This document shows positions 1 through 41,066 of a stretch of 41,066 nucleotides of DNA, piece after piece. The notes under the pieces are model-generated. The model saw nothing but the letters and a program-made list of their open reading frames with translations. It did not search any database and was not told where the DNA came from. This DNA comes from a virus. The stretch spans positions 1-41,066 of the IMG/VR virus record IMGVR_UViG_3300035670_000514. One strand, written 5' to 3'. Position 1 is the first letter of the stretch, and each line of letters begins with the position of its first letter. The translations under genes and the position numbers were made by a program.

Positions 1-855
1 CAGCGCCGCCGCGCCGTGGGCTTGCAGCATATCGCGCACCCAGCCAGCGGCGGCATCATCCGTGCCGAAGTCCACGTCACCGTTGGTCATCAAACCCGGC
101 ACCGCCACGAAGTCAGCGGCACCCGTCAGCTGGCGCACCAGCGACGGCGCGACCCGACAATGCTCCTCAAAACTGCCCAGCCAGCGCACCGTTCCGTGAT
201 CCTGCCAGCCGCCCACAGTTTCCAGCGCCGCAAAGGCGGCGCGGCGCAGTGCTTCGGGCGAACACAAAAGCCACGCCGCCCGCGCCACGTCCAGCGGCGC
301 GGTGTCCAGCCGCACAGCCATGCAAGCGGGCTTGTCAGCGCCGTTTCGCGCCGCGAAGTAAACCCACAAGTCAACCGGGCGGGTGGCGGCGGCGATGCGG
401 GCGAAGGCCAGCGCCGCCGCGCCACGGCGCGCAATTGTCGTTTCATTGACTGACTGTGACACGCCCAGTTCAAGCGCCACAGTCAGCGGTGCGGCGTCAT
501 CCAGCTGACGCACCCGCCGCCGCATAGTCAGCGGCGCGCCCGCCAGATAAGCGGGGACGTTAGGCGCACCGCCCGCCACGCTGTCTACGGTGCGCCAGCG
601 GCGCGATTGGACGCCCACGGCATCCTCAAAGCGCGCCAGCATCGCGTCAGCCAGCGCCACCCGCTTCACGTCACCGCCGCGCGCGCGGCGCAGCGTCAGC
701 GCGGCGCTAGCACCCACCCAGCTGTCACCGTCCCGCTCTGTCCAATTGCGGGCGGTGCTGCCCGCCAGCGCGTCAGCAAAAGCCGCTGGGCTGTCAAAGC
801 GCGCACCCGGCACCGCACCCCATTTAGTCCCGCCGTCCACAGTCACCGTCAGCAT
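1..855 (-). CDS. DUF7192-like phage protein, C-terminus beyond window
   Basis: This leftward reading frame starts with ATG at 855 and is still open at base 1, so at least 285 residues are visible and the C-terminus is missing. The start overlaps the stop of the upstream ATPase gene by one base (TAATG), so translation is probably coupled. Visible features are WTERDGDSW near residue 38, then GGAPNVPAYLAGAPLTMRR and a following RRGAAALAFARI...VDLWVYF stretch. This order (a GG.P.VP.YLAG.P..MRR block, then an RRGAA helix and a V.LWV strand) is what I remember from DUF7192 proteins of phages, which often accompany AAA ATPase and VWA (CobT-like) genes. The function is unknown. No catalytic motif is visible. 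The family call comes from memory of the pattern and is moderately sure; that the frame is coding is well supported by the coupling and by its clean length. Confidence 0.7.
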   Translation of the reverse strand, partial: MLTVTVDGGTKWGAVPGARFDSPAAFADALAGSTARNWTERDGDSWVGASAALTLRRARGGDVKRVALADAMLARFEDAVGVQSRRWRTVDSVAGGAPNVPAYLAGAPLTMRRRVRQLDDAAPLTVALELGVSQSVNETTIARRGAAALAFARIAAATRPVDLWVYFAARNGADKPACMAVRLDTAPLDVARAAWLLCSPEALRRAAFAALETVGGWQDHGTVRWLGSFEEHCRVAPSLVRQLTGAADFVAVPGLMTNGDVDFGTDDAAAGWVRDMLQAHGAAAL

Positions 856-2060
856 TATGCCACCTCAATTTGCTTGCGCTGGGCATCAGTCAGCCCAGCA
901 AGGTAAGTCAGCTGGGCGGCGCGATCCGGCGTCATGCCCGCCCGGATTAGCGCCGCGCCGTGGACGCTGGCGCGCGGCGTGATTAGCACTTTAAGCCCAG
1001 CTTTCACCGCCGCCGCCCGCGCGCGCTGCACCCGCGCCGCCCAGTCAGGATTACCACAGCTGGCGGTTTCAAGCTTGTCATCATAGGCCCAGTCCAGCCG
1101 CACCCAGCGGTCCAAAAAAGCGCCGTCCAGCTTATTCCGCCCGATGTATTCGGCAGTTGCGCCGTGGCCCCATGTATTCCCGGCACCGATGCAAACAAAG
1201 TCAGCGTGGCGCGTGATAGTCTCGCCCGTGGGCAGCGTCATAGCACCGTTATCCAGCGGGCCGTTCAAGGTGGTGGTCAGATTGGCGTCAGAGCTGTCCA
1301 CCTCGTCCAGCAAACACAGCCCGCCGTCCCGATAGAACCGGGTGAACGGCGTTTCGTGAAACGTCCCGGCAGCGTCCACAAAGCCCAGCAATTCGTGCGG
1401 TTGCATCATGGCACCCATTGCAGCGAAAGACAGGCCCAGTGCTTCGGCAGCTTGGCGGGCGGCGGTGGTTTTGCCAGATCCAGCTGGGCCAGCGATCCAA
1501 GCGTTGAGACGCTGCCCGCTGGGCTTGCGGGCGGTGACGATAGAAATCAGATCGGCCAGCATGGGATGCCGGGTCGGCGGCAGTTCAGCACCCAGCCGCT
1601 GGCCGTCCCGATCCACCACCAGCAAGCTGGGCGCGGCGGCTTCCAAGTCAGAAACGCGCGCTTCCAGCGCCGCCACGGCGTCGGCAGTGCCAGCGCCAGC
1701 ACCAGCCAGCGCGCCAGCGATTGCCGCCGTGATAGTTTGGGCCAGTGCGGCAGCGTCCACGCCGCCAGCGGGTGCGGTTGGTGCGGCGGCAGTTACCGGG
1801 CGGCGGTTGTCAAACAGGCCAGCGGGTGCGGTGGGTGCGGTATAGGTCACAGTCTCGTTCTCCTCTGTATCGGTTGCGGCGGCAGCGCCGCCCAGAATTG
1901 CGGTTACGTCCAAGCCAAGGTGCCGCGCCACGTCCACGGCGCGCGCTGATCCAAGGGATGCAGTGTCAACGCCGTGGGTGCGGCGGTATGCTGCCCAGTC
2001 AGGATGGGCAGCGATAGCGCGGCGCAGTGCGGCGCGCTGTGCATTTGAAATCGCTGTCAT
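855..2060 (-). CDS. MoxR/CobS-type AAA+ ATPase
   Basis: A 401-aa AAA+ ATPase. The N-terminal ~60 residues are a small helical domain (NAQRAALRRAIAAHPDW...HLGLDVTAILGG), followed by an Ala/Thr/Pro-rich linker and a short coiled coil. The AAA core holds Walker A GPAGSGKT (about residues 191-198), Walker B CLLDEVDSS (Asp252-Glu253), sensor-1 CIGAGNT and an Arg-finger-like DGAFLDRWVRLDW. This arrangement is that of MoxR/CbbQ/CobS ATPases, which remodel partner proteins, usually with a VWA-domain protein. I chose the ATG at 2060 because it overlaps the stop of the 29-aa peptide gene (TGATG); a GTG at 2108 in the same frame would overlap that gene entirely. The partner is probably the DUF7192-like protein downstream, plus whatever lies left of the window. 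The substrate is unknown. Confidence 0.85.
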   Translation of the reverse strand: MTAISNAQRAALRRAIAAHPDWAAYRRTHGVDTASLGSARAVDVARHLGLDVTAILGGAAAATDTEENETVTYTAPTAPAGLFDNRRPVTAAAPTAPAGGVDAAALAQTITAAIAGALAGAGAGTADAVAALEARVSDLEAAAPSLLVVDRDGQRLGAELPPTRHPMLADLISIVTARKPSGQRLNAWIAGPAGSGKTTAARQAAEALGLSFAAMGAMMQPHELLGFVDAAGTFHETPFTRFYRDGGLCLLDEVDSSDANLTTTLNGPLDNGAMTLPTGETITRHADFVCIGAGNTWGHGATAEYIGRNKLDGAFLDRWVRLDWAYDDKLETASCGNPDWAARVQRARAAAVKAGLKVLITPRASVHGAALIRAGMTPDRAAQLTYLAGLTDAQRKQIEVA

Positions 2061-2149
2061 CACAGCACCCACAAGCCAAGGGCAAGCAAGCCAAACAAGA
2101 CGGCGCACCCAGCGGCGGCGTCCAGATAGTCAAAAAGAGTAGGTTTCAT
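2060..2149 (-). CDS. 29-aa single-pass membrane peptide
   Basis: A short gene with ATG at 2149 preceded by AGGA nine bases upstream. The peptide is MKPTLFDYLDAAAG followed by a hydrophobic stretch CAVLFGLLALGLWVL that could span the membrane once. Its TGA overlaps the ATG of the AAA ATPase, which argues that it is translated and coupled. It is the first gene after the leftward promoter near 2229. Function unknown; it might anchor or signal to the ATPase complex, but that is inference. Confidence 0.5.
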   Translation of the reverse strand: MKPTLFDYLDAAAGCAVLFGLLALGLWVL

Positions 2150-2201
2150 GATCGGTCATCCTATGCAGAGCCGCGCCACGGATTGCGGGCGGTGACACAG
2201 A

Positions 2202-2229
2202 TTTATCCGATATTTTAAGTCACAGTCAA
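2202..2229 (-). promoter_or_regulatory. Leftward promoter for the left arm
   Basis: On the minus strand TTGACT (2229-2224) is followed by a 16-bp spacer and GATAAA (2207-2202). The -35 lies in an extended sequence, TATAGCTTGAC, that recurs at the other leftward promoter near 40805. It would start transcription just ahead of the 29-aa peptide gene. Confidence 0.5.
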
Positions 2230-2268
2230 GCTATACTCTGCATCAATGAATTCAATGTGTTGCGCGTA

Positions 2269-2282
2269 TTAACGGCCGTTAA
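2269..2282. repeat. 14-bp perfect palindrome
   Basis: TTAACGGCCGTTAA reads the same on both strands. It lies about 40 bp upstream of the leftward -35 and contains one of the five GTTAAC sites of the control region. A dimeric regulator site is the simple reading. Confidence 0.5.
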
Positions 2283-2334
2283 CACTCCTGAAAAACTGCA
2301 TTTTCGCCCCTAATGAAATCAAACAGTTATGAAT

Positions 2335-2405
2335 GTTAACAGCGCAATGCCATATGGCACTGCGCAAGGTGCTTTACTACACTGCGCAGCAACTAAAGGG
2401 TTGCT
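2335..2405 (+). repeat. Structured control element, copy 1
   Basis: Starts with GTTAAC, then AGCGCAATGC, a TGCCATATGGCA palindrome, stem CTGCGCA/TGCGCAG (2360-2366 with 2383-2389) around the loop AGGTGCTTTACTACAC, and then stem AGCAACT/GGTTGCT (2388-2394 with 2399-2405) closed by an AAAG loop. A second copy at 3074-3147 has the same order and the same loops. It may be an untranslated RNA or a DNA site that extrudes a hairpin. Confidence 0.55.
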
Positions 2406-2764
2406 CGCGCGCGCGCGGAGCGCACCCGCTCGCACCCCGTTGCCCTAGGGGTTCAGAAGGCCAGCAAAGGGCAGGGGAAAAGCCCGGTTGCATGTCATGT
2501 GAAGGGCGAGAAAGGGCGAAAGGGTGCGAAAGAGGGCCGCTAAAGGGGCAACTAAGGGCAAGGGGCGGGGCAGGTATAGGCAAGGGGCGAGTTTGCGCTG
2601 TATGGGCCGCTTTCGCGCACCTATCGGAAAGCATACCAATTGAATACCAATATACTAAACATGTTAACGATATGTGCGCGCCTGCCCATCACGCGACGCT
2701 GCGCTGTCACCGGGCGGCGCTGCGGGACTGTTCACATGTTAAACAAAGTCAAGTCAGACATAGT

Positions 2765-2795
2765 TTAACGCTATTCCTTTCAGGAATAGCGTTAA
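2765..2795. repeat. 13-bp inverted repeat (hairpin)
   Basis: TTAACGCTATTCC and GGAATAGCGTTAA are exact reverse complements separated by TTTCA. No T-run follows on either strand, so it is not a typical terminator. It sits directly beside the AGTCAGGGC iterons, which suggests an origin or operator function. Confidence 0.6.
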
Positions 2796-2803
2796 CGCAG
2801 CGC

Positions 2804-2889
2804 AGTCAGGGCCGCAGTCAGGGCGAGTCAGGGCAAGTCAGGGCCAATAAAACAAGGGGATTTGGCCTAGTCAGGGCCGCAGTCAGGGC
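2804..2889 (+). repeat. Six AGTCAGGGC iterons
   Basis: Exact copies of AGTCAGGGC start at 2804, 2816, 2826, 2836, 2869 and 2881. The spacings (12, 10, 10, 33, 12) are close to whole helical turns, so a protein could bind all copies on one face. The core AGTCAGGG also appears singly in coding sequence elsewhere in the window. Confidence 0.7.
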
Positions 2890-2944
2890 CTGACTTGGTC
2901 GCGCGACCCCCCACCCGGGTCGGTCGGCGGGGGGCAGGATGATT

Positions 2945-2975
2945 TTGACACCTCGACAGGGCGGCAGCTTAAAAT
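2945..2975 (+). promoter_or_regulatory. Possible rightward promoter
   Basis: TTGACA (2945-2950) and TAAAAT (2970-2975) are near-consensus but 19 bp apart, slightly long. A transcript from here would carry the second structured element as a leader of the gene at 3228. Confidence 0.35.
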
Positions 2976-3073
2976 TTTTCGCGCACCAAAAATTTTTTCG
3001 CAGTAATTTCAGCGGCATAAGGAGATGTTTGCAATTCGTGCATCGTCAAGTTTGACTATGTAATCGCAAACTT

Positions 3074-3185
3074 GTTAACGAGCGCGATGCTTTAAGGCGT
3101 ATGCGCAAGGTGATTTACTACATCGCGCAGTCCACTAAAGAGTGGACAGCACGCGCAGGAGCGCTTTGCTGTCCCCAGTGGACAG
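3074..3185 (+). repeat. Structured control element, copy 2, with alternative stems
   Basis: Matches copy 1 from GTTAAC (3074) through AGCGCGATGC, stem TGCGC/GCGCA (3102-3106 with 3125-3129) and loop AAGGTGATTTACTACA. The second stem is GTCCACT/AGTGGAC (3130-3136 with 3141-3147) with the same AAAG loop. Stem letters differ from copy 1 but pairing is kept. Here the region extends: AGTGGACAG is repeated at 3177-3185, so GTCCACT can pair with either copy, and GGACAGCA/TGCTGTCC (3144-3151 with 3167-3174) forms a competing stem. The last copy overlaps the -35 of the promoter at 3179. Confidence 0.55.
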
Positions 3186-3208
3186 GTAGGGCGAAGTAAC
3201 TCTATACT
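3179..3208 (+). promoter_or_regulatory. Rightward promoter before the first late-arm gene
   Basis: TGGACA (3179-3184), 18-bp spacer, TATACT (3203-3208). The start would fall near 3215, leaving a very short leader with the ribosome site CAGGAGG just before ATG 3228. The -35 lies inside the AGTGGACAG repeat, so a protein bound to that repeat would block it. Confidence 0.5.
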
Positions 3209-3227
3209 CTGCTCAGGAGGTGCCATC

Positions 3228-3626
3228 ATGGGATCGAAGCTACAGTTGGTTCCTGCAAAGGACAGAGAAGGCGATGACGCGATTCAGCGGGCGGCGGTGC
3301 AGTCACGCTACGCGATGGATACGGTCAGTCAGAAGCTCTTGAAGGAGACAGGGCGGCGCGCTGCTCTGCGGCTCTTTGCGCTTTTGGGCGACGACGAGAA
3401 GTGGGATGCAGTTGGGCCGCGCAACCAGATCGCGTTGATTGAGACCGCGCTGACTCGGGCCTTTGGCCGCGTTGAGACTGTGACTGCTGATGAGAAGTTG
3501 GTCGGAGACAAGGACAGCGTGGCTGGTGCGCTGCCGTCCCACTTGCGCGCTTTGGCTGGCAGCCTCGACTTGCCGGAGCTTCGTGGAGCAAAGGCTGCGA
3601 CAAAAGTTGACGGCGAGGGCAACTGA
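3228..3626 (+). CDS. Unrecognised 132-aa protein, first gene of the rightward arm
   Basis: A mostly helical, charged protein with no motif I recognise. The start has a strong ribosome site (AGGAGG, 8 nt upstream). It has its own promoter with repeats over the -35 and is followed by a strong intrinsic terminator (3659-3709), so it behaves as a separately controlled unit rather than simply the head of the late operon. Two readings are open: a small terminase subunit, based on its place near the large terminase, or a regulator such as an antiterminator, based on the terminator and operator around it. No helix-turn-helix is obvious by eye. Confidence 0.8.
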   Translation: MGSKLQLVPAKDREGDDAIQRAAVQSRYAMDTVSQKLLKETGRRAALRLFALLGDDEKWDAVGPRNQIALIETALTRAFGRVETVTADEKLVGDKDSVAGALPSHLRALAGSLDLPELRGAKAATKVDGEGN

Positions 3627-3658
3627 GCGTAGTCTTCGCTCACCTCCCTTGGTTACTT

Positions 3659-3709
3659 CCTGCGGCTACCTGACCTCCTCCTCCCACGGTAGCCGCAGGT
3701 TCTCTTTTT
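3659..3709 (+). terminator. Strong rho-independent terminator
   Basis: CCTGCGGCTACC (3659-3670) pairs with GGTAGCCGCAGG (3688-3699), a perfect 12-bp stem with a 17-nt loop, followed by TTCTCTTTTT. It would stop transcription after the 132-aa gene unless overridden, so late genes need read-through or another promoter. Confidence 0.85.
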
Positions 3710-3720
3710 CAGGAGCCGAC

Positions 3721-3852
3721 ATGCCGCTGAAGTCAGGAAAGAGCCAGAAGGTCATCTCTGCGAACATTCGGACTGAGATGAAAGCTGGTAAGCCGCAGAA
3801 GCAGGCGATTGCCATTGCTTTGTCGAAAGCAGGAAAAGGACGGAAGAAATGA
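3721..3852 (+). CDS. 43-aa basic protein of a conserved aquatic-phage family
   Basis: MPLKSGKSQKVISANIRTE... followed by KPQKQAIAIALSKAGKGRKK. This Lys-rich small protein, with SQK.IS.NI.TE and KPQKQA.AIALS blocks, is familiar from many environmental phage genomes (sometimes annotated DUF6496-like). Function unknown; the charge suggests nucleic-acid or capsid binding. The ribosome site CAGGAG lies just after the terminator T-run. The gene overlaps the next by 4 bases (ATGA), starting a chain of four overlapping tiny genes. Confidence 0.75.
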   Translation: MPLKSGKSQKVISANIRTEMKAGKPQKQAIAIALSKAGKGRKK

Positions 3853-3950
3853 AGAAGCCGATGAAGTTTGCGCCCTGCAAGGGCTGCCCTACTCCTGCCA
3901 AATGCAAGGCTGCTGGTCGCTGCTTGGCTAAGGGCGGCTACAAGAAATGA
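3849..3950 (+). CDS. 33-aa four-cysteine peptide
   Basis: MKKPMKFAPCKGCPTPAKCK... with cysteines spaced C-x2-C-x5-C-x5-C, then AKGGYKK. The pattern suggests a very small zinc-binding knuckle, though no His is present. It overlaps its neighbours by 4 bases on each side (ATGA both times), good evidence for translation despite its size. Similar tiny CKGC peptides occur in aquatic phages. Function unknown. Confidence 0.65.
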   Translation: MKKPMKFAPCKGCPTPAKCKAAGRCLAKGGYKK

Positions 3951-4093
3951 GCAAGGGTCTGTACGCCAACATTCACGCAAAGCGTAAGCGCATTGAAGCT
4001 GGGTCTGGCGAGAAGATGCGGAAGGTCGGGTCTAAAGGCGCTCCGACCGCTGCTGCCTTCAAAGCCTCTGCCAAGACTGCGAAAAAGAAATGA
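3947..4093 (+). CDS. 48-aa basic protein
   Basis: Begins MSKGLYANIHAKRKRIEAGS and contains GEKMRKVGSKGAPTAAAFKA, ending AKTAKKK. The GLYANI.AK..RI..GSGEKMR..G..GAPT pattern is a known conserved small phage protein without assigned role. Strongly basic. It overlaps both neighbours by 4 bases in the chain between 3721 and the terminase. Confidence 0.7.
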   Translation: MSKGLYANIHAKRKRIEAGSGEKMRKVGSKGAPTAAAFKASAKTAKKK

Positions 4094-4335
4094 AGAAGCG
4101 CGGCCCTTCGTTGTCAGTTGGCCGTGGTGAGAAGCTGCCTGTCTCCAAAGGGGCTGGGCTGACTGCGAAGGGCAGGGCGAAGTATAACGCTGCCACTGGC
4201 TCGAATCTGAAAGCGCCTGCGCCCAATCCAAAGACTGAGGCAGATGCTGGACGCAAGAAGTCCTTCTGCGCTCGGTCGAGCGGTTGGACTGGGGAGCGCG
4301 GCAAGGCTGCGCGGAAGCGATGGAACTGTGACTGA
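4090..4335 (+). CDS. 81-aa DUF6321-like protein
   Basis: Contains GRGEKLPVSKGAGLTAKGRA and NAATGSNLKAPAPNPKTE, then KKSFCARSSG...KRW near the end. GLTAKGR..YN..TGSNLK.P with a C-terminal SF.AR segment is how I remember DUF6321 proteins of phages. Basic and probably a nucleic-acid or head-associated protein; function unproven. Its last 8 bases overlap the GTG start of the large terminase. Confidence 0.7.
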   Translation: MKKRGPSLSVGRGEKLPVSKGAGLTAKGRAKYNAATGSNLKAPAPNPKTEADAGRKKSFCARSSGWTGERGKAARKRWNCD

Positions 4336-5749
4336 CGACGATCAGCTATACGCAGCGTTAGTGGCGAAGTGTGCCGTAGACAGGTACTTCTTCGTCACTG
4401 AGATTTTAGGCGTCGAGAAAGTCGAAGACTGGCAGCGCGAGACGATGGCTGCTCTTGATGCTGGCGAGACGCGGATTTCGATCCGCTCTGGTAACGGCGT
4501 TGGGAAGACGGCTTTGTGCGCTTGGCTGTCTGTCCACTACCTGCTGTTCCGCGACGACGTAAAGATTCCTGTGACTGCGCCGTCGAGTAGTCAGTTAAAA
4601 GACGGTTTGATCCCAGAGACGAAGCGGTGGATTAGTCGGCTGCCAGAGTTTCTGCGCGTCCAGATCGAAATGACTGAGGATCGCATCCGGCGCGTACCGG
4701 GAGGCGACAACAACTTCATCTCCTTCCGTACTGCTCGCGCTGACTCGCCAGAAGCTCTTGCTGGTATCCACGCAAGCCACGTCATGGCGATTGTAGACGA
4801 AGCGAGCGGTGTGCCGGACATCGTCTTCGAGTTTGCCGAAGGCACGATGTCGTCGGCGGGTTCGATCTTTATCTTGATCGGCAACCCGACGCGACCGACT
4901 GGCTACTTCCACAAGACGCACTCAATCCTCAAGCACAAGTGGTTCACCAAGAAGGTGTCGTCCTTCGACAGCTCGCGTGTGACCCAAGACTTCGTTGACA
5001 ACATTGCGCTGACTTACGGCACTGGCTCCAACACCTACCGCTACAAGGTATTGGGAGAGTTCCCAGAGAGCGTGTCCGATACCGTCATTCCGAAGGAGCT
5101 GATTGATGGCGCATGGGGACGAGACGTTGAGGCACTGCGCGGCGCAGAGCGCGTTTGGGGTGTGGACCCCGGACGGGGCGGCGACCCTACAGGATTTTGC
5201 ATCCGCGCCGAAAACATGCTCGAAGAACTCGTCGAGTGGTACGACGCTGACCTCATGCGAGTCACAGGCCGAGTCAAAGAGCGTTGGGACCGGACGCCCG
5301 ATAAGGAGCGACCTGTTAGCATATACGTTGACTCCATCGGTCTTGGAGCCGGGGTTGCCGACCGCCTGCGAGAGCTGGGCCTTCCGGCTGTTGACGTAAA
5401 CGTCGCGGAATCGCCGTCGATGAAGGACCGCTTCACGCGATTGAGAGCGGAGCTGTGGTACGCAGTCAGGGATTGGCTGGAGCAACGAAATGTCGCGTTT
5501 CCGAAGGACTTGGCCCTTACTGAAAAGCTCATGGCGGAATTGGCGGAGCCTCAAGCGGTCTTTACGTCCACTGGCAAGGCAGATGTCGAGTCTAAGCAAG
5601 CGATGAAGCAGCGCGGGGTGCGGTCGCCCAACTTGGCCGACGCCCTGTGCCTGACTTTTGCTGGCGGCGGGGCGATTGCAGTCGGTCGGTCGAATGGCCG
5701 CAATAGCTGGAAAAAACCGTTAAACTGGATCGCACCGTCGATCTACTAA
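4328..5749 (+). CDS. terL: Terminase large subunit
   Basis: A 473-aa packaging motor. ATPase domain: Walker A SGNGVGKT at about residues 54-61 and Walker B VMAIVDEAS (Asp157-Glu158); ILIGNPTRPTG is the coupling motif. Nuclease domain: GVDPGRGGDP (Asp280), SIYVDSIGLGAG (Asp335) and NLADALCL near the C-terminus give the three acidic metal ligands of the RNase H fold. I start it at the GTG at 4328, which overlaps the previous gene; the upstream in-frame ATG at 4244 would add 28 residues that merely mirror the preceding gene in another frame. A complete, intact gene. Confidence 0.95.
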   Translation: MTDDDQLYAALVAKCAVDRYFFVTEILGVEKVEDWQRETMAALDAGETRISIRSGNGVGKTALCAWLSVHYLLFRDDVKIPVTAPSSSQLKDGLIPETKRWISRLPEFLRVQIEMTEDRIRRVPGGDNNFISFRTARADSPEALAGIHASHVMAIVDEASGVPDIVFEFAEGTMSSAGSIFILIGNPTRPTGYFHKTHSILKHKWFTKKVSSFDSSRVTQDFVDNIALTYGTGSNTYRYKVLGEFPESVSDTVIPKELIDGAWGRDVEALRGAERVWGVDPGRGGDPTGFCIRAENMLEELVEWYDADLMRVTGRVKERWDRTPDKERPVSIYVDSIGLGAGVADRLRELGLPAVDVNVAESPSMKDRFTRLRAELWYAVRDWLEQRNVAFPKDLALTEKLMAELAEPQAVFTSTGKADVESKQAMKQRGVRSPNLADALCLTFAGGGAIAVGRSNGRNSWKKPLNWIAPSIY

Positions 5750-5759
5750 GGAGAAAGAC

Positions 5760-5990
5760 ATGACAAAAGGCGAGTATCGCGTCGGCATCAACTTCAACCC
5801 GTCTGCTGATGCCACTGTCGGCAAGATCAAGCGCGCTGCGGCTGACTTAATTGACATGATTGAGTCGATAACGGCAAGCCACGGCGGCGACCAGTACAAC
5901 GAAGTAACGCGCCTGAAGGCGTTGGCTCAGACGGACATCGAAAGCGCTGCCATGTGGGCCGTCAAGGCCGCAACCAAACCCGCCCCGTAA
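5760..5990 (+). CDS. acb2: Acb2/Tad1-type cyclic-nucleotide sponge (anti-CBASS/anti-Thoeris)
   Basis: A 76-aa protein: YRVGINFNPSADATVGKIKR near the N-terminus and RLKALAQTDIESAAMWAVKA near the C-terminus, two helices joined by a short turn. The Y-R...FNPS....V..IK..aa.LID and LKALA.T.IE.AAMW.VKA blocks match what I know of the Acb2/Tad1 hairpin domain family (also DUF7681). Characterised members bind cyclic di- and trinucleotides of CBASS, and some bind Thoeris signals, shielding them from host effectors. The start has a good ribosome site (AAGGAG). It sits alone between terminase and portal in the late arm, an odd place for an anti-defence gene. Binding is not shown for this protein. Confidence 0.75.
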   Translation: MTKGEYRVGINFNPSADATVGKIKRAAADLIDMIESITASHGGDQYNEVTRLKALAQTDIESAAMWAVKAATKPAP

Positions 5991-5996
5991 GGTGCG

Positions 5997-6025
5997 TTGA
6001 CCGCATAGGCGCTGACTGGTAGGAT
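5997..6025 (+). promoter_or_regulatory. Weak promoter candidate before the head genes
   Basis: TTGACC (5997-6002), 17-bp spacer, TAGGAT (6020-6025), in the 69-bp gap after the Acb2-like gene. It could supply late transcription after the terminator at 3659, but the -10 is poor. Confidence 0.3.
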
Positions 6026-6059
6026 GCGGCAGTCAGAACTGTCAGCTTGGAGGCTGGAC

Positions 6060-6230
6060 ATGCCTATTCGTGGCGTTAAGAACCCCTTTCCGAAAGTCAT
6101 GCCGCCGACCAATGGCGGGATGTTCTCTGCAAATGGGACACAGAAAATGGACCCCGTAAAGCAGTCGGCAGTGGTCAAAAAGACCGTTGCTGAAGCGATG
6201 CGGTCCAACGGCAAAGTCGGTAAGAGCTGA
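6060..6230 (+). CDS. 56-aa unknown protein
   Basis: Starts MPIRGVKNPFPKVMPPTNGG; the remainder is polar (DPVKQSAVVKKTVAEAMRSN). I chose ATG 6060 because TTGGAGG precedes it at the right distance. It overlaps the next gene by one base (TGATG). No family recognised. Confidence 0.6.
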   Translation: MPIRGVKNPFPKVMPPTNGGMFSANGTQKMDPVKQSAVVKKTVAEAMRSNGKVGKS

Positions 6231-6364
6231 TGTCGGTCACGATCTCGCCGCCCAGTCCAAACAACAAGGCGAGTGCTTACGGCGCGACCGTCAACCATGT
6301 GAAGCACCGCAAAATCGACGAGACCAAGCCAGAAATTCTTGTGGCGATTGTCGATAACCGCTGA
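6230..6364 (+). CDS. 44-aa unknown protein
   Basis: MSVTISPPSPNNKASAYGAT then VNHVKHRKIDETKPEILVAI. Its ATG overlaps the stop of the preceding gene, and it ends 16 bases before the portal start. Accepted on coupling and position; no function visible. Confidence 0.55.
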   Translation: MSVTISPPSPNNKASAYGATVNHVKHRKIDETKPEILVAIVDNR

Positions 6365-6380
6365 CTTTTGAGGGCAGGAA

Positions 6381-8534
6381 ATGGCTGAAGACATCTGGAA
6401 CGTCGAAAACTACGTCCCTCCTGCCGAGGATCAAGTCATCGACTTAGACGACGCGGTGCATGAGCTAGGCGCTCTCATTGAGACCGCCTGCAACTTCATT
6501 GACGAAGACTTCATGCCTGAGTGGGAGACTGCTCAGAAGTACTACGACGGCCTGACTGACCTGCCGACCGTGACTGGCCGTTCCAAAGTCGTGATGACTG
6601 CGGTGCGCGACGCCATTCGCAGCGCACGTCCGTCGCTCCTGCGCGTCTTTTTGCAAGCAGACACTATCGTCGAGTACATTCCTGACGGTGTTCGGCCTGC
6701 TGAATTGGCTGCCCAGCAGTCCAAATACGTCAATTCGCTGTTCTTCCGCTCAAACGGCTACCGCGCACTCTACGACGTGATGCAAAACGCCATGCTGAAG
6801 AAGCTCGGCGTGATGAAATTCTGGTTCGATGACTCGACAGAAGTCAGATACGTCGATGTCACTGCCGTTCCTGCCGACGAAATGGAGCGGATCGCTGCCC
6901 GCGAAGACGTGCAGATCATGTCCGCCATGCCGTCCGCGTCCATGCCCGTCATCATCACGCCTGACGGCACTCCTATCCAGCTTTTTGACGCCAAAGTCGC
7001 CATTTTCGATAAAAAAGGCGAAATTAGGGTCGAAAGTGTGCCGCTGGAGGAGTTTTTCATCGACGAAAACGCCTCTGGACTGGACGATTTCCGCGTTATC
7101 GGCCACCGCCGCCAAATGCGGGTCGGCACTGCCGTTGCAATGGGTCTGCCGTTTGAAGTTCTGGACGGTTTGGACACTCTGGACCCCGAACTCTACGCTG
7201 GCGCTGGTGAATCCGAGTATCGCCGTGGCTACGCCAAAGTCGAAGAACAGGAATCTATGGACCGCATGATGCGGCTCGTTCTTGTGACTGAGTGCTACGC
7301 CTACTACGACCTCGAAGGCATCGGCGTCCCGCAGCTTTACTGCTTCTGGCTTGGCGGCACGAATTACGAGCTTCTGGACTACGAAAAAGCCGCTCAAGTG
7401 CCGTTTGGTCTGATTTCCATCGACCCAGAGCCGGGAACCGTCTTCGGCAAGTCCGTTTTCGACGTGACCAAGCAGCCGCAAGACACCATGACCTCGCTGA
7501 TGCGGGCGACTGTGGACAACGCGCACTTGTCCAACAACCGCCGTCTGGCCGTCCACGACACCCTCGTCAACCTCGACGACGTGATGAACCCTGCCATTGG
7601 CGCACCGATCCGCACCAAAGCACCGGGCCAAATCCAAGAAATCGGCGTCCAGTCAACGATTTCGTCGATGTTGCCCCTCTTGCAGTTTCTTCAGCAAGAC
7701 ACTGAGAAGAAAGTCGGCATCACTGGCGCTGCAATGGGTCTGGATCACGACGCCTTGCAGTCAACAACCCGCGAAGCCGCCATGAACACGATCCAGCTCT
7801 CGCAGGGCCAGATCGAAGTCATGGCCCGCAACATCGCAGAGGGCCTGAAGACCGTTTTCAACGGCATCCTCAAGCTGTCGATGTGGCACCTGCCGCGTCA
7901 ACAAGTCATGGAAGTCAACGGCGCTTACCTGCCCGTAGACACCACTATGTTCGACGCCAACCTGTTCATGCGGGCCAACGTCGGCCTTGGGACCGGGGAC
8001 GCCACCGAGAAGCTGGCCGGATTGCAGGGCGTCTTGGCCCAGCAGAAGGAAATCATCGCCACAATGGGGCCGCAGAACCCGATTGTGAGCTATCGGAACG
8101 TCTACAACACCCTTGAAGACATGACGAAGCTCTACGGCATCTACAACGTCAGCCGCTACTTCTCCGCCGTGACGCCGGAAGTCGAGCAGATGCTGGCCCA
8201 GCAGGCCCAGCAAGCTGCTGCCAACCAGCAGCCTGTCGTTGACCCCGGCACCGCCATGATCGAAGCCGAGAAGATCAAGGCACAGCTCAAAGAACGCGAA
8301 CTCTACGTCAACGCTCTCTTGGAGGAGCGCCGTATCGCCCTCGACAATCAGATCAAGGCGCTGGAGTTTGCTGCCAAGGACGATCTGGAGCGCGATAAGA
8401 TGGCGCAAGACCTCCAAATCGCTGCCTCAAAGTCAAGGATCGACGAGCGCAAAATCAAACTTGAACAAGAGAAGATTCGGTCTGCACCGTATACTCCTCC
8501 CGAAACAGAACCTGTGAACCCACCCAATGTCTGA
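6381..8534 (+). CDS. Portal protein (podovirus type)
   Basis: A 717-aa portal, similar in length to the P22 portal. The N-terminal half holds WETAQKYYDGLTDLPTVTGR, DAIRSARPSLLRVF and MLKKLGVMKFWFDD, the usual wing/stem region. The middle has QDTMTSLMRATVDNAHLSNN and STTREAAMNTIQ; the C-terminal ~120 residues are a long charged helix (EAEKIKAQLKERELYVNALL...), as expected of a barrel. It forms the dodecameric DNA gate at the capsid vertex. The preceding AGGGCAGGAA is the ribosome site. Scaffold and capsid genes follow in the standard order. Confidence 0.92.
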   Translation: MAEDIWNVENYVPPAEDQVIDLDDAVHELGALIETACNFIDEDFMPEWETAQKYYDGLTDLPTVTGRSKVVMTAVRDAIRSARPSLLRVFLQADTIVEYIPDGVRPAELAAQQSKYVNSLFFRSNGYRALYDVMQNAMLKKLGVMKFWFDDSTEVRYVDVTAVPADEMERIAAREDVQIMSAMPSASMPVIITPDGTPIQLFDAKVAIFDKKGEIRVESVPLEEFFIDENASGLDDFRVIGHRRQMRVGTAVAMGLPFEVLDGLDTLDPELYAGAGESEYRRGYAKVEEQESMDRMMRLVLVTECYAYYDLEGIGVPQLYCFWLGGTNYELLDYEKAAQVPFGLISIDPEPGTVFGKSVFDVTKQPQDTMTSLMRATVDNAHLSNNRRLAVHDTLVNLDDVMNPAIGAPIRTKAPGQIQEIGVQSTISSMLPLLQFLQQDTEKKVGITGAAMGLDHDALQSTTREAAMNTIQLSQGQIEVMARNIAEGLKTVFNGILKLSMWHLPRQQVMEVNGAYLPVDTTMFDANLFMRANVGLGTGDATEKLAGLQGVLAQQKEIIATMGPQNPIVSYRNVYNTLEDMTKLYGIYNVSRYFSAVTPEVEQMLAQQAQQAAANQQPVVDPGTAMIEAEKIKAQLKERELYVNALLEERRIALDNQIKALEFAAKDDLERDKMAQDLQIAASKSRIDERKIKLEQEKIRSAPYTPPETEPVNPPNV

Positions 8535-8754
8535 TGCCTTCACAAAGGCCCGTAAAGCACGGGAATTATTGCAAGATTCCGTAGTCACGGACATCTTGAA
8601 TCAGATGGTTGCAGAAGCGTTCGCAGAATTTTGTTCCGTTGATAGTCAAGACACGTTAAAGATGGGCCATATTCACGCCCGAGTCAGGGCAGTGGATACA
8701 TTTCGAGCAACACTGCGCAACCTCGCGCGGACGGTCGATGAAGGGAAGCCCTAA
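8527..8754 (+). CDS. 75-aa helical protein between portal and scaffold
   Basis: MSDAFTKARKARELLQDSVV ... DTFRATLRNLARTV. All-helical and charged, with no motif known to me. It overlaps the portal by 8 bases and its TAA shares a base with the ATG of the scaffold gene. Small proteins at this point are common in podovirus head modules and may help head assembly; that is inference. Confidence 0.7.
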   Translation: MSDAFTKARKARELLQDSVVTDILNQMVAEAFAEFCSVDSQDTLKMGHIHARVRAVDTFRATLRNLARTVDEGKP

Positions 8755-9788
8755 TGGCTCTGGAAGCCGCTACACAGACCACGCAGCCAATGTCGATGGA
8801 CGACATCGCTGCATCCATGCTTGTCAAAGCCGACCCTGCCCCAGTGCAGGAGGACGACAAGAGAGCCGCTGACGAGGCTGAAACCGTCGAAACCGCGTCT
8901 GAAAACGACGCTGACTACGCTGAAAGCGACTATGACGCCGACAGCGACGTTCCTACCGATGACGCTGCTGAAGCAGACGATGAAAACTTCGAGACCTTCC
9001 AACTAACCGACGACGCGCTCGTCACGGTGACAGTTGATGGACAGGACAAAGAAGTCACGCTCGCTGACTTGAAACGCGCCTACTCGGGAGAAGGAGCAAT
9101 TGAGAAGCGCCTGCAAGTTGCCACTGAAGCCAGAAAACAGGCCGAAAACCTGAAGGTCCAAGTGGAGCAGGAGCTAAACACTGGCCGTCAAAACCTCGTG
9201 AAAGCGTTTTCTGCTTTCGAGAGCATGATGTTCCAACCGCAAGTCAGTCAGCCGGACCCGGCCCTTCGCCAGACCAACCCGACCCAATACCTCATGCAAA
9301 TGGAGGCTTGGAGGGACGATCAAGCGGAGCTTCAAACAAAGCGCGCCAAGGTCCAACAGGCTGTTCAGTTGTTTCAGCAGCAAGAAGCGCAGCAGCAAGA
9401 GCAGATGCGAGTCCAAACGGCTCAAAAGCTGGTCGAAGCTATGCCCGCCTTGCGCGACCCGGTAAAAGGCCCAGAATTGCAAAAGCTGATGCGGGAAGGC
9501 GCTAACGCCTACGGCATCAATGATGCAGAGCTGGCCGGATTCTTGGATCACCGGGTTTATCTCGCGCTTGCCGATCTGGGTGCCTACCATCGCCTCAAGG
9601 CGAAAGGGCAGTCAGCTCCAGTCAAGCCGAATAAAGCAACAACTGTCATGCGCCCCGGAGCAACTCGTGCTGTCGCATCAGCAGCCGCGTCAGCGAGGCA
9701 GCAGAAGGCCGCTCTGGAAACCGCGCGCAAGAGTGGTAGGGTCGAAGACATCGCCGCCACGTTGCTTGTCCGCAAACCGAAAAGGTGA
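8754..9788 (+). CDS. Capsid scaffolding protein
   Basis: 344 aa. The N-terminal ~80 residues are extremely acidic (EDDKRAADEAETVE, DYDADSDVPTDDAAEADDEN), followed by a VTVDGQDKEVTLADLKRAYS segment and long Gln/Glu-rich helices (EARKQAENLKVQVEQELNTG, QQQEAQQQEQMR). The Arg/Lys-rich C-terminal end (ALETARKSGR, RKPKR) may bind the capsid protein. The composition and the place directly before the major capsid gene are those of scaffolds in podoviruses with SU10-type capsids. It should leave the head at DNA packaging. Confidence 0.85.
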   Translation: MALEAATQTTQPMSMDDIAASMLVKADPAPVQEDDKRAADEAETVETASENDADYAESDYDADSDVPTDDAAEADDENFETFQLTDDALVTVTVDGQDKEVTLADLKRAYSGEGAIEKRLQVATEARKQAENLKVQVEQELNTGRQNLVKAFSAFESMMFQPQVSQPDPALRQTNPTQYLMQMEAWRDDQAELQTKRAKVQQAVQLFQQQEAQQQEQMRVQTAQKLVEAMPALRDPVKGPELQKLMREGANAYGINDAELAGFLDHRVYLALADLGAYHRLKAKGQSAPVKPNKATTVMRPGATRAVASAAASARQQKAALETARKSGRVEDIAATLLVRKPKR

Positions 9789-9794
9789 TTTATC

Positions 9795-10793
9795 ATGGCA
9801 GTCGATGCAGAAACCATCGAAACCTACGACAACACGGTTATCCGTGAAGACCTCGAACAGCAGTACACGATGATCTCCCCCGAGGAGACCCCGTTCCAGA
9901 CTGCTATCGGCGTTGGCCCGAAAGCCACTGCTACCTACCACGAGTGGACTGTCGTCGAACTGGCGACCCCCTCGACCTCGAACCGAGTCATCGAAGGTGA
10001 CGATGCTCCGGGTGAGGACGCTGGTACTCTTGGCAAGCGTTTCGGCAACTACACCCAGATCAGCGACAAAGTCGTGTCGGTGTCGAACACCTCGGAAGCT
10101 GTTGACGCAGCCGCCGAGAACGTGCAGCGCCTTGCAGCTCAGATCACTCTGAAGCTGAAAGAAATGAAGCGTGACATGGAATCCATGCTCCTTCAGAACG
10201 TCGCTGCTGCCGCTGGCTCGTCGGGTTCTGCCCGTGCGGCTGCTGGTCTGCCTGCTTGGCTCCGCACCAACATCGTCCTCGGTGTTGGCGGTGCTGCTCC
10301 CACGCTGTCCGGCACGACTTCGGGCCATCCTGACGCTACCCTGACTCCGGGTACTGCTGTTGCGCTGACTGAAGCCAACCTGAACAACGTGATCGAAGAC
10401 TGCTGGAACGAGGGCGCTACGCCGTCGATCATCATGGTCAACGCAAACAACAAGCGCGTGATCTCGCAGTCCTTCACGGGCAACTCGACCCGCTACAAGG
10501 ACGCTATCGACAAGCGCCTGACTGCGGCCATCGACGTTTATGACTCGGATTTTGGCGAGCTGACTGTGGTTCCTAACCGCTTCCAGCAGACCACTGCCGC
10601 AGACAACTACTCGGTCTACGTCCTTGACCCGGAATACGCGGAGCTGTGCTTCCTCGAAACCCCGCGTCAGACCGAACTGGCCCAGACTGGTCACGCAAAG
10701 CGTCGCATGGTCCACTGCGAATACACGCTGAAGGTCTCCAACGAAAAGGCCCACGGTGCCGTTCACGCCACCACTGGCGCGGCTCCCGCATAA
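9795..10793 (+). CDS. Major capsid protein, SU10 type
   Basis: 332 aa, HK97 fold expected. Diagnostic blocks: EEDLEQQYTMISPEETPFQT-like N-arm (written here as VIREDLEQQYTMISPEETPF), YHEWTVVELATPS, GDDAPGEDAGTLGKRFGNYTQ and a MESMLLQN helix, then PSIIMVNANNKRVISQ and VYVLDPEYAELCFLETPRQT. These match SU10/DUF5309-type capsid proteins of podoviruses. The ribosome site is weak by eye (AAAAGG). Codon choice is visibly more C-ending than its neighbours, as in highly expressed genes. A hairpin follows the stop at 10803-10828. Confidence 0.92.
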   Translation: MAVDAETIETYDNTVIREDLEQQYTMISPEETPFQTAIGVGPKATATYHEWTVVELATPSTSNRVIEGDDAPGEDAGTLGKRFGNYTQISDKVVSVSNTSEAVDAAAENVQRLAAQITLKLKEMKRDMESMLLQNVAAAAGSSGSARAAAGLPAWLRTNIVLGVGGAAPTLSGTTSGHPDATLTPGTAVALTEANLNNVIEDCWNEGATPSIIMVNANNKRVISQSFTGNSTRYKDAIDKRLTAAIDVYDSDFGELTVVPNRFQQTTAADNYSVYVLDPEYAELCFLETPRQTELAQTGHAKRRMVHCEYTLKVSNEKAHGAVHATTGAAPA

Positions 10794-10802
10794 CCAACCA
10801 AC

Positions 10803-10828
10803 TGAGGCGGCAGGCAACTGCCGCCTCA
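10803..10828 (+). terminator. Hairpin after the capsid gene
   Basis: TGAGGCGGCAG pairs with CTGCCGCCTCA over a GCAA loop, a perfect 11-bp stem with a stable GNRA tetraloop. There is no T-run, so it is more likely an mRNA 3'-end protector or partial terminator that raises the capsid transcript above downstream genes. Confidence 0.6.
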
Positions 10829-10850
10829 CCCCACTCAAACGAGGGACGAC

Positions 10851-11093
10851 ATGACTGAAGAACCGATTGCCGAAGTCGCTATCGACGCTGCCGATGACTC
10901 GCTGCCGAAGCGCCGCGCCAAGAAGGACGAGGCTCCTGCCTTGACCAAATACACAGTCATCAATGGCGCGATTTCTCCGAATGGCGGTGGCCGCGCATCC
11001 TTGATTCATCCCGGCTCCGTTGTCGCGCTGACTGCTGAGCAAGCCAAGCACTACAACCAGCTTGGCTACCTGAAGCCCTACATCGGGGACTAA
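10851..11093 (+). CDS. 80-aa head-region protein, DUF7210-like tail
   Basis: An acidic N-terminus (MTEEPIAEVAIDAADDS), a basic patch (PKRRAKKDEA), then a small domain KYTVINGAISPNGGG...IHPGSVVALTAEQAKHYNQLGY. The 'pG..V.Lt.eqA.....lGYl' pattern resembles a small conserved phage domain found next to capsid genes. Possibly a head-completion or decoration protein. Ribosome site GAGGGA. Confidence 0.65.
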   Translation: MTEEPIAEVAIDAADDSLPKRRAKKDEAPALTKYTVINGAISPNGGGRASLIHPGSVVALTAEQAKHYNQLGYLKPYIGD

Positions 11094-11096
11094 AAT

Positions 11097-11399
11097 ATGA
11101 GCCTGCCCGTTCAGCCCATTGTCGAGCGCCTGTATCTAGATTCAAATGGCACGTCGTTCCACATCATCAAACAGCAGAACGTGCAGGCTATCCTCGACGC
11201 TGCCAAAGACGCAGCGGATACGCTCAAGCCGAACACTGGCCCGGTCGGCGGCAAATACCTCGGCACTGTGCCTGTTCTGATCGCCCAACAATGGGCAAAA
11301 GAATGTGGTGCTGCTGTGGGGTCGCGCGAGTGGGCAAAGTATGCTAAAACGAAGCTGAAAGACGGCACTTGGGCGCGTCTGAGGGTGCATCAGAAATGA
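11097..11399 (+). CDS. 100-aa unknown neck-region protein
   Basis: Contains YLDSNGTSFHIIKQQNVQAI and REWAKYAKTKLKDGTWARLR. No recognised family. It lies between the capsid accessory gene and the adaptor and overlaps the adaptor start by 4 bases (ATGA). A role in head completion fits position only. Confidence 0.7.
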   Translation: MSLPVQPIVERLYLDSNGTSFHIIKQQNVQAILDAAKDAADTLKPNTGPVGGKYLGTVPVLIAQQWAKECGAAVGSREWAKYAKTKLKDGTWARLRVHQK

Positions 11400-12022
11400 A
11401 CTATGCAGCGTTCAAGGCTTATTTGGCTCGCTTCGTCTGGCGCAACGGCGACACAGTGTTCGAGGCTGACTTGGACAACATGATCGACATGGCCCATGCG
11501 CGCCTGAACCGCGATCTGCGGATTCAGCGCATGGTCGTGACTGCCGAGGCTCCGCTGACTGCTGACACACTGGTCCTGCCTGCTGACTATAACGAAATGC
11601 GGACCATCACGTCGGATAGCCCTCCTGCTCCGATGCAGTACGTCAGCCCTTACGAGCGCGAGCGGATCAAGCTGGCAAACGCCTCGACGTTCCAGCCAAT
11701 CTACACCATCGCAGGCAACGCTATCTTCTTCGTCGGCCCAATGGCAGCGACGGACAATCCTCCGCGCAGCGTGACGATGACTTACTTTGCCAAAGTCCCT
11801 GACTTTGCGACAACTGACTCGTCGTGGCTCGCAGACGAGTATCTCGACCTCTACACCTACGCTGTTCTGCGCCACACGCCTGCCTATTTAAAAGACGACG
11901 AGCGCGTGGTATTGTGGAAGAACGAATACGACGAGACGCTGGCGTCTGTCGTCAATGCTGAAGCTGGACGGCGATATGCGGGCAGCCCGCTCCGTCCCAT
12001 GATGCCGGGAGTTGTCGCATGA
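11396..12022 (+). CDS. Head-tail adaptor, SU10/gp4 type
   Basis: 208 aa starting MNYAAFKAYLARFVWRNGDT. The core DLDNMIDMAHARLNRDLRIQ, DTLVLPADYNEMRTITSD and a YFAKVPDF...WLADEYLDLYTYAVLRH block are typical of the podovirus adaptor that binds the portal and extends the neck (SU10_adaptor-like). I prefer ATG 11396, overlapping the preceding stop, over the in-frame upstream start at 11369, which lies inside the previous gene. Confidence 0.82.
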   Translation: MNYAAFKAYLARFVWRNGDTVFEADLDNMIDMAHARLNRDLRIQRMVVTAEAPLTADTLVLPADYNEMRTITSDSPPAPMQYVSPYERERIKLANASTFQPIYTIAGNAIFFVGPMAATDNPPRSVTMTYFAKVPDFATTDSSWLADEYLDLYTYAVLRHTPAYLKDDERVVLWKNEYDETLASVVNAEAGRRYAGSPLRPMMPGVVA

Positions 12023-12399
12023 GCTTGTCCAATACCTTCGAGACTACGACTCTACAGTGGTTGTTCACCACTACGTCTGTGACTCGCCCGACCGCGTGGT
12101 ATCTGGCCCTCTACACTGTAGCCCCCAGCGACACTGGCGGCGGCACTGAGTGCAGCGGCACGTCCTACGCCAGACAGTCCTTCACGTTTACTGTGTCAGG
12201 CGACACCGCCACCAACAGCGCAAACGTCGAATTTCCTGTCGCTGGATCGTCGTGGGGTACTCTGGTCGCAGTCGGTGTCTTCGACGCTCTGAGCGGCGGC
12301 AATCTGATTGCCTACGGCAACCTGACCACGTCCAAGACCATCGACACCGGGGACGTGTTCCGCATCCCTGCGGGCGATCTGGACATCACCCTCGACTGA
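12019..12399 (+). CDS. 126-aa beta-sandwich tail/fibre-associated protein
   Basis: TAWYLALYTVAPSDTGGGTE, SYARQSFTF, SSWGTLVAVGVFDALSGGN, LIAYGNLTTSKTIDTGD and IPAGDLDITLD. This order (YLALYT..P...G.E.sG..YARq.......WG....fGifDa..GG.LL..g.Lt..k.i..GD.l.fpag.l...ld) is a widespread phage tail-associated protein (Gp80-like). Here it is coupled to the adaptor by a 4-base overlap and precedes the fibre genes. Confidence 0.75.
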   Translation: MSLSNTFETTTLQWLFTTTSVTRPTAWYLALYTVAPSDTGGGTECSGTSYARQSFTFTVSGDTATNSANVEFPVAGSSWGTLVAVGVFDALSGGNLIAYGNLTTSKTIDTGDVFRIPAGDLDITLD

Positions 12400-12411
12400 T
12401 AGGACTGCCCC

Positions 12412-13068
12412 ATGACCGTATACCGCACAGGCTACGGCACTGGGGCCTACAGCGCCTACGCTTATGGATTAGACGGCAGCATCGTTGATGCTGCCTCTGC
12501 CATTTCTGCAAGTGCAGCAGTCACTGCCGCAGCGCAGAAACTTGCTGACGGTGCCAGCACGATTACTGCCACAACGACGACCACTGCGGCTGCCCGCAGA
12601 GTGCGGCAGTCAGCCTCTCAAATCGCCATTACATCTGCGGTAACTGCGGCCTGTGTTGCCATCAAAGCTGGTGCTGCTGCTTTGTCTGCAAGCACGGCCC
12701 TGACTGCGGCTGGGTTGCGAGTGCTGCAATCACCTGCGACCAGTTCTGGCTCTGCAACTCTGACTGCTGACGCTACCGCAGTGCGCCAAAGCAGCAGTCT
12801 GGTTGCCGTAGAAACTACTGTCGCGGCTACGGCAGTCGCTGTTTATTTGGATCGCGCGCAGATTACGATAACCAGTGCGCTGACTGCTGTCGCAAATCGC
12901 GTGCATCTGACTAGTGCAACGATCCCTATTTCGTGTATAGTCAGCGCCAACGGGCGGCTTTTGTGGGAACCTGAAGCCCCTGACACGGAATCTTGGAGTG
13001 TCGTTTCCTCCGACACTGAGCTTTGGACACCAATTGCGCCTGACGTAGAGCCGTGGGCGGCAGAGTAG
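12412..13068 (+). CDS. 218-aa repeat protein, probable fibre or virion surface protein
   Basis: After a YGTGAYSAYAYGLDGS start, about residues 25-185 are made of roughly 20-residue repeats rich in Ala, Ser and Thr, each with a VRQSAS.IAITSAVTAA-like core. At least seven are visible, probably beta-strand repeats forming a shaft. The C-terminal end has three W-containing segments (TESWSVVSSDTELWTPIAPD ... EPW). No enzyme motif. The place before the collar fibre suggests a fibre component. The repeats are degenerate at DNA level. Confidence 0.65.
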   Translation: MTVYRTGYGTGAYSAYAYGLDGSIVDAASAISASAAVTAAAQKLADGASTITATTTTTAAARRVRQSASQIAITSAVTAACVAIKAGAAALSASTALTAAGLRVLQSPATSSGSATLTADATAVRQSSSLVAVETTVAATAVAVYLDRAQITITSALTAVANRVHLTSATIPISCIVSANGRLLWEPEAPDTESWSVVSSDTELWTPIAPDVEPWAAE

Positions 13069-13080
13069 GGAGCCTGACTG

Positions 13081-13863
13081 ATGGCAGATACGACGACAAC
13101 GCACTTTGGTTTCGTCAAACCAGAAGTCGGGGCCAGCTCCGACACTTGGGGGACCAAGCTCAATACCGACCTTGACAGCATCGACACGCTGCTTGGTAAC
13201 GGGTCGCCGATGAAGATCGACACGGTAAATGATCGTATCGGCATTAACACTGCATCGCCAACGACGGCGCTGGATGTGGTGGGGACGGTCAAAGCGACTG
13301 CGTTTCAAGGCGACGGCTCTGCTCTGACTGGTATTGTGTCTATTCCTACTGGCCTTATTGCCATATGGTCTGGCGCTGCAAACGCAATCCCGTCTGGTTG
13401 GTTCCTATGCGACGGCGCAAACGGCACTCCCAACTTGCGTGATCGTTTTGTTGTTGGCGCTGGCACGACCTATGCCGTAGGCGCGACTGGCGGTCAGAAT
13501 GCCATCACGTCCGTCCCGGCCCACACGCACGGTTCTGGAAACTTTGTCACCAGCAACACTGGCGACCACGCCCACAACGGCTCGACCTCAAACTCAGGCA
13601 ATCATGGTCACAATTTTGGCGGGCAAACTCCGCTTTATAAAACCGCAAATAGTAATAACATTGTTTTCAATGGGCTTTCTGGCGCTAATGGAATTAGCGC
13701 CGCTGTCACCATTGCTGCTGGAGGCGCTCACGCGCATAACTTTAGCACTTCAACAACTGGCGCGCACTCTCACAACGTGAGCGGAAACACGTCCAGTGCG
13801 GGCAATGCATCGGTAGATACTCGCCCGCCTTACTATGCGCTCTGCTACATTATGAAAGGCTAA
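13081..13863 (+). CDS. Tail fibre with collar-like tip
   Basis: 260 aa. The N-terminus ([28 protein letters not shown]) is the virion-attachment segment common in fibres. Then [20 protein letters not shown] (a repeated fibre shaft motif) and the collar domain: [33 protein letters not shown]. The tip has five His-x-His pairs (HTHG, HAHN, HGHN, HAHN, HSHN), which chelate metal along the trimer axis in T4 gp12-like tips, and ends [12 protein letters not shown]. It probably contacts the host receptor. Confidence 0.85.
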
Positions 13864-13866
13864 GCC

Positions 13867-14217
13867 ATGAAGCACGTCATAAACATTAAGGCTGATGGAA
13901 CTATGTCAGTTGTGCTTGACGACTTCCAGATTATTGGTTCAGTCGATGACCCCTTGCTTACCAGCGCGGTGGCAGATCAGTTAGCTTTGACTTTCTCTGC
14001 TATGACAGCGCAGGGAGTGTCAGAACTTCACATGGAGCAAGACACGTTTCGGACCTTTACTCACACTGTAAAAGCAGGTTTGGTGGAGGCGCAGGACAGC
14101 ATAACCGATCCTGTGTTTGCTGTTATTGTTGCCGCAAAAGCTGCGTTGGCTGCGGTTTACGATCCACAGCCTACCGAGATTAGCTTAGAGCCTACAGAGA
14201 GTAGTGCAGAAACATGA
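13867..14217 (+). CDS. 116-aa unknown protein after the fibre
   Basis: MKHVINIKADGTMSVVLDDF at the start and an Ala-rich helix toward the end (FAVIVAAKAALAAVYD). No family recognised. It overlaps the next gene by 4 bases (ATGA). Position suggests a fibre chaperone or accessory protein; there is no motif to support it. Confidence 0.65.
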   Translation: MKHVINIKADGTMSVVLDDFQIIGSVDDPLLTSAVADQLALTFSAMTAQGVSELHMEQDTFRTFTHTVKAGLVEAQDSITDPVFAVIVAAKAALAAVYDPQPTEISLEPTESSAET

Positions 14218-14915
14218 CGACAGTTCGCTTTACCCACGACGCAGGCCTTGAGGGGGTATTCCCGTCGCCAGTTGCGGCGGTGAAAAAGGCACCCGACTTC
14301 TACAAGGCGATCAAAAGCCAGTCTGACAATCATCCGGCATCTGGGACCGTAAAGCGGTGCGTCCCGTTCTTAGATGCCTTGTCGGCTGGCTTTATCATCC
14401 CGCTTTGGGCTGATCTTTATGTAGTCGCTGCTAATGGCGAACTTAATCTGTCCTTCCCGTCTAACTTTCCAATGCAAAAAAGCATTGAGAGCCACGGTTA
14501 CATCCAGATGCCGGGACACCCTATGGCTGACAAGCCCTACGGCAAAAACTTTATGAAGTTTATCAACCCGTGGGTTGTTGAAACTGATCCCGGCTACTCT
14601 TGCCTTTTCACCGCCCCTCTAAACCACTTGGACCCGCGCATCAAAATTCTTGATGGCGTCGTGGACACCGACACCTACTACAACAACGTCAACTTTCCGT
14701 TCATGTGGACTGGTGGCGATGGCGAGTTTTTCATCCCCAAGGGAACACCGCTTGTGCAAGTTATCCCCTTCAAACGGGAAGAATTTTCCGTGCAGGTTGG
14801 CGTGACGGACGACGCAAAACGCGGCACAACAACTGGCGTTCTTGGGACGCACATGAAAAATGCTTACCGTGTTGAGTTTTGGTCTCGGCGCAAAGAGCAG
14901 CCCGCAGAGGAGTGA
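14214..14915 (+). CDS. 233-aa conserved phage protein of unknown function
   Basis: Contains VKRCVPFLDALSAGFIIPLW, GHPMADKPYGKNFMKFINPW, YSCLFTAPLNHLDPRIKILD and FFIPKGTPLVQVIPFKREE. The CxPF.DAL..GF.IPLW....V block and PKGTPLVQVIPF strand remind me of conserved hypothetical proteins in cyanophage and other aquatic phage genomes, probably an all-beta cupin-like or deaminase-like fold. I assign no reaction. Coupled to the gene before it by ATGA. Confidence 0.7.
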   Translation: MTTVRFTHDAGLEGVFPSPVAAVKKAPDFYKAIKSQSDNHPASGTVKRCVPFLDALSAGFIIPLWADLYVVAANGELNLSFPSNFPMQKSIESHGYIQMPGHPMADKPYGKNFMKFINPWVVETDPGYSCLFTAPLNHLDPRIKILDGVVDTDTYYNNVNFPFMWTGGDGEFFIPKGTPLVQVIPFKREEFSVQVGVTDDAKRGTTTGVLGTHMKNAYRVEFWSRRKEQPAEE

Positions 14916-14918
14916 GCC

Positions 14919-15161
14919 ATGACCACTGAAATGCTTTGGAGCCTTGGTCTAAGCGCAGCACTTGGCCTCATCGGCTGGGTGCTAAAGAACCATGTCGAGG
15001 AAGTGAAGCGGCTGCAAATCCTGCTGAACCGCACACGCGAGGAAGTCGCCCGTGACTACGTTACGCGGTCTGAAATGCACACCGACATGAACCGGGTAAT
15101 CTCGCGGCTGGATAACCTCGACAAAAAGATTGACGAACTGATGCGGAGCCTTGCCAAATGA
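14919..15161 (+). CDS. 80-aa membrane-anchored coiled coil
   Basis: One N-terminal transmembrane segment (LWSLGLSAALGLIGWVL) then a charged coiled coil (EEVKRLQILLNRTREEVARD, RLDNLDKKIDELMRSL). This shape is shared by i-spanins and by XhlA-type holin helpers. It opens the run of exported and membrane proteins before the endolysin and overlaps the following lipoprotein gene by 4 bases, the usual i-spanin/o-spanin order. The spanin reading is inference. Confidence 0.65.
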   Translation: MTTEMLWSLGLSAALGLIGWVLKNHVEEVKRLQILLNRTREEVARDYVTRSEMHTDMNRVISRLDNLDKKIDELMRSLAK

Positions 15162-15373
15162 GACTGATCCTTGTCCTCTTGGTCGCTGGGTGCGGCCCTG
15201 TTACTGTATCGTCCGTGGCCTACACGACGGCCTGCCCGAAAGGTGACCGCCAGTGCGAGATCAGACAGAACGCAGAGACCCTGTACTACATGGCGCACGG
15301 AGACGCGGCCAACGAGCTGCTATGCTCTGGCGACACGCGGGACGTTATGGGTGCGCTCTGCTCTGTCTACTGA
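15158..15373 (+). CDS. 71-aa lipoprotein, possible o-spanin
   Basis: MRLILVLLVAGC is a lipoprotein signal with lipobox LVAG-C, so the mature N-terminus would be an acylated Cys12. Three or more further Cys follow (ACPKGDRQCEIR, LLCSGD, GALCS), probably in disulfides. Its start overlaps the membrane coiled-coil gene by 4 bases. Its last 52 bases also encode the start and signal peptide of the next gene in another frame. Mature length and context allow an outer-membrane spanin, but the Pro-rich region of typical o-spanins is missing. Confidence 0.6.
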   Translation: MRLILVLLVAGCGPVTVSSVAYTTACPKGDRQCEIRQNAETLYYMAHGDAANELLCSGDTRDVMGALCSVY

Positions 15374-16035
15374 CGACAGCAGTCAGCGCCCAAGTCACGG
15401 GCGATCTGAACACCAACTCCGGCAACACCAACTCCACCATCGACAGCGGCAACATCTCGACCAGCGAGACCAAGAACTATAACGGCGCTGGCTCGTCTCC
15501 GTTCTCTACGCCCGTGCCGACAGCGGCTGCACCGACAGTCATGGGTGGCGGTGGCAACGATAGCTGCCTGATCCCGAAGCAGCAGGCTTTCCAGATCAGC
15601 ATCTTCGGTCGCGCCGAGGGCAGCATGGAGCAAGACCCCGAGTGCAACCGCCGCAAGGACGCCCGCCTCTTAGGCACCCCGCAGGAAAGCGGTGGCCTCG
15701 GGCTGCAAGTCAGCGGCATTTCGGTCATGTGCGACAACGCTCAAATCTACAAAGCTATGGCGCTGGCGAGTACGCCTTGCCCGATCTATTCGATTGAGAC
15801 GGGCAAGCTGCTGGTGGGCCGCGAGGGCTATCTGGCTATGCGTGACAACCCTCATACCTATGTGGTAGGATACGCCCAAGATCGGTCCTTCTGGGACACA
15901 TTCCTTCGCATTGGAGAGGAACTGCCCGATGTCCTACCTGAAACAAGCAGCGGCCCTACTCTGTCTGAGCGTTTCCGCCGCTCACGCCGATCCGACGATG
16001 ACGGCGCTGGAGGGGTCAGCGCAGACAATCCTTAA
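15322..16035 (+). CDS. 237-aa exported protein of unknown function
   Basis: I start it at ATG 15322, giving a signal peptide MLWRHAGRYGCALLCLLTTA then VSA|Q cleavage; the frame is open further upstream but only mirrors the lipoprotein gene. The mature N-terminus is Asn/Ser/Thr-rich, then SCLIPKQQAFQISIFG, EQDPECNRRKDARLLG, VSVMCDNAQ-like (SGISVMCDNAQIYKAM) and PCPIYS with several Cys. The SCLIPK...Q.SIFG....ECNRR.DA block is conserved in unrelated aquatic phages. No enzymatic motif known. Its last 107 bases overlap the next gene. Confidence 0.65.
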   Translation: MLWRHAGRYGCALLCLLTTAVSAQVTGDLNTNSGNTNSTIDSGNISTSETKNYNGAGSSPFSTPVPTAAAPTVMGGGGNDSCLIPKQQAFQISIFGRAEGSMEQDPECNRRKDARLLGTPQESGGLGLQVSGISVMCDNAQIYKAMALASTPCPIYSIETGKLLVGREGYLAMRDNPHTYVVGYAQDRSFWDTFLRIGEELPDVLPETSSGPTLSERFRRSRRSDDDGAGGVSADNP

Positions 16036-16678
16036 CCAACTGAACGCGGCTCAGAGCCTGACGGCTGGTGCGGTCTACAGTGCTGAGCAAGGCGACATCC
16101 TCGCTCCCGGCATCATGCAGACGGCGACTGTCACTGAGCAGATGCGGCTTGATTACAACGCTGATGTGCAGGGGGTGATCGACGCGACGTACTATAACGC
16201 CGAGCTCCTGTTTCAGGATAACTACGTCGCAACGATGGCAAATCTCGATACGGCTGTCGATAACCTCGTTGCCGCAACTGCGGTTTTGATGGAGGTGCAG
16301 GCGGTTGCGAACATGGCGGCCAATGCCGACACCGTGCAAGAACAGATGGCCGTGCAGGCCGTGCTGACCAACAACGACATGACGATCAGCGCCGCAGACG
16401 TGAGCAACTACAACAACGCTCTCGGCGCTGTGCAGTCCTACGCCCGCGATGCTGGTGCCTTCTTGGCTGCATCTCGCAACACAACCATGACCGGGACAGT
16501 TGACGCCTACGCGGCCAACAGCGGCACCAGCCTGTACGGCGCGACGGTGGCCTACTCTGCCACGGCTGACATTATGAACATCAGCGCGGCCAACGTCTTC
16601 GGCATCGGCCTGCAAGGATTGCTGGGCGCTGACACTGTGACGCTGTCGGATGTCTACGCTGCGGGCTACGGATCGTGA
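15929..16678 (+). CDS. 249-aa exported helical protein of unknown function
   Basis: Start at ATG 15929, preceded by GAGGAA; a signal peptide MSYLKQAAALLCLSVSAAHA is followed by DPTMTALEG. The mature protein is Ala/Asn/Thr-rich and helical, with no Cys and no motif I recognise. The signal peptide is encoded inside the last 107 bases of the preceding exported-protein gene in a different frame. The two genes lie in the lysis/envelope cassette, so the protein probably goes to the periplasm or is part of the particle. Confidence 0.65.
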   Translation: MSYLKQAAALLCLSVSAAHADPTMTALEGSAQTILNQLNAAQSLTAGAVYSAEQGDILAPGIMQTATVTEQMRLDYNADVQGVIDATYYNAELLFQDNYVATMANLDTAVDNLVAATAVLMEVQAVANMAANADTVQEQMAVQAVLTNNDMTISAADVSNYNNALGAVQSYARDAGAFLAASRNTTMTGTVDAYAANSGTSLYGATVAYSATADIMNISAANVFGIGLQGLLGADTVTLSDVYAAGYGS

Positions 16679-17106
16679 GCGAGGAGGCTGAAACCACTGG
16701 CCTGCGGATCGCTGGCTTTGACGTAAAGGGCTGGTGGTTCGCCGCCGCCCTGCCCGTCCTGTCTGGTATCAGCGGCACGATTTACTACGGCTATGATGTG
16801 GTCAATCGGTTCTGGGGCGTGGAGGAAAGCGTTGCCGAAGTTCTGGATGTGGTCAGCCGGGTGCAAACTCTTGAGCAAGCAATCCAAGACAACGACGTGC
16901 GCGGCCTTGCACCGAAGCTGTCGGCAATCTCGACCCAGATGGGGACGATCCTTGAGCAGCAGAAAGAGTTGATGGACCTGCGGTCAAAGGTGGAGAAGGC
17001 CGAGGGCATCACTGGCGGCATCGACGCCAAGCTGCAAAAGTACGACGCCGAGATCGAGGACCTGTGGAAAGCCATGGATGATTTGATAAGGAACCCGATG
17101 CAATGA
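16675..17106 (+). CDS. 143-aa membrane protein with coiled coil
   Basis: GTG start overlapping the previous stop (GTGA). One transmembrane segment (WWFAAALPVLSGISGTIYYG, about residues 20-40) and then a long coiled coil (EESVAEVLDVVSRVQTLEQA, LEQQKELMDLRSKVEKAEG, LQKYDAEIEDLWKAMDDLI). A structural envelope protein, possibly spanin-like or a second holin helper. No family name. Confidence 0.65.
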   Translation: MSEEAETTGLRIAGFDVKGWWFAAALPVLSGISGTIYYGYDVVNRFWGVEESVAEVLDVVSRVQTLEQAIQDNDVRGLAPKLSAISTQMGTILEQQKELMDLRSKVEKAEGITGGIDAKLQKYDAEIEDLWKAMDDLIRNPMQ

Positions 17107-17291
17107 AGACCGAGTACTTTGTCTGGGGCGGCTTTGCCGTCGCTATCGCCGCGATCTTCTACCTGTCTGGTGACGGGTTCTATCGCTATCCCTGCCAAGA
17201 CCCAGCCAACTGGTCTGCGGTTGAGTGCCAACCCCCTATTTGCCTTCGCACGAAGAACTGTGCGACCGATCTGACAGGAGCCTCAGAATGA
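17103..17291 (+). CDS. 62-aa membrane-anchored Cys-rich protein
   Basis: One transmembrane helix (YFVWGGFAVAIAAIFYLSGD) and a short exported tail with PCQDPANWSAVECQPPICLR and a fourth Cys in KNCATDL. The PCQDP.NW...ECxPPIC pattern recurs in aquatic phages near lysis genes; its role is unknown. Overlaps the genes on both sides by 4 bases. Confidence 0.7.
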   Translation: MKTEYFVWGGFAVAIAAIFYLSGDGFYRYPCQDPANWSAVECQPPICLRTKNCATDLTGASE

Positions 17292-17569
17292 GCAAGAACG
17301 ATCCAGAAATTATGGAAGCCAAGCTGCGCTACTTCATCGGGTGCGCCTTGGTGGTGATCTTGGCTGGCACCATTTTCACCATCCTCTACAGCCTTGTCTT
17401 CGTGACCCAGCCTCTTGGCGAGTCGAGCGAGAATGACCGCAAGTTCTTCGAGCTGCTGACGCCCATCGCCTCGTTCATCGTCGGCGCTCTCGGCGGCGTG
17501 ATGGCAGCAGGCAACAACCGCAACAAGGGCGGCAATGACGAGCCCCCGACACAGGAGTACACCGAATGA
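17288..17569 (+). CDS. 93-aa two-helix membrane protein, holin candidate
   Basis: Start at ATG 17288 with GGAG upstream, overlapping the preceding stop. Two hydrophobic helices (FIGCALVVILAGTIFTILYS, about residues 16-40, and LTPIASFIVGALGGVMAAG, about 56-75) and a polar C-terminus (NNRNKGGNDEPPTQEYTE). Size and topology suit a class II holin. It is the best holin candidate in this cassette, about 0.6 kb before the endolysin. Confidence 0.65.
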   Translation: MSKNDPEIMEAKLRYFIGCALVVILAGTIFTILYSLVFVTQPLGESSENDRKFFELLTPIASFIVGALGGVMAAGNNRNKGGNDEPPTQEYTE

Positions 17570-17793
17570 TTGGACGCATGGTTGGAATGCTCATTGGCCG
17601 CACGCTGAAAGAGAAAGCCGTGGACGCAGTGCTGGACAAGGTGAACCTGCCTGACCCGGTAGAGGGCGCAATCAAGATTGCAGCCACGGGCAACGTCGGT
17701 GATCTGCTCGGCGGTATGGGTAAGGACATGGCGCAGGAAGCTGTCCTTGGTGCAATCACCAAGAAGGTGCCGATCAAGAGACCGAAGAAATGA
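17566..17793 (+). CDS. 75-aa amphipathic protein
   Basis: MIGRMVGMLIGRTLKEKAVD then KVNLPDPVEGAIKIAATGNV and a basic end (KKVPIKRPKK). Gly-rich and amphipathic rather than clearly transmembrane. Overlaps the genes before and after by 4 bases. No family recognised. Confidence 0.6.
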   Translation: MIGRMVGMLIGRTLKEKAVDAVLDKVNLPDPVEGAIKIAATGNVGDLLGGMGKDMAQEAVLGAITKKVPIKRPKK

Positions 17794-18191
17794 AATGGCT
17801 GGCCCTGCTCCTGCTGACGGCTGCGCCTGCTCATGCTTATGAGATCACCCGTATCATTGACGGCGATACCGTGGAGATTGCGGTGGATTTTCTTCCGTCG
17901 CCCCTGCCGCCCAAGCTGTCAATCAGGGTCATCGGCATCGACACCCCAGAGAAAGCACCTCGCGCTCAATGCGACGCGGAAGCAGCTTTGGCTAAGAAAG
18001 CCAGCGCCTTTACAAAAGACGCGGTCGCCAATGCGCTTGAGGTCGATGTCAAAATCCTGAAGTGGGACAAGTACGGTGGCCGTGTGCTGGGCGAGGTCTA
18101 CCTTGACCACCAGAGCCTAGCCCAAAGCCTGATCTCTGCCGGTCTGGCTCGTCCCTACAAGGGCGATGCGAAACAATCCTGGTGTGAATGA
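17790..18191 (+). CDS. Secreted SNase-type thermonuclease
   Basis: 133 aa with a Sec signal peptide (MKWLALLLLTAAPAHA|Y). The mature part is a staphylococcal-nuclease (OB-fold) domain with all catalytic residues: IDGDTVEI (Asp24), RVIGIDTPE (Arg46, Asp51, Thr52, Glu54) and KYGGRVLGEV (Arg98), then SLAQSLISAGLARPY. It should be a Ca-dependent DNase/RNase acting outside the cytoplasm. It lies between the holin-like gene and the endolysin in one overlapping cassette. Export would keep it away from phage DNA in the cytoplasm until lysis; it might clear released host DNA or degrade competitor DNA in the periplasm (inference). Confidence 0.9.
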   Translation: MKWLALLLLTAAPAHAYEITRIIDGDTVEIAVDFLPSPLPPKLSIRVIGIDTPEKAPRAQCDAEAALAKKASAFTKDAVANALEVDVKILKWDKYGGRVLGEVYLDHQSLAQSLISAGLARPYKGDAKQSWCE

Positions 18192-18202
18192 GGAGATAGA
18201 CA

Positions 18203-19057
18203 ATGAGCCTTCTGACCGAAGCCCAACTGGCGGCTATGATCCCGACCAACAAAGAGGTCGGGGAATGGTGCGAGGAGCTGAACAAAGCCCTGCCCAAATA
18301 CGACATCACCACCGACCAGCGGATCGCTGGCTTTATCAGCCAGTGCGCCCATGAGAGCATGGACTTCCGCGTCTTGGAGGAGAACCTGAACTACAAGGAG
18401 GCCACCCTCCTGAAGGTGTTCCCGCGCTACTTCGGTCCCGGCAAGGAGAACGCCGCCGAGTATGCAGGCAAGCCGGAGAAGATCGCCAACTACGTCTACA
18501 TGGACAAGAACCGCTCTAAGGGCGGCGCTTTAGGCAATGTGAAGGAAAATGACGGCTGGGCCATGAGAGGAAAAGGTCTCAAACAAGTTACTGGCCGAGC
18601 GAACCATGAAGCCTTCGGCAAGACCGTGGGCATGACCGCCGAGGAAGCCGCCGAGTATCTGATGACCAAAAAGGGCGCACTTGAAAGCGCACTGTGGTTC
18701 TGGGGCAGCCGCAACCTGAACGAAGTCGCAGACACGGGCGACGTGGTTCGGCTGACCAAGATCATCAATGGCGGCGACATCGGCCTAGCAGACCGTCAGG
18801 CACGCTATGCGAAGGCTATGGCGGCGTTGGGCGGGAAGATCGAAGCAGTTGCGCCTGTGACTACGGCTGTGTCTGAGACGCTGCGCCGTGGCTCGAAGGG
18901 CGAAGCAGTCAAGAAAATGCAGGCAAAACTGGGCCTTTCTGCGGACGGCGACTTTGGTCCCGGCACGGAAGCGGCGCTGAAAAAGTGGCAGTCAGCAAAT
19001 GGCCTGACTGCTGATGGTGTAGCTGGACCTAAGACGTTGGCTAAACTGCTCGCCTGA
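18203..19057 (+). CDS. Endolysin: GH19-like domain plus peptidoglycan-binding domain
   Basis: 284 aa. The N-terminal ~200 residues are a chitinase-19/lysozyme-like domain with IAGFISQCAHESMDFRVLEE (likely catalytic Glu51), GRGLKQ-type core (AMRGKGLKQVTGRANHEAFG) and KIINGGDIGLADRQARY. Residues ~225-284 are a PG_binding_1 repeat (LRRGSKGEAVKKMQAKLGLS, GDFGPGTEAALKKWQ). It has no signal peptide, so it depends on a holin. Ribosome site AGGAG. Confidence 0.9.
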   Translation: MSLLTEAQLAAMIPTNKEVGEWCEELNKALPKYDITTDQRIAGFISQCAHESMDFRVLEENLNYKEATLLKVFPRYFGPGKENAAEYAGKPEKIANYVYMDKNRSKGGALGNVKENDGWAMRGKGLKQVTGRANHEAFGKTVGMTAEEAAEYLMTKKGALESALWFWGSRNLNEVADTGDVVRLTKIINGGDIGLADRQARYAKAMAALGGKIEAVAPVTTAVSETLRRGSKGEAVKKMQAKLGLSADGDFGPGTEAALKKWQSANGLTADGVAGPKTLAKLLA

Positions 19058-19087
19058 TGTATTCTGCCCGCAACAGGGAGCCACACC

Positions 19088-20605
19088 ATGCCGCTTATTC
19101 CCATCGACCTGAAGCCCGGTGTCTACAAAAACGGAACAGCCTACAGCGGGAAACTGCGGTGGGCTGACTCCAATTTGGTGCGCTGGAAAGACGGCGCTAT
19201 CAGAGTCATCGGCGGCTGGGAGCAGCGGGAAGACTCCTCTGGAGTGGCGATTGCGGCGCTGTTTGCCGATGCCACGGCAGAGGCACCGCGCAACATCATC
19301 ACTTGGACGGACAATTTGGGCGTCAACCACATTGTCGTTGGGACCAATCTGGCGCTGTACCACATTGACAGCAGCGGCGTCGTAGACGACATTTCGCCAG
19401 CCGGATTTACTGGCGGGTCGAAAGACTCTGGTCTTGACGTAGGCTACGGCACTTACGCCTACGGCAACGCAGCTTACGGTACTCCGCGCACTGCTGAAGG
19501 CGCGCTGCCTACGCCAGTCCCATCATGGGACTTTGCGCTCTGGGGCGAAAACCTATTGGCTCAATTCAGGGGCGACGGCGGTCTCTATGAGTGGGTTCCC
19601 GGCGACCCTGCTGCGGTGGTTATCGCGACCGCCCCAGAAGACATGCAGGACATGGTTGTCACGGACGAGCGTATCGTGCTGGGCATCGGCGGTACAGGCA
19701 CTCCGCGTATTGTCCAGTGGTCTGCCTCTGAGGACAACACTGACTGGACGCCTGCGGCCACCAATCAGGCAGGCTCGCTGACTTTGGCTGGCGTCGGGCC
19801 GCTGCTCGCGGTCACGCAGATTGCCAACGAGATTCTGATCCTTGGTCAGAATGAAGTCTACGCAGGGCGGTATCTTGGCCCGCCTTACGTCTACGGCTTT
19901 GATCGCGTAGGCGACAACAACGGTCTCCTGTCTGCGAATAGCCTAATTACGACTGCGCGCTTCGCTATGTGGGCAGCAGAGCGAAACTTCTGGCTTTACG
20001 ACGGCTCGCTCAAAAAGCTGGAGTCTGACATTATCGACTTCTTCTACGAAGACATCAGCGACACCGAATTTAGCAAGACCTACGGCTTCACAGTGCGCGA
20101 CTTTAACGAAGTCTGGTGGCTCTACCAGTCCAAGAGCAGCACGACGACCGAGCCTGACTCCTACGTCTGCTATGACTACACGCTGAACCACTGGACCAAA
20201 GGTAAGCTGAATCGCAGTGTCGGCGCTGATAAAGCGGCGACATCGACGCCTATCATGGTTTCGGCGTCTGGCCTGATCTATAACCACGAACTTGCGCACG
20301 TTGGTATCGCTGACGGCGACGCGCCGTACTGCGAGACTGGCCCAATCGAACTCGGCCAAGGCGACCAGCAAGCCTATCTCGACTACCTCTACCCTGACGA
20401 GGCAGTGGCTGGGCAGGTCAACCTGACGATCAAGACCAAAGACATGCCGAACTTGACTGAGCTGACGTTTGGTCCGTACACCATCAGCAGCCCGACTCCA
20501 GTCAGGGCGCGTGGTCGCCAGTTCGCTCTGCGCTTTGAAGGCCGCGCCGCTGGCTGGAAGATCGGCCTGATGCGGGCGAATGTAAAAGCTGGGGGTCTTC
20601 GTTGA
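19088..20605 (+). CDS. Tail nozzle/stopper-like protein
   Basis: 505 aa beginning MPLIPIDLKPGVYKNGTAYS with KLRWADSNLVRWKDGAIRVI. This start, followed by repeated beta blades (DNTDWTPAATNQAGSLTLAG, DRVGDNNGLLSANSLITT, FTVRDFNEVWWLYQS), is typical of the P22 gp10-like or podovirus nozzle/stopper family that plugs the neck below the adaptor and holds the packaged DNA. No trans-acting motif. It begins after a short gap behind the endolysin. Confidence 0.75.
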   Translation: MPLIPIDLKPGVYKNGTAYSGKLRWADSNLVRWKDGAIRVIGGWEQREDSSGVAIAALFADATAEAPRNIITWTDNLGVNHIVVGTNLALYHIDSSGVVDDISPAGFTGGSKDSGLDVGYGTYAYGNAAYGTPRTAEGALPTPVPSWDFALWGENLLAQFRGDGGLYEWVPGDPAAVVIATAPEDMQDMVVTDERIVLGIGGTGTPRIVQWSASEDNTDWTPAATNQAGSLTLAGVGPLLAVTQIANEILILGQNEVYAGRYLGPPYVYGFDRVGDNNGLLSANSLITTARFAMWAAERNFWLYDGSLKKLESDIIDFFYEDISDTEFSKTYGFTVRDFNEVWWLYQSKSSTTTEPDSYVCYDYTLNHWTKGKLNRSVGADKAATSTPIMVSASGLIYNHELAHVGIADGDAPYCETGPIELGQGDQQAYLDYLYPDEAVAGQVNLTIKTKDMPNLTELTFGPYTISSPTPVRARGRQFALRFEGRAAGWKIGLMRANVKAGGLR

Positions 20606-21288
20606 AACGCGGCTTTATCGTCCCGGTCCCTACAGGCCAGAATCTGACGCGCTGGGCGACCGACGTTCACAACTATCTGCGCTCTCTAGACAACAAAGTC
20701 GTCGAGCCGCAGACCGTTTTGATGCAGCACCAGATCGGCGGCGAGAAAGCCACGGTGGACGGCTTGCTGATGTGGGACACGACAGGCTATCCAGTCGTGT
20801 CCAAGAGCGGAGAATGGCGGCAAATTCTGCTGCAAGACGGCTACGCAGTGCTGACTCAAGACGCCAACATCACGGCAGCAGCGACCAGTACCGCCTATGC
20901 GATCCAATACGACACGCCTGCTTTTGCTGACGGCATCAGTCTGGACGGCACCAATCCTACTCGGATCGTGTTTGCGGAAGCTGGGCTGTATCGCATCGGC
21001 TTCACGGCGCAGATCAGTTCGACCTCCAGCTCCACAGTCAACTTTCGCTTCTGGCCTCGGCTGAACGGTACTGACCTTACTGGCAGCACTATCGTTGCCT
21101 CACTCCACAACAACGGCGCTACTTTAGTCGTATCCCGCGACGGTATCTTCCAAGTCGCCGCTAACGGCTACCTCGAAGTCATGTGGGCAGTGGACGTTTC
21201 GAGCGGATTTCTTGAAGCTCATGCGGCGACGGCATACGCGCCTGCGTCCCCATCTACGACGCTGACTATTGCACGAGTTCAGCAATGA
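20602..21288 (+). CDS. 228-aa virion surface protein with C1q/TNF-like fold
   Basis: TTG start overlapping the previous stop (TTGA), with a GGGGG ribosome site. After NLTRWATDVHNYLRSLD comes a region DGYAVLTQDANITAAATSTA and a beta-rich C-terminal domain (EAGLYRIGFTAQISSTSSST, FQVAANGYLEVMWAVD) that looks like the jelly-roll (C1q/TNF-like) domain at the end of many phage fibres. Probable tail spike or fibre component attached near the nozzle. Confidence 0.65.
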   Translation: MKRGFIVPVPTGQNLTRWATDVHNYLRSLDNKVVEPQTVLMQHQIGGEKATVDGLLMWDTTGYPVVSKSGEWRQILLQDGYAVLTQDANITAAATSTAYAIQYDTPAFADGISLDGTNPTRIVFAEAGLYRIGFTAQISSTSSSTVNFRFWPRLNGTDLTGSTIVASLHNNGATLVVSRDGIFQVAANGYLEVMWAVDVSSGFLEAHAATAYAPASPSTTLTIARVQQ

Positions 21289-21677
21289 CGCTGACTGACT
21301 CCATCCGCGATATGCTCGACAAGCTGGATCGTTTCCGGCCTGATTTAGAGGCTGCGATGGAGCATAACGGCGGCACCCACACCTTCGACGACCTGACTGC
21401 GATGGTCCTTCAAGGCCGTCTCAGACTGTGGTCAACAGAGAAAAGCATCGCCCTGACTGAAATCATTGAGTATCCGCGTCAGAAGCACTATCATGTGTTT
21501 GCCGCAGGGGGCGATTTGGAAGACATCGTGGCTACGATACCACAAGTCGAACAAGCTGCCCGCGACGCTGGTTGCTGCAAACTGACTCTTTCTGGCCGAC
21601 GTGGCTGGGTCAGGGCTTTTGCAAAACATGGCTGGACTGAGCAGTTCACCACATGCGTCAGGAGTATAGAACCATGA
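21285..21677 (+). CDS. 130-aa conserved protein, GNAT-like
   Basis: HNGGTHTFDDLTAMVLQGRL, TEIIEYPRQKHYHVFAAGG, LEDIVATIPQVEQAARDAGC and LTLSGRRGWVRAFAKHGW. The pattern (beta strand, GGxL.dl, helix, GRRGW.R.....GW) is a common phage protein with a GNAT-like fold; no acetyltransferase activity can be assumed. In other podoviruses it sits among internal virion genes, as here. Overlaps both neighbours by 4 bases. Confidence 0.7.
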   Translation: MTLTDSIRDMLDKLDRFRPDLEAAMEHNGGTHTFDDLTAMVLQGRLRLWSTEKSIALTEIIEYPRQKHYHVFAAGGDLEDIVATIPQVEQAARDAGCCKLTLSGRRGWVRAFAKHGWTEQFTTCVRSIEP

Positions 21678-22291
21678 GCCTCGGCGGTAAGACTAAAGAG
21701 ACACAACAGATTGATCCGGCGCTGCGTGATGCCGCGCTCGCTCAACTGGACATGGCGCGGCGTGTCGGTCAACTCGGTCCTGTGCCGTATAAGGGTGCAA
21801 CTGTTGCTGGCCTTCAACCTGCGCAGATTGCTGCGATGCAGAATACCAACGCCGGACTTGAAGCCTTCGGTCTTGGCGGTTCTCCGATTCCGGCTGGCGG
21901 CGATCTTAGCCCTTACGCGATCTACGAGCAGCAGCTTGCTCAGATGGCTCCGGGACAGCGCGCTTTCATTGAGTCCATGTTCATCAACCCCATGACTGGG
22001 GCAGCGCCCACAATGCAATTCGGAGTGCAGCCGCCTGCACCGATGGCCCCGACAGCGCCCGCAGAGCGTGGCGGAGGTGGCGGTGCGGAACGTGCAGCGG
22101 CGATGGCTGCGTCGTCTCGTGCGGCTGGTGGCGGCAACCGCAGCACTACGTCAATGGCGACCCCGGCCAGCTACATGCCGGGAGGCGTCAACACTCGCAA
22201 CCCCGGCAGCCTCGCAAACCGCGTAGCAGCCGCCGCAAGCGCGCCACAACGAGCGCCAACAGCAAGCAACCGCCCAGCTAGAAGGAAGTAA
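21674..22291 (+). CDS. 205-aa probable internal virion protein
   Basis: ATG at 21674 overlaps the preceding stop. First half is helical (DPALRDAALAQLDMARRVGQ, QMAPGQRAFIESMF); the second is Gly/Ala/Pro-rich and disordered (PAERGGGGGAERAAAMAASS) and ends basic (NRPARRK). No family named. The position before two large ejection proteins and its composition suggest it is packaged in the head. Confidence 0.6.
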   Translation: MSLGGKTKETQQIDPALRDAALAQLDMARRVGQLGPVPYKGATVAGLQPAQIAAMQNTNAGLEAFGLGGSPIPAGGDLSPYAIYEQQLAQMAPGQRAFIESMFINPMTGAAPTMQFGVQPPAPMAPTAPAERGGGGGAERAAAMAASSRAAGGGNRSTTSMATPASYMPGGVNTRNPGSLANRVAAAASAPQRAPTASNRPARRK

Positions 22292-22294
22292 CCC

Positions 22295-22996
22295 ATGTCA
22301 GCAGGTGGACAGACTGGCGGCAACGCCTACTCGCAAGCAGCCAACGCCCTGACTGGAGCTGGCACAGCCGCTCAGGGGGCGATCAACACGTTTGGGAACG
22401 TCCCGACCGTGGCAGCAGGCATGGCGACGTATCAGAACCCCTTCACGCAGCAAGTCACAGACCGGGCTATCGCAGATGTCGGTCGGACCACTGCGATGCA
22501 GCAAGAGGCCAACAAGGCCGCAGCCGCTCGCGCAGGCGCGTTTGGCGGCTCTCGGCAGGGTCTGGTCGAGGCAGAAACCAACGCTGCGTCGCAGCGAGCA
22601 ATTGGCGATCTGTCGGCCAACTTGGGTATGCAGGGCTTCAACACGGCTGCCCAGCTTGCGCAGGGCGACATCGCCAACCGCTTCACGGGCGCAGGCGGGA
22701 TGCTGTCTGGCGCAGGCACTTTGCAAAATCTGGGGACTGGCGGCTTCAATATGGCGAACACGCTGCAACAGCAGCAAGCGGCGCAGGGGCTTTTGCAGCA
22801 GCAGATGCAGCAGCAGCTTTTGTCTGACGCGATGGGTCAGTTCTACGGCTTCGCCAACTCGCCGCTGAACTACGTCAACATGATGGGCCAGTCGCTGTCC
22901 GGCTCGCCTCTGGCGAACAACCAGACGCGCACTTCGCAGTATCGTCCCGGCGTCCTTGACTTCCTTAGCCTCGGTACTGGGCTGGCGGCACTCTAA
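22295..22996 (+). CDS. 233-aa Gln/Ala-rich ejection protein candidate
   Basis: Contains YQNPFTQQVTDRAIADVGRT, AARAGAFGGSRQGLVEAETN and a Gln-rich helix (QQQQAAQGLLQQQMQQQLLS). The NPF...V.......... RAGAFGGSR pattern is typical of small DNA-ejection proteins of P22-like and other podoviruses. It should be inside the capsid and leave with the DNA to form a conduit across the envelope. Confidence 0.65.
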   Translation: MSAGGQTGGNAYSQAANALTGAGTAAQGAINTFGNVPTVAAGMATYQNPFTQQVTDRAIADVGRTTAMQQEANKAAAARAGAFGGSRQGLVEAETNAASQRAIGDLSANLGMQGFNTAAQLAQGDIANRFTGAGGMLSGAGTLQNLGTGGFNMANTLQQQQAAQGLLQQQMQQQLLSDAMGQFYGFANSPLNYVNMMGQSLSGSPLANNQTRTSQYRPGVLDFLSLGTGLAAL

Positions 22997-23008
22997 AGGA
23001 GACTTTCT

Positions 23009-25471
23009 ATGGCTCTCATTCCCCGGCGCAATCCGCTGACTTCACTGCTGAACTTTGCGGCTGACCGGGATCGGGAAGCCAACAGCATCGGTGACATCAT
23101 CACTCAGATTGCTGGACCTGTCCTTGGGCAGATGGGCGTAAAGACTGAGGAGACTGCGCAGCCCGCAGTCATGCGCGGCCCTGTGCCGACAGCGCAGCCC
23201 CTCGGCGCGTTTACTGGCCCTGCGATGGCACCGACGCTGGTGGACCAGCCTGTCTCGGACGACTTCATGCGCCGACTCGTAAAGCAAGAGAGCGGCGGCA
23301 ACCCCAACGCGGTGTCGCCCAAAGGGGCCACTGGCCTGACTCAAGTCATGCCTTCGACCGCAGTTGACCCCGGCTACGGTGTGCCGTCGATCTTCGACTT
23401 GGCTGACGAGCAGGGTGTTGACTACTCCGCGCGCACTCAAGACGAGGCCGCGCGACTGCTGTTCGACCCAGACCTGAACTACCAGTTCGGAAACCTCTAC
23501 GCCAACGCGATGTCGAAGCGGTTTGGCGGCGATCCTGTGCTGACTGCGGCTGCCTACAATGCTGGTCCGGGTGCCGTCGAGCAGTACGGCGGGGTGCCGC
23601 CTTTTGCAGAAACGCAAAACTACGTCAACGCAGTGGCAGGTGGTGGCGGCGACGCTCGTCTGGGCGGCGGCGCTGGTGCTGACACTCTGGGCGGTAACAG
23701 CGTCGAAGCACTCCTTGCACAGCTTTATCCGCAGATGTCGCCTGAAGACGAGAAGCGGCAGCGCCGCAAAGACCTGTTTGCGGCTGCAAGTCAGGGCTTC
23801 TCGGCTCTGTCGCAGGGCCGCCCGATTGACTTCAGCAACATCCAAGCGAACCAAGAAGCCCGCAAGCGCCAGTCAGTCTTGGACATGCGAGAGCGTGAGC
23901 GCGCTCGCTCCGCTGCATCGCTGGTTTACAGCCAGACTGGCGACCGCGACTTGGCTGCTGGCATCGCCACTGGGGCTATTAGCTACGGTGACGTAGTCAG
24001 CGAGCGCGAGCGCAAGCGTGTAGAAGCTGAAGCTGACCGTCAGCGCGTTGCGACGGAGCAGGCCAACGGGCGTCTGACTGGCATTGTCGAGAAGATGTGG
24101 CCGGACCTCGGGCTTCCTGACTCTGTCAAAGAGAGCGTTTTGGCTGGCATCGCTGCTGGCGACGATCCCAATACGATTTTTACGCTGAACGAGCAGGCCA
24201 AAGTCGCAGAGGCAGCGCGAGAGGCCGACGAGCAGGAGGCCACAGCCGCTGCGACGCGGGCAGCAGCTATCGAAGCGTTCTCGACCGACGGCGGACCTAT
24301 TGAGCAGTACGCGGCGCGCTTGCTGGCGCTTGACCCTGCGCTGACTGTGGACACCGCGCTGACGCGGGCCAGCGAGCTTGTCGGACCTCCGAAAGACTTT
24401 GTGCCGTCTGACGCGACGAAGACGTGGAACGCTGGTTTGGAGACGGCGCGCAGCCAAGGGCCGGAAGCCGAGGCTGCCTACCTTCAACAGTTCCCCAACG
24501 CCGCTGTTTTTGACTTGGCGAGATCGGGAAAAATCGGCGGCGTAGTCACGACTGTAGACGCCATGAATCAAGACCTTATCTCTAAAGGTCTGATGGTTAC
24601 TCCTGACCCAGCAAATCCGACGCAGCCGCTTGTCCGCGACGGCCAGATCGTGACCACCGAAATTCAGGGCGGTCCTGCGCAGCAAGATCGCCTAGCCCGC
24701 GAGCAGGCCGCTGCCGAGGAGGCCGCAAAACAGGGCGTGTTGGCTGACAAGGCGACGCTTAGAAACGAGCAGGAAGTTGTACGGAACAACAGCACCATGC
24801 GGCTGCTGTCCGACGTGTACGACCGCTCTCTAGGCTTTGTCAGCGGCGCAATTCCCAGCAAGGCTAGGGGCATTATTGCTGACATTTTCGCTGGTTCTGA
24901 GGCTGGGCAAGCAAAAGGGCAGCTCGAAGGTGTGCAAGTCAACATCTTCACGCAAGAGCTTGCTGCGATGCGGGAAAGCAGCCCAACGGGCGCTGCTGTC
25001 GGCAACGTGACCGAAGGCGAGCGCGCGGCTCTTGCCAGCGCCTACGGCAAACTTGATGTCGGTGGCGATCCTGCGGTCCTTCAGCAGAACCTTCGTGCTA
25101 TCGCCAATGCCGCCCTTGACTTGCAGTACGGCACTCCAGCCGCCTTGCGGGACGCTGTAGCAAAAGGTGACTTGGACGCAGAAACAGCGGAGCGGTACGG
25201 CGCACGTTACGACATCGACGGCACCGCAGAGACAGGCATGACTGGCGAGCTTGGTCCAGTCATGCCTCTTGGTATTGCCGCCGTAGACGAGAACGTGCTG
25301 GCTGTTGCTGAAGCAGTGGACGGTGTCCAACCAGATAGCCCTGATCCGGTGTTCGAGGCGCAGTTGATCCAGAACCCTGAGATCATTACAAACATGACGC
25401 TAGACGATTACAAGAACCTGTCTCCTGAACAAAAGGCAGTGTTCGACCGCTTGGCAGAAGGGGCTGAATAA
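23009..25471 (+). CDS. Internal virion protein with lytic transglycosylase domain
   Basis: 820 aa. Residues ~80-215 form an SLT domain: LVKQESGGNPNAVSPKGATG (catalytic Glu94), LTQVMPSTAVDPGYG and LTAAAYNAGPGAVEQYGG. The rest is long and helical with Ala/Glu-rich segments, without transmembrane helices. It should cut peptidoglycan during DNA entry, as T7 gp16 does. Ribosome site AAAGGAG. The stop overlaps the next ATG by one base (TAATG). Confidence 0.85.
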   Translation: MALIPRRNPLTSLLNFAADRDREANSIGDIITQIAGPVLGQMGVKTEETAQPAVMRGPVPTAQPLGAFTGPAMAPTLVDQPVSDDFMRRLVKQESGGNPNAVSPKGATGLTQVMPSTAVDPGYGVPSIFDLADEQGVDYSARTQDEAARLLFDPDLNYQFGNLYANAMSKRFGGDPVLTAAAYNAGPGAVEQYGGVPPFAETQNYVNAVAGGGGDARLGGGAGADTLGGNSVEALLAQLYPQMSPEDEKRQRRKDLFAAASQGFSALSQGRPIDFSNIQANQEARKRQSVLDMRERERARSAASLVYSQTGDRDLAAGIATGAISYGDVVSERERKRVEAEADRQRVATEQANGRLTGIVEKMWPDLGLPDSVKESVLAGIAAGDDPNTIFTLNEQAKVAEAAREADEQEATAAATRAAAIEAFSTDGGPIEQYAARLLALDPALTVDTALTRASELVGPPKDFVPSDATKTWNAGLETARSQGPEAEAAYLQQFPNAAVFDLARSGKIGGVVTTVDAMNQDLISKGLMVTPDPANPTQPLVRDGQIVTTEIQGGPAQQDRLAREQAAAEEAAKQGVLADKATLRNEQEVVRNNSTMRLLSDVYDRSLGFVSGAIPSKARGIIADIFAGSEAGQAKGQLEGVQVNIFTQELAAMRESSPTGAAVGNVTEGERAALASAYGKLDVGGDPAVLQQNLRAIANAALDLQYGTPAALRDAVAKGDLDAETAERYGARYDIDGTAETGMTGELGPVMPLGIAAVDENVLAVAEAVDGVQPDSPDPVFEAQLIQNPEIITNMTLDDYKNLSPEQKAVFDRLAEGAE

Positions 25472-27462
25472 TGACGCCGGAAGAAGAAGATTTCGAGTTT
25501 AAGAAGAAGCGCGCAGCGGCAGCCATCAACGCTAAGAGGCGCGCAGCTCCCGCCGCCGCGACAGACGAATCGTTCTTTGACTTTTTGCCCAGCTCTGAGA
25601 CGCTCCAGCAAGCGGCCACTAGTGTTCAGCAGCCTATCTTTGACGCGCTAACCATGCTCCAGCGTGGGGCTACTCTTGGTCAAGCCCCGAACATTCAAGG
25701 CGCTATCAATGTGGCCGCTGACGTGCTGACTGGCGGCGCGATGGGCGGTAGCTTTGAAGAAGGCCGTCAGCAGATGCTCGCGCAAGAGGCGCAGGCACAA
25801 GAGAACCTGACTTTTGGCGGTGTTCCGATGGGGATGCTGCCTGAAGCTGCTGGCGGTTACGGCCTGACGAAGGCGCTGATGGCTCCTATTGAAACGGCCT
25901 ACCCAGCGTTTCAAGGTTGGCTAGGCAGTATCTTGTCTGGCGGGGCAGAGGGTACGATCTACGCGCAGGGACAAGGCCAAGACACGACTACCGGGGCGCT
26001 TTCTGGCGCTGGCGGCGCTGGGCTGGGCCGCGCTGTCGCCACAGGACTGTCTAAAGCCACTGAGTTCTTACCTAACTTCAGTGTACAAGAGCGCGCTGCG
26101 CAAGGCATCGCTGAACAAGGTCGCCGCTCTGCCGTCTCCCCTGAAGACCTAATTGCAGAGCTGCAAGGTCAGATGACTCGGCTTGGTCCTGACGCTACGC
26201 TTGCTGACGTTGACTTCATGCGCCCAGCAGTCATGGGCGCGGTCGGGCCGCGTACTTCTATCGACGCTATGTCTAACGTCTACGGTATGGCGACAGCACC
26301 AAACCGCAACGTCCAAGACATTGCGCAAGAGGAATGGGGCAATATCTTTGCGCCCGCGCGCACGGCTGGTCAGGTAGAGGCGGCGAAGAAGCTGACTCTG
26401 GACGAAGCCAAAGCTATCTACGAAACAGGTCTGAACAACTCGGCAGTGCGGTTCAAGCCACAGCCGTTTGAGCGACTGGTCGATCAAGCCTTTGGAGCAA
26501 AGCCGACTGGGAACAAAAAGACCGCCCGCGATGCGGTGATGATGTTTATTCAGGACAAGACGCCGCTTTTGCCGGATGGTAAAACGCGCGCAACCATGTC
26601 TCCGCGCGATCTGCTGGACATTAAAGACGCCATCGACGCCCGCATCAAAGAAATCACGCGCACGTCGGCAGACAGCAAGACGAACCGCGCCTTGTTTGAC
26701 TTGAGCGCAAAGCTCAATACCACAATCAAAGATTACGTCCCAGAAGTACGCGACGCTGCTGACATCTACTCTGGTCAGTATGCCTTCGACGCCGCCTATG
26801 AGACTGGTTACGACCTTGGAAAGAAGGGTCTGAAAGGGCAGTCGCTTGCTGACTTGCAAGAGTCGATCCAAGCGTTCTCTCCGCAGCAAAAAGCGGCGTT
26901 TTCGGAAGGCTGGCGCAAGTCAAAAGTCGAAAGCGGCGACATCAGCGGCATTGAGCGCCAGATCAAACGAGTCGGCCCTACCAAGTCAAACGCCGAACTG
27001 GAAATCATCGACACGCTCTTTGGTCCCGGCACCGGGCAGCAAGTCGTTGACGCCAGCAAGCGCATTACTGCCATTGAGCAAACCAACAAGCAGGCGCTGG
27101 ATAAATGGCGCGCAGTCAGCGAGGGCGCTATGTCGCCTATTGGCGGGCAGCTTGAAGGGGTGCGCGGCCTAGCTGACCGAGCTACTATGGCTTCTCAGGT
27201 TGCCATGAACAAACTGCTTGGCGGCGCTTTCCAAGGCGCGTTTGGCCGCGAAGCGCGGCGTATGGGCGCTCAAGGCATCGCAGAAGCCAACGACCAGATT
27301 ATCAACTGGGCGACGCGCAGTGGTATGACTCCGCAGACTTCCGAAGATGCGATCCGCGAAATCGAGCAGTATCTTCTGCGCGCCCAACCTGCACCTCTGC
27401 CTGCGAACCTTGGCGCGCAGGCAGGCCGTATGGGCGCAGCTTTCGAGCGGTCTGGACGCTAA
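25471..27462 (+). CDS. Large internal virion/ejection protein
   Basis: 663 aa. The N-terminus is basic (FKKKRAAAAINAKRRA), then Gly/Ala-rich amphipathic stretches (GAEGTIYAQGQGQDTTTGAL, GAGGAGLGRAVATGLSKATE) and long helices (ARDAVMMFIQDKTPLLPDGK, FDLSAKLNTTIKDYVPEVRD). No catalytic motif. Last gene of the rightward arm, coupled to the transglycosylase gene. It ends exactly where the opposing primase-helicase gene ends. Podovirus ejection proteins are usually encoded in this position. Confidence 0.75.
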   Translation: MTPEEEDFEFKKKRAAAAINAKRRAAPAAATDESFFDFLPSSETLQQAATSVQQPIFDALTMLQRGATLGQAPNIQGAINVAADVLTGGAMGGSFEEGRQQMLAQEAQAQENLTFGGVPMGMLPEAAGGYGLTKALMAPIETAYPAFQGWLGSILSGGAEGTIYAQGQGQDTTTGALSGAGGAGLGRAVATGLSKATEFLPNFSVQERAAQGIAEQGRRSAVSPEDLIAELQGQMTRLGPDATLADVDFMRPAVMGAVGPRTSIDAMSNVYGMATAPNRNVQDIAQEEWGNIFAPARTAGQVEAAKKLTLDEAKAIYETGLNNSAVRFKPQPFERLVDQAFGAKPTGNKKTARDAVMMFIQDKTPLLPDGKTRATMSPRDLLDIKDAIDARIKEITRTSADSKTNRALFDLSAKLNTTIKDYVPEVRDAADIYSGQYAFDAAYETGYDLGKKGLKGQSLADLQESIQAFSPQQKAAFSEGWRKSKVESGDISGIERQIKRVGPTKSNAELEIIDTLFGPGTGQQVVDASKRITAIEQTNKQALDKWRAVSEGAMSPIGGQLEGVRGLADRATMASQVAMNKLLGGAFQGAFGREARRMGAQGIAEANDQIINWATRSGMTPQTSEDAIREIEQYLLRAQPAPLPANLGAQAGRMGAAFERSGR

Positions 27463-29535
27463 TCAGGAAGCGAAGCGCCTGACATGAAAGAACCGCACAA
27501 GGGGAAGCCCGCTGCGGTTCGGTCCTGTCTCAATTGTGATATTGTAACCACCGTCTGTGTTCCGCCCATTCGGCGGGAAGATGTTGGCGTAGAAGGCGCT
27601 CAGATCGACGGCGTTTGAGCGCAGTGCCATCTGGCGGTCATAGAGGCCAGTGCCTGCCATCTTCTCTTTCAGGTGGTCGTGGACAGTGCGAACAGACCAT
27701 GAGCCTGTGCCAAGGTCCGCAACAGCGTCAAAGAGCGGCTTGTAGGTCATTTCCGTGCGCAGGGCCACGACAGCCTCGTCTTCGCCCTCTTGCACGATCC
27801 TGACGCCCGGTAGAAGCACTGGCGCTGTGATGGTGTAGCCTTGGTTGCTGACGCCCAGTGTCTCAGTGACAATGTCGAAGGTGAAGACCTTGTCGTCGTC
27901 GATGGAGCGGGCCATGAGGATGCGAAGCTCTAGCTGGTCCGTCTCTTGGTTTCGAGTCAGCGTCAGCAGCGTGTCGGGTTCAGCCTGAATGTTGCTGGAG
28001 CCACGGGGCTGGTTCCCGTTTTTCGTGTTGTGGTGGATGATGACAATGGCGGCTTTAATCTCCGCGTCTCTAATCTTGGCGATAATGTCGAACACTGCCG
28101 ATGTGTCCTCGACACTGTTCTGGTCGCCACCCGGCATCGCCTTAGTCAGCGTGTCGATGACGATAACGCCCAGCGATTTCTCGCCCCGCTTCTGCCACCA
28201 CACCTCTGTCGCTTTGATCTGCTCGACAAGATTGATGCGGGAAGTCTCGTCCAGCAGGTTCAGGCTCTCCTCGACTGTGAAGAACGGGAAGTTGTTGTGG
28301 TCTGTGTAGAGGTCGCCCGCAGGGTCGTGATACTTCCGCCATGCGACCAAACGCTTTTTGATAGCCGTCTGGCTCTCAAGGGCGAAGTAGAGGACAGGAC
28401 GGCGCTCAGTGACAGTCAGGTTGTCGTCGAAATTTAGCCCAGCCGCGATGTGCATAGCCAAAGTCTGACTGACCAACGTCTTCCCGGCTTTCGGATCGGC
28501 GGAAATCAGAGTGACTTCGCTGGCGTGGTAGATCGGGTGCATGATAAATTCCTCAGTCAGAACGTCCAGCTCCTCGAAGCCGAAGTAGCCGCGCTTGTTT
28601 GCAAAGGGGAAGTCATCGCCGTAGGCGTCGGCGCGCACAATGGGAAGCTGCGCCATTTCGTTGCGCACAGCCGGGAACATAGACGCGGCCATTTGCTTGA
28701 TGGTGTCTGTCGCTGCCTCGCGCAGTCCGTCTGTCTTGGCGGCGACGTTATACTTGGCGTGGCCGCTAGATACGATCCTAGTCAGCTCTCCGCTTTTGTC
28801 GGCCATGATGGGCTGCCAACGGTCGTGGCGTGGGTGCTGCGGATTTGCGGCCACCGATGCCTGCATCAGCTCCATCACGGCGGCTTGGACGCGAACCAGC
28901 GGCTCTCCCCCGGCAGACATCTTGGCGGCGATCTGAGTCAGGCTGTCATGGAAGTCATCGCCACTCAGGACGTTCTGGCGCAGCACGTCCAGCGTCGTCG
29001 CTGACTGCGCGGCTCTGGCGGCTTTGAGGCTCTCGACCAGCGCGGCAGGCGCAGCGGCCAGCCCCTCGCGCTCAATCGTATAGCCCGGTGATGGCGGCAG
29101 AACGATGTATCCGCCCTCGCCTTTGACTTCGACGCCCTTGGACGGCTTGCAGTTGGGAAACTCCTTGGCGCGGAACAGGTAGTGCCGACCGCCGTTTCGA
29201 GTGGCGTGGACGCGGGTTTGCGGCAAGAGACCAGCCCGCTCCAGATCGGCCACATACGCCTTCGCCGCAGCGCCTGCGTCGCCTTCCTTGTAGGTGTCCG
29301 CGTCGATAGCGAACAGCCCTGCTTCTGCGCCCATGCGGCCACCAATGCCGTGCAGGCGATTGCCAGCAGCCTTGAACATGGCCGTGATGGCGTCGGGGTC
29401 AGTGCTGGCGTCATAGAAGCCGTTTTCCGTCAACGGGCGCTTGTCTTCGCCTGTCGGGAACACCGGGACGCCAGCCTCGGCCCACTCAATTGCTGCCTCA
29501 ATAAGATCAGCGACAACAGACTTCTGCATGTTCAT
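27463..29535 (-). CDS. Prim-Pol primase-helicase fusion
   Basis: 690 aa. Residues ~1-160 form a Prim-Pol (AEP) domain: AIEWAEAGVPVFPTGEDKRP, GLFAIDADT (Asp78, Asp80), GGRHYLFRA (His118) and VEVKGEGGYIVLPPSP. From ~330 a RecA-like helicase follows: Walker A SADPKAGKT (about 345-353), then VIVIDTLTKAM as Walker B and VIIHHNTKNG. It should lay primers and unwind the fork for the PolA. Last gene of the leftward arm, coupled by ATGA to the RuvC gene; its stop abuts the stop of the converging ejection-protein gene. Confidence 0.9.
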   Translation of the reverse strand: MNMQKSVVADLIEAAIEWAEAGVPVFPTGEDKRPLTENGFYDASTDPDAITAMFKAAGNRLHGIGGRMGAEAGLFAIDADTYKEGDAGAAAKAYVADLERAGLLPQTRVHATRNGGRHYLFRAKEFPNCKPSKGVEVKGEGGYIVLPPSPGYTIEREGLAAAPAALVESLKAARAAQSATTLDVLRQNVLSGDDFHDSLTQIAAKMSAGGEPLVRVQAAVMELMQASVAANPQHPRHDRWQPIMADKSGELTRIVSSGHAKYNVAAKTDGLREAATDTIKQMAASMFPAVRNEMAQLPIVRADAYGDDFPFANKRGYFGFEELDVLTEEFIMHPIYHASEVTLISADPKAGKTLVSQTLAMHIAAGLNFDDNLTVTERRPVLYFALESQTAIKKRLVAWRKYHDPAGDLYTDHNNFPFFTVEESLNLLDETSRINLVEQIKATEVWWQKRGEKSLGVIVIDTLTKAMPGGDQNSVEDTSAVFDIIAKIRDAEIKAAIVIIHHNTKNGNQPRGSSNIQAEPDTLLTLTRNQETDQLELRILMARSIDDDKVFTFDIVTETLGVSNQGYTITAPVLLPGVRIVQEGEDEAVVALRTEMTYKPLFDAVADLGTGSWSVRTVHDHLKEKMAGTGLYDRQMALRSNAVDLSAFYANIFPPNGRNTDGGYNITIETGPNRSGLPLVRFFHVRRFAS
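27490..27520. terminator. Possible hairpin near the convergent gene ends
   Basis: GAACCGCA (27490-27497) pairs with TGCGGTTC (27513-27520), with an inner GGG/CCC pairing. It lies inside the 3' end of the primase-helicase gene, just past the end of the rightward arm. No T-run, so it is a weak candidate for stopping late transcription. Confidence 0.3.
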
Positions 29536-30056
29536 GCCTTGGACCCAATTTCATCCCAGTAGCGGGCGATCAGCAGGGACTCTGCGCGATTGTGGTCCTT
29601 CTTGCGCGTGAACATGTCAGCGCGATCCGGCCACAGCTCCAACGCCCGCAGACGCGCAGGCTCCTTGGGGTTTTGCAGAGTAACTTGGATTTTCATAGCG
29701 GGCTTCCAGACGCTAGGCGGCACGATGCGGCACTGCATCCGCAGACCGTGGCAGATGCCCTCAGTCAGAAACATCGACCCGACGAAGGGGATGCCCGCGC
29801 TCAGGCTCTCGTTAGGGCGGATGGTGACGCGCTCAATCACCACCATAGGCGTGTAGCCCAGCGCCGCCGCCTCGGCTTTCAGGCTGCGCATGATATTCGT
29901 AATCAGCGCGGCTTGGTTCACCCAAGAGGCAGTCTTGCGGCCAGCCTTCACAAGCTGGACAGCGACTTCCTCGTCGCTGAACGTATTGAGGGGTTCGCCC
30001 TCGACCAAGACGCCAATAGTCAGCGGCGATCCGGGGTCAATTCCGATGGTAAACAT
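29532..30056 (-). CDS. RuvC-like Holliday junction resolvase
   Basis: 174 aa, RNase H fold. IGIDPGSPLT (Asp7), MVVIERVTIRP (Glu75) and KKDHNRAESLLIARYW (Asp154, His155, Glu159) are the catalytic acids in the expected order. It resolves branched DNA before packaging and works with the polymerase and nuclease genes around it. Good ribosome site (AGGAGA). Coupled to the primase-helicase by ATGA. Confidence 0.88.
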   Translation of the reverse strand: MFTIGIDPGSPLTIGVLVEGEPLNTFSDEEVAVQLVKAGRKTASWVNQAALITNIMRSLKAEAAALGYTPMVVIERVTIRPNESLSAGIPFVGSMFLTEGICHGLRMQCRIVPPSVWKPAMKIQVTLQNPKEPARLRALELWPDRADMFTRKKDHNRAESLLIARYWDEIGSKA

Positions 30057-30157
30057 GGTCAGGTTCTCCTTAGCAGACAGTCAGTTTGTCAGTTCTGTTC
30101 GCATCTGTGAAGCCACGGAATATGGTGTGGTCAGCACCCCGGCTACACAAGATGTAG

Positions 30158-32764
30158 TTATGGCTTCGCCGCCCACGATTGGCCGACTGCGCTTTCGCTC
30201 AAGTTGGCGGTTTCAGAGCCGGGGAAAATGTCCAGCCAAGCCTGCCGCATTTCCTCGACCATGATTTCCCGCAGTTCCTCGCCGCGCCCAGCCTCTGCCA
30301 GCATCAGCAGCTCGTCATGCACAGATGCCAGCATCCGCGACGTGAAGGGCAGTTCCCAGACCTTCTGGCTCATGCGTGTCACGGCGCGATACATCACGTC
30401 AGCAGCCGCGCCTTGGATCGGGTAGTTGGACGCCACGGGCAGCGACCTCTCGTTTTTGTGGACGAAGACAGTGCGGCCAGACTTGATCGGCAGCAGCCCG
30501 GTGGCGTTCATCTGATCGAACATGCGGTAGCGCAGCGCGTAGGCTTGTGGATACCGCTCGGCCCACTTCTCCACAAACTCGCCTGCCTCGGCGTCAGTGC
30601 AGCGCAGAACCACGGCCAGCGCCGCGTTGCCCGCGCCGTAGGTAAGCTGGAAGCTAAACGCCTTGGCCTTGGACCGCATCTCCTTGGCGCGTGGGTCTTT
30701 GGCCTTCAGCCGCGCCTTGAAGTCATCGGCAGGGACGCGGAACAGCGTGATGGCAGACTCGGCGTGAACGTCTCCGAAGATCACGTCCTGCTTGAGCTGC
30801 CAGTCATTGCTGACTTCTGCCAAGACGCGCAGCTCAATACCGCTGTAGTCGGCCAGCACCATGTCAGTTGCAGGCGGGGCGATGAAGGACCGCCGCACCA
30901 TCGGGTTGCGCGGAATGTTCTGAAGGTTCGGATTTGAATTATGGACGAAAATTCCACCCGCTATGAAGCTGTGGTCTGTTTCGACTTCCAAATCGAAAAC
31001 TGGTGCAGTTCCCACAAACTCAAGTCGTCGGATTTTAGCGAATGGTGGTGTATCGCCGCGTGTGCCTCTGCGGATACTAGGGCTAAGTTCTCTAAACGAT
31101 TGTCCGTCTTGTCCCCGTTGATGTGGTGGACGTGGAACCCCTCCGGTATCGCCTTCAGCCCAAGTGCCGCGCACATGACGGCGTGGTGTTGAAACACCCG
31201 CTTCGTCCCCTGCTCCATCCACTCTGGCGTAGTCACCGTAAAGTAGCCCTTGTGGTCCGCTGTCGCCCCTATGAAGTTGTGATGCAGCGCGCCGTATTTC
31301 CCTTTCATAGGATTCCTGAAGCCTTCTTTGCTCTTGGAATACCGAAGTGCCTTCTCCTGCTTGCGGACGCTCACTGGCAGCGCCTTGGCCATCGCTGTAA
31401 CAACGACCTTTTGGCTGACGCCAAGAGCCTCGGCAACCTCCTTCATCGTCGGCTTTTCCGGGGATAAATACATCTCCACAATTCTTTGGTTGCGTGTCGA
31501 ACGCTCGTCCATAGTAGTCCTCCAGTGATTGCCAGCCTTGGTCCGTGAGCAGGCGGTGGTTGCTTGTGCAGTCCAAAACCTCCCCAGTCTCAAGGTATAT
31601 TCTGTAAACATTCGCAATACCAGAATAAATATTCCTAATAACGCGCTGTGCTTTTAACGTGTGCGTCAGCACAAAGTCACCAGCGCGAACCTCCCCCATA
31701 GACACGGTGCTGCGGTCAGGAAGCGTGACTGGAACATAGGCAGGGATGCAGGACGAATAGCGCCCAGTCACCGCCTGCGCGATGTTGAAGCGCCCGTAGA
31801 CGCGCCCTGCCAGCTTCTGCTTGGTCAGCAGCGTCTCGCCGTAGGTACCAAGATACTTCTCAGCGCGATTGAACACCATCAGCGCCGCCAGCCAGCGCGA
31901 GAACGGGTAGGGCGATCTGAAGGACGCCTGCCGCAGTTGCTTGCGGTCGGTTTGCAGTTGCTCGGACTTGTCCGTCTTGGGCCACGCCCTCATGCTTGTC
32001 TCGTCCAGCACAGTCTTGATGAAGTCAGAAAGTTGCTTCTTCGACCGTAGGTTCGCAATAATCGTTTCTGGCGTGTATTTGCGCAGCGTCTTCTCGGCAG
32101 CGTCGCGGCGCAGGGACCACATATGGATCAGGCGGCTATGGTGCCGCTCGTCGATCAGCATCCCCGTGTCTTCCATTTCCGCAGTGCCGCGCCAAGCGTC
32201 GTTGAGGACGCGGAAGCCGTCCCACTGCGCCTTAGTCAGCGTCTCCTGCCACAGCTTGTAGAGCGCGTAGGTGTCGTCCGCATCCTCGAAGCCGTAGTCG
32301 TATTGTTCTTGGGACAGGTCGGCCTGCGACCAGTCAGAGGTTTGCAGGTGCTTGTTGTCGCGGGCCTTGCCCAGATCGCGCTTCACCATGTCGGCCAGCG
32401 ACAGCGGGCGACCGCCCAGCTTCGCCTTCGACATAACACCAACGTCGTAGAGGACCACATCCGGCCCATCAGTGCCGTAGTCGAACCAGCGACCCTCGAA
32501 GCCTGCGTTAAACACCGCCCACGGGCAAGCGTCGGCCAGCAGCGCCGCGTAGTCGTCAAACGGCGCGCAGCGCAGATGATCGAAGACGTAGTTGCCAGCA
32601 GGCCCGCAGATGCAGGTCAGCCGCACGTCAGCCTCACCGGGCCGCAGTCCAGTCGTCTCGAAATCGAGAGCGTGAACCTGCCCAGACTCAGCGATAGCGG
32701 CGATGATTTGGAGCGCCTCGGAATGTGTCGTAACAAGGCGGTATTGACGGCAAGTCCCAGTCAT
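30158..32764 (-). CDS. polA: Family A DNA polymerase interrupted by an intein
   Basis: The precursor is 868 aa; removing the intein (residues 339-609) leaves 597 aa. The N-terminal 3'-5' exonuclease has ALDFETTGL (Asp34, Glu36), AVFNAGFEGRWF and YGFEDADDTYALYKL. Polymerase motifs: TGRYSS|SNPNLQNIP at the splice junction, motif A LADYSGIELRVLAE, motif B RSKAKAFSFQLTYGAG (R-x3-K-x3-F-x3-YG) and motif C SVHDELL. The motif B position equal to E. coli Pol I Phe762 is Phe. There is no 5' nuclease domain. It is the phage replicase. A ribosome site GGAAG precedes the ATG. A 12-bp hairpin lies between it and the upstream gene. Confidence 0.95.
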   Translation of the reverse strand: MTGTCRQYRLVTTHSEALQIIAAIAESGQVHALDFETTGLRPGEADVRLTCICGPAGNYVFDHLRCAPFDDYAALLADACPWAVFNAGFEGRWFDYGTDGPDVVLYDVGVMSKAKLGGRPLSLADMVKRDLGKARDNKHLQTSDWSQADLSQEQYDYGFEDADDTYALYKLWQETLTKAQWDGFRVLNDAWRGTAEMEDTGMLIDERHHSRLIHMWSLRRDAAEKTLRKYTPETIIANLRSKKQLSDFIKTVLDETSMRAWPKTDKSEQLQTDRKQLRQASFRSPYPFSRWLAALMVFNRAEKYLGTYGETLLTKQKLAGRVYGRFNIAQAVTGRYSSCIPAYVPVTLPDRSTVSMGEVRAGDFVLTHTLKAQRVIRNIYSGIANVYRIYLETGEVLDCTSNHRLLTDQGWQSLEDYYGRAFDTQPKNCGDVFIPGKADDEGGCRGSWRQPKGRCYSDGQGAASERPQAGEGTSVFQEQRRLQESYEREIRRAASQLHRGDSGPQGLLYGDYARVDGAGDEAGVSTPRRHVRGTWAEGDTGGVPRPPHQRGQDGQSFRELSPSIRRGTRGDTPPFAKIRRLEFVGTAPVFDLEVETDHSFIAGGIFVHNSNPNLQNIPRNPMVRRSFIAPPATDMVLADYSGIELRVLAEVSNDWQLKQDVIFGDVHAESAITLFRVPADDFKARLKAKDPRAKEMRSKAKAFSFQLTYGAGNAALAVVLRCTDAEAGEFVEKWAERYPQAYALRYRMFDQMNATGLLPIKSGRTVFVHKNERSLPVASNYPIQGAAADVMYRAVTRMSQKVWELPFTSRMLASVHDELLMLAEAGRGEELREIMVEEMRQAWLDIFPGSETANLSESAVGQSWAAKP
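30938..31750 (-). other. Intein in PolA (271 aa, Hint domain)
   Basis: The intein starts at Cys (codon 31750-31748) in TGRYSS|CIPAYVPVTLP and ends at Asn (codon 30940-30938) in GGIFVHN|SNPNLQ. Block A is CIPAYVPVTLP...GDFVLTH; block B is VLDCTSNHRLLT with its T-x-x-H; block F/G is PVFDLEVETDHSFIAGGIFV then HN, with Ser as the +1 residue. All class 1 splicing residues are present, so it should splice. Between the Hint halves the frame encodes ~155 residues of charged low-complexity sequence, because the same DNA encodes an HNH endonuclease in another frame. Confidence 0.9.
30961..31512 (-). CDS. HNH homing endonuclease overprinted in the intein (+1 frame)
   Basis: 183 aa starting MDERSTRNQRIVEMYLSPEK at 31512, with a strong GGAGG six bases upstream. 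Residues ~1-40 are a helix-turn-helix (TMKEVAEALGVSQKVVVTAM). An HNH domain follows: KYGALHHNFIGATADHKGYF, QHHAVMCAAL and HVHHINGDKTDNRLENLALV with AEAHAAIHHH, the typical HH-N...N HNH_3 core. The frame is +1 relative to polA, which stays open across it, and the gene lies wholly within the intein. Its last ~27 codons overlap the C-terminal Hint block. It should cut intein-less polA alleles and so make the intein mobile, from an independently translated protein. Confidence 0.88.
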   Translation of the reverse strand: MDERSTRNQRIVEMYLSPEKPTMKEVAEALGVSQKVVVTAMAKALPVSVRKQEKALRYSKSKEGFRNPMKGKYGALHHNFIGATADHKGYFTVTTPEWMEQGTKRVFQHHAVMCAALGLKAIPEGFHVHHINGDKTDNRLENLALVSAEAHAAIHHHSLKSDDLSLWELHQFSIWKSKQTTAS

Positions 32765-32795
32765 TCTAATCTTCCTTCAGGTCTTAGCAGAGCCT

Positions 32796-32845
32796 TGCTT
32801 CTTTCGAGAAGCACAAAGCCCCCGGTTTGGTCGCCGGGGGCTTTG
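32796..32845 (-). terminator. Tandem hairpins between the SSB-like gene and polA
   Basis: CAAAGCCCCCGG/CCGGGGGCTTTG (32814-32825 with 32834-32845) is a perfect 12-bp GC-rich stem just after the stop of the upstream gene. Next to it TGCTTCT/AGAAGCA (32796-32802 with 32807-32813) forms a second stem with a TTCG loop. No T-run on the minus strand, so it may attenuate or protect the upstream mRNA rather than end it fully, lowering polA expression relative to the gene before it. Confidence 0.65.
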
Positions 32846-32850
32846 CAGTT

Positions 32851-33564
32851 TCAGAGTACGCCGCGACGGCGACGGGCGGGAACAGGCGCAGCGCCACCTT
32901 CTGACTGGCGAACCAGCTCGTCGATGTCGGCTTCAGGATCAGCAGCCAATTCGCTCACAGCTTCCTGCGAGAGCCAGCCGTAAACGTCCAGCTTGGGCTT
33001 GTAGTTTTTCTGCCCTTGGGCTTCAAACTTCTCCTTGCCCATGCGGACCAGCGGCCAGCAGGCACGGCCAGCGCGCAGACGCTCGGCCACTTGCGACTGC
33101 AAGTCAGCGAAGACGGCTACGCCTGACTTCGAGTTGATCTTCCAGTAGCCCTGACGGTCGTCTGCCTCAATCGACTTGATGACCATCGACTTCGCCGGGA
33201 ACCAGCCTTCGCCCTGTGCGGAGTTGAACGGCCCCATTTCGTCGTGGGCTGGCGTAGCAATGTGCTGGCCACTGTAGATGTTCGCCATGCGGGTCGCAGC
33301 AGTTTTACCGCCCTTCCAGCAGACGAAGCCTTCCTCGAAGGAAGCGATGTTGACCAGCCAGATTTCGGACGGGTCCAAGTCTTCCTTGTCCTTGCCAAAT
33401 TCGTAGACGCCGCGCTTACCCGTGAAGTTCAGGTAAACCGAACCATCGGGGGCGCTGCCGATCTGGCCTTGGGCTGCGGAGTTGGTCAGCGCGTCGGCCA
33501 TAGCCTGAGCGTTGGCGAGAGCGACGGGTTTGCCAAACGGCGAGTTGACGACTTCGTTAGACAT
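32851..33564 (-). CDS. Conserved replication-module protein, possible ssDNA-binding protein
   Basis: 237 aa. SPFGKPVALANAQAMADALT, VYLNFTGKRGVYEFGKDKED, IWLVNIASFEEGFVCWKGGK and DVYGWLSQEAVSELAADPEA. The F.GK.G.Y.FGKD.E.L.....ViNi.s...GfvCWK pattern is conserved in phages next to Cas4-like nucleases and PolA. An ssDNA-binding role is inferred from this context and from the likely beta-rich core. The C-terminus is acidic, then basic (PARRRRGVL), not the usual acidic SSB tail. Ribosome site AGGAGA. Followed by the tandem hairpins. Confidence 0.75.
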   Translation of the reverse strand: MSNEVVNSPFGKPVALANAQAMADALTNSAAQGQIGSAPDGSVYLNFTGKRGVYEFGKDKEDLDPSEIWLVNIASFEEGFVCWKGGKTAATRMANIYSGQHIATPAHDEMGPFNSAQGEGWFPAKSMVIKSIEADDRQGYWKINSKSGVAVFADLQSQVAERLRAGRACWPLVRMGKEKFEAQGQKNYKPKLDVYGWLSQEAVSELAADPEADIDELVRQSEGGAAPVPARRRRGVL

Positions 33565-33588
33565 GAGAGTGTCTCCTGTGAGAGTGTT

Positions 33589-34629
33589 TCAGTTTTCAGT
33601 CTTCGCGGAGACTTCCAGCCGGATCGACGGCTTGCCGACCTTGTAGAAGTCATCCGATTTGACGCCCGTTGCTGCCTCGTAGGCTTTAACGTCCAGCGTC
33701 TTGCGCCCAGCCACTTCCGTGACTTTGACGCCATACGCGGCAGTCTCGAACTCCATGCGGTTCTCGGCTACAGCATATTCCTTGATGGTGGCGCTCAGAA
33801 TGTCTGCCCGCGCTTCCAGTAATTTGATCTGCTCCTTGATAGAGCCGTATTCCCTGACTGACTCAGTGATGCCGCGCGGAGCGAAGGCGGGCATCTCCGG
33901 CTTCAGCTCCTTGCGCTTCTCACCAGCCGCCACTTGGATCGCGCTGCACTCCTCCTTGAACTGGCAGTAGGTGCAGCCGTTGTTGGTCAGCCCCTCGGCT
34001 GGCAATTCAGCAGGATTGGCGGCGTCGAACAGCAGCCCAGCGCGGATTTCAGAGCGGCGCGCCATTGAGCCGCCGTCGTAGGCCACATCGAATTGCCGCA
34101 TCCGCTGAAAGTCAGAGGCGTCAACGTAGAGGACGACAGCTTGGCTAATGTCGAAGCCGTGCAGGTTCAGCAGCCACATATTTTGCTGCACTTGCGCCAA
34201 GTGCTGCGGCTTTGGTGCAGTCATGCCTTCGAGATTGGTGCGCGGATCGGCAGACTTAAACTCCAGCAGCGTCTGGATGCCGTCCTTGACGAACACGCCG
34301 TCTGGCGTCCCCGACAGCCCTGCCTCGTCGCAGAGGAAGGACCGCTGGTTCTCGCCTTCCAGCAGCACCTTCTCGCCCGCGCCCAGTGAAGCCGTGATCT
34401 GCTCGACCACCCATGCCTCGACAGCGTGGCCGCGCTGCGCCATGCCCCACTTGTCGCCCTGCCGGGACTCGGACTTTGCAAACTTCAATTCGCGCAGGCA
34501 GCGCAGGTTCTCGGAAGCCGTCAGCACGGCATTACGATCCAGACGACCTTCCTCGTCGTCGTAGAGCGGCCAGTCAGATTTTTGCGCAGCGACAGCGCCG
34601 CTGATCCGCTTGATTAGGTCTAGTGTCAT
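33589..34629 (-). CDS. Cas4/RecB-like nuclease with four Fe-S cysteines
   Basis: 346 aa from ATG 34629 (GGAG upstream, one base after the preceding stop). PD-(D/E)XK core: GHAVEAW (His69), LSGTPDGVF (Asp110) and TLLEFKSAD (Glu123, Lys125), then QHLAQVQQNMWLL. Cysteines C44 (ENLRCLREL) and C219, C222, C228 (NNGCTYCQFKEEC) fit the split 4Fe-4S arrangement of Cas4/AddB nucleases. The last third is helical and mediates oligomers or DNA contacts, perhaps. It likely processes DNA ends for recombination or replication. Confidence 0.88.
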   Translation of the reverse strand: MTLDLIKRISGAVAAQKSDWPLYDDEEGRLDRNAVLTASENLRCLRELKFAKSESRQGDKWGMAQRGHAVEAWVVEQITASLGAGEKVLLEGENQRSFLCDEAGLSGTPDGVFVKDGIQTLLEFKSADPRTNLEGMTAPKPQHLAQVQQNMWLLNLHGFDISQAVVLYVDASDFQRMRQFDVAYDGGSMARRSEIRAGLLFDAANPAELPAEGLTNNGCTYCQFKEECSAIQVAAGEKRKELKPEMPAFAPRGITESVREYGSIKEQIKLLEARADILSATIKEYAVAENRMEFETAAYGVKVTEVAGRKTLDVKAYEAATGVKSDDFYKVGKPSIRLEVSAKTEN

Positions 34630-34630
34630 G

Positions 34631-34792
34631 TCAGAACTCCGGCTCGTTGTTTGCATCCAACACGGTTGTCTGGGATGACACTGGCAGCGCCCTTGTGATC
34701 TGCGCAGGCAAAGAAGAAGCGCGCCGAACACCGATGATGTTCAGATCGCGCTCAAGGTTGACAGGCAGAATGGCAAGATTGGTCAGGGTCAT
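34631..34792 (-). CDS. 53-aa small protein before the nuclease
   Basis: Starts MTLTNLAILPVNLERDLNII, ends VLDANNEPEF. Its TGA is followed after one base by the nuclease ATG, which suggests coupling. It has no clear ribosome site. No motif. Accepted on position and gene packing only. Confidence 0.45.
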   Translation of the reverse strand: MTLTNLAILPVNLERDLNIIGVRRASSLPAQITRALPVSSQTTVLDANNEPEF

Positions 34793-34855
34793 AGCAGTGT
34801 CGCGTGTGTCAGTGTTTTGTGTCTTGGTCAGATTGGACCGGAAAGGCTGCCGCTG

Positions 34856-35161
34856 TCAATCAGGAGATTTCGCCGCCCCGGCGATAATTTCTCTGCACTC
34901 TCCAGCGATGGCTGCATATGCCGCCGCGTCGATATAGTTGTCGTCCTTGTAAGTGGCGACAGTGCGGGACGCCTTAGCGAAGATCATGATCCACGCCATG
35001 TCTTCTGCATCTAGCGCAATGATGTCGCCGTATTTTCCGCACAGAAACGCCGTAACCATGTCGGCCATGTGCTGCAAGTTAGTGAACGGCGACCCGTATG
35101 AGGCATTGCGGTCCCCGGTCGTCAGCCGTGTTGCTTCTGCAAGAATGTCTGCTCGGTTCAT
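34856..35161 (-). CDS. DUF6378-like protein
   Basis: 101 aa starting MNRADILAEATRLTTGDRNA with SYGSPFTNLQHMADMVTAFL, DAEDMAWIMIFAKASRTVAT and YIDAAAYAAIAGECREI. The MNRADIL.EA......R...YG.P..N...........D....M...K..R......DN..D.AGY pattern is DUF6378, common in phages and helical, reminiscent of MazG-like folds. No enzymatic activity is established. I start at ATG 35161, since the upstream in-frame start has no support. Confidence 0.8.
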   Translation of the reverse strand: MNRADILAEATRLTTGDRNASYGSPFTNLQHMADMVTAFLCGKYGDIIALDAEDMAWIMIFAKASRTVATYKDDNYIDAAAYAAIAGECREIIAGAAKSPD

Positions 35162-35284
35162 AGGTTCGATCCTGTTGATGATTTGAGGGGCGCTGGTGAT
35201 GATTAGCCGTAGCGCAGTCTGATCTTCGACCAATACAAAACCGCTTGCTGGTTTCGTGCGCCCCTCTGGATTGAGGTTAGCGAC

Positions 35285-35599
35285 TCAGCTTTTTAGCTGC
35301 AAGGCTTTTTGCGCCTCCAGCCTCGCCAAAGCGCGGTTGATCGCGCCGGGTTTACACGACCAGACGGCTGACTTGACTGGCTTAGGAGCAATGTCGATGT
35401 CCTTCCAGAAGCGGCTGCGCGTAGACGGCAAGTCAGGGCTAAACTTTGACTGCGACAACTCGATTCCAAACCGCTCACAGGCAGCAGAAATCGACGTTCT
35501 GTGCATCCCATAGTGCCGCGCAGTCTGCGTCACGTTCCAGCCTTTTTCTTGGGCTGCGGTAATCATGTCTCTAGTGATCCTCTTTGGTCCAAGGCGCAC
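35285..35599 (-). CDS. 104-aa HTH DNA-binding protein
   Basis: GTG start at 35599 with AAGGAG upstream. The first half is a helix-turn-helix: ITRDMITAAQEKGWNVTQTA then RHYGMHRTSISAACERFGIE, the shape of small homeodomain-like or transposase-type HTHs. The rest (SRFWKDIDIAPKPVKSA...) is unknown. Possible early regulator. Overlaps the following upstream gene by 29 bases. Confidence 0.7.
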   Translation of the reverse strand: MRLGPKRITRDMITAAQEKGWNVTQTARHYGMHRTSISAACERFGIELSQSKFSPDLPSTRSRFWKDIDIAPKPVKSAVWSCKPGAINRALARLEAQKALQLKS

Positions 35600-35759
35600 T
35601 CGCTCTCTCCTTTATTTTGTTTATCTCAGGCAGGTTTTGTTTGGTCATATACTGGATCAACTCTAACTGCTCCTGCGTGACCCACCACGCAGGCAACTTG
35701 ACGTAGCCCGCCAACCTCAACGCTCTCGCGCCGGGGCTGTTGCTGGCTTCACGGGGCAT
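35571..35759 (-). CDS. 62-aa protein with ribbon-helix-helix-like segment
   Basis: SPGARALRLAGYVKLPAWWV, TQEQLELIQYMTKQNLPEIN. The order (R.lRlaGyv.LP.W.t.EQ......A..) is a familiar small phage protein that resembles a ribbon-helix-helix DNA-binding domain. Its last 29 bases overlap the HTH gene after it. Moderate certainty. Confidence 0.6.
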   Translation of the reverse strand: MPREASNSPGARALRLAGYVKLPAWWVTQEQLELIQYMTKQNLPEINKIKERASAPWTKEDH

Positions 35760-35768
35760 CGTTGGCTC

Positions 35769-36047
35769 TCATATCAAACCCTCGTCAATCATGCGGGCGG
35801 CGTTCAGCACCACCATCGTTCGCTTCTGCCTGTCCGCCTTGCGCTTGGCTGGGCGCATGAAGACTTTGATGAAGTCCGCGCTATGCGGATCAACGACCAT
35901 GGCGGACAGCTTTAGGCAGTCCGGGCACTGGAAGTGGACGGTGTCCACTGGTGCTACTGCCACCCAGTCCTTGCCGCATTCAAAACAGGCGACATAGCTG
36001 GTCTGGTGCGGTCGGTGGTCGTCTAGGTTGATGATGTTGTCACTCAT
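35769..36047 (-). CDS. 92-aa zinc-ribbon protein
   Basis: A C-x2-C...C-x2-C pair (ACFECGKDW and FQCPDCLKL) makes a zinc ribbon in residues ~20-45. The C-terminal helical part is basic (FMRPAKRKADRQKRTM). Likely a small nucleic-acid or RNA-polymerase-binding protein; function unknown. Overlaps the next upstream gene by 8 bases. Confidence 0.7.
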   Translation of the reverse strand: MSDNIINLDDHRPHQTSYVACFECGKDWVAVAPVDTVHFQCPDCLKLSAMVVDPHSADFIKVFMRPAKRKADRQKRTMVVLNAARMIDEGLI

Positions 36048-36288
36048 GGCTCTCTCCTTTGATCAACGCGCTGTCAGCTTCTGCCAGTGTTTCTGCTAAA
36101 TCGCGAACAGGAATGCCGCGCAAAATTCTTTCTGGGATAGGGCGAATGCGGTTTAGTGCAGACCGAAGCGCATTCCGCTCCTTGGTCAGGGCTTCGATGC
36201 GGTCGGCGGCTTCGTCCTCAAGCGTGTGCCTAAAATCTTGCGTGGCCTTGGCGTTTCGCAGCCGCTTCACCAGTTCTTCGTCAGTCAT
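36040..36288 (-). CDS. 82-aa coiled-coil protein
   Basis: MTDEELVKRLRNAKATQDFR then EDEAADRIEALTKERNALRS. The EEL..RLR.......... EAADRIE.L..ER...R pattern is a very common small phage helical protein with no known role. Confidence 0.65.
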   Translation of the reverse strand: MTDEELVKRLRNAKATQDFRHTLEDEAADRIEALTKERNALRSALNRIRPIPERILRGIPVRDLAETLAEADSALIKGESHE

Positions 36289-36289
36289 A

Positions 36290-36481
36290 TCAGTCTCTCC
36301 ATGTCCCCATAAGTCTCGAGTTTAGATCGACCACCTCGGTCAGCCGCGCATAGCGCCAGCGACCCCACTTCCAGACCCCCGGCGCGTAGTCAGGCACCGC
36401 CATGCGGACCATAAACACAGGCAAGAAGCCCCACTTCAAGTGGATCGCGCCCTGTTGGGCTTCGCTTGTCAGTTCTTTCAT
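36290..36481 (-). CDS. 63-aa Trp-rich small protein
   Basis: AIHLKWGFLPVFMVRMAVPD and GVWKWGRWRYARLTEVVDLN. Five Trp in 63 residues. No family recognised. Its start shares a base with the stop of the gene before it. Confidence 0.6.
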   Translation of the reverse strand: MKELTSEAQQGAIHLKWGFLPVFMVRMAVPDYAPGVWKWGRWRYARLTEVVDLNSRLMGTWRD

Positions 36482-36657
36482 CAGTAATCCTCCACGATCA
36501 GCCCGTCACGGACGCACAGCGACCCCTTGTAGACGCTGACGATGTGGCCTCCAACAGCCTCGCACCGCTCCTCCCTTTTGTTGGCAGAGTGGATCGCAAA
36601 AGCGAGAAAGGTGATCCCTGCAATGATAAGCGCGTAGAAACCGAGGTCGTCACTCAT
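36481..36657 (-). CDS. 58-aa membrane-anchored Cys protein
   Basis: I start it at the ATG giving MSDDLGFYALIIAGITFLAF, whose hydrophobic part spans the membrane once. The C-terminal part CEAVGGHIVSVYKGSLCVRD has two Cys, a CE..GG......G.LCV pattern that I have seen in other small phage proteins. Overlaps the upstream gene by 4 bases. Confidence 0.6.
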   Translation of the reverse strand: MSDDLGFYALIIAGITFLAFAIHSANKREERCEAVGGHIVSVYKGSLCVRDGLIVEDY

Positions 36658-36872
36658 TTCCGCCCCCGTTCCCACGCCATGCGTGACAGTCGGTTGGCCA
36701 GTGCGTCGATGTCCTCGACGCTGATCTGGCGATTGCTAATGATGGCCCAGTAGACGAGGTCCATGAACCTCTTGGGCGGCAGCACCTGCACTGCGCTGTT
36801 GATCCATATTGCGGCCTCTGCCTGCACATCACGGTGCGGCATGGTCTCTTGTCTCTTTCTCCAGAATTTCAT
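36654..36872 (-). CDS. 72-aa unknown protein
   Basis: MKFWRKRQETMPHRDVQAEA, then LPPKRFMDLVYWAIISNRQI and a basic C-terminus. GGAGAGAGAC before ATG 36872 supports that start over Met 11. Helical; no motif known. Confidence 0.6.
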   Translation of the reverse strand: MKFWRKRQETMPHRDVQAEAAIWINSAVQVLPPKRFMDLVYWAIISNRQISVEDIDALANRLSRMAWERGRK

Positions 36873-36882
36873 GTCTCTCTCC

Positions 36883-38181
36883 TCAGTTTACGATCTTGTT
36901 TGCTGACTTGTCTTTGCGCTTCACGACCATACCGACTGCCTCGTCAATCGGATGCTCTGCCTCGCAGATGTCGATATGCACATGCGTCTCTTGCCCAAGC
37001 CGCCACAGGCGGCGAAGGGCTTGCTCTTGGGCCGCAGGCGACCAATCGCGCTCCGCAAAGACAGCGTAGTGACTGCCTTTCTGGAGATTGATAGCGACCC
37101 CCATAGAGGCGATCTGGCCCAGCAAAATGTCTGACTCCTGCGCGTTGAAGGCGTCCTCATATTTCTGCTTGTCAGCCGCGCTCGTAGAGCCGTCGATCTT
37201 GTGGATCGTCAGTTTAGCGTCTTGCTCAAGAAGGCGGTATGCCAGCGCCTCACCCACGTCCTTGTGCCAGTAGAGAACCAGCACAGGGCAAGTCAGTTGC
37301 TCCCACGTCTCGTAGACGTATTCCGCCACAGCCTTGCTCTTAGCCGTCCCCAGCAGCCTGCGCGCCTTCGCCATGATCGGATCAGACTCGTCAGCGTAGA
37401 CCGCCTCGCCAGTTGCTTCCCGCAGTTCGTCGCTGTTCTCAAAGTCCACAGTCACTGTCCGCACAGTCAGCGGCGGCATATGGGCAGCAACGTCATGTAT
37501 CGTCCTGCGCACAGCAATCTCGTTGCCGTAGATAAACTCCCGCAGCTTGTCCTCGTTCTTATTGCCCATGACTGTCCACGTCGCAGGCTGGCGCGGATGG
37601 AAGCGGCGAAGCTGCGCCACGCAGAAGCGTTGCCGGAAGTCATCAATCGAAGTCACCGACAGTTCTTGTGCCAGATCGTCGCGGAACAGCGCCTTCAGCA
37701 TCGGATACAGATCGTCGGCATAGCGGCGGATCGGCGTTCCAGTCAGGAACCAGATGTTTTCCACCCCGGCAGCCAAGCAGTCTTTCATCCCGCAGTTCTT
37801 GCCAAAGATCGCCTTGGTCCGCTCACTGTTCAGCGTTTTCAGCGCGTCAGCCTCGTCCAGCACCAGCACGTCAGGAGCGAAGTCAAATTTGCCCGCCAAG
37901 CTGTAGGACAGCACATAGGCATCGACAGTCGGATCAATCTTGTCGCGTCCTGTCTTGATGCGCTGCACAGTCGCGCCACAGTGGGCAATGATGTTTTTCT
38001 CCCACATGCGCAGGGCAATCGGCGGCGCGACGACAACCATTTTGCCGCCGACCAGCTTCCACGCCTCCAGCGCAGTCAGCGTCTTGCCTGTCCCCGGTTC
38101 GGAGAACAAACAAGCGCGCTTCTTGCGGGCCAGATAGGCAGCGTCAGCGATTTGGGTTGGCAGTGGCGTCAGCTTTTCCAC
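36883..38181 (-). CDS. SNF2-family (DEAD) helicase
   Basis: 432 aa, GTG start at 38181. Motif I FSEPGTGKT (28-34 core), Ia VVVAPPIALRMW, II VLVLDEADALK (109-112 DEAD), III WFLTGTPIRR, then a second RecA domain: PVLVLYWHKDVGEALAYRL, TIHKIDGSTS, LLGQIASMGVAINLQ and QALRRLWRLGQ (motif VI). This is the compact phage SNF2/Swi2 remodeller with no extra domain. It should move on duplex DNA in ATP-dependent fashion, in recombination or replication restart. Overlaps the upstream gene by 13 bases. Confidence 0.9.
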   Translation of the reverse strand: MEKLTPLPTQIADAAYLARKKRACLFSEPGTGKTLTALEAWKLVGGKMVVVAPPIALRMWEKNIIAHCGATVQRIKTGRDKIDPTVDAYVLSYSLAGKFDFAPDVLVLDEADALKTLNSERTKAIFGKNCGMKDCLAAGVENIWFLTGTPIRRYADDLYPMLKALFRDDLAQELSVTSIDDFRQRFCVAQLRRFHPRQPATWTVMGNKNEDKLREFIYGNEIAVRRTIHDVAAHMPPLTVRTVTVDFENSDELREATGEAVYADESDPIMAKARRLLGTAKSKAVAEYVYETWEQLTCPVLVLYWHKDVGEALAYRLLEQDAKLTIHKIDGSTSAADKQKYEDAFNAQESDILLGQIASMGVAINLQKGSHYAVFAERDWSPAAQEQALRRLWRLGQETHVHIDICEAEHPIDEAVGMVVKRKDKSANKIVN

Positions 38182-38567
38182 GTCTTGACTACCTTCTTCA
38201 GCAGCGCGTCCGTGTCCGCTTCAGCCTGCGCCGTCGCCTTCTTCGCAGCGATGATGTTGCGGATCGCCAGCTTGACGCCGCCTGCCATAGCGTCCCGAAT
38301 ATCTTCTTCCAGCGCCGCGACGCCTTCGGCCACAACATGATCGCTTTTGTCAGCGGACATGTAGAGGCCAGCCATCAAATAGGCAGCGTAGGAAGCCGCA
38401 TACATGGCGATGTTGGACGACATCTGCAAAAGGATGTCGGGATCGTCCAAGCCCGCCGAAGTCGCTTGGTCGTCTAGGTCGTGCATAGCGCCGCGCATGT
38501 CGTCAAACAGTTCTTTCGACGCCACGTCGATAAATTCTTCCTTCGAGCGCACGATTTTCATGGTCAT
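38169..38567 (-). CDS. 132-aa helical protein before the helicase
   Basis: MTMKIVRSKEEFIDVASKEL, DLDDQATSAGLDDPDILLQM, SSNIAMYAASYAAYLMAGLY. Helical and moderately acidic; the Ala/Tyr-rich segment is not clearly transmembrane. AGGAAGG precedes the first ATG. Coupled to the helicase, so probably a partner; no motif. Confidence 0.65.
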   Translation of the reverse strand: MTMKIVRSKEEFIDVASKELFDDMRGAMHDLDDQATSAGLDDPDILLQMSSNIAMYAASYAAYLMAGLYMSADKSDHVVAEGVAALEEDIRDAMAGGVKLAIRNIIAAKKATAQAEADTDALLKKVVKTWKS

Positions 38568-38584
38568 AGCAGAGCCTTCCTTGG

Positions 38585-39055
38585 TTATGCCGCAGTGTTG
38601 GCGGCGACGTATTGCATCAAATCTTCTTTAGCGGATCGGTAGGACATGGCGGCAACCGCAGCCAAGGCACTATGACGCTCCGTGTCAGTCTCGCCGCGCA
38701 TAATGGCCGCGTGTTTGGTCTGAACAGCTAGGACCATCTTCGACCATTCTTGTTGCATGGTCAATACTTTTCTATCGAACAGTATATGCTGACTCTGACT
38801 CAGGTCTTGCCTCCAAGCTGCGATTTGCGCAGGCTTGATTGCGGAAGCCAGCCGCCCTGTCGCCAGTTCTTGCAAGCGCGGATCGTCTGCGTCTGCCGTG
38901 GTGGCGATCTTGCTCAGGTAGTCATGGCGCAGCGTGTCAGCGTAGGCAGCGACCTTGTGTTCGTCGTCCGCAGGCACGATGACTCGGACTTGCTTTAGCC
39001 CCAAGTTGTCGATCTTCTTCAGATACTTCAGCATCTTCTCAGGCGTCTTAGTCAT
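38585..39055 (-). CDS. 156-aa helical protein, unknown
   Basis: ATG 39055 with AAGGAAG six bases upstream. KMLKYLKKIDNLGLKQVRVI, VPADDEHKVAAYADTLRHDY; the first part resembles the small antitoxin-like 'RV.VP.....ah..A..LR' pattern seen in phage and plasmid proteins. The rest is helical. Function unknown. Overlaps the upstream gene by 4 bases. Confidence 0.65.
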   Translation of the reverse strand: MTKTPEKMLKYLKKIDNLGLKQVRVIVPADDEHKVAAYADTLRHDYLSKIATTADADDPRLQELATGRLASAIKPAQIAAWRQDLSQSQHILFDRKVLTMQQEWSKMVLAVQTKHAAIMRGETDTERHSALAAVAAMSYRSAKEDLMQYVAANTAA

Positions 39056-39609
39056 TTTGCTTCCTTTGCTTTCAGCCACGCCTTCAAGTCAGGCAGCGTG
39101 ACATAGTGAAACGCGATTCGATACATTCCGTCCTTACGCGGGAGAACCTCTTTCCCTGCGTATTTGCGGTTAAACTCGTCCAGTAGCAGTTGGTCTGTTC
39201 TTGGGTGCGTCTTGCGGGTGCGGCGGGTCCAGTAGACCTTGCCGTTCTTGACTTCGACGCTCTGCACAATGGTCCTCTTGCCGCGCTCTCGGCTGTCGGC
39301 CTTGATGGCCAAGTCAACGGCCACGCGCTGCGCAGGGTAGTCAGCGCCCAGCAGCTCGCACAGGTCTTTCAGGGCGACCTTGCGCAAGTGCGCTTGGGCC
39401 ATGAAGTCGCCTCTTGCCGCGTCATAGCGCCAAGCCGGGGCCTTGCCTGCTCTTGTGCTGTTCCAGTTGTCGGCAGCGCCTTGCGGATCGTAGGCGCGGC
39501 TGAAGCTGTTGGCGTAGAAGTCAGCCGTTCTTGGCAGCCAGACGATCTTGTCGCCGTCCAGAGTCAGGATGGCCCGCAGCTTGGCGGCAATGTCAGGAGG
39601 CAGGCTCAT
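39052..39609 (-). CDS. 185-aa protein with two HNH-associated AP2-like repeats
   Basis: Start at ATG 39609 (GGAG). Residues ~13-70 read LTLDGDKIVWLPRTADF...DNWNSTRAGKAPAWRYDAAR, and residues ~115-175 read VEVKNGKVYWTRRTRKTHPR...LDEFNRKYAGKEVLPRKDGM. Both share W-x-x-R...N-x-x-x-A-G-K, the DNA-contact motif that usually sits beside HNH domains in phage endonucleases. No HNH catalytic histidines are present. It may be a DNA-binding relic of a homing endonuclease or a regulator. The duplication is visible in the sequence; the role is inference. Confidence 0.6.
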   Translation of the reverse strand: MSLPPDIAAKLRAILTLDGDKIVWLPRTADFYANSFSRAYDPQGAADNWNSTRAGKAPAWRYDAARGDFMAQAHLRKVALKDLCELLGADYPAQRVAVDLAIKADSRERGKRTIVQSVEVKNGKVYWTRRTRKTHPRTDQLLLDEFNRKYAGKEVLPRKDGMYRIAFHYVTLPDLKAWLKAKEAK

Positions 39610-39872
39610 TGCTCCGCAATCCCCCGCCAATAGGCCGCGTCTTCGCGCTGTTCTTGCAAGGCATCTTCCATGTCGCGGATTTCGCCTGTCAGGCACTCGA
39701 TCTCGCTTTTCAAGTCAGCGATGGTCTCGGGGTCGCCTGTCATAGCGCCGTCAATCGCCCACAAAAGCGCGGTCAGGTCAGGGTCGCTGTAGTGGGCGAT
39801 TACGTCCTGAAACAGCGCCTCTCTTGTCTTGTTGTCGTAAATTTCGCTCAAGCGATAGGGCAGGGTGTTCAT
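39606..39872 (-). CDS. 88-aa protein with C-terminal coiled coil
   Basis: Start at MNTLPYRLSEIYDNKTREAL with GAGGAAAG upstream. The C-terminal half is a coiled coil (TIADLKSEIECLTGEIRDME, DALQEQREDAAYWRGIAEQ). No family. The longer open frame upstream has no ribosome site and mirrors another gene. Confidence 0.65.
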   Translation of the reverse strand: MNTLPYRLSEIYDNKTREALFQDVIAHYSDPDLTALLWAIDGAMTGDPETIADLKSEIECLTGEIRDMEDALQEQREDAAYWRGIAEQ

Positions 39873-40099
39873 GCTCTTTCCTCGTTCCAGATGGTGACGA
39901 TAGCGGCCCGCAGCGCGGTTAGGGTGCGGGCGCGCAATTCTCTTGTCTTGCCACAGGGGCCGTAAAACGCGGCCTTCCAGCGCAGCGGCAGATCGGTCTT
40001 GCACACAAAGCCAATGACGCGCCTTTGGTCTGGCAAAGTCAGCCAAATGTCGCGGCTTGCGCGGGCTTCCTCTGGTGCTGGTATGGTTATCTTGCGCAT
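39869..40099 (-). CDS. 76-aa unknown protein
   Basis: MRKITIPAPEEARASRDIWL, then YGPCGKTRELRARTLTALRA. Start has GAGG upstream. Overlaps the next upstream HTH gene by 13 bases and the next downstream gene by 4. No family recognised. Confidence 0.6.
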   Translation of the reverse strand: MRKITIPAPEEARASRDIWLTLPDQRRVIGFVCKTDLPLRWKAAFYGPCGKTRELRARTLTALRAAIVTIWNEERA

Positions 40100-40260
40100 G
40101 TCTTGGCCTCAAAATCTCTGGCCCACTTGTAGACAGTGGATGCGGCGACGTTGAAGGCGGCAGCGGCAGCTTTCGCGCCGTCTTGCTTTGCAGCGCGGAT
40201 CACAGCCTGCCGGAAGTCATCCGGCAGGCCATATGCGGGGTGATAAGGCGAGTCAGCCAT
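40087..40260 (-). CDS. 57-aa transposase-type HTH protein
   Basis: MADSPYHPAYGLPDDFRQAV then IRAAKQDGAKAAAAAFNVAA and STVYKWARDF. This is a single helix-turn-helix of the IS3/transposase OrfA kind with no nuclease part, so probably an early transcription regulator. Position near the start of the leftward arm supports that. Overlaps both neighbours slightly (13 and 8 bases). Confidence 0.6.
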   Translation of the reverse strand: MADSPYHPAYGLPDDFRQAVIRAAKQDGAKAAAAAFNVAASTVYKWARDFEAKTCAR

Positions 40261-40480
40261 TCTTGCGCGCCTTCTTTGGCACGTCTTTCCACAGGCGGTT
40301 GTTTTCCATCATGTCCCACGCCACTTTGGCCGACACGTCGCGCTGCGTCTTGTCCTTTAGCCTCGTCACAGTCAGCGTGTCAGCGGCGACGCCGTAGGCG
40401 TCAAGGCTGTAGGTGTTCCCCGCGCTGTCGCGCAGGGTGTCACCGATGTTCACCAGTTCGAGAATCTTGCTAAGGCTCAT
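40253..40480 (-). CDS. 75-aa unknown early protein
   Basis: MSLSKILELVNIGDTLRDSA, then SLDAYGVAADTLTVTRLKDK and a basic end (WKDVPKKARKNG). GGGGAAG precedes the ATG, which overlaps the upstream stop by 4 bases. Beta-rich small domain; no family known to me. Confidence 0.6.
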   Translation of the reverse strand: MSLSKILELVNIGDTLRDSAGNTYSLDAYGVAADTLTVTRLKDKTQRDVSAKVAWDMMENNRLWKDVPKKARKNG

Positions 40481-40743
40481 TCGTCTTCCCCTTCCAGCGT
40501 GTCAGCGTAAAACGCGGCGAGTTCCCGATAGTCGATTTCGCCCAGCGCGCAGTTCAGCATGTCGATCAGAAAACCGTTTTCCACGCTCTTGCCGTCAATG
40601 TCCCCGATGGACTCTTGCACCATGCTTTCGATCAAATCAGCGGTGATCTGGTGGCCATCCTCTTGCATGACGGCGAAGGTATCGCCCAGCCACAGATTGA
40701 CGAGCCACGTTTCTTTGTTCTTCCAGCCATTGTAGTCGGTCAT
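40477..40743 (-). CDS. DUF7249-like protein, first gene of the leftward arm
   Basis: 88 aa: MTDYNGWKNKETWLVNLWLG, then DGHQITADLIESMVQESIGD and acidic end (DTLEGEDE). The YNG(W/F).N.ETW.V.LW start is the DUF7249 signature of phages and plasmids; function unknown. Strong ribosome site (AAAGGAG). It lies right behind the leftward promoter, so it is transcribed first from that promoter. Confidence 0.75.
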   Translation of the reverse strand: MTDYNGWKNKETWLVNLWLGDTFAVMQEDGHQITADLIESMVQESIGDIDGKSVENGFLIDMLNCALGEIDYRELAAFYADTLEGEDE

Positions 40744-40777
40744 GGGTCTTGCTCCTTTGGGTCTAGCAGGTATCGTT

Positions 40778-40805
40778 AGTTTAGCGGCTCTTGCTTTAGT
40801 GTCAA
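40778..40805 (-). promoter_or_regulatory. Leftward promoter for the right arm
   Basis: On the minus strand a consensus TTGACA (40805-40800), 16-bp spacer and TAAACT (40783-40778). Upstream it shares TATAGCTTGAC with the promoter near 2229. It would drive the leftward arm beginning with the DUF7249-like gene. Confidence 0.6.
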
Positions 40806-40830
40806 GCTATATTCTTGCTCTTGTCTTGCT

Positions 40831-40874
40831 CTTGCTTTGATCTTGCTTTGCTCTTGCTTTGCTCTTGCTTTGGC
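40831..40874. repeat. Four 11-bp CTTGCTTTG repeats
   Basis: CTTGCTTTGAT, CTTGCTTTGCT, CTTGCTTTGCT and CTTGCTTTGGC in direct succession, with degenerate copies to 40814. Eleven bases is about one helical turn. They lie 26-70 bp upstream of the leftward -35, where an activator or polymerase alpha subunit would bind. Confidence 0.65.
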
Positions 40875-40890
40875 TTTCCGCGCCGGGATC

Positions 40891-40932
40891 GGGCGGCGGG
40901 CGGGCGGGCGGGCGGCGGGCGGCGGGCGGCGG
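40891..40932 (+). repeat. G-rich tract with quadruplex potential
   Basis: GGGCGGCGGGCGGGCGGGCG and so on to 40932: at least five runs of GGG separated by one to four bases, enough for an intramolecular G-quadruplex on the plus strand. It leads straight into the tandem repeats. Confidence 0.6.
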
Positions 40933-41066
40933 TGCTGGATCCGATCGGCCCAGTCACCGGGCGGCGGCGCTGGATCCGATCGGCCCAGTCACCGGGCGGC
41001 GGTGCTGGATCCGATCGGCCCAGTCACCGGGCGGCGGTGCTGGATCCGATCGGCCCAGTCACCGGG
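40924..41066. repeat. 35-bp tandem repeats to the end of the sequence
   Basis: Four full units start at 40924, 40959, 40994 and 41029; the window ends three bases into a fifth. The core is GGATCCGATCGGCCCAGTCA; the units differ at one base (C instead of T at position 10 of unit 2). Each unit has two GATC sites and the palindrome CCGATCGG. Units abut with no spacers. Copy number may be under-counted if the assembler stopped in the repeat. Confidence 0.9.

Follow-up and report, generated by a model that had tools for sequence, protein, structure and literature searches.

A MoxR-type ATPase and DUF7192, its likely vWA-fold partner, form a nearly obligatory gene pair across phages

What work does a phage assign to a MoxR-type ATPase and the DUF7192 protein encoded beside it? 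The pair occurs in over 230 phages of staphylococci (phage K among them), in phages of Listeria, mycobacteria, and rhizobia, and in many uncultured phages. In current annotation, the ATPase often appears under "porphyrin biosynthesis" and DUF7192 as a hypothetical protein, and we found no mention of DUF7192 in the literature searched. Here, we analyze the pair in a window of 41,066 bases that constitutes an entire virus record (Table 1). We argue that the two genes probably specify a two-part MoxR–vWA remodelling machine that is made early and acts on a client outside the phage's own virion. If DUF7192 is read as the probable vWA partner, the metabolic label gives way to a testable mechanism composed of a ring, a finger, and a client. 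That reading also accounts for the inseparability of the two genes, and it raises the question of which protein is remodelled in the first minutes of infection.

Table 1. Features of the window and of the loci compared with it
Feature	Position	Strand or place	Basis or remark
Window	1..41,066		Whole IMG/VR virus record, 41,066 bases
29-aa membrane peptide, MKPTLFDYLDAAAGCAVLFGLLALGLWVL	2149-2060	(-)	Read from sequence
CobS/MoxR-type AAA+ ATPase, 401 aa	2060-855	(-)	ORF and profile matches (phrog_249/AAA_5)
Walker A, GPAGSGKT	1467..1490	(-)	ATPase residues 191-198
Walker B, CLLDE	1302..1316	(-)	ATPase residues 249-253
DUF7192 protein (PF23822, phrog_1909), 285 aa in window	855-1	(-)	Family and fold; proposed vWA-fold partner
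Most conserved DUF7192 motif, GGAPNVPAYLAGAPLTM	523..573	(-)	Residues 95-111; candidate pore finger
MIDAS DxSxS remnant, ELGVS	457..471	(-)	Residues 129-133, end of vWA strand 1
Intergenic region	2150..3227		Divergence point: pair leftward, terminase/virion genes rightward
GC-rich 35-bp tandem repeats	40888..41066	Right contig end	Array of the same kind follows DUF7192 in relatives
SprT-like gene upstream of the ATPase			L070, L042, L044, L058, L081, L091, L162, L186, L194, L039

The pair and a small membrane peptide occupy the first 2.15 kb of the window, all on the (-) strand. Direct reading of the sequence places one-base overlaps of start and stop codons at 2060 (TGATG) and 855 (TAATG), and the three coupled genes described in the first-pass annotation are indeed present. 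The DUF7192 C-terminus runs off the window: relative to the 95%-identical G001, which ends in AALDA and a stop, two codons and the stop are missing. The membrane peptide is probably a real gene because, in four contigs of the window's lineage (among them G001, G002, and G003), it is kept even where the ATPase is only ~60% identical. It was not found in the other lineages carrying the pair, and this restriction to the window's lineage rules it out as a universal part of the operon. By comparison with the complete podovirus phiM5, the phiM5 direct terminal repeat falls in the counterpart of the intergenic region. A promoter scan of 2000-3400 returned one sigma-70-like site only, on the (+) strand and at chance level.

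The ATPase matches phrog_249 (1.8e-50) and Pfam AAA_5 (1.3e-13). Its profile also matches the structures of Midasin, CobS, NorQ, and CbbQ; Midasin is the best match, far ahead of CobS (1.6e-10). In an alignment of six ATPases, Walker A residues G191, G194, G196, and K197 and Walker B residues D252 and E253 are invariant, and a conserved stretch, GFVDAxGxYHxTPF, lies between the two motifs. With an AAA+ core bearing Walker A and B and with MoxR, CobS, NorQ, CbbQ, and Midasin as its closest profiles, the protein classes by sequence as a MoxR-type AAA+ ATPase, and the MoxR/CobS-type call made at first pass is borne out. We note two oddities of annotation in relatives. The phage K ATPase is apparently split over gp219–gp220 (L093, 5304-6423), reflecting an intron, a frameshift, or annotation. 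In phiM5 (L006, 42460-42657), a 65-aa ORF is annotated within the ATPase gene in another frame and is marked as detected in the particle proteome.

Pairing of the ATPase with DUF7192 is nearly obligatory. An IMG/VR search with the ATPase found DUF7192 in 78 of 80 loci, essentially always adjacent, and the reciprocal search with DUF7192 found the ATPase in 78 of 80; in each case, the other two loci are truncated contigs. Among bacterial genome contigs, both genes occur in 15 of 16 strong matches, the sixteenth being truncated. Co-occurrence in other phages, which the first-pass annotation had named as the test of its reading, is thus strongly positive. GenBank phages extend the pattern: 236 Staphylococcus records match each gene, and for Mycobacterium the two genes have 80 and 86 matching records. 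The two genes are adjacent or near in phiM5, RHph_X2_24, Tunturi_4, phage K, MsGreen, P577, and P200, and they stand in reversed order in Enterococcus phage vB_CECAV_04. Across 89 non-redundant loci, the identity matrices of the ATPase and DUF7192 correlate with r=0.67, versus at most 0.09 for shuffles. A third universal partner is rejected, as the commonest neighbour family is present in only 13 of 95 loci. Some phages carry two copies of DUF7192, specifically MsGreen (L094, 3238-4065 and 6932-7792) and L024 (4782-6547, in tandem). Such double copies may give a single ATPase ring a choice of adaptors.

A VWA partner for the ATPase had been anticipated at first pass, encoded left of base 1. 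The expectation of a partner holds, and that partner is most likely DUF7192 itself; the proposed location does not hold. G001 ends in a tandem array resembling the one at the right end of the window. Two further contigs, L128 and L134, cross the array and run from DUF7192 through the repeats and a 36-aa hydrophobic peptide to a homologue of window gene 40477-40743. In phiM5, the ATPase and DUF7192 are followed by a Holliday junction resolvase on the opposite strand, and the phiM5 annotation lists no VWA gene. The junction-spanning contigs and phiM5 rule out a VWA gene at that location. Since relatives carry the same kind of array after DUF7192, the map closes at the repeats with no gene missing. 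The 36-aa peptide is common to L134 (1000-1110) and L128 (1352-1462).

What, then, is DUF7192? The window protein matches PF23822 at 7.1e-14 (52.2 bits against a curated cut-off of 27) and phrog_1909 at 6.8e-22. Its AlphaFold model, with 58 relatives in the input, has a pLDDT of 88, and the top PDB match of the model is the NorD vWA domain (E=4.2e-3, prob 0.93). For L044, a distant family member ~20% identical to the window protein, the model (pLDDT 89, 50 relatives in the input) has NorD vWA as all of its top four matches (best E=2.5e-5, prob 0.98). The Midasin MIDAS domain is also among the top fold matches, and among BFVD viral models, phage CobT/vWA proteins rank next after DUF7192 itself. 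Further fold matches of both models are nearly all vWA-type domains, with Z of 5.0-7.6; this agreement with the vWA fold is not proof, as Z below 8 is the range where a shared common arrangement can suffice. Taken as predictions, the models strongly indicate a vWA fold and cast DUF7192 as the likely vWA-fold partner of the ATPase. Proof of a vWA domain by sequence comparison failed, with no significant match from Pfam or from profile–profile comparisons. Specifically, the Pfam VWA profile does not match DUF7192, and a PDB sequence search with DUF7192 returned nothing. Alignment by hhalign to cyanophage CobT-vWA is short, off register, and not significant (E 0.10-0.17), and alignment to Cantare gp56 places DVSYS over NVVCS in the correct register, again without significance (E 0.17).

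Two motifs further define the family. At the predicted MIDAS position, 16 of 91 non-redundant members have [DN]x[ST]xS, and 7 have the strict form D-x-[ST]-x-S, which is also present in phiM5 gp63; at shifted columns, a DxSxS-like motif appears in at most 3 of the 91. The canonical DxSxS-T-D set is lacking: the window protein has lost the metal site, and most members are without a canonical MIDAS. Because the window carries ELGVS and the strict motif survives in so few members, we file DUF7192 as a degenerate variant rather than as a canonical MIDAS vWA domain. A MIDAS is also missing from several accepted vWA domains, for example those of Ku and Sec23/24. The most conserved motif lies elsewhere and follows the pattern G-x-x-P-x-V-P-A-Y-L-A-G-x-P-x-x-M across the family, with G95 conserved in 90, G106 in 80, P108 in 84, and M111 in 85 of 91 members. 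In the predicted models, it forms a strand-helix-strand element immediately preceding the vWA core and its strand 1. The NorD finger, which inserts into the pore of NorQ, sits just ahead of vWA strand 1 (PMC13036017, PMC9976466). By analogy, we infer that the DUF7192 element may be a NorD-like pore finger.

Comparison with known systems places the pair among MoxR machines while setting it apart from each of them. Like the window pair, NorQ–NorD (PDB 9qh6, 9qhd) consists of an adjacent MoxR AAA+ protein and vWA protein; the ATPase profile matches NorQ, NorD is the top PDB match of the DUF7192 models, and the hairpin-like element of DUF7192 occupies the NorD pore-finger position. However, NorD possesses an N-terminal domain and a linker, whereas DUF7192 is short and stands alone without either, and the DUF7192 pair has no NOR-type client, has mostly lost the MIDAS, and displays a different presumed finger motif. 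The S-PM2 p122–CobS and Cantare gp55–gp56 systems likewise set a phage MoxR ATPase beside a vWA partner, and the link to a metallopeptidase recurs. Their vWA domains have the full canonical set (DxSxS, T, D) and share one protein with an HExxH domain, whereas DUF7192 is encoded by itself or next to a distinct SprT-like gene, and sequence similarity between p122/gp56 and DUF7192 is undetectable. CobS–CobT and viral cobST (PMC8651126) share the AAA+ protein and vWA-type partner, and the window ATPase is CobS-similar; it nonetheless misses the CobS model, CobN is not nearby, and the DUF7192 sequence is not that of a CobT. Rea1/Midasin supplies the best ATPase profile match as well as the MIDAS domain noted above, but it is a single, giant protein of eukaryotes with a role in ribosome maturation.

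The metallopeptidase link takes a split form near DUF7192. Of 95 non-redundant loci, 10 have an SprT-like gene, its product bearing HExxH and a zinc-ribbon tail, immediately upstream of the ATPase gene. In p122 and gp56, vWA proteins that partner other MoxR ATPases of phages, HExxH stands at residue 75 and DxSxS near 421. This is the architecture described for group 2.2 jumbo phages, in which a MoxR protein accompanies a metallopeptidase–vWA fusion (PMC7824862). ATPase, vWA, and peptidase functions recur together, fused or split across phages. In L050, a relative of the SprT-like gene is located just after DUF7192.

The composition of the locus and its history tell different things. The first and second kb have a GC of 0.69 and 0.66, respectively, versus 0.52-0.64 elsewhere in the window, in agreement with the enrichment reported at first pass. 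The separate acquisition that had been read from it does not follow, because the excess of the pair (GC 0.66-0.70) sits in codon positions 1 and 2 and is driven by alanine (21%), GC3 (0.68-0.76) is within the range of other genes, and all relatives share the pattern. In phiM5, GC3 of the pair is below that of the genome (0.60 vs 0.77-0.82). Exchange is visible in gene trees. Within the window's lineage, TerL identity is 92-100%. Between G002 and the window, TerL, portal, and MCP are 95-99% identical, whereas the ATPase and DUF7192 are only 62% and 51% identical; the G002 pair is nearer to that of G003 (70% and 67%), though the G003 TerL is more distant. Over its first 40 residues, the ATPase stays 95% identical; beyond them, identity drops to ~57%, which marks a recombination boundary. 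These conflicting identities and this boundary show that the two genes are swapped together, as one cassette, among phages whose terminases are 92-99% identical. A host client would be consistent with how fast the pair diverges, though such divergence is no proof of one.

Whom the machine serves can be weighed from timing and divergence. Chaperones of virion assembly have been proposed for jumbo-phage MoxR–vWA pairs and reported for Acidianus two-tailed virus (PMC7824862), and the pair could likewise assist the folding or maturation of one of the phage's head or tail proteins; in many loci, it adjoins terminase genes encoded on the other strand. In phage K, a distant relative of the window phage and the only phage in this analysis with timing for the pair, gp220 (ATPase) and gp221 (DUF7192) belong to co-expression cluster C2, which peaks 2-5 min after infection, apart from the head and tail genes of cluster C4 (PMC11598898). 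The main texts of the Listeria CKA15 and Kayvirus 515A1 papers do not resolve when the individual genes of the pair are expressed. The early expression seen in phage K and a divergence uncoupled from that of TerL, portal, and MCP both speak against a part in building the phage's own virions. Moreover, the phiM5 record marks neither the ATPase nor DUF7192 as particle-detected, and G001 has changed tail-region genes (g13081-g14214) beside an unchanged pair, which rejects a tail protein as the client. We consider a role in virion assembly unlikely. The same early expression would suit an anti-defence or superinfection-exclusion system in place of general host remodelling, as would the swapping of the pair as a unit among close relatives and the small membrane peptides beside it in the window's lineage and in phage K. 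PADLOC gave no relevant match, a weak test given that its library consists of defence proteins; we judge this option somewhat unlikely.

Other alternatives concern what the proteins are. The PHROG label "porphyrin biosynthesis", the profile match to solved CobS, and an earlier suggestion that CobST of archaeal viruses and cyanophages acts in cobaltochelatase (PMC8651126) would make the pair CobS/CobT subunits, auxiliary metabolic genes that boost host cobalamin. Yet the NCBIfam scan of the ATPase, at E up to 0.1, did not match the cobaltochelatase CobS model, Midasin is a far better match than CobS, and DUF7192 has neither CobT sequence nor a MIDAS. The families scanned yielded neither CobN nor ribonucleotide reductase nor any further cobalamin gene, and neither CobN nor CobT is present among the scanned window genes or annotated in phiM5. 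With the CobS model unmatched and cobalamin genes absent from the families scanned, a cobaltochelatase is highly improbable. DUF7192 might instead be an obligate partner of the ATPase with a Rossmann-like layout that merely resembles vWA, as the silent sequence profiles, the modest Z scores, and the degenerate MIDAS would allow. The fold matches, however, are almost solely to vWA rather than to other Rossmann-like domains, with NorD first in both models; the strict DxSxS motif persists at the end of strand 1 in a minority of members; and the metallopeptidase association parallels true vWA systems. A non-vWA partner is, in our estimation, quite unlikely.

We therefore return to the MoxR–vWA remodelling machine. 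The notion is that the ATPase would form an AAA+ ring on which DUF7192, as a dedicated vWA-fold partner, would dock. Analogous to NorQD, the conserved finger of DUF7192 would enter the ring pore, and DUF7192 would transmit the motion powered by ATP to a client. Since most members, including that of the window, have lost the canonical MIDAS, they must bind the client in another way than NorD does. The presence of an SprT-like gene in the operon of some relatives suggests a possible coupling of remodelling with proteolysis. In the window phage, as in phage K, production would be early. The client is most likely a non-virion, host protein, our best remaining guess. We tentatively entertain a more specific version, namely an early takeover machine spread widely among phages of many unrelated bacteria, in which an AAA+ ring with a vWA adaptor without a metal site would unfold particular host proteins and, together with an SprT-like peptidase, cut them, the cassette being swapped between phages as their hosts change.

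Finally, two other genes of the window deserve mention. The DNA polymerase A gene (30158-32764, (-) strand) contains an in-frame insert of ~271 residues (339-609) with features of an intein: it begins with C, ends in HN|S, and matches Pfam Intein_splicing at 2e-7, and G003-G005 are without it. At 17790-18191 on the (+) strand, a gene without counterpart in the compared relatives encodes a small protein that begins with a signal-like stretch and matches a nuclease family (phrog_452, 3.1e-21).
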